Shown in pieces: positions 1 to 27,183 of a DNA stretch of 27,183 nt. The notes beneath the pieces are model-generated. The model had not been told where the DNA came from. It did no database searches and was given only the letters and a program-made list of their open reading frames with translations. Numbering within the stretch: position 1 is the stretch's first letter; each line of letters opens with the position of its first letter. The DNA is from a virus. The stretch spans positions 1-27,183 of the IMG/VR virus record IMGVR_UViG_3300021964_000417; one strand, 5' to 3'. The position numbers and the translations under genes were made by a program.

Positions 1-774
1 GTTAAAACTAACGAATTGACATTTACTCAATATGAGGACTTTAACGAACCTATTATTTATAGACCAGTAATTAGAAATGCTAACGTAGCAGTCAATTTCT
101 CAATTGATGTAACTATGAGAATTTACAATCAAACTGACAACACTCAAATAGTTAAGAGAGCCAGTTTAACTGTGAATCAAGCTGCAAAGTACGGTAAAAA
201 ATTAGCGGCTTTAAAGATTAACAGTCCAAACCAATTGACTGAAGTTTATAATATTCTACCTAACTTAAGTGGTAATAAAGTGATTAAGAGTCTTATTACT
301 GACTCAGTCCCACGTAGTGTTAAATATGTACCTGCATTTTTAGAAAGACATAATGTTGTAGCAAGTATTGCAAACGTAACATTCGATAGTGGAAATGAAA
401 ACATAATGACACAAGATGTCGTTGAGGTAGAAACAAGTGGTTTTGTAAATGAAAATGATTTGACTATTAAGATTCCACCATTTGCAGCTTATTTTAAATT
501 TGTGATTGCAAAACAAAAGGATGGTGATATTGAATTTGTATCGTTTGAAAATGCAGAAAGAGTTATCTTAACATTTGGACAAGGTGATAATAAATTAACA
601 TTTAATCACGTTTCTAATAAAGACATCGATATGGGCGAGGGTGAAGTTCTATTTAAGATTAATGAAGCTAATGCTAATAAAATTAGAGGCATGCAGAACA
701 CTAAGTTCTATATTAGTCTTGATAATGGCATTGATCAAACTTACATTACTTCTGGAAAATTCACACTAGCATAA
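1..774 (+). CDS. Virion structural protein candidate, 5' end cut off by window
   Basis: The frame is open from base 1, so the gene begins upstream of the window. The TTG at 16 is not a convincing start. The 258 visible residues end at TAA 772-774. The protein is rich in alternating hydrophobic and Asn/Thr/Val residues, suggesting beta structure, with no Cys and no enzyme motif. It is followed after one base by a tail-tube-like gene, so a role in the virion (tail, neck or baseplate) is likely from position. I do not recognise the family. Function is inferred from context only. Confidence 0.5.
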   Translation, partial: VKTNELTFTQYEDFNEPIIYRPVIRNANVAVNFSIDVTMRIYNQTDNTQIVKRASLTVNQAAKYGKKLAALKINSPNQLTEVYNILPNLSGNKVIKSLITDSVPRSVKYVPAFLERHNVVASIANVTFDSGNENIMTQDVVEVETSGFVNENDLTIKIPPFAAYFKFVIAKQKDGDIEFVSFENAERVILTFGQGDNKLTFNHVSNKDIDMGEGEVLFKINEANANKIRGMQNTKFYISLDNGIDQTYITSGKFTLA

Positions 775-775
775 G

Positions 776-1327
776 ATGATCTTAAATAGCAGAAATAACT
801 CATTTGACTTTAGATTTCCTAGGAAGTTTATTCCAGAAGAAGTTGCCGCTAAATATAAAAAGTATTTAGACAAGGTTCCAGGGTCTATGCTCGCTGAACC
901 GATTGATTTTGTCAACTATTCAATTCAGGGCGTTAATATTCCAGGAGTTAGCTTTGATCCAGTACAGCAAGCAGATAATGACGGATCTATTAGATACCAT
1001 AGAGGAACTCAACCTATTCAAAATACGATTGAGCGTCAGTTTACAGTGACTATGCAATTACTCGATGGTTTTATTAACTATTGGATTATGATGGATACTC
1101 TATTGTATTATTATGCTAGATCGACTACTAGACCATATACGGATCCATTAACTTTGAGAATTCTAGATGCAGAGGGTGCTTCAGTTGCCTATATGGAATT
1201 TCAAAAACCAATTATGAACTCAATAAACGAACTCTCACTTAACTTTGCAGAGAACGTCGCAGACTTCTCAACATTTGAAGTCACGTTCTACTATAATAAG
1301 TTAGACTTGAGAATAGAATTACAATGA
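776..1327 (+). CDS. Tail-tube-like (gp19/gp54-type) virion protein
   Basis: A 183-residue protein whose ATG lies one base after the previous stop, pointing to coupled translation. The N-terminal part (about residues 12-60) has a Phe/Pro-rich stretch leading into FVNYSIQGVNIPGVSF. The last third has a beta pattern ending in FEVTFYYNKLDLRIEL. T4 tail tube protein gp19 also ends in a FEVTLALDYW-type strand after an N-terminal segment that passes through a GV/PG turn. The resemblance is by eye and short, so this could be the main tube protein, a baseplate tube-initiator, or another protein of that fold. The length fits (T4 gp19 is about 163 residues). Its neighbours support a late structural gene. 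Confidence 0.45.
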   Translation: MILNSRNNSFDFRFPRKFIPEEVAAKYKKYLDKVPGSMLAEPIDFVNYSIQGVNIPGVSFDPVQQADNDGSIRYHRGTQPIQNTIERQFTVTMQLLDGFINYWIMMDTLLYYYARSTTRPYTDPLTLRILDAEGASVAYMEFQKPIMNSINELSLNFAENVADFSTFEVTFYYNKLDLRIELQ

Positions 1328-1337
1328 TATATACATT

Positions 1338-1706
1338 ATGAAGACATTTAACAAATACTTATTGGAAGAGAAAGTGACCGATCAGGATATGGGTATGCTT
1401 AAAGAAGGTCTACAATCTGAATGGACTCCAGAATTAGAGGCTCAAGTAGATGAAGCTATCGATCAATTTATTGCTGAGTATGGTAATGAAGACGGTACTT
1501 TTGATATGGATCGCTTAAATGAAGAGATGACGAACGAAGGTCTTTTAGGTAGTATCTTAGGTGGTTTGACAGGCTTTGCACTTGGTAAATCAGTTGGTAA
1601 GATGATCGCTAGAGTTCTCGGTATTCAAAAGGGTATTTTTTATGATTTGTTAACTTCAAGACTTGTTGGCGCTGCCTTAGGTGCTAGTCTTGGTAAAAGA
1701 ATGTAA
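1338..1706 (+). CDS. Small head/internal protein candidate with capsid-targeting-like leader and glycine-rich tail
   Basis: A 122-residue protein. It starts MKTFNKYLLEE, which closely resembles the capsid-targeting leader of T4 internal proteins (MKTYQEFIAE as I recall it) and the starts of several proteins at 6976-14306. Residues 12-68 are acidic and helical. Residues 69-122 form a hydrophobic, Gly-rich segment with G-x3-G spacing (GLLGSILGGLTGFALGKSVG, then LVGAALGASLG), which suggests membrane association or tight helix packing. LxE sites that could be cut by a gp21-type prohead protease lie at L8-L9-E10 and at LKE before G in MGMLKEG. I infer a head protein that is processed and possibly ejected. 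The family is not recognised. Confidence 0.55.
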   Translation: MKTFNKYLLEEKVTDQDMGMLKEGLQSEWTPELEAQVDEAIDQFIAEYGNEDGTFDMDRLNEEMTNEGLLGSILGGLTGFALGKSVGKMIARVLGIQKGIFYDLLTSRLVGAALGASLGKRM

Positions 1707-2360
1707 ATGAACTACGTTTCGGTAGACTTTTCCCTAAATTCCCCCGGTATATGTGTTTACAATGATAAGAGTAAACGATACCATTTCATCAGTTACATAA
1801 AACCTAAAACAGGTACTAAAGCTGAACAAAAATTACAGGAAGAACTTGGACTTCTTCAAGATGTAACACTTGTTGATCAACCTGATTTTAATAGAGAGGC
1901 TGAAGAATATTCAAGTGTTGAATTAGCTAAGGTCAAAAGATATGATCGAATGGCCGATGACATTATCAATCTAATTTTACAAGAAGTTTTTGTTGGTGAT
2001 GGTTTTATAATTGGGTTTGAGGGCACTTCATATGGTTCTAAGATGGGAACTAATAATATGATAGACATGGCCGCAGGTGCCGCCATTCTCAAGTTGAAGA
2101 TGTTAAAGACCTTAAAGCCCGAAAACTTGGTCACAGTCGCTCCAACCACTATTAAGAAATATGCCGGTAAAGGTAATATGAACAAGCTTCAGTTGTTTGA
2201 GGCTTTTCAAAAGAATTCGACGGAAGACCTCATCTTGGCTAAAAGCCCGTTGTGGAATATTGTGAGTGGTTTGGAAATCGGGAAGAAGATCCCGAAGCCT
2301 TTAGATGACCTTATCGATGCTTACTTCTTAGTGGCATATATGTCCAACCCCCCAGCCTAA
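1707..2360 (+). CDS. RuvC-like (RNase H fold) Holliday junction resolvase
   Basis: A 217-residue protein whose ATG directly abuts the preceding TAA. The RNase H/RuvC acidic residues are in order: D7 in VDFSLNSPG on the first strand, E105 in IGFEGTSYGS, and D200/D201 with D204 in PLDDLIDAY near the C-terminus. The segment VAPTTIKKYAGKGN before the last motif is typical of RuvC-type resolvases, where a Lys-rich region follows the central strand. The expected role is cutting branched DNA during replication, recombination or packaging, in place of T4 gp49, which has a different fold. The family call is good. The exact substrate is inferred. It is followed by 136 non-coding bases. Confidence 0.75.
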   Translation: MNYVSVDFSLNSPGICVYNDKSKRYHFISYIKPKTGTKAEQKLQEELGLLQDVTLVDQPDFNREAEEYSSVELAKVKRYDRMADDIINLILQEVFVGDGFIIGFEGTSYGSKMGTNNMIDMAAGAAILKLKMLKTLKPENLVTVAPTTIKKYAGKGNMNKLQLFEAFQKNSTEDLILAKSPLWNIVSGLEIGKKIPKPLDDLIDAYFLVAYMSNPPA

Positions 2361-2474
2361 TCTTTCCTCTAGACCTAAAGACTTTAGTTATATGCACGTT
2401 CCCCCAAACTGTTTCATAATTAAATAAAAAAATTTCATTAGATAGCCAGTTGGCATGAAACATAACTCTAGTGA

Positions 2475-2486
2475 GATATATAATAA
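2475..2486 (+). promoter_or_regulatory. Candidate phage promoter motif GATATATAATAA
   Basis: This 12-base string lies 10 bases before the ATG at 2497 in the gap after the RuvC-like gene. The identical 12 bases occur at 6929-6940, just before the internal-protein block. Related ATATATA cores occur near other gene starts and gaps (about 1324, 11446, 16162 and 22949). It resembles the TATA-type late promoters of T4 relatives. AT-richness makes chance matches likely. The rest of the gap (2361-2474) holds a palindrome CTAAAGACTTTAG and no ORF. Confidence 0.35.
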
Positions 2487-2496
2487 GTAACTAACA

Positions 2497-2700
2497 ATGA
2501 TTACAGACACAATGACAAATGACAATTTAGTCACGGTTGATTTTTACCATCTAAACACCGTTCTCATAAAAATGGTGCGTATGGGACAGCTCACGAATGA
2601 AGAGCGCGAAGGTCTACTGCACAAATCTGGGCTGATTAAGCTAGAAGACGGTAGATGGCAAGAATCTAACACATCTATTTTGACATTAATCAACGAGTAA
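2497..2700 (+). CDS. Small hypothetical protein, 67 residues
   Basis: An ATG-started ORF of 67 residues between the RuvC-like gene and gp32. A second Met lies at residue 6. It is mixed charged and hydrophobic, predicted to be mainly helical at residues 14-46 (including LTNEEREGLLHKSG), with no Cys and no membrane segment. The family is not recognised. Codon use (TCT, AAC, GGT, CTA) looks like the neighbours and it has its own upstream gap with a candidate promoter, which favours a real gene. Location suggests an early or replication-linked accessory protein, but that is only context. Confidence 0.5.
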   Translation: MITDTMTNDNLVTVDFYHLNTVLIKMVRMGQLTNEEREGLLHKSGLIKLEDGRWQESNTSILTLINE

Positions 2701-2717
2701 GTGAAACATTTGTTTAG

Positions 2718-2747
2718 TTGCGATTATAAGGACTGAAAGTAAATTTC
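2718..2747 (+). promoter_or_regulatory. Possible Bacteroidota-type promoter before gp32
   Basis: The 82-base gap before gp32 contains TTG at 2718-2720 (with TTTG at 2709-2712 further up) and TAAATTTC at 2740-2747, 19 bases apart. The Bacteroidota housekeeping consensus is TTTG near -33 and TAnnTTTG near -7, so this matches except for the final G. A promoter here would fit the need for strong gp32 expression. It is a weak match in AT-rich DNA. Confidence 0.3.
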
Positions 2748-2782
2748 AAGTATTAAACATTTTTAAACAATTTTAAGGTATC

Positions 2783-3700
2783 ATGAGTGAAAATTTTGAC
2801 ATTTTTAACTTGGGCGTAGAAGACGTTGAAACGCATCAGCCCCAACAAACATCAGTAAGCGAGATCTATAAGCCGACCGCTGACGATGGTAAAGACGGAA
2901 CTTACAAAGCGTTGATTCGCTTCGTTCCAAACCCAGAGAATCCACGTAATTCTCTTATTCAAAAGTACGTACACTGGTTGACAAATTCAAGCGGTGACGG
3001 TAAATTGGTAGATTCACCATCTTCAATCGGTGAAAAGTGTCCAATTGCAGACGTATTCTGGAAGTTGCGTAAAAGCGACTCAGCTGTAGACCGTAAGGCT
3101 TCAGAAAAACTTAAGAGACGTCAGCAGTACTATTCTCTAATCAAAATCATTAAAGATCCACAAAATCCAGAATTGGAAGGTAAGTATATGGTCTTTAAGT
3201 TTGGTTACAAGATCAAAGAGAAGATCGACGCTGAGTTGAAGCCAGACTTCGGTGAGCCAACACAAGTATTTGACCTTTTCGAAGGTAAGAACTTTGAGTT
3301 GATCATCACTCGTCAAGGTGAATACAACAACTATGACAAATCTAAATTCTCAGCTAGCAAATCAGCTATCTTAATCGGTGAAACTCCAGCAGAGCGTAGC
3401 AAAGAATCAATGGCTACAATCAAAGAAGAACTTGATGCTGCACCTTCATTGGCAAGTTACGATTACAAAGCTTGGGACGAGGATACTCGTGCATTCGTAA
3501 ACGATGTACTTCGTATGTACCTCAATCCAGGTGATTCAATCGCTGCAGTAACAAGTGCACCAAAAGCTGCACCTAAAAAAGAAGCAGTAGCTGCGACAAC
3601 TGTAGTTGAGAAAGAGGCCTCTTCAACAGAATCTTCAACTTCATCAAGCGTTTCAAGTGACGATGATCTAGATTCTTTCTTGAATGACCTCGACATCTAA
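2783..3700 (+). CDS. 32: Single-stranded DNA-binding protein (T4 gp32-like)
   Basis: A 305-residue protein, close to the 301 of T4 gp32. It would coat single-stranded DNA at the fork and recruit primase, helicase and UvsY. The central region (about residues 40-230) contains IRFVPNPENPRNSLI and YVHWLTN, as in the gp32 OB-fold core. A low-complexity Ala/Ser/Thr linker spans about 257-292. The protein ends in an acidic tail DDDLDSFLNDLDI, the usual protein-interaction tail. Only one Cys (C86) is visible, so the Cys3-His zinc site of T4 gp32 is absent. Its last 17 bases overlap the primase gene, tying the two expression units together. Context (primase, UvsY, UvsW downstream) agrees. Confidence 0.9.
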   Translation: MSENFDIFNLGVEDVETHQPQQTSVSEIYKPTADDGKDGTYKALIRFVPNPENPRNSLIQKYVHWLTNSSGDGKLVDSPSSIGEKCPIADVFWKLRKSDSAVDRKASEKLKRRQQYYSLIKIIKDPQNPELEGKYMVFKFGYKIKEKIDAELKPDFGEPTQVFDLFEGKNFELIITRQGEYNNYDKSKFSASKSAILIGETPAERSKESMATIKEELDAAPSLASYDYKAWDEDTRAFVNDVLRMYLNPGDSIAAVTSAPKAAPKKEAVAATTVVEKEASSTESSTSSSVSSDDDLDSFLNDLDI

Positions 3701-4760
3701 TATAAAACTAACAGAGGAGCTTAAGGATAAAATTCGAGTTGCACTTAAACAAGTAGTACAACAAGAACATACAAATCCAAATAAGCAATCACTAAAGGAC
3801 ATGCATGGGCGAATAACCCTTGCATGTCCCTATTGTGGTGATTCCCATAAAGATGACACTAAAAAACGTGGCAATATCTTTTGGGATACCCTACAGTATC
3901 ACTGTTACAACTGTAGTTACCACACAAATCTCCACTCTTTTTTAAAGGATCATCAAATTAGGTTCTCGACCGGCGAGGATACCTTTACAATTATTGATTA
4001 CATTCAACAAAACAAAATTGAAGTTAGTAGCGAAAGCGTTCTACAGCCAACTGTTTTTGAGAAGGTACAAAAATATGCGATTGATATTGAAACTTTTAAA
4101 GCTAAGTTTAAAGCCAAGCCTATAGAACCTGGAGATTGGATTTGGTTTCAACTTAAAGATCGCCTTTTACACCATAAAGTAGATGAGTTTTTATATTCAG
4201 CCAAAGAGCATCGCTTATGGATTCTTAACTTTGGTGCAGAAGGTAAAATTATTGGAGCACAAACACGTAGAATGAAAGGATATGGTCAGCGATACTTATC
4301 ATATGATTTACCTAAACTCTACGAAGAAATGGGTCAACCTCTTGAAATATCAGAAGATGAGCTTAATAGTATTACAAAGATCTCAACTCTTTTTGGTATT
4401 ATGCATATCAACTTTCAAAGGCCAGTGACACTATTTGAAGGACCATTAGATGCTAAATTTATGCATAACTCATTGGCACTTTCAACAGCTGGTCGCTCAA
4501 CTGAGGAGTTTGACGAAATCGAGACAGTTAGATATATGTTTGATAATGATAAAACTGGTAAGGCTAAAATGACTGAGAAACTCAAACGTGGCCGACCCGT
4601 CTTTATGTGGTCTAAGTTCTTACAAGAAAATGGGTTAGATAAATATAATATCAAAGATCTAAATGACTTGATGATTAAGTGTTATGAATTAAAATCAGAT
4701 GCTTATAAGAAGATTAATGATTATTTCACTTCAAGTAAATTAGATCTATGGTACGTATAG
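3684..4760 (+). CDS. 61: DNA primase (T4 gp61-like)
   Basis: A 358-residue protein that would make RNA primers for lagging-strand synthesis with the replicative helicase. An N-terminal zinc-binding motif is visible: C48-P-Y-C51 and C74-Y-N-C77. A TOPRIM-type catalytic core follows: TLFEGPLDA with E252 and D256, and MFDNDKTG with D287 and D289. Length is close to T4 gp61 (342). The chosen ATG at 3684 overlaps the end of gp32 by 17 bases. The next in-frame Met (residue 40) is just before the zinc motif and would remove part of the N-terminal helix, so the upstream start is preferred. The 3' end overlaps the next small ORF by 13 bases. Confidence 0.88.
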   Translation: MTSTSNIKLTEELKDKIRVALKQVVQQEHTNPNKQSLKDMHGRITLACPYCGDSHKDDTKKRGNIFWDTLQYHCYNCSYHTNLHSFLKDHQIRFSTGEDTFTIIDYIQQNKIEVSSESVLQPTVFEKVQKYAIDIETFKAKFKAKPIEPGDWIWFQLKDRLLHHKVDEFLYSAKEHRLWILNFGAEGKIIGAQTRRMKGYGQRYLSYDLPKLYEEMGQPLEISEDELNSITKISTLFGIMHINFQRPVTLFEGPLDAKFMHNSLALSTAGRSTEEFDEIETVRYMFDNDKTGKAKMTEKLKRGRPVFMWSKFLQENGLDKYNIKDLNDLMIKCYELKSDAYKKINDYFTSSKLDLWYV

Positions 4761-4969
4761 AAGATTTAACAGTTATGGTTGAAAAGGACTTAGATGATTT
4801 TTACAATGACAGAGATAGATTTAAGGGTCTAAAAATGTTGGTTGACTTTGATAGCATTGATCTCGAGGCTAATACTCCTGAAATGAAAATGGGTAAGCCT
4901 AAGTTTAAGAAGCGTGAGATTATTTCAAAGCATATCAAACCAAACCCTAATAAGAAGTCACTGTTTTAA
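4748..4969 (+). CDS. Small hypothetical protein between primase and UvsY
   Basis: A 73-residue ORF starting ATG inside the last codons of primase (13-base overlap) and ending 9 bases before uvsY. The N-terminal half is acidic (EKDLDDFYNDRDRF). The C-terminal third is strongly basic with Pro/Asn/Lys (KPKFKKREII, KPNPNKKSLF), suggesting a nucleic-acid-contacting tail. The tight packing between two replication genes supports a real gene co-expressed with them. The family is not recognised and no function is assigned. Confidence 0.55.
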   Translation: MVRIEDLTVMVEKDLDDFYNDRDRFKGLKMLVDFDSIDLEANTPEMKMGKPKFKKREIISKHIKPNPNKKSLF

Positions 4970-4978
4970 AAGATATAA

Positions 4979-5401
4979 ATGAGTAACGAGAAAATACTTG
5001 AGCTTGATCAAAAGCTCACTACACAAAGGACCACTTGGTCTAACAACATAAAGGAACTGGCTCAAAGTCTTAAACATATTAACGGTATGGAAGAGACTAT
5101 AGCCGGGATTTTGTCTTCACGTCAAACAATGGTTGATCAAATGGCATATCTTAATACAAAAATTAAGGAGCAAAAAAATGCGATCAATGCAAGGTGGCGA
5201 GAAGCCTATATTAGGTATTATGAATACGACTATAAACTAGGTGAAAAACAAAAAGAAAGGTTTATAGAAAACGATCTTGTTCAAGAAAATACCAGACTAG
5301 CTCTCTTAGAAAATCAAGTTGAATTTATGAGAGAATCGGTAAAGACTCTAGATAACATGGGCTTTGCCGTCAGAAACAGATTGGCAATAAAAGATCTGTA
5401 A
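4979..5401 (+). CDS. uvsY: Recombination mediator UvsY-like
   Basis: A 140-residue, helix-rich protein, nearly the length of T4 UvsY (137). UvsY loads UvsX recombinase on gp32-covered DNA. The middle (INARWREAYIRYYEYDYKLG) parallels the UvsY segment with ARLDYYSGRG, and the end (ESVKTLDNMGFAVRNRLAIKDL) parallels ALDAIKSRGFAIKHIQDM of T4. It sits just before a UvsW gene, and in T4 the two are also neighbours. The ATG at 4979 is preceded by AAGATATAA with no Shine-Dalgarno. Similarity is by eye but length, position and C-terminal motif agree. Its TAA stop is in the same frame as uvsW. Confidence 0.75.
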   Translation: MSNEKILELDQKLTTQRTTWSNNIKELAQSLKHINGMEETIAGILSSRQTMVDQMAYLNTKIKEQKNAINARWREAYIRYYEYDYKLGEKQKERFIENDLVQENTRLALLENQVEFMRESVKTLDNMGFAVRNRLAIKDL

Positions 5402-5428
5402 GCTGAAAATAAAAAAGCCCGCAAAAAT

Positions 5429-6937
5429 GTGGAGCTTAGTTTGACAGAAAATAAACAGTTGCTACGAATTGACGATGCAACTGAGATGGAGCTTGAGCAG
5501 CTTAACATTTCTCTGAACAGGCGGATTGAATCTTGGCGATTTAACCCACTTGTAAAGAAGGGTTTATGGGACGGTTACATCTCCTACATTAAGGATGACA
5601 AATGGATTCCTTCTGGTCTTTGGCGAGAAGTGATGAACATTTGCAAAGAATATAATTATGAACTCAAGTTAAATGGTATTACTGAGCTATTTGACACTGG
5701 GATCAATCAAGAAAAGTTTACTCAGTGGGCATTGGACTTCTTTGAAAAGTCTGAGATTACACCAAGAGATTATCAAATTGACGCTGCTTTTAACATCTTA
5801 AAATTTAAGAGGTGTTTGAGCGAATTGGCGACTTCAGCAGGTAAAACGTTAATTTCCTTCCTTACAGTCGCATATATATTAGAACAGAAGAAAGCTGAAC
5901 GCATTCTGTTTATCGTACCTAATGTATCACTTGTAGTACAAGCCAGTGAGGATTTCTTAGACTATAATTACAGAAATCAAGTCGACATTAAGGTACAACA
6001 AATTTATAGTGGCCAAAAGATCAGAGCAGGTCGCAACGTAGTAATTGGTACTTATCAATCTCTGGTCAAAAAAGACAAAGCCTATTTTGAACAGTTTGAC
6101 GCTGTTATTATTGACGAAACACATAAAGCTAAATCACAATCGATCAAGACCATCCTTCAGAAATGCGTCAATGCCGATTATCGTTATGGTTTATCAGGTA
6201 CAATCCCAAAACCCGGCACACTAGATCGATTAACTCTAATGGCCTACACTGGCCCCGTGATTACTGAGGTTTCAGCTAATTTCTTACAAAATGAAGGACA
6301 CATTGCTAAATGTAAAGTAAAAGTAATTAAGATGGATTATGCTCCACAAAGTACTAAAGATGCATTTAGAGAAATGTCACAAAACAGATATGAAAGCAAA
6401 GACGTATTTAAGTTCGAACAAAACTATATCATCAATTCGCCAGGCCGTCTCAACTTCGTTACTAATGTTATTTCCAGAGTACGAGGCAATAGTCTTGTTC
6501 TTTTCCACAGGATTGAGCACGGTAAAAAGTTATACGAAACGCTTAGACAAGAAAGTAATAAGCGTGTATTTTATGTTGATGGTGGAACTGACAAAGACAT
6601 TCGCGAAGAATACAAAAAAAAGATGGAAGCCGGCGAAGAAGTCGTAATCGTGGCTAGTTATGGTACCTTCTCAACGGGTATTTCGATTAAGAAGATTCAC
6701 AACATTTTCTTTACTGAATCATTCAAATCAGAGGTGATTATTCGTCAATCAATTGGTCGTGGATTGAGACAACATGCATCAAAAGATGCGGTAAACATTA
6801 TTGATTTTGTAGACGATTTAAGCTCATCAGATTGGGATAACTACCTAATTAGACATGCTAAAGCTCGCCAAGCCATCTATAGAGAGCAAAAGTTCTCGTT
6901 TGATGTAAAAAATGTCAGTTTTGAAGGAGATATATAA
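5429..6937 (+). CDS. uvsW: UvsW-like SF2 DNA/RNA helicase
   Basis: A 502-residue protein, essentially the length of T4 UvsW. UvsW unwinds R-loops and branch-migrates recombination intermediates, helping the switch to recombination-dependent replication. Helicase motifs in order: Walker A ATSAGKT (K139), DETH box (D229-H232), motif III LSGTIP, and motif VI QSIGRGLR (Q440-R447). The N-terminal RFNPLVKKGLWDGYISY matches the YRFNPRF-GNWDGRI segment of T4 UvsW. The start is a GTG at 5429. The ATG overlapping it at 5427 is out of frame and soon stops. The frame is open back to the uvsY stop 27 bases upstream, with no ATG in that interval. Confidence 0.9.
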   Translation: MELSLTENKQLLRIDDATEMELEQLNISLNRRIESWRFNPLVKKGLWDGYISYIKDDKWIPSGLWREVMNICKEYNYELKLNGITELFDTGINQEKFTQWALDFFEKSEITPRDYQIDAAFNILKFKRCLSELATSAGKTLISFLTVAYILEQKKAERILFIVPNVSLVVQASEDFLDYNYRNQVDIKVQQIYSGQKIRAGRNVVIGTYQSLVKKDKAYFEQFDAVIIDETHKAKSQSIKTILQKCVNADYRYGLSGTIPKPGTLDRLTLMAYTGPVITEVSANFLQNEGHIAKCKVKVIKMDYAPQSTKDAFREMSQNRYESKDVFKFEQNYIINSPGRLNFVTNVISRVRGNSLVLFHRIEHGKKLYETLRQESNKRVFYVDGGTDKDIREEYKKKMEAGEEVVIVASYGTFSTGISIKKIHNIFFTESFKSEVIIRQSIGRGLRQHASKDAVNIIDFVDDLSSSDWDNYLIRHAKARQAIYREQKFSFDVKNVSFEGDI

Positions 6938-6940
6938 TAA
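6929..6940 (+). promoter_or_regulatory. Candidate phage promoter motif GATATATAATAA (second copy)
   Basis: It overlaps the uvsW stop codon and is identical over 12 bases to the motif at 2475-2486. It stands 35 bases before the ATG of the first gene of the internal-protein block (6976), which is a sensible distance for a late-type promoter. Only the repeat and position support it. Confidence 0.35.
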
Positions 6941-6975
6941 TAAGATAATCAAATTAAAACAAATATAGATTACAG

Positions 6976-8247
6976 ATGGAAAAATTAAAGTCATTCGAGC
7001 AATTCGTTGTAGCTAAAACAGAAGCTAACAAAATCGAAGTGCAAGAACAGAACAACAACAAGAGACAAAACGAGGCTGAAACGTTTAAAACACTTTTAGC
7101 AGAATTTGACGTAACATCGGTTAAAGAGTTGACTGAAGAACAGAGATCAGAATTCTTCGAAAGACTTAGAGGTGTTGAAATGAATGAGTCTTTTATGCAA
7201 CTTAACGAGGGTACAAGAGGCCAATTCGGTAAGATTGACAAAAAAGGAAATATTGTTTCAGTTTACACTCACTACGATTCATATCCAGAGAACATGTTAC
7301 CCTTGATCAAAAAAGGTTACATGAAAGGCCAAAACGTTGACGCTGTCCTACAAGGTGGTAATTCATCAGGTTTGGAAGCGGATCCAGATTCAATGAACTT
7401 CTATGGTGAAGATGATCAACTTAATGGTAACGTTAAATCATTTGACAGATACGTTAGAACTGCAGCAAACGATTGGGGCGCAGAATATGTTTACCTTTGG
7501 GACGAAAGATCTAAAGAGTGGATGATGGCAGACCTTTATGGTGGTGGTCAATTAAGACCAGCTTTCGAATCTGTAGTTAATGAAGCTATTAAAGTTACAG
7601 GTAAAAGAGATGCTAAAAAGGTAGTTACTCAATACAATAAAATTTTAATGGGCGAACTAAGTGGTATTGGTGCATCAGGTGATGAAAAAACCATTTTAGG
7701 TGCAGTTAAGAAGCTATTCGTAGATGCAATGGAAGATGCTAATTTCCACAGAGAAAAAGATGCATGTGCAACTGCAATCAAAGGTAACATTGCTTCAATT
7801 CCAGTAATCGTTGATGGTTTAGGTGGAATGGCAGTTAATATTGGTGCTACTAGAATTAAAGCGGCTTTAGAAGATTATTACTCTAGACTTTCAAATGCAG
7901 CTGGTTGGTCAGGTCTTGCAATTGTTGAAGGTACTGCGCTTTTCTTAGAACAGCTTGGATTTGCTCAAATGGGTCAAGATCTAATGGATAAATTCAATGC
8001 ACAGTTTGAAGGTAATGCCGTAACGGTTAACGTTGAAGAAAAGCTATATGAATACTTTGTTAAATTGGATGAAGCTGAAGTAAAATCAGATGAAGACTTT
8101 AAAGAGTATGCATTCTCAGTTTTACAAAAAGCTTTCGGCGAAGATTTTGACGAAGCTAAAGCTCAAGAAGTTGTAGACGGACTAATCTCTAAACACGAAG
8201 GAGATTATGGCGCAATGGTAGGAGCATTACAATCTTCATTAGGTTAA
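6976..8247 (+). CDS. Putative head-packaged internal protein with cleavable leader
   Basis: A 423-residue protein of unknown function. The start MEKLKSFEQFVVAK carries the capsid-targeting-like motif seen in several neighbours. Residues 15-75 are a charged helical spacer. L76-N77-E78 before G79 is a perfect (L/I)xE-G site for a gp21-type prohead protease. Directly after it begins a recognisable phage module, RGQFGKIDKKGNIVSVYTHYDSYPENM (about 81-107), similar to small phage proteins of the form TRxxIGI-x-GxxxxIYxHxDGYP. A Gly/Ala-rich helical C-terminal region follows (about 230-350), then an acidic end. The site falls exactly at the module boundary, which supports processing. I infer a prohead-targeted protein whose mature form starts near residue 79. 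Biochemical role unknown. Confidence 0.6.
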   Translation: MEKLKSFEQFVVAKTEANKIEVQEQNNNKRQNEAETFKTLLAEFDVTSVKELTEEQRSEFFERLRGVEMNESFMQLNEGTRGQFGKIDKKGNIVSVYTHYDSYPENMLPLIKKGYMKGQNVDAVLQGGNSSGLEADPDSMNFYGEDDQLNGNVKSFDRYVRTAANDWGAEYVYLWDERSKEWMMADLYGGGQLRPAFESVVNEAIKVTGKRDAKKVVTQYNKILMGELSGIGASGDEKTILGAVKKLFVDAMEDANFHREKDACATAIKGNIASIPVIVDGLGGMAVNIGATRIKAALEDYYSRLSNAAGWSGLAIVEGTALFLEQLGFAQMGQDLMDKFNAQFEGNAVTVNVEEKLYEYFVKLDEAEVKSDEDFKEYAFSVLQKAFGEDFDEAKAQEVVDGLISKHEGDYGAMVGALQSSLG

Positions 8248-8260
8248 TATAAACATAGAG

Positions 8261-8285
8261 ATTGGCTCAGTTTTTCTGGGCCAAT
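8261..8285 (+). terminator. Hairpin before the ligase-like gene (weak terminator or processing site)
   Basis: Stem ATTGGCTCAG with CTGGGCCAAT (10 pairs, one wobble), loop TTTTT. It starts 14 bases after the stop of the 6976 gene and ends 15 bases before the ATG at 8301. It is followed by CTTATT and not a clean T tract, so it may be a partial terminator or an mRNA processing or stability element. It makes the TTG at 8262 an unlikely start. Confidence 0.5.
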
Positions 8286-8300
8286 CTTATTCATACCATT

Positions 8301-9587
8301 ATGGCTAAAATACTTACATATACAGAATTCTTAACAGAGAAATTCAATTCGCATTCTGGCACTGAATTGATCATGGAAGGTGGGGCTGCAGGTCACATGT
8401 CACACCCATTCGATGATAAATCACTAACATTTGGAGACTTTAAAAACTTAATTGAAGCTGGTCTTAGTGGAGAACTAAACTTTGAAGAGGATGCTACTGA
8501 AAAAACAGATGGCCAAAATGTATTTGCAACTATTCAAGATGGTGAAGTTAAGTTTGCTCGTAATAAAGGTGAACTTATAAATCCAATGGATCTTCCAACA
8601 TTTAAACAAAAATTCGACGGCCATGCATCTGCAATGGTTGAAGAAACTTTTAAGTTTGCCGCAGAAGATTTAGCCAATGCACTAATTAAATTACCAGCTA
8701 AAGTTCAACAAGAAACGTTTGAAAACGGCCTTAATTGGATGAATATGGAATTGATCTATTCTAAAAATCCAAACGTAATCTATTACGATAGAGATGTTAT
8801 TCAATTTCATGGTATAAAAAAGACGGATGGTAATGGTAATATAATTGCAGAAGACAGTAAACCTGCCGCAATAATAGCAAAAGCATTAGAGTCTGTTAAA
8901 GCAAACGTTGGTAAAACCTTTACAATAATTCCCCCACAAATTATTAAACTTGGCAAAGATATTGATTTTGAAAAGAACAAAGCCAAATTCTTAAAACAAG
9001 TTGAAGCACTTAGAACAAGATATAATTTAACAGACGCTGACGAAGTTAGTCGCTATCACGAAATGTGGTGGAGAGAAGAAATCGAAAAAGCTTTCGGTGA
9101 TTTAACTCAAGATCACAAAGAGGGTTTATTACTTAGATGGGCATATGAAGACAAGAAGACTCTAAACATGAGAGCACTTGCGAAAGAGGTAACTCCAGAA
9201 CAAATGGAAGCCATTAGAAAGTTTGATAAAGAGGACTCTAAGAAAAAGTATAAAGAAAACATTAGACCATTTGAAGATCTATTCTTAGAACTAGGTTCTG
9301 TAATTTTAAAGAATGCAAGTAACTTTGTTGCTGCCAACCCAGACGCTGAGATGCAAAGACTGCATAATCAAATTAGAACTGAGGCTGATAAAATTAAAAA
9401 AGGCGGTTCTGTTGATCAAATCACTAAAGTTGAAGCTGAATTAGCCAGACTCGAAAGAATTGGTGGCATTGAATCTATTGTGCCAACCGAAGGTATCGTT
9501 TTTGTTTACAAAGGTAAAACATTTAAACTAACGGGTACATTCGCTGCAATTAATCAGCTCATGGGTATCATTAAGTACGGACGATAA
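8301..9587 (+). CDS. Nucleotidyltransferase (RNA/DNA ligase-like) protein, putative head-packaged
   Basis: A 428-residue protein. Start chosen at ATG 8301, because an upstream TTG at 8262 lies inside a hairpin. Ligase-type motifs: K68-T-D-G71 (motif I, possible lysine nucleotidylation), KFARNKGEL shortly after, MNMELIYS (motif III-like), E397-G-I-V-F (motif IV) and K409 in FKLTG (motif V). This order fits the covalent nucleotidyltransferase superfamily that includes RNA and DNA ligases and capping enzymes. The start MAKILTYTEFLTEK has the capsid-targeting-like motif with L11-T-E13. I24-M-E26 before G27 is a second protease-type site, preceding the module GGAAGHMSHPFDD. Neighbouring gene 9598 has a second ligase-like domain. 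Substrate unknown. Confidence 0.65.
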   Translation: MAKILTYTEFLTEKFNSHSGTELIMEGGAAGHMSHPFDDKSLTFGDFKNLIEAGLSGELNFEEDATEKTDGQNVFATIQDGEVKFARNKGELINPMDLPTFKQKFDGHASAMVEETFKFAAEDLANALIKLPAKVQQETFENGLNWMNMELIYSKNPNVIYYDRDVIQFHGIKKTDGNGNIIAEDSKPAAIIAKALESVKANVGKTFTIIPPQIIKLGKDIDFEKNKAKFLKQVEALRTRYNLTDADEVSRYHEMWWREEIEKAFGDLTQDHKEGLLLRWAYEDKKTLNMRALAKEVTPEQMEAIRKFDKEDSKKKYKENIRPFEDLFLELGSVILKNASNFVAANPDAEMQRLHNQIRTEADKIKKGGSVDQITKVEAELARLERIGGIESIVPTEGIVFVYKGKTFKLTGTFAAINQLMGIIKYGR

Positions 9588-9597
9588 ATACTATAAT

Positions 9598-11445
9598 ATG
9601 GCATTACAAAACCTAAAAACATATTTCGAATCTACTAATATTAATGACTTTCAAGAGTTATTAAAACAAACTTGTGTTGTAACTGAAAAAGTACAGGCAT
9701 CAAGCTTCCATGTTAAAAGAGAAGCTGATGGCACGGTTGAGTTTTTCAAGAGTGGTTCAAAGGTTGCTATGAATAAGGTAGATCGTACCTTAGTAAAATA
9801 CTACGAAAACGGAATTAAACACTTTAACACACTCTTAAAAGAAGTTGTTGAAGAAATGCCTTCTGATTGGAAATTCGGATTTGACTATATGGTTGATAAA
9901 AAAACCATTGATATTGAGTATGATTTATTACCAAAGAATAATCTAATTCTTACACATATTCAAGTTTTAAATCCAGCTAATCCTACTCAAATTAAAAGAG
10001 TAATTAGAGATCCACAAATCTTAAAAAAGTGGGCCAACAAGTTAGACGTACAAGAGACACCTATTGTATTTGAAGGCCAATTACAATCACATCAAAAACA
10101 AGAATTGATTGACTTGTTGCAATTAAGTATCGAAGCGTTTGGTACTAAGTTTAAAAACGAAAGTTTTACTAGAAAGATTTACAATATCTTTAATAATGGT
10201 CTATCAAAAACTGCACTTAACACAGATCTTGATAAACCTATTGATAGTTTAATCCTTAATTTCTACGAAGGTCGCAATCCAAAAAGTTTTAAATTAGAAA
10301 GATTTGATAGAGCAAAACAAGAAGATAGACAACCATCTGACATGTATCAAATTTCTATTTTAGATCTAGTTGAATTTTTAGATGGTTTTGATCTAAATAG
10401 TATTCAACTTAAAGAAGAAGATGCTGATCTAAGATATATTGAATTAATCTCAGCGGTCTTTAATGCATACGTAGAAAAGAATGCTTCAAAATATATTGGC
10501 GCTGATTTTGATTCAGCTGAATTTGCAGCTGCTCCAGGATTTGAACTTAACACTGCATATATTAGAAGTGAAAAAACACTTTCATTGGTTCAAAATAAAG
10601 TCTTAGCTGAACTATTTAAAATAGCACTAGGATCATTTAGAAAAAAGAGAACCAAAGAAACAGATATAATTAACGCTGACTTAATGGCACAGATCAACGA
10701 TAACGTCGAAGAGATCGAAGCTATTGTAATGAGCAAAACAAACGAACAAGACGTTATGGATTTTAAAAGATACCTACTAAATCAAAAACTTAAGGGCGAA
10801 GTTAGTCCAATTATGGAAGCCTTAACTGTGAATTACCCAGAACAAGGCGAAACTCCAGTAAATATGTTTGTTGGACGTTTCCAACCGTTTACATTGGGCC
10901 ACGCTAAAGTTATTGAAACTATTCACAAACAAAATGGCTATCCAGTGGTAATCCTCTTAATTAAGTCAAAGTCTAAAAAACCAGAAGATGCATTTAAGAG
11001 ACCTTATGATGAAGATACACAAATGGCAATGCTCGATAGATTAAAGTCAAAGTATCCAATTGAGAAGGTTTACATATTACCGACAGCCGGTATCGATCAT
11101 ATGTTTAATGCAATGAGAAGCGATGGTTACGAGCCAGTACTTTGGGGTACAGGAACAGATAGAATGAAGAGTTATGGCTTTCAAGTAGATAATCCAGAAT
11201 ATAGAGAAGATCTTGGAGTTAGAACAGATTTTGGACTATTTGAAATACCAAGAACTGGTAAAAACATTTCAGCAACACAAGTTAGAAACGCAATGTTAGA
11301 CGGTGACGAAAAACTGTTTAAGAAACTAACACCAAAGCCAATTCACGGCATGTACACTGAGCTAAAAGAAAAATTAGAGGCATCGATGGGTGTTACTGCA
11401 GAGAGTCATTTAATGACGTTTGAACAGTTTATCACTAAACTCTAA
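9598..11445 (+). CDS. Fusion of ligase-like N-terminal domain and NMNAT-type nucleotidylyltransferase
   Basis: A 615-residue protein. The N-terminal domain (about 25-120) has T-E-K31-V-Q-A-S-S-F, then FFKSGSKVAMNKVDRT and YYENGI, the pattern of phage ligase/nucleotidyltransferase-like domains with K31 as candidate nucleophile. The middle (120-415) is helical and unknown. The C-terminal domain (about 420-580) is an HxGH-type nucleotidylyltransferase: FVGRFQPFTLGH435 (TLGH in place of HxGH) and I557-S-A-T-x-x-R563, as in NMN adenylyltransferases and cytidylyltransferases. It may make NAD from NMN, or activate another phosphate substrate. The extreme C-terminus, LMTFEQFITKL, repeats the targeting-like motif of its neighbours, so the protein may be packaged in the head. 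The NMNAT call is secure as a fold. The ligase call is by motif only. Confidence 0.7.
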   Translation: MALQNLKTYFESTNINDFQELLKQTCVVTEKVQASSFHVKREADGTVEFFKSGSKVAMNKVDRTLVKYYENGIKHFNTLLKEVVEEMPSDWKFGFDYMVDKKTIDIEYDLLPKNNLILTHIQVLNPANPTQIKRVIRDPQILKKWANKLDVQETPIVFEGQLQSHQKQELIDLLQLSIEAFGTKFKNESFTRKIYNIFNNGLSKTALNTDLDKPIDSLILNFYEGRNPKSFKLERFDRAKQEDRQPSDMYQISILDLVEFLDGFDLNSIQLKEEDADLRYIELISAVFNAYVEKNASKYIGADFDSAEFAAAPGFELNTAYIRSEKTLSLVQNKVLAELFKIALGSFRKKRTKETDIINADLMAQINDNVEEIEAIVMSKTNEQDVMDFKRYLLNQKLKGEVSPIMEALTVNYPEQGETPVNMFVGRFQPFTLGHAKVIETIHKQNGYPVVILLIKSKSKKPEDAFKRPYDEDTQMAMLDRLKSKYPIEKVYILPTAGIDHMFNAMRSDGYEPVLWGTGTDRMKSYGFQVDNPEYREDLGVRTDFGLFEIPRTGKNISATQVRNAMLDGDEKLFKKLTPKPIHGMYTELKEKLEASMGVTAESHLMTFEQFITKL

Positions 11446-11482
11446 TATATAGTATAAGAATATAAAAACACAAATATAAAAA

Positions 11483-13201
11483 ATGAAAAAATTCCAAGAA
11501 TTTATCAACGTCAATGCTAAGCCAGTTAACGAGGCTACGGTTGAAATGGACGCAATGAATCCAGAAGATAAAGACTTTTTAAAGTTTTTAAAAAAGAATA
11601 AGGTTGAGATTATTGATACCATGATGGACGGCCCAGCAGGAGGTCACCCTGTTATTACGATGCAAGGAAAGAGAAAAGATCTTGAAAGAGTTTTAGCTGA
11701 TAGCGTATATGGATGGGACGATCCGGGTTTAGCTGAATACATCGAAGAGTCAGCTAATGTTAACGAATCAAGAATTGTGATCAAAAGAAAATACACTGAA
11801 AACCACCCAGCAATGACAGCTGGAATGCACGCTTCTATTAGAAACAAAGTGCTAGAAGCTATTGCTGATGGTAAATTGACTAAAGAAGAGTTTGATAACT
11901 TGGTAAGAGAGATGTCAAAAGATTCTGGCAGATGGGCTAGAAGAAACGCAAGATACTTTAACGTATCTGAAGATGGTGTTTCACTTTCTAAATATGGTAG
12001 AAAAATCTTTAACACTATTAGTGTAACTGAAACTGAAACTTTAGAAGAAGGTCGTAAATTTGTGGCGGCTGCAACTAAAGCTAAACAAGAAGGTAAGACT
12101 GAATTTGAATTTGACGGTAAAACTTACCCAGTAACAGTTAAGGACGCTCCGAAAATTGAAGAGGGAGAAGAAGTAAAAGAGACTTTCTTACATGAATCGT
12201 TCTCAACATTCATTGAATCTATTTCATTAAACGAAGCGTTTAAGTCTAGTCTATTCGCTAGTTTATTTACAAAACGCGGTGGAAAAATAGATAAAAATTT
12301 AGCTAAAGCATTTTATGGTACAGCTAAAGTAAAAATGGATCTAATTGAAGATGAAGATCTTTTGACAATGGATCCTCAAACAGCTTACAAAAACAAGCAA
12401 GCTGACACTATTATTTTCTATATTTCAGATACTCCTAAAGAGAATCCATATGCACCGAGAGATTCATGGACCGATCATAAGTCAATCCCAGGTGAAGGCT
12501 ACTTATTAGCAGTTGCTTCTGGTGATAATACATTCTATACTTCTGTATGGGGTGGAGGCCATTTCAGTCGCGGTAACAGAGAACTGGCACTGAAAAAAGT
12601 AGACAATGGTTCAACTGACTCTATTGGTATTTCTAAGAAGTACAAAGGTTGGGACGGAACAGGTCTTTATAACGTAAAAAGAATTGCTGAAGTTGCAGAT
12701 AGAGCCATTGTTCTTAATATGGCGCTTCTAAGACAAAAGTATTCTTCTGAAGAACAAAGAGCTGAAAGAGCTTCTGCTAAAAAAGGAGCAGTTGCATTTA
12801 AGTCTGATAAAGATTTTAAGAAAGATAACATGGCAAGATACCAAGAGATCTTAGCTAATAAAGCAGCTTCTTTACCACTAGATAAAATGGTTGCAGATGC
12901 AATTGAAGCTTTAACTACTCAAATTAAAGACGGTTTAGCTAAAGGTGAAAAAGGTCGTTACGGTGATCTTATCATTGGTCGCAAAGCTAATGGTTCTGAA
13001 GCTAAAATGAGAGACGCTTCAAATCATATGTCAAATATCTTAGATGATTATAGCAGATATGTTGATTACATCAAACAAGCCGAAGAGTCTGAAAAGAGAT
13101 ACGGTGACAGAGAGTCTTACTACGAAAGAGAATCTAAGAACTATGCTAAGAATATTAAAGACAAGATCAATCAGATTGAATCATTTGACTATGTCTGGTA
13201 A
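11483..13201 (+). CDS. Putative processed internal head protein, multi-site precursor
   Basis: A 572-residue protein of unknown function. It starts MKKFQEFINVNAK (targeting-like motif). It contains several sites that fit a gp21-type prohead protease: I87-E-E before S90, L187-E-E before G190, I225-E-E before G228, and L249-N-E before A252. Just before the last one is SFSTFIESISLNEA, a second internal copy of the targeting-like motif, as if two leader-plus-domain units were joined. Residues 103-180 include a basic helical segment (RWARRNARYF). Residues 108-115 of the precursor to about 225 lead to EFEFDGKTYPVTVKD. The C-terminal unit (252-572) is mixed alpha/beta with a long charged helix at the end. 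I infer proteolytic release of two or more products in the prohead. Confidence 0.55.
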   Translation: MKKFQEFINVNAKPVNEATVEMDAMNPEDKDFLKFLKKNKVEIIDTMMDGPAGGHPVITMQGKRKDLERVLADSVYGWDDPGLAEYIEESANVNESRIVIKRKYTENHPAMTAGMHASIRNKVLEAIADGKLTKEEFDNLVREMSKDSGRWARRNARYFNVSEDGVSLSKYGRKIFNTISVTETETLEEGRKFVAAATKAKQEGKTEFEFDGKTYPVTVKDAPKIEEGEEVKETFLHESFSTFIESISLNEAFKSSLFASLFTKRGGKIDKNLAKAFYGTAKVKMDLIEDEDLLTMDPQTAYKNKQADTIIFYISDTPKENPYAPRDSWTDHKSIPGEGYLLAVASGDNTFYTSVWGGGHFSRGNRELALKKVDNGSTDSIGISKKYKGWDGTGLYNVKRIAEVADRAIVLNMALLRQKYSSEEQRAERASAKKGAVAFKSDKDFKKDNMARYQEILANKAASLPLDKMVADAIEALTTQIKDGLAKGEKGRYGDLIIGRKANGSEAKMRDASNHMSNILDDYSRYVDYIKQAEESEKRYGDRESYYERESKNYAKNIKDKINQIESFDYVW

Positions 13202-13268
13202 ACTTAAAAAAGTATTCTTTGAGTATTGGATTAAACCATGGCACTCATTGTAATCAAAACATTATATT

Positions 13269-13748
13269 ATGATCCACGTAAAATTATTCGAACAATTCCT
13301 AAATGAGGATATTAAAATTAGAAAGAGTATTTCAGAAGAAAAGGCTAATGAATTGCTTGATTTTCTAAAACAGGCTATCGGTAAAAAATTAAACTGGAAA
13401 GAGTTTTCAAAATGGCACGGTGGGGCTGCTCAATTAGGTAAAAAATCACCAGCACAAAAAAAGTTCTTAGAAGACAATTTTGAATGCGAGATTACAGATG
13501 TTACAATGCGCTACGATGCTGATCGTAAATATGCACAGATTGCAATAGTATCTCTACAAAATGCAAAATGGCATACTAGCCGCAATATGGATCTTGAACT
13601 TAAATTATATAAAGAAGATCCTAATTGGACACCAAAGGAAGGCGATACTAAAGACAGGTCATTAGATTCAGGTCTTTTTAGATACCATTGGGAAAAGCAA
13701 TTCGACAGATTTTCAGATATAACTAGAATAGGTCGATTCGGTGTTTAA
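13269..13748 (+). CDS. Putative internal head protein with targeting-like leader (159 residues)
   Basis: The start MIHVKLFEQFLNED carries the targeting-like motif, with L11-N-E13 as a possible prohead protease site at exactly the residue number seen in the 8301 and 13767 proteins. The remaining about 145 residues are mixed alpha/beta and charged, with WKEFSKWHGGAAQLGKKS at residues 43-60 and a Trp/Tyr-rich C-terminal part. The family is not recognised. The leader and the run of similar neighbours suggest a protein packaged in the capsid. The ATG at 13269 is preceded by AACATTATATT with no Shine-Dalgarno. Confidence 0.55.
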   Translation: MIHVKLFEQFLNEDIKIRKSISEEKANELLDFLKQAIGKKLNWKEFSKWHGGAAQLGKKSPAQKKFLEDNFECEITDVTMRYDADRKYAQIAIVSLQNAKWHTSRNMDLELKLYKEDPNWTPKEGDTKDRSLDSGLFRYHWEKQFDRFSDITRIGRFGV

Positions 13749-13766
13749 ATAAAATAACATAAAGAT

Positions 13767-14306
13767 ATGAAAATAATTCCAACATTCGAACAATTTATAA
13801 ACGAGAAGTCATATAGAATGACTGGCATGTATGCTGCAAAAGGCCTAGTAGGTAAAGTAATGCAAGCGTTTAGACAAGAAATTAAAACAGTAAAATACGA
13901 AGGTATTAATGTAGTAACTCAAGAAGAAGTTAATAAAGAATGGGCTAAGTTTGAAGATACAGCTAAGAAGATCATTTTAGATCAAGTAGAAAAAGGAGCA
14001 GGCGGTATGGATGGTATCTTATTTGTTACTGCCAATCTTTTTAATGGATTCGCTATAGATGAGGTTAATGGTTTAAACAGTGAAGGCTCTGACACTTTAT
14101 ATCTTTCATACGAGTTAGTAATTAACGTAGGCTTTATGGATGATGTTAATGGCTCAAAATTTAAAAGAAAAATCGATAAAACTGGAATGATGAATATTCC
14201 GTTAGCAACTAAGAGAGATCTTATTTACGGTGAATATGATGAATCAGTTGGTAATAACAATCTTGAAATTAGAGATACTGAATTAATTCAAATAGACGGA
14301 AAATAA
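13767..14306 (+). CDS. Putative internal head protein with targeting-like leader (179 residues)
   Basis: It starts MKIIPTFEQFINEK, with I11-N-E13 as a possible cleavage site. The coding DNA ATTCGAACAATT in this leader is identical to that in the leader at 13285, hinting at recent exchange or duplication of the leader. The rest is mixed alpha/beta with a Gly-rich stretch around GAGGMDGILFVTANLFNG and no Cys. No catalytic motif was recognised. It stops one base before the ATG of the next gene, so the two are probably translated together. Function unknown. Confidence 0.55.
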   Translation: MKIIPTFEQFINEKSYRMTGMYAAKGLVGKVMQAFRQEIKTVKYEGINVVTQEEVNKEWAKFEDTAKKIILDQVEKGAGGMDGILFVTANLFNGFAIDEVNGLNSEGSDTLYLSYELVINVGFMDDVNGSKFKRKIDKTGMMNIPLATKRDLIYGEYDESVGNNNLEIRDTELIQIDGK

Positions 14307-14307
14307 T

Positions 14308-15390
14308 ATGCCTTCTGTAAGCAAGTCACAACAACGATTAATGGGACAAGCTTACGCTTATAAAAAGGGTGAGTTAAAGTCTAGTGAAGTTAGTGCTGAA
14401 ATAAAAGAATTAGCAGATAATATGACACTTAAGCAATTAAAAGACTTTGCAAGCACAAAGCATGATGGTTTACCAGAGACAGTAGACGAGTTTGTCACAG
14501 AAAAAAGTTCAGATCTATGGAGTCCATATCAGAAAGCTGACATCTTAGCAGGTGATATGTTCGGAGCAATGGGTCTATATAGATTATCAGATGATGAATT
14601 AAATCAGATTATAGATTTAAAGAAAGCTGATAAATTGGCTAAGAAACAGTTTGGTGAATTTGGATTTAAAACTTTAGCTGCAAAGGAAATGGAAGAGCTT
14701 TTAGACGCTAATCCTAAATTACTTAGAGAAGCTTTTATTGGGCCCTTTGTATTTAATGACAGCATGTCAGATGAAGAATTACTAGGAATGTATAACGGAG
14801 CACTAGATGGTTATGCTAATCATGCTAAAGGAATGCGCTATGCTAAATCCGATTATAAGAAAGCTTATCAAGAAATTGAAAAGATCTTAAAGAAGAGAGG
14901 TGCTGCAGTAGACGAAAACTTGGCTCCAGGTAGCTTAAACGGTATGGGTCCAGTGACTTTACCAGCCGGTGAAACGCTTGGATCAGGAGATGTACCAGCA
15001 GGAAGCGGTGATGCTGAAGAAGAATACAAAAAGAAAAAAAGAAAACCAGGTGTTGAACTTATGACGTTCGAAAAATTCACAAAGACGAACATGAAACACA
15101 TAAATACATTTGAAGCATTTACTTTTGATTATCAAGACACAGATATTAGAAATCCTTTTACCGATGAGACTGCAAGAATGGATGTAGATCCAGACGGCTA
15201 TTACGGAAAAGACTACGCAAAGTCAGATATTAAAAAGATTGTTGACGCAACTGAAAACTTTATTGCTAAGTATACTGAATGGAAAGATTATGCACCATTA
15301 GATGCAGATGAAGACTTACATGCAGACTATGGTGACTATGTTAAGCCATCGCTTGATGAATTAGTAAGAATAGTCAAAAAGCACGGATAA
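14308..15390 (+). CDS. DUF3008-type protein fused to a second leader-bearing protein
   Basis: A 360-residue protein made of two units. Residues 1-60 (MPSVSKSQQRLMGQAYAYKK through AxKHxGLPE) match DUF3008, a small domain common in phages, function unknown. The middle is helical and acidic. Residues 200-250 include a Gly/Pro/Ser linker (LGSGDVPAGSGDAEEEYKKK) seen by memory in related T4-like phage proteins. Residues 251-261 (LMTFEKFTKTN) look like a C-terminal targeting-like motif at which such proteins normally stop. They are followed in frame by M262-KHINTFEAF, a second N-terminal-type motif and a 99-residue unit (15091-15390). It looks like two genes joined by loss of a stop codon. Internal initiation at 15091 is possible. 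Confidence 0.6.
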   Translation: MPSVSKSQQRLMGQAYAYKKGELKSSEVSAEIKELADNMTLKQLKDFASTKHDGLPETVDEFVTEKSSDLWSPYQKADILAGDMFGAMGLYRLSDDELNQIIDLKKADKLAKKQFGEFGFKTLAAKEMEELLDANPKLLREAFIGPFVFNDSMSDEELLGMYNGALDGYANHAKGMRYAKSDYKKAYQEIEKILKKRGAAVDENLAPGSLNGMGPVTLPAGETLGSGDVPAGSGDAEEEYKKKKRKPGVELMTFEKFTKTNMKHINTFEAFTFDYQDTDIRNPFTDETARMDVDPDGYYGKDYAKSDIKKIVDATENFIAKYTEWKDYAPLDADEDLHADYGDYVKPSLDELVRIVKKHG

Positions 15391-15426
15391 ACTTTAAACA
15401 GTTTGTAACTTTTTTTGAAAATAATT

Positions 15427-15458
15427 AGCCCGGGATTTTTTTATCTCGGGCTTTTTTT
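15427..15458 (+). terminator. Rho-independent terminator after the internal-protein block
   Basis: Stem AGCCCGGGA with TCTCGGGCT (9 pairs, one G-U wobble), a T-rich loop and a run of seven T. It lies 37 bases after the stop of the DUF3008 fusion gene and is the clearest intrinsic terminator in the window, closing the 6976-15390 block. Confidence 0.85.
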
Positions 15459-15467
15459 GTATATTAG
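15437..15467 (+). promoter_or_regulatory. Possible promoter overlapping the terminator
   Basis: TATATTAG at 15460-15467 follows directly after the terminator T run and matches the Bacteroidota -7 element TAnnTTTG except for one base. The T-rich loop about 20 bases upstream could stand in for the -33 TTTG. It is 24 bases before the next ATG. A new transcript must begin somewhere here if the terminator works. Confidence 0.35.
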
Positions 15468-15490
15468 CAGAGTAGTTAAAGATAAAACAA

Positions 15491-15784
15491 ATGAGTTACA
15501 AAAATTTTAATCGTCACGAGTGTTACACTCCAGAAATGTTGTCTATGACCAGCGAAGTTGTTCGTGAACTTCAAGATCTGGCTATCAAAGACCAAACCAA
15601 GTCAATGTTTGACATGGCAATCAATCAAGTATGCGGTCTTTATGATGGCTATCTTTATGACAACTTAGTTTCAGATGCCGAAGAATTCGGCGCAAGCGAA
15701 TCCACATTGAATAAGCTTAAGGGGCTTAAAAAAGCCATTGAGATGTATATTCAATTGTATGGTGAATCAATGACCTTAGTATAA
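15491..15784 (+). CDS. Small hypothetical protein, 97 residues
   Basis: First gene after the terminator. It is predicted almost wholly helical, acidic, with one Cys near the N-terminus (HECYTPEM) and one in the middle (NQVCGLYDGY). No membrane segment or known motif was seen. The leader GATAAAACAAATG has no Shine-Dalgarno. It is followed 18 bases later by another small helical protein of similar length, so the two probably form a unit. The family is not recognised. Position before the nucleotide and DNA modification genes suggests an early-expressed accessory protein. Confidence 0.55.
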   Translation: MSYKNFNRHECYTPEMLSMTSEVVRELQDLAIKDQTKSMFDMAINQVCGLYDGYLYDNLVSDAEEFGASESTLNKLKGLKKAIEMYIQLYGESMTLV

Positions 15785-15802
15785 ACCTTTAAATAATAAT
15801 CA

Positions 15803-16108
15803 ATGAATATTTTTGAAAAAAAAGAGATTGTAAAGTCTTATGTACAGAAATACTTTCTCGAGAACGCTGAGTATTTTATCAGCAACAAAGATGTGGTTAA
15901 TTGGGAAATGGATCACATTGTAGAAACAGGAACACAGATCATGTGTAACAAATGGAACATTGGTAATATGGGCGGTGGCTTTGTTGACGCTGTAGTTGGC
16001 AATGATTTAAGTCGAGCTGTCTCAAATGCTGATGTGACTAATCAATACGCACTCCGATTCTACTGTGCTATGATGTACAACATGGGCATGCCATCTGAAT
16101 TGGTATAA
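15803..16108 (+). CDS. Small hypothetical protein, 101 residues
   Basis: A helical protein with a conserved-looking centre: GGGFVDAVVGNDLSRAVSNA followed by DVTNQYALRFYCAMMYNMG. This pattern resembles small phage proteins of unknown function that I have seen in other myoviruses, but I cannot name the family. Two Cys are present and there is no signal peptide. It is followed by a strong hairpin at 16126-16157, which may end the two-gene unit 15491-16108. Confidence 0.55.
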   Translation: MNIFEKKEIVKSYVQKYFLENAEYFISNKDVVNWEMDHIVETGTQIMCNKWNIGNMGGGFVDAVVGNDLSRAVSNADVTNQYALRFYCAMMYNMGMPSELV

Positions 16109-16125
16109 GCCAAAAAACTTAAAGT

Positions 16126-16157
16126 TCAGTAGGGCTCACTTGGTGTAGCCTTACTGA
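16126..16157 (+). terminator. Strong hairpin, terminator-like, without T tract
   Basis: TCAGTAGGGCT pairs with AGCCTTACTGA over 11 positions with one G-U wobble and a 10-base loop. It is followed by GCCTTATATATAATT instead of a run of T, so it may be an mRNA-end or processing structure. The TATATATAA at 16162-16170 just after it could serve as a promoter element for the next gene. Confidence 0.5.
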
Positions 16158-16215
16158 GCCTTATATATAATTAAACAAAATCAAGTTTGTGTGTATAACT
16201 ACTAAACGTTTTTAT

Positions 16216-16524
16216 ATGTCTAAAAAGAAATCCAACATCCTAGAGCAAGCTAACGACATCGTTAACAATCGCTCAGAAGAAAAGTCTCGTCAATATGGTC
16301 CTTTCGAAGAAGGCATGCGTCGAGCAGCAATGATTTTTAATGGTATGACTGGCAAAGATCTTAATGGATCTGATATGTACGCTGCACTTGTTGCACTTAA
16401 ACTAAGTCGCCACTCATATAACTATAAGCAAGACAATCTACTCGATGCCGTTGCTTATTTAGGTGCTCTCGATAATTACGTAGAGCTACATGGTTACAAA
16501 GATTCAGAAGATCCTTTAAGTTAA
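16216..16524 (+). CDS. DUF6378-like phage protein
   Basis: A 102-residue protein from ATG 16216. An upstream GTG at 16189 would add nine residues but the ATG after a T-rich leader is more likely. The pattern ILEQANDIVNNR, RQYGPFEEGMRRA, ALVALKLSRHSYN and NLLDAVAYLGALDNY matches the small helical family I know as DUF6378, found in many phages and often near nucleotide metabolism genes. Its all-helical design with Glu and Asp clusters is reminiscent of MazG-type nucleotide pyrophosphohydrolases, but this link is inference. It ends 4 bases before the SGNH-like gene and opens the putative modification cassette. Confidence 0.65.
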   Translation: MSKKKSNILEQANDIVNNRSEEKSRQYGPFEEGMRRAAMIFNGMTGKDLNGSDMYAALVALKLSRHSYNYKQDNLLDAVAYLGALDNYVELHGYKDSEDPLS

Positions 16525-16528
16525 ACGT

Positions 16529-17602
16529 ATGCAAGAATTAACATTTTTTACAGAACAGGAAACCGACAAGTCGATTAAAGTCGGTATTTGTGCCTTAGTT
16601 GGCAAAATCAGCCCAAAGATCTCTTCACACAAGGGTGCTTGGGCTCATATGCTGTGGAACCAATTAAAGAACGCAGGTTACACTAACGCGGAAGTTATTA
16701 CTTCAAATGACACCGATTGGAATGACTATGATGCTATTCTAATCGATCATGGTATGGAATTCAAAGGCACCTTTAATATTTTTGGAGGTTCTAACGATGA
16801 CCTTTATTATCAGCTAATGCGACTATTCTCAAACACTCGCATGTATTCACTGCATCATGATATGCCAGATATTGGTGATCTAATTAAGACTCGACTTAAA
16901 GCTGGTACAGATCTATTCAAAACACTCGAAGATCGCATCGAAGAGGCTACCGCAGTTTGTCAGCAAATTCCCCGTACAGATCATATTGAAAAGACTGATA
17001 AGCTCTGTTTTGGTGATAGTCACTCGTTTGGTATGTATCAAGCTGGTTATATGTGTCAGCGTCATGATGGTTTGACCATGCACGGTACACTAAAACGTGG
17101 CATTGAGACTTATGTATATCCATGGATTAAAAGCTTAACCATTTACTTGGGTAATATCGATGTACGCCATCACCTGATGAGACAGGATGACCCAGAGGGT
17201 GCAGTTGATACTCTAATGGAAAAATACGAAGCTCAACTTAAAGCATTACAATCTGATCATGGTGTTGAAACTATTGAGATTGTACAGGTTTTACCGATTG
17301 AAAACGAGTCAAGAGTCTTGCCAAAAACAGGTTATTATAAAGGTACACCGTTTATGGGTTCATGGGCTGAAAGAACGGCTCTTGTTAAAAGAATCAATAC
17401 TGCTATTGTTGAAATGGCAAATAGAAATGGTTGGCAAGTCTACAAGCACCCTGAAATTTACTTTAATGACAAGGGTGAATTGACATTTGATGTGATGGAA
17501 AAACCCAAGTCAGTTCATATTTCACGTGAGTTTTATCGCTGGGACATGGAAGCTAATCAACCAAATAAAAGTTTAATTAAACAAACAATGTCTTTATTTT
17601 AA
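16529..17602 (+). CDS. SGNH/GDSL-like hydrolase or acyltransferase with N-terminal extra domain
   Basis: A 357-residue protein with two parts. Residues 15-125 are alpha/beta (KVGICALVGKISPK, YDAILIDHG), possibly Rossmann-like. Residues 158-335 carry SGNH signatures: G162-D-S164-H (nucleophile Ser), G208-N-I-D211 (the GxND-type block, N209) and S-V-H330 near the end as the catalytic His. No signal peptide, so it acts inside the cell. SGNH enzymes hydrolyse or transfer ester-linked groups. Next to possible DNA base-modifying enzymes it might add or trim an acyl group on a modified base or precursor, which is inference from context. It is followed one base later by a 45-residue ORF. Confidence 0.55.
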   Translation: MQELTFFTEQETDKSIKVGICALVGKISPKISSHKGAWAHMLWNQLKNAGYTNAEVITSNDTDWNDYDAILIDHGMEFKGTFNIFGGSNDDLYYQLMRLFSNTRMYSLHHDMPDIGDLIKTRLKAGTDLFKTLEDRIEEATAVCQQIPRTDHIEKTDKLCFGDSHSFGMYQAGYMCQRHDGLTMHGTLKRGIETYVYPWIKSLTIYLGNIDVRHHLMRQDDPEGAVDTLMEKYEAQLKALQSDHGVETIEIVQVLPIENESRVLPKTGYYKGTPFMGSWAERTALVKRINTAIVEMANRNGWQVYKHPEIYFNDKGELTFDVMEKPKSVHISREFYRWDMEANQPNKSLIKQTMSLF

Positions 17603-17603
17603 T

Positions 17604-17741
17604 ATGAACTACAAAATAGAACTTACGTATTCAGCAACTGGTGTGGTTGAAACGATTGAAATTAACACTGATCGATTGGAATGGACAATGGATCAATATC
17701 AAAGAAACAGACCTGCTTTTAGCTGGAAAGTCATAGACTAA
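17604..17741 (+). CDS. Very small conserved-looking protein, 45 residues
   Basis: ATG at 17604 lies one base after the previous stop and TAA 17739-17741 is one base before the next ATG, giving perfect packing. The product begins MNYKIELTYSATG and ends RLEWTMDQYQRNRPAFSWKVID. The EWTMxQYQRNR pattern recurs, by memory, in small proteins of other T4-like phages. It has a beta-strand start and a helical end, and no Cys. Function unknown. The spacing makes it very likely to be a true gene in the operon. Confidence 0.65.
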   Translation: MNYKIELTYSATGVVETIEINTDRLEWTMDQYQRNRPAFSWKVID

Positions 17742-17742
17742 T

Positions 17743-18957
17743 ATGAAAATTAAAACAACAAAATATTACGACGAGTTCTTGCGATACTTTGACTTAGCGT
17801 TAAAGCAGCAGGAACTTAGTAATTTAGGGCTAGTGCCTCATGTAGAGAGTGGTATGAATGATCCATTAATGGAGCACATTGAGCTCTATGATGTTGTTGA
17901 AAGAAAGTTTGCAGGATTTAGTCAAATCATTAACGACTGTTTTTATGGTTGGACACCAGATCATCCATATTGGCAACACATGCAAGCTGGTAAGATTTAT
18001 CCACAACGAGAAGAGGTGGCTAAAAACTGGACTGGTAAAAGAGATAAATTTGGTCTAGAAGAGTGGCTCTATGTTTTTATTTTACATAGAGTTTGTGGAT
18101 CTGCAATTAATTATGCAACCAAGCCTTCGGGTTACCACAATACTATTCTATTCAATTTACACGAGTGTGAAACGATTGAAGAAATGTGTGAAGTGATCAA
18201 ATATCACCCAACACCATTTTACACTTCAGTTGGCTACCAATTTCCTGCCTTTCCAAAACCACCAGCACCAAAAGTTAATGAAGATGTATTCGTTGGTATG
18301 GCAGACTTCACAGAGCCAGAATACGTTTACAAACGAGGCGGAGACTATTTCTTATGTGAATTTGCACCAAGATTGGCTCGAGATATGGCCAACTTCTTAC
18401 GTCAAAGTGATAAAAAAGACTTACGTGAACTTGGTGAATGGATGTTTCAGTGGAATGCTGATAATGGCTTAAGAGCTTATAGATTCCAATATGCCGCAGT
18501 TATTGCTGATGTATGTGATTGGTTCCCTGAATTTATGAACCGTGAATCTATGTTCTACTATGGCACGAACGCAGTAGAATGTATTGGTTATCTTGCAGAT
18601 CCAATTGAAGGTGGTGGTAAAAAGTCAGAGGCTTTCTTAGATGCAGTAATGACTAAGATTTATGAGGACACAGGTTCATTACCATATAATGCAGAAGATG
18701 TTGCATGTGACTTTATTAGATGGATCGAAAACTACTTAAGACCAGGTGCAGACTATGCTCATATCGATATGGACACTTTGTGGAATTCATCTTCGATCAC
18801 AGATCACCCATTTGGCCGTCAAAAAGCAATGCTAGATCTTGGGCTAGTCAAAACATTTAATGGTATGACTAATCACCCGTCTGACGATAAGATTATTGCT
18901 GAAGCAGGTTTGACAGTTGATGAGTACCAAAAAAGAGTTAAAGAATTATACGCATGA
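17743..18957 (+). CDS. Helical protein resembling thymine-hypermodification enzymes (copy 1)
   Basis: A 404-residue, mostly helical protein. A stretch near residues 240-285 reads GLRAYRFQYAAVIADV, then a gap, then FYYGTNAVECIGYL. It recalls the GxxAYQxxxDL and GPGAxxGL blocks of the alpha-glutamyl/putrescinyl-thymine pyrophosphorylase (aGPT-Pplase) and amino acid:DNA transferase class, which has a DNA-glycosylase-type helical fold and swaps a pyrophosphoryl group on hydroxymethyluracil in phage DNA for an amine or amino acid. The next gene has the same block, so they look like paralogues. The neighbours (PLP enzyme, dUTPase-like, SGNH) fit such a pathway. The assignment is tentative. It shares a 4-base ATGA overlap with the next gene. 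Confidence 0.45.
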   Translation: MKIKTTKYYDEFLRYFDLALKQQELSNLGLVPHVESGMNDPLMEHIELYDVVERKFAGFSQIINDCFYGWTPDHPYWQHMQAGKIYPQREEVAKNWTGKRDKFGLEEWLYVFILHRVCGSAINYATKPSGYHNTILFNLHECETIEEMCEVIKYHPTPFYTSVGYQFPAFPKPPAPKVNEDVFVGMADFTEPEYVYKRGGDYFLCEFAPRLARDMANFLRQSDKKDLRELGEWMFQWNADNGLRAYRFQYAAVIADVCDWFPEFMNRESMFYYGTNAVECIGYLADPIEGGGKKSEAFLDAVMTKIYEDTGSLPYNAEDVACDFIRWIENYLRPGADYAHIDMDTLWNSSSITDHPFGRQKAMLDLGLVKTFNGMTNHPSDDKIIAEAGLTVDEYQKRVKELYA

Positions 18958-20093
18958 AAGAATACGAAATCCAAGACGAAGAGTTAATCTTACCAGATAG
19001 ATGTGAAACTCCAGTCTATAAAAAGATGGAACCAGTATCACTCTTTGATGAAGAAGGTGAAGATCAATTTCCAACTAACAACATTAAGTATCCATACACG
19101 GTTGAGGTGCCACTTAAGAATGGCAAACCTAAAGAGTCGTGGATGAAAGAGTGGACTGAAGAAGAGCGTATTGAAAAATTCTTTGAGTTTTGTCAAGGGT
19201 TTGATCTTCGTGAAGATGAGTTGTTGAGAACAGATTATCAAATCTTCTCGCACCGTTTACATTGGCACGAGCATTCTTATTGTGATTTTATGAAGAAGAT
19301 CACTGATAACAAAGAGAGATTATGGTACACTCTTGTCTTCTCATTTACAAACGAGCATTGGAAAACTTTGACTACGTTGGTTAATGAAGGCGAAGCTGCA
19401 CTTGAAGAGAGATTTAAAGCTCATCGCCATGCGCGCAATGATTTATTTCAAATCTATTATCCTAAAGGCACTAGTGTAAAAGATTGGTTACTATGGGGAC
19501 CAAAGAAGGCGGCTGAAGACATGTATCACGTACTTGAAAACTTAGAGCGCCCATATACAATGATGGAGTTTGCTAAGATTATGGAAAAGTACTTTAAGGA
19601 GAAGCAAGGCTTTAGAAGTCCATTGTATCCATGTAAGAACACTGCTCGTTATTTGGCAATGACATGGCCAGATCTAGTAGATCCAGAGTCAGTGCTCTTC
19701 GGTGGCACAGGCCATTTCGATGGGCTGCATCAAATCTTTGGAGGACAGTACCTTAACGGTAAAGTTAAGTATTCGATAGGTGAAGACGGTGAGTTTATAT
19801 GTGACAACAAACATGCTGAAGAATGGATCAGACAAATGACAGTGCTTGCTGAGCATCCATCTAATCCAATCAAAGAGCAAATGTGGCTGAACTTAGAAGA
19901 TAAGACATGCTTCTTTTACAAGCACATTGCAATTAGCCATGGTATTAAGTCACCGACTAAGAGGATTCCATATGGTTGGATTTTTGATCCAGAATTTGAT
20001 TTGGCCAAACATCCAAACGAATCGGTACATGTGAATGCAAAAACAACACAACATCTGTGGGGCAAAGACTATCCACATGAAATTATAAAATAA
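18954..20093 (+). CDS. Helical protein resembling thymine-hypermodification enzymes (copy 2)
   Basis: A 379-residue protein translated through an ATGA overlap with copy 1. Residues about 218-262 (GFRSPLYPCKNTARYLAMTW, PDLVDPESVLFGGTGHFDGL) align with the corresponding block of copy 1 in spacing, the aromatic start, the WP/WF-x-L/F turn and the Gly pair, with GGTGHFDGL closer to the GPGAxxGL pattern of aGPT-Pplase-type enzymes. The acidic N-terminal 60 residues are unlike copy 1. The last third contains HIAISHGIKSPTKR and an aromatic-rich tail. The two could be a heterodimer or act on successive substrates. No P-loop hydroxymethyluracil kinase is in the window. Family call is tentative. Confidence 0.42.
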   Translation: MKEYEIQDEELILPDRCETPVYKKMEPVSLFDEEGEDQFPTNNIKYPYTVEVPLKNGKPKESWMKEWTEEERIEKFFEFCQGFDLREDELLRTDYQIFSHRLHWHEHSYCDFMKKITDNKERLWYTLVFSFTNEHWKTLTTLVNEGEAALEERFKAHRHARNDLFQIYYPKGTSVKDWLLWGPKKAAEDMYHVLENLERPYTMMEFAKIMEKYFKEKQGFRSPLYPCKNTARYLAMTWPDLVDPESVLFGGTGHFDGLHQIFGGQYLNGKVKYSIGEDGEFICDNKHAEEWIRQMTVLAEHPSNPIKEQMWLNLEDKTCFFYKHIAISHGIKSPTKRIPYGWIFDPEFDLAKHPNESVHVNAKTTQHLWGKDYPHEIIK

Positions 20094-20094
20094 T

Positions 20095-21012
20095 ATGGCA
20101 CATAATAAACACACTACCAGTTTAGCAAATCAAGATCTAAACCTAATGATGCCAAATCGTCAAGCTTGGTTAGACTTAGCTGGAGATTGGCAAGATCCAT
20201 TCGGAGATCCTGAAATTATAGAACATGATGGGTTTAAAGTTGTAAGAGAAGATCTCATGGGTTTTGGTTCTAAATGTCGCTTTGGTGACATCTTGGTCCA
20301 AAAGGCTCCATCAGACACTTTAGTTTATGTCCAACCTCGATATGGTTTTGCAGGCATTTCATTGGCATATTTGGCTAAAAAATATAACAAGAAGTTGGTG
20401 CTTTTTAGTCCAAGTCAAAAAGAGATTTCAGATCATCAAGCTATTTGTATTGAGCGTGGAGCAGATATGAAATTTAGACGTATCGCAGCAATGCCAAACT
20501 TAAATAAAATTGCAGCAGATTGGGCAGCAGATAACAATGCTTTCTTTATTCCATTGGGACTAAGACATGAATTGGTAACGGCTGCAGCGGTTAAAGTTGC
20601 ATATGATCTTGCAGAGAAACATGGCTATCCAGAAGAGGTTTGGTCAGCAATGTCAACAGGAGTACTTTCACGTTCACTTCAAATTGCATGGCCAGATGCG
20701 GCATTTAATGGTGTTGCAGTGGCTCGTAATATTAAAGCTGGTGAAAGAGGTAGAGCTACTATGTGGTCTCATCCAAAACCATTTAACCAAGATGTTGATA
20801 AAGATTTTATTCCCCCGTTCCCATCAGCACTTAACTACGATGCAAAAGCTTGGGAATTTATGAAACGTCACGGTAATCCTGGAGCTTGGTTCTGGAATGT
20901 TGGCGGTGATCCAAAACCAGAAGATATGATGCTCAAAGAGAAAGTTGACTCAGAACGAGCTTGGGGAGAAATTAGAGACGTGGACGTGAAACAACTCATT
21001 ACAAATTCATAA
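20095..21012 (+). CDS. Fold-type II PLP-dependent enzyme
   Basis: A 305-residue protein. FGSK60CR matches the PLP-binding lysine region (GxNKxR) of the tryptophan synthase beta/ACC deaminase/threonine synthase class. QPRYGFAGISLAYLAKKYNKKLVLF fits the cofactor phosphate-binding and cap helix region, and FIPLGLRHELVTAAAVKVAY with MSTGVLSRSLQIAW fits the later Gly/Ser-rich PLP-phosphate segment. Such enzymes catalyse beta or gamma elimination, replacement or deamination of amino acids. In phage base-modification cassettes PLP enzymes act on an amino acid attached to thymine, so here it may supply or remodel the side group. That role is inferred. The ATG follows the previous stop after one base. 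Confidence 0.65.
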   Translation: MAHNKHTTSLANQDLNLMMPNRQAWLDLAGDWQDPFGDPEIIEHDGFKVVREDLMGFGSKCRFGDILVQKAPSDTLVYVQPRYGFAGISLAYLAKKYNKKLVLFSPSQKEISDHQAICIERGADMKFRRIAAMPNLNKIAADWAADNNAFFIPLGLRHELVTAAAVKVAYDLAEKHGYPEEVWSAMSTGVLSRSLQIAWPDAAFNGVAVARNIKAGERGRATMWSHPKPFNQDVDKDFIPPFPSALNYDAKAWEFMKRHGNPGAWFWNVGGDPKPEDMMLKEKVDSERAWGEIRDVDVKQLITNS

Positions 21013-21032
21013 GATAATTATAAAGAATTAAT

Positions 21033-21497
21033 ATGGCAAACATAGATAACACATGCGCAGATCTTGATGTGAAGGACTATCACAGTGAAGCACAAGACAC
21101 CTTTGGCTTGATTTTCAACAAGCAAAAAGAATTACAAGAGCGTTTAGGCTTTAACTTTGATGGTTGGACTATTAAAGAGATTGCTGATTTTTGGATGGTT
21201 AACAAGCATGCAATGAGCGATGAGCTTAATGAAATGTTCGATGCACTTGGTGGTATTGAAGATGGCATTGGCAACGCAGCTTGGAAATACTGGAAACAAG
21301 ATAACGCTAAAGCAGCGAATATGACGATTGCTGATCTATCTGAATCAGATCGTTTAGAGCTTTTTTACGAGTGGATTGATGGTCTTCATTTTTATATGAA
21401 CTTTGCCATCGCGATTGGTATGACTAGTAAAGACGTGGTTAATTTGTATATGGCAAAGAATGCCGAGAATCACGATCGCCAAGAAAGAGGTTACTAA
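21033..21497 (+). CDS. Dimeric all-helical dUTPase/dNTP pyrophosphohydrolase-like protein
   Basis: A 154-residue protein. E113-W-I-D116-G-L-H119-F and the ending NLYMAKNAENHDRQERGY match the C-terminal half of the dimeric dUTPase/MazG-like family (ExxDxxHF, then YxxKNxxNxxRQxxGY). The N-terminal helices contain DELNEMFDAL, a candidate for the metal-binding ExxE pair. The family hydrolyses dUTP, dCTP or related dNTPs to the monophosphate and pyrophosphate. In a phage that replaces thymine or builds on hydroxymethyluracil it would shape the dNTP pool. In a standard phage it would keep uracil out of DNA. The family call is firm, the substrate open. Confidence 0.75.
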   Translation: MANIDNTCADLDVKDYHSEAQDTFGLIFNKQKELQERLGFNFDGWTIKEIADFWMVNKHAMSDELNEMFDALGGIEDGIGNAAWKYWKQDNAKAANMTIADLSESDRLELFYEWIDGLHFYMNFAIAIGMTSKDVVNLYMAKNAENHDRQERGY

Positions 21498-21519
21498 TCA
21501 TATAAACGCTACGTAAATA

Positions 21520-22923
21520 ATGCTATTAGACATTGAACAAACAGATAAGGAATTAATCGTCAGCTACTATGACACCGAAGGCAAAGTAGCGTTTAAAAGG
21601 TACCCAGTAAATAAGTTTGAAAATTGGGTAGTTGCTGAAGAAACAGATAGATGGAAGGATCAAAGATTTACAAATTGGGATGGTCGTCCTATTAAGCGAT
21701 CTATTTCAAGAAGTTTTAATAAGTTTAGTCTTCTCTATTTCATGGACTCGTTGCCACAAAAAGATCAAGATGAGATCTTTGAGTTCAATATGCCTCGCAC
21801 ATACTTTGTTGATATTGAGACAGAGATCGTCGATGGCTTCCCAAAACCAGAAGAAGCTAAGTCACGCATTCTCTCGTTCTCTATTATTACACCTGAACGA
21901 AAGGCAATCGTATTAGGTCTTGAGGACATGAGCAGCGAACAGATCAAAAAGATTGAAGATGATACAAATAATCACTTCAAAGACTATGATCAAGATTGGG
22001 AATTTAGTTATTATAAATTTAAGGACGAGTATAACATGTTGTATACGTTCTTACATAAGTTTTTACCTAAGTTCCCAATGATGACGGGTTGGAATTTCAT
22101 CAACTATGACTGGCAGTATATTGTTAATCGATGTAAAAGATTGCAAATTGATTTGACAGATGTTGCTATCACAGGATCACTTGATAAAAACGACTCTAGA
22201 CCATTACACATGGGTATTCTTGACTATATGCAATTGTATGATAAGTATGATCGTTCGGTTGCAGTTAAAGAGTCAAATACTCTTGATTTTGTATCAAGTG
22301 CTGTACTTGATGTAGCCAAGATTAAATACACTGGTGGTCTACAAGAATTATACGAGAACAATTTTCAAAAATATATTTATTACAACGTTGTCGATTCATG
22401 CTTAGTTTATTACATTGATCAAAAGCTTAGATCAATGGAAGTACTATTAACTCTAGCAACTATTACTAGAATGCCTCTATACAAAGCCGCATCTCCTGTG
22501 GCAGTTACTGAAGCTCTAATTGCTAGAAAGTTAATTGAACAAAACAAGAAGATTGGCACCGAATGGAATAAAGAAGATGCAAAAAAGGATGGCAAATATG
22601 AAGGTGCATTTGTAAAGCAACCGATCGTAGGTTACTATTCAGGTGTTTCAGCATTTGACTTTGCATCACTATATCCATCTATAATGCGTCAATTTAATAT
22701 TTCGCCAGATGCATTTATTGAAATTGTTCCCGAATCCAAAATCGCTGAGCGTCGTAAAGACGAAAATGTAATTGTTTGTGAAAATGGTGTTGTTTACCAA
22801 AAAGAAGATTCTATTCTTAAGAAAATTCTGAGTGATTTGTACTCACAACGTAAACAGTATAAACGAACATCATATGAATATTACGAAAAAGCACATGAAA
22901 TTGAAAAAAAATTAGGCCGCTGA
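21520..22923 (+). CDS. 43: Family B DNA polymerase (gp43-like), N-terminal part: exonuclease, palm motif A, half of fingers
   Basis: A 467-residue protein ending at TGA 22921-22923. Exonuclease motifs: Exo I D98-I-E100, Exo II GWNFINYDWQYIVNR, Exo III YNVVD292. Polymerase motif A is D380-F-A-S-L-Y-P-S followed by IMRQFNISPDAF, as in T4 gp43. The chain stops after a basic helix (LYSQRKQYKRTS) corresponding to the first fingers helix, before motif B. The missing motif B, motif C and thumb begin in a separate gene at 26830, so the polymerase is split in the fingers. No intein or intron signature is visible at the end. A palindrome overlaps the stop codon and terminator-like hairpins follow. It is expected to work as a complex of the two chains. 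Confidence 0.92.
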   Translation: MLLDIEQTDKELIVSYYDTEGKVAFKRYPVNKFENWVVAEETDRWKDQRFTNWDGRPIKRSISRSFNKFSLLYFMDSLPQKDQDEIFEFNMPRTYFVDIETEIVDGFPKPEEAKSRILSFSIITPERKAIVLGLEDMSSEQIKKIEDDTNNHFKDYDQDWEFSYYKFKDEYNMLYTFLHKFLPKFPMMTGWNFINYDWQYIVNRCKRLQIDLTDVAITGSLDKNDSRPLHMGILDYMQLYDKYDRSVAVKESNTLDFVSSAVLDVAKIKYTGGLQELYENNFQKYIYYNVVDSCLVYYIDQKLRSMEVLLTLATITRMPLYKAASPVAVTEALIARKLIEQNKKIGTEWNKEDAKKDGKYEGAFVKQPIVGYYSGVSAFDFASLYPSIMRQFNISPDAFIEIVPESKIAERRKDENVIVCENGVVYQKEDSILKKILSDLYSQRKQYKRTSYEYYEKAHEIEKKLGR

Positions 22924-22936
22924 TTTTGTAAAATCA
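22921..22936 (+). other. Palindrome overlapping the polymerase stop codon
   Basis: TGATTTT, GT, AAAATCA: a perfect 7-base inverted repeat starting at the TGA stop. The two-base loop is too tight for a stable RNA hairpin, so a protein operator or chance are the options. It directly abuts the larger hairpin at 22936. Confidence 0.3.
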
Positions 22937-22983
22937 TAATAGTAGCGTGATATATAACCTTAAGCAGCGCTGCTATTATTTTT
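22936..22983 (+). terminator. Hairpin after polymerase N-part, terminator-like
   Basis: ATAATAGTAGCG pairs with CGCTGCTATTAT over 12 positions (one wobble). The loop is 20 bases and contains GATATATAA. TTTT follows the stem. It may stop transcription of the cassette ending with the polymerase N-part. Confidence 0.55.
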
Positions 22984-23002
22984 ACTTAATTGGATTAAAA
23001 CG

Positions 23003-23027
23003 GGTCTACCTAAAATAGACCTTTTTT
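23003..23027 (+). terminator. Rho-independent terminator before nrdB
   Basis: GGTCTA, loop CCTAAAA, TAGACC, then six T. With the previous hairpin it forms a tandem stop between the polymerase N-part and nrdB. The bases up to 23073 hold no gene and no clear promoter match. Confidence 0.7.
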
Positions 23028-23073
23028 GGTCTTAACACCGGTCTGTAAACACTTAAAAAAATAATAGTAAAAT

Positions 23074-24084
23074 ATGTCTTCACTTTTTAAAGAAAGAATA
23101 GAATACAAGCCATTTGAGTACCCTGAGTACTACCAAGAAGGATGGCTTCCACAAGCTCAAGCCTTTTGGCTCCATACAGAAATCTCAATGCAAGGTGACG
23201 TGAAAGATTGGCACGAAAACCTAATGCCTCATGAAAAAAATCTTGTAGGTAATATTCTTTTGGGCTTTGCTCAAACTGAGTGTGCTGTATCTGATTATTG
23301 GACTAACATGGTAACTGGTTGGTTCCCTAAGCATGAGATTAGACAAATGGCAATGATGTTCGGTTCACAAGAGACCATTCATGCTGTTGCATATTCATAT
23401 CTAAATGAAACTTTAGGTCTTGAAGATTTTAAAGCGTTCTTACATGAACCTGCAATTGCAGAAAAGTTTGAACACTTAACTTCAACTGAAGCTAATTGGA
23501 CTCACGAAGATTTATTAACTAATCCTAAAGCCAGAAAGCAAGTTGCTAGATCATTGGCTATTTTTAGTGCATTTGCAGAAGGTGTATCACTTTACTCGTC
23601 ATTTGCGGTACTCTATTCATTCCAAATGAGAAACCTTCTTAAAGGTATTGGTCAGCAAATGAAATGGTCAGTTAGAGACGAATCACTACACTCAAAAATG
23701 GGATGTAGATTATTCCGTCACATGTGCCAAGAGTATCCAGAGCTTAAGGATGAGGTTCAGGACTCAGTTATTGAGGCTGCTCGAATGATGGTTGAAATGG
23801 AACACAAATTTATTGATAAAATGTTCGAGCAGGGCGATCTTGCAAATATGGAAGCTGAAAACTTAAAGCACTTTATTATTAAGAGAGCCAATGAAAAGAT
23901 CGCAGAACTTGGTTACACTGAAGGTCCATTTATGGAATATGATGAGACTAAAGCTGGTGAATTGGATTGGTTCTATCACTTGACTGGTGGTCACACTCAC
24001 ACCGACTTTTTTGCTATCAGACCAACTGATTACGCAAAAGCAGGTGAAGATGAGAACTGGGACGAGGACGATTTGTTTGATTAA
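23074..24084 (+). CDS. nrdB: Ribonucleotide reductase class I small subunit
   Basis: A 336-residue protein that holds the metal-tyrosyl radical cofactor and passes the radical to NrdA. Ligands in E. coli spacing: E69 (in place of D84), E100 and H103, E169, E203 and H206. The radical tyrosine is Y107 (four after H103). The acidic C-terminal tail (DENWDEDDLFD) matches the tail that docks on NrdA. The first ligand is Glu and not Asp, as in some other R2 groups. The gene precedes nrdA by 21 bases, and the order B-A is the reverse of T4. It feeds dNTPs to replication by the flanking polymerase. Confidence 0.92.
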   Translation: MSSLFKERIEYKPFEYPEYYQEGWLPQAQAFWLHTEISMQGDVKDWHENLMPHEKNLVGNILLGFAQTECAVSDYWTNMVTGWFPKHEIRQMAMMFGSQETIHAVAYSYLNETLGLEDFKAFLHEPAIAEKFEHLTSTEANWTHEDLLTNPKARKQVARSLAIFSAFAEGVSLYSSFAVLYSFQMRNLLKGIGQQMKWSVRDESLHSKMGCRLFRHMCQEYPELKDEVQDSVIEAARMMVEMEHKFIDKMFEQGDLANMEAENLKHFIIKRANEKIAELGYTEGPFMEYDETKAGELDWFYHLTGGHTHTDFFAIRPTDYAKAGEDENWDEDDLFD

Positions 24085-24105
24085 TTAAGTAAGTTAAATA
24101 ATATT

Positions 24106-25935
24106 ATGAGTAAAGAAATTATAAATTACGGTGCTGAATTAGGCTGGGAACTCGGGGTAGACTTTCCAACTTGGGCCAACACTGAGATCTATGTAAAAAC
24201 AATTAGCAAAGGTTATTGTTATCAAAACGAAACACCAAAGGATGCGTATTGGAGAGTGGCAACTACAATTGCAAAACGCTTAAACAAACCTGAACTTGCT
24301 AGCAAATTTTTTGATTATATATGGAAAGGTTGGTTGAACTTAGCTTCGCCAGTCTTGTCAAATACTGGCCTTGAAAGAGGTTTACCAATTTCTTGTTTTG
24401 GTATCGATGTTGCGGATTCTATCCATGATATTGGTGCAAAAAACTTAGAGATGATGCTATTGGCTAAACATGGTGGCGGTGTAGGTATTGGCATTAATCA
24501 AATTAGACCAGCTGGTGCAAAAATCACAGGTAACGGAACAAGCGACGGTGTCGTACCATTCTGTAAAATTTACGATTCTACAATACTTGCAACTAACCAA
24601 GGGTCTGTCAGACGTGGAGCTGCGTCCGTTAATATTGATATTGAACACGATGATTTTTGGGAATGGTTAGAGATTAGAGAGCCTAAGGGTGATGTTAATC
24701 GTCAATCATTAAACTTGCACCAATGTGTTGTAGTGCCAGATGGCTTTATGCAAAAAGTAGAAGCAGGTGATAAAGAGGCTAGAAAACGTTGGGCTGCAGT
24801 ACTTAGAAAGCGCAGAGCAACCGGTGAGCCATATATTATGTTTAAAGGCAATGTTAATCGTCAAAACCCAGATGCTTATAAGCAAAATGGCCTTAAAGTC
24901 TATATGACTAACATTTGTTCAGAGATTACATTGCATACCGATGAATCTCACTCATTCGTATGTTGTTTGTCATCTGTAAACTTGGCAAAATATAACGAAT
25001 GGAAAGACACTGATCTTATTTACACTGCAACGTGGTTCTTAGATGGTGTTCTTGAAGAGTTTATTCAAAAGGCTAAATTCATGAGAGGGTTTGAAAACTC
25101 TATCAGATCAGCAGAAAAAGGCCGTGCTCTTGGACTTGGTGTTCTTGGATGGCACACATATCTTCAAGAAAAGAACATTCCATTTGAATCATTGACTGCT
25201 CAGTTTGAAACTAGAAAGATCTTCTCACAATTAAAGATTGAAAGCGAAAGAGCATCAAGAGACATGGCTCAAGAAATGGGCGAACCACTATGGTGTGTTG
25301 GAACAGGCATGCGTAACACTCACTTAAGAGCTATTGCACCAACTGTAACCAATTCTAAATTGAGTGGTAACGTTTCTCCAGGTATTGAACCTTGGGCAGC
25401 AAACGTATTTACAGAGCAAACTTCAAAGGGTACTTTTATTCGTAAAAACCCAACACTAGAAAAAGTATTAGAGACAATTGGAAAAAACACTAAGTCCACT
25501 TGGGACAAGATTTTGGAAGATGGTGGTTCCGTTTTTGGCTTACCATGGATTGATGATTATTTTGTGGCAGGGTTTGCGGATGTTGAAGGTACTGCAGGTA
25601 TTCAAAAGCCGCTTACTGCAAAGCAATTAGAAAAACTACCTAAACTAGAACAAGCTGACTATATTCCACTTAAAGATGTATTTAGAACGTTTAAGGAGAT
25701 TAATCAACTTGAACTAGTAAAACAAGCTGGCGTAAGACAACAATACGTTGATCAAGCAGTTTCACTTAACTTAGCATTTCCAAAAGAAGCTGAACCTAAA
25801 TTTATTAATCAGGTTCACTTAGAGGCATATCGCCAAGGAATCAAAACCCTCTATTACATGAGAACAGAGTCTGTACTTAGAGGAGACATCGCAGCACAAG
25901 CTACAAATCCCGATTGTATCAGTTGTGATGGATAA
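24106..25935 (+). CDS. nrdA: Ribonucleotide reductase class I large subunit
   Basis: A 609-residue catalytic subunit reducing ribonucleoside diphosphates. Visible residues: C97 (redox Cys, in PISCFGI), N269-x-C271-x-E273 (active-site triad), C286/C287 (redox partner region, FVCCLSSVN), Y583-Y584 (radical relay), and a C-terminal C604-I-S-C607 pair for thioredoxin or glutaredoxin exchange. It is shorter than E. coli or T4 NrdA (about 750-760) because the N-terminal ATP-cone is absent, so dATP activity control through that domain is unlikely. Otherwise complete. It is followed directly by a hairpin cluster. Confidence 0.93.
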   Translation: MSKEIINYGAELGWELGVDFPTWANTEIYVKTISKGYCYQNETPKDAYWRVATTIAKRLNKPELASKFFDYIWKGWLNLASPVLSNTGLERGLPISCFGIDVADSIHDIGAKNLEMMLLAKHGGGVGIGINQIRPAGAKITGNGTSDGVVPFCKIYDSTILATNQGSVRRGAASVNIDIEHDDFWEWLEIREPKGDVNRQSLNLHQCVVVPDGFMQKVEAGDKEARKRWAAVLRKRRATGEPYIMFKGNVNRQNPDAYKQNGLKVYMTNICSEITLHTDESHSFVCCLSSVNLAKYNEWKDTDLIYTATWFLDGVLEEFIQKAKFMRGFENSIRSAEKGRALGLGVLGWHTYLQEKNIPFESLTAQFETRKIFSQLKIESERASRDMAQEMGEPLWCVGTGMRNTHLRAIAPTVTNSKLSGNVSPGIEPWAANVFTEQTSKGTFIRKNPTLEKVLETIGKNTKSTWDKILEDGGSVFGLPWIDDYFVAGFADVEGTAGIQKPLTAKQLEKLPKLEQADYIPLKDVFRTFKEINQLELVKQAGVRQQYVDQAVSLNLAFPKEAEPKFINQVHLEAYRQGIKTLYYMRTESVLRGDIAAQATNPDCISCDG

Positions 25936-25940
25936 GATAA

Positions 25941-26025
25941 AAGGTGAGGTTTGAAGACCTCGTCTTAGGACCGTGGTAGTTCACGGAAGAGGCCGGAAGT
26001 TCGCTACTATCCGGCCTCACTTTTT
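25941..26025 (+). ncRNA. Three-hairpin structured RNA ending in a terminator
   Basis: Three stems in 85 bases just after the nrdA stop. Stem 1, 25941-25966: AAGGTGAGGT with ACCTCGTCTT, 10 pairs including two G-U, loop TTGAAG. Stem 2, 25971-25986: CCGTG with CACGG, loop GTAGTT. Stem 3, 25989-26018: GAGGCCGGA with TCCGGCCTC, 9 pairs, then AC and five T. Stem 3 can act as terminator. The outer GTGAGG and CCTCAC can also pair in an alternative fold, so two states are possible. The block is far richer in G and C than its surroundings. It may be a plain terminator cluster, a small RNA or a leader element for the clamp gene. It does not fit a tRNA. Confidence 0.55.
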
Positions 26026-26083
26026 ATGAAACCTTTTCCAAGTAGATCGTACAATAATTAAACATTATCAAAAAACAATTTTT

Positions 26084-26827
26084 ATGAAGTTAACAATTGA
26101 TCGTATCGACCAACACGCATTGACAGAGTTTATCAACCGTGTTAAACTTATCGATTCCTTCATTTACATGAAGGTCGCCAATGGACAGATTAAATCTACT
26201 GTCTATCTCCCACAGAGAGATGCTGTAAAGCACCACTCAGTACCAGTTAATAGCATCTTCCAAGTGTCAGAATGGCCTGATACAGACAAAGAGATGAAGA
26301 TTGCTTTCTTTGAAGGTAGCAAAGTTATTGAAGCTATTAAGCACTTTGATCATGATGCAATTCAAGGTGAACTTGAGTTTATCGAAAATGATAACGAGCT
26401 TGTAGCATCTACATTGCGTATCTTTAACGATGAACTTGAAATTACACTTTCATGTTCAGAGCCATCACTTGGTTTTAAAGATCTTTCACAAGATCAAATT
26501 GATGCTATCTTTGCACGTGAAAACAATGACTTTGACTTTAGCTTTGATACTCACATGATCGGTAAAGTTAAGAACTTGTTCTCTCTTGATAAAGATGAAA
26601 CATTTAGCATCAAATCTGATGTTGCAGGTGTAAACGTTAGTGGTAAGTCATTTAGCGTAGTAGTAACTCCAGATACTAGCGGTAACGGTGAGGTCACTGT
26701 ATACAAAAAGTACTTAAACTTGCTTGACAAAGATGAACAAACTGTATTTGTTTCAGGATCAAAGGTTGTATTCCAATCAAACGACTCTGATACTCTATTA
26801 ACAGTTTCAACTTGTCAAACAGCCTAA
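26084..26827 (+). CDS. 45: Putative sliding clamp (gp45-like)
   Basis: A 247-residue protein, close to T4 gp45 (228). It starts MKLTIDRIDQHALTEFINRV, a helix after a first strand, and continues as repeated strand-rich segments with few Cys and a net acidic charge, as expected of PCNA/gp45-type clamps (two similar domains, helices facing DNA). The second half has LFSLDKDETFSIKSDVAGVNVSG and a C-terminal strand VVFQSNDSDTLLTVSTC. It sits 2 bases before the C-terminal polymerase gene, a natural partner. No single motif is decisive, so this rests on length, start, fold impression and neighbours. Confidence 0.55.
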   Translation: MKLTIDRIDQHALTEFINRVKLIDSFIYMKVANGQIKSTVYLPQRDAVKHHSVPVNSIFQVSEWPDTDKEMKIAFFEGSKVIEAIKHFDHDAIQGELEFIENDNELVASTLRIFNDELEITLSCSEPSLGFKDLSQDQIDAIFARENNDFDFSFDTHMIGKVKNLFSLDKDETFSIKSDVAGVNVSGKSFSVVVTPDTSGNGEVTVYKKYLNLLDKDEQTVFVSGSKVVFQSNDSDTLLTVSTCQTA

Positions 26828-26829
26828 GT

Positions 26830-27183
26830 ATGACGATTGAGGAACTAGAAAATAAACCAGTAGATCAATTGACTGATGATGAGGCGAAGCTGCTTGTAGA
26901 TCACTACAAGCAGCTCTCTGCCAAATATACGGCTTACGAGCAGGCAGTTAAATTGACTCTTAACTCTATCTACGGAGCATTTGGTAACAAGTGGTTCCAC
27001 TTTTTCAATATTGACATTGCTGAGTCAATTACAAAACAGGGCAAAAATGCAATTCTCTATTCAGAGACTATTCTCAATAAATACGTTCAAGAATTTTGGC
27101 ACAAAGACACTGCGGTTCATCAACACTTTGGTATCAAAGTAAAAGGTAAAGTTGAAAAGCCTGCAGTAATCTACATTGACACT
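26830..27183 (+). CDS. 43: Family B DNA polymerase (gp43-like), C-terminal part, cut by window end
   Basis: 118 visible residues from ATG 26830, open to the window end. Residues 1-35 are helical and acidic/basic, matching the second fingers helix of T4 gp43. Residues 41-51 hold motif B, KLTLNSIYGAFGN. The visible end VIYIDT is the start of motif C (YxDTD), so the rest of the palm and thumb lies beyond the window. Together with the 21520 gene it makes a full polymerase with nothing evidently missing at the junction. The ATG is 2 bases after the clamp stop, so translation is probably coupled. There is no room for an intron upstream, and the chain starts with its own Met, so it is a separate polypeptide. 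Confidence 0.9.
   Translation, partial: MTIEELENKPVDQLTDDEAKLLVDHYKQLSAKYTAYEQAVKLTLNSIYGAFGNKWFHFFNIDIAESITKQGKNAILYSETILNKYVQEFWHKDTAVHQHFGIKVKGKVEKPAVIYIDT

What the first reader, a model, noticed from the sequence alone, without database searches (positions are those of the whole stretch)
21520..27183. DNA polymerase split in the fingers with nrdB, nrdA, an RNA element and the clamp between the halves
Exo I-III and motif A are in the gene at 21520-22923, which ends in the first fingers helix. Motif B (KLTLNSIYG) and the start of motif C are in a new gene from 26830. Aligned by eye to T4 gp43 nothing is missing at the break. Split gp43 genes have been reported in some T4-related phages of Aeromonas and Acinetobacter, and RM378 has a polymerase split elsewhere. 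Here the two parts are separated by 3.9 kb of functional nucleotide metabolism and replication genes, not by a homing endonuclease alone.
Basis: partly seen in the sequence, partly recalled or inferred. Interest (0 to 1): 0.8.

Follow-up and report, generated by a model that had tools for sequence, protein, structure and literature searches.

The report
DNA polymerase made from two genes
This phage, like a whole group of related phages, builds its DNA-copying enzyme from two separate proteins whose genes lie nearly 4 kb apart with other DNA-making genes between them; split phage polymerases are known, but this one is ancient, fixed across a broad group and broken at the same loop as an unrelated known case.

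Summary
Confirmed. The T4 gp43-like family B polymerase is two genes: N (21520-22923: exonuclease, motif A, first fingers helix) and C (from 26830: second fingers helix, motifs B and C; cut by the contig end). Nothing is missing at the break, at the fingers tip. Active-site residues are divided: RB69 R482/K486 equivalents on N; K560/N564 and the motif C aspartates on C.

It is no artefact. All 125 loci holding the five genes (66 distinct sequences) keep the order N-nrdB-nrdA-clamp-like-C, halves 3.7-5.8 kb apart. Both halves are under strong purifying selection (dN/dS 0.01-0.08); 18 relatives' contigs of 74-212 kb show no other family B polymerase. The same break occurs in Chryseobacterium, Tenacibaculum, Prevotella (Lak), PAU and other huge phages, sometimes with a second break at motif C carrying a split intein. 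The Aeromonas 44RR split, at the same tip, arose independently.

Most likely: an obligate two-chain polymerase assembled non-covalently. Novelty: new variant of a known kind. The clamp identity is only probable. The RNA element is real (15 of 18 pairs covary), follows nrdA rather than the polymerase, is not in Rfam, and has relatives behind unrelated genes in other phages.

The parts
21520..22923 (+). polB-N: first half of a gp43-like family B DNA polymerase (467 aa): exonuclease, motif A, first fingers helix ending at the fingers tip
   Evidence: Pfam PF03104 and PF00136, PHROG 2062, RB69 gp43 by sequence E 6e-37 and by fold
21811..21819 (+). Exo I (D98-I-E100), invariant
   Evidence: alignment A1
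22657..22677 (+). Motif A, D380-F-A-S-L-Y-P
   Evidence: alignment A1
22849..22863 (+). Fingers R444 and K448, equal to RB69 R482 and K486
   Evidence: alignment with RB69 gp43; invariant
23002..23030 (+). Terminator-like hairpin behind polB-N (terminator-like hairpins found in 16 of 59 relatives' intervals)
23074..24084 (+). nrdB, ribonucleotide reductase small subunit
   Evidence: PF00268 E 5e-56
24106..25935 (+). nrdA, ribonucleotide reductase large subunit
   Evidence: PF02867 E 6e-90
25939..26023 (+). Structured RNA directly behind nrdA: three hairpins, invariant UUAGGACCG and UUCGCUAC, U-rich tail
   Evidence: fold z -5.3; 15 of 18 pairs with changes on both sides; no Rfam match
26084..26827 (+). 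Probable gp45-like sliding clamp (247 aa)
   Evidence: profile match to genes between the polymerase halves of PAU, MA9V-1, PTm5 96.5%; to gp45 75.5%
26830..27183 (+). polB-C: second half of the polymerase, cut by the contig end in motif C; about 400 aa in relatives
   Evidence: PF00136, PHROG 1918; relatives' C chain against RB69 gp43 E 3e-20
26950..26964 (+). Motif B K41 and N45, equal to RB69 K560 and N564
   Evidence: alignment with RB69 gp43; invariant
27178..27183 (+). Start of motif C (D117-T), last two codons of the record

Best explanation
The phage makes its replicative family B DNA polymerase as two separately translated chains that fold together into one gp43-like enzyme. The N chain brings the exonuclease, the first part of the palm with motif A and the first fingers helix; the C chain brings the second fingers helix, motifs B and C, the thumb and a conserved C-terminal tail. 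The break is at the exposed tip of the fingers, where a variable loop normally joins two antiparallel helices, so the pair can assemble without a covalent link through the shared palm and the paired helices. Shown: gene order, conservation, selection, division of the active-site residues, no other PolB seen in relatives' contigs. Inferred: physical association, activity, and translation of the C chain right behind the clamp-like gene.
For: Order N-nrdB-nrdA-clamp-like-C in 125 of 125 loci, 66 distinct sequences. Break at the fingers tip with nothing missing. Active-site residues divided between chains and invariant. dN/dS 0.018-0.049 for N and 0.010-0.079 for C. Only one N and one C hit per relative, no other PolB, no PolA. 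Both chains match RB69 gp43 by fold; in single-chain models the low-confidence parts lie at motif A (N) and at motif B and part of the rest (C), as expected if the partner is needed. Aeromonas phage 25 gp43A and gp43B, split in the same kind of way, co-purify and polymerise (PMC2988022).
Against: No complex was modelled and no protein was made. The C chain is cut in the window itself. The largest relatives' contigs may be incomplete, so another polymerase is not strictly excluded. The low-confidence model regions could also come from shallow alignments.
Confidence: 0.87

Rival explanations
1. The halves are rejoined after transcription or translation, by a split intein or by RNA trans-splicing, giving a normal single chain.
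For: Relatives LR756500, Lak-A1 and PTm5 carry split-intein parts, but at motif C, not at the fingers. Split polB with inteins is known in MIJ3 (PMC6892783).
Against: N ends about 20 residues after the last conserved position and C starts about 40 before motif B, which leaves no room for intein parts; none is found. No group I or other known intron in 21400-27183 at E up to 1. Complete genes with their own stops lie between.
Confidence: 0.05
2. The halves no longer form the replicative polymerase: N works as a free exonuclease, C is a remnant or has another role, and another enzyme copies the DNA.
For: N contains the whole exonuclease domain.
Against: Motif A and the fingers residues on N, and motifs B and C on C, are invariant and under strong purifying selection. 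No other PolB or PolA in relatives.
Confidence: 0.04
3. Assembly error or a broken gene in this one contig.
For: The window is an IMG/VR fragment that ends inside the C half.
Against: A second contig with a 100% identical N half (L003) repeats dUTPase-N-nrdB, and 124 further loci repeat the whole order. Cultured phages PAU, MA9V-1 and PTm5 have the same break.
Confidence: 0.01

Closest known systems
Split gp43 (43A/43B) of Aeromonas phages 44RR2.8t and 25
   Same: T4-type PolB in two genes, broken at the same fingers tip; the phage 25 proteins co-purify and are active (PMC2988022).
   Different: There the halves are 48 bp apart (44RR) or separated by a GIY-YIG endonuclease gene (25); the polymerases belong to the T4 branch and were split independently. 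Here nrdB, nrdA and a clamp-like gene lie between.
Polymerases of Sphingomonas phage PAU, Chryseobacterium phage MA9V-1, Tenacibaculum phage PTm5, Prevotella Lak phages and LR7565xx huge phages
   Same: Same break and same branch of the tree. PTm5 is already annotated in part as an 'intein-containing split DNA polymerase precursor'.
   Different: Other genes or long distances between the halves. LR756500, Lak-A1 and PTm5 have a further break at motif C, with intein parts.
Split PolB of Methanobacteriales and of Nanoarchaeum equitans
   Same: Family B polymerase made from two genes (PMC4104785).
   Different: Archaeal enzymes; the N. equitans parts are joined by a split intein. Break points were not compared here.
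Split PolB of Pseudomonas phage MIJ3
   Same: Jumbo-phage PolB in two open frames (PMC6892783).
   Different: An intein with an HNH gene lies between; no intein at the fingers break here.

Membership tests
Family B DNA polymerase, T4 gp43 type | Exo motifs and motifs A, B and C with the catalytic residues | tested here: met
   Invariant in alignments A1 and A2 over both chains; RB69 R482, K486, K560 and N564 equivalents present. Motif C is complete only in relatives.
Family B DNA polymerase, T4 gp43 type | gp43 fold | tested here: met
   Foldseek top hits are RB69 gp43 for both chains; the C model has low confidence.
Aeromonas-type split gp43 | Break at the fingers tip | tested here: met
Aeromonas-type split gp43 | Common descent of the split | tested here: not met
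   44RR pairs with intact SP18 at 100/100 in the N, C and joint trees
Aeromonas-type split gp43 | Halves adjacent or separated only by a mobile element or untranslated stretch | tested here: not met
   nrdB, nrdA and a clamp-like gene in between in 125 of 125 loci
Aeromonas-type split gp43 | The two chains form an active complex | not testable with these tools
   Needs protein work
Split-intein polymerase | Intein parts at the ends of the two chains | tested here: not met
   No intein domain in the window's chains. Present at motif C in LR756500, Lak-A1 and PTm5.
gp45 sliding clamp (gene 26084-26827) | Recognisable gp45 sequence or fold | tested here: inconclusive
   hhalign 75.5% with the wide profile, 1.4% with the narrow one; no structure predicted
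Known RNA families (element 25939-26023) | Match to an Rfam 15 model | tested here: not met
   Nothing at E up to 1 in 21400-27183; nothing at gathering score in the window and 12 pattern-matched loci

The most novel reading that the evidence does not exclude
The two-gene state is kept because it is useful: the N chain can act alone as an exonuclease, and polymerase activity is set by production of the C chain, which is translated right behind the clamp, so that assembly of the enzyme and its loading on DNA are controlled together.
Probability: 0.1. Interest if true: 0.72.

Novelty: new variant of a known kind. Interest (0 to 1): 0.52.

Why it matters
A replicative polymerase that must be assembled from two chains appears to be the normal state, not an exception, across a broad group of large phages, most of whose named hosts are Bacteroidota. 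Two separate lineages were cut at the same fingers tip, which marks a natural break point, and the question how a split replicase assembles and keeps its fidelity can be tested with cultured phages (MA9V-1, PAU, PTm5). Some relatives appear to make it from three genes, one join being a split intein at the catalytic motif. Annotators who expect one polB gene will miss or misname the halves.

Tried and rejected
Group I intron or other Rfam RNA at the break: none. tRNAs: none. Intein at the fingers break: none. A terminator behind the N gene as proof of separate transcription: found in only 16 of 59 intervals, so dropped. Large exchange of halves by recombination: N and C identities correlate (0.78) and the largest differences are about 9 points, so not claimed. 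A single origin of the split with intact MaF61 outside: the joint tree agrees at only 53/42, while the separate N and C trees place MaF61 inside; its branch is very long, so this is left open, and no close relative of MaF61 was found. PDB profile search for the clamp: nothing. blastn for the RNA element in annotated phages: nothing. The RNA pattern scan is loose: by my own rough estimate tens of its hits could be chance, so weight is put only on those confirmed by the covariance model.

Full report
What is in the window. The window is the whole of a 27183 bp IMG/VR record. Gene 21520-22923 is the first half of a family B DNA polymerase; a new gene from ATG 26830 is the second half, cut by the end of the record inside motif C. 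Between them lie nrdB, nrdA, a structured RNA and a clamp-like gene, all on the + strand. A pyrophosphohydrolase/dUTPase gene (21033-21497) stands before the N half.

Is it complete and under selection? By phmmer the N half is matched up to RB69 gp43 residue 487 and the C half from about residue 555-560 on. Aligned as joined chains against the intact polymerases of SP18, S-CRM01, MaF61 and AG-345-P14, the break falls in the variable loop at the tip of the fingers; the cyanophage-type enzymes have few residues there, so nothing needed is missing. Residues that meet in one active site are divided: motif A D380 and R444/K448 (RB69 R482/K486) are on N; K41/N45 (RB69 K560/N564) and the motif C aspartates are on C. 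All are invariant over the aligned relatives. dN/dS is 0.018-0.049 for N and 0.010-0.079 for C. No further family B polymerase was found in 18 relatives' contigs of 74-212 kb and no family A polymerase in nine of 126-212 kb.

Is the arrangement real? Two scans of IMG/VR gave relatives of each half. All 125 loci, the window included, that hold the five genes have them in the order N, nrdB, nrdA, clamp-like, C. They represent 66 distinct sequences, since some contigs were fetched twice, and the halves are 3657-5775 bp apart. In 30 of the 125 the two nrd genes are only about 29% and 39% identical to the window's yet stand in the same place: the reductase has been exchanged in situ, needing at least two changes on the polymerase trees. 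The C gene starts within a few bases of the end of the clamp-like gene (TAATATG, TAATG and similar), so the two are probably translated together (inference).

How old is the break? The same break is present in LR756500 (46% identical N half), other huge-phage records, Lak phages, Sphingomonas phage PAU, Chryseobacterium phage MA9V-1 and Tenacibaculum phage PTm5. In LR756500 the order N, nrdA, clamp-like, C is kept over about 15 kb. In PAU, MA9V-1 and PTm5 two to four genes lie between; in several huge phages the halves are more than 100 kb apart. Trees put all of these apart from the T4 and cyanophage polymerases, while split 44RR sits beside intact SP18 with full support, so the fingers tip was cut at least twice. 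The one intact member near this group, Flavobacterium phage MaF61, has too long a branch to place. Most named hosts in the group are Bacteroidota; the window's own host was not determined.

A second break. LR756500, Lak-A1 and PTm5 have their C half cut again at motif C. The first piece ends in an intein N part (PF14890 or TIGR01445), and in LR756500 and Lak-A1 the second begins with an intein C part ending HN before S. In PTm5 a gene annotated as a Vsr endonuclease lies between. The pattern resembles the fractured genes with split inteins of Dassa et al. 2009 (known to me; in the reference list of PMC6892783). These phages would build one polymerase from three genes.

Mechanism. The best explanation is an obligate two-chain enzyme assembled without covalent joining. 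AlphaFold models of the single chains are confident in the exonuclease and other self-contained parts but fall below pLDDT 50 at N 351-394 (motif A) and at C 30-67 (motif B) and 173-224, places a partner would complete. This is suggestive only, since the alignments were shallow. The precedent is direct: 43A and 43B of Aeromonas phage 25 co-purify and have polymerase activity (PMC2988022). How the break arose is open: insertion and loss of a mobile element, or erratic intein loss as proposed for Methanobacteriales PolB (PMC4104785), would both fit.

The clamp-like gene. No family library recognises it. Its profile matches genes lying between the polymerase halves of PAU, MA9V-1 and PTm5 (96.5%), and the combined profile matches gp45 at 75.5%, whereas the narrow one does not. 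Size, place and these matches make a sliding clamp likely, not certain.

The RNA element. Window 25936-26032 folds far better than shuffles (z -5.3). In 38 relatives 95% of cells pair, 15 of 18 pairs show changes on both sides, and all controls are far lower. In this clade UUAGGACCG lies within 120 bases behind nrdA in 124 cases, also behind the exchanged nrdA. A covariance model finds one copy in each of 12 of 17 records and related elements behind other genes in other phages; in the genome of L161 the only match lies behind a different gene. Rfam 15 does not have it. Its function is unknown; it ends in a terminator-like hairpin, but one copy per genome argues against a mere terminator.

Verdict. 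Split phage polymerases are a known kind and both halves already have PHROGs families, so this is a new variant: an ancient, fixed split with a conserved set of other genes between the halves.

Noticed in passing
window 25939-26023; relatives among L210-L329; L370: A structured RNA family absent from Rfam 15: invariant UUAGGACCG and UUCGCUAC, 15 of 18 pairs covarying, one copy in each of 12 of 17 records, behind nrdA in this clade and often 9-16 bases behind the stop codons of unrelated genes in other phages. A longer form with a GCGGCUGCUGCC hairpin and GUGAGC tail also covaries.
   Followed up: partly
L162 27706-31118; L195 and L204; L209 3719-6557: Second polymerase break at motif C in LR756500, Lak-A1 and PTm5, with intein parts on the pieces: a polymerase in three genes.
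   Followed up: partly
between polB-N and the clamp-like gene, 30 of 125 loci (for example L042, L065, L072): nrdB and nrdA replaced in the same place by versions only about 29% and 39% identical, at least two events.
   Followed up: partly
behind nrdA in 41 distinct intervals (for example L036, L098, L130): Insertion hot spot: 0.4-2 kb of cargo between the RNA element and the clamp-like gene, often a 138-aa protein with a signal-like start (MKNFILTLALA...).
   Followed up: partly
window 1338-14306: Six neighbouring proteins start with a motif like MKxxxxFEQFINE, one more holds it inside and another at its end; it recalls the capsid-targeting sequence of T4 internal head proteins (from memory).
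   Followed up: no
L122 (contig 3300046170_000378); L062: polB-N open frame of only 367 aa in the L122 contig, and nrdA broken or interrupted in L122 and L062; frameshift, intron or assembly error not examined.
   Followed up: no
L166 3950-6931: Flavobacterium phage MaF61 has an intact 994-aa polymerase on a long branch next to or inside the split group: an early intact form or a re-fusion.
   Followed up: partly
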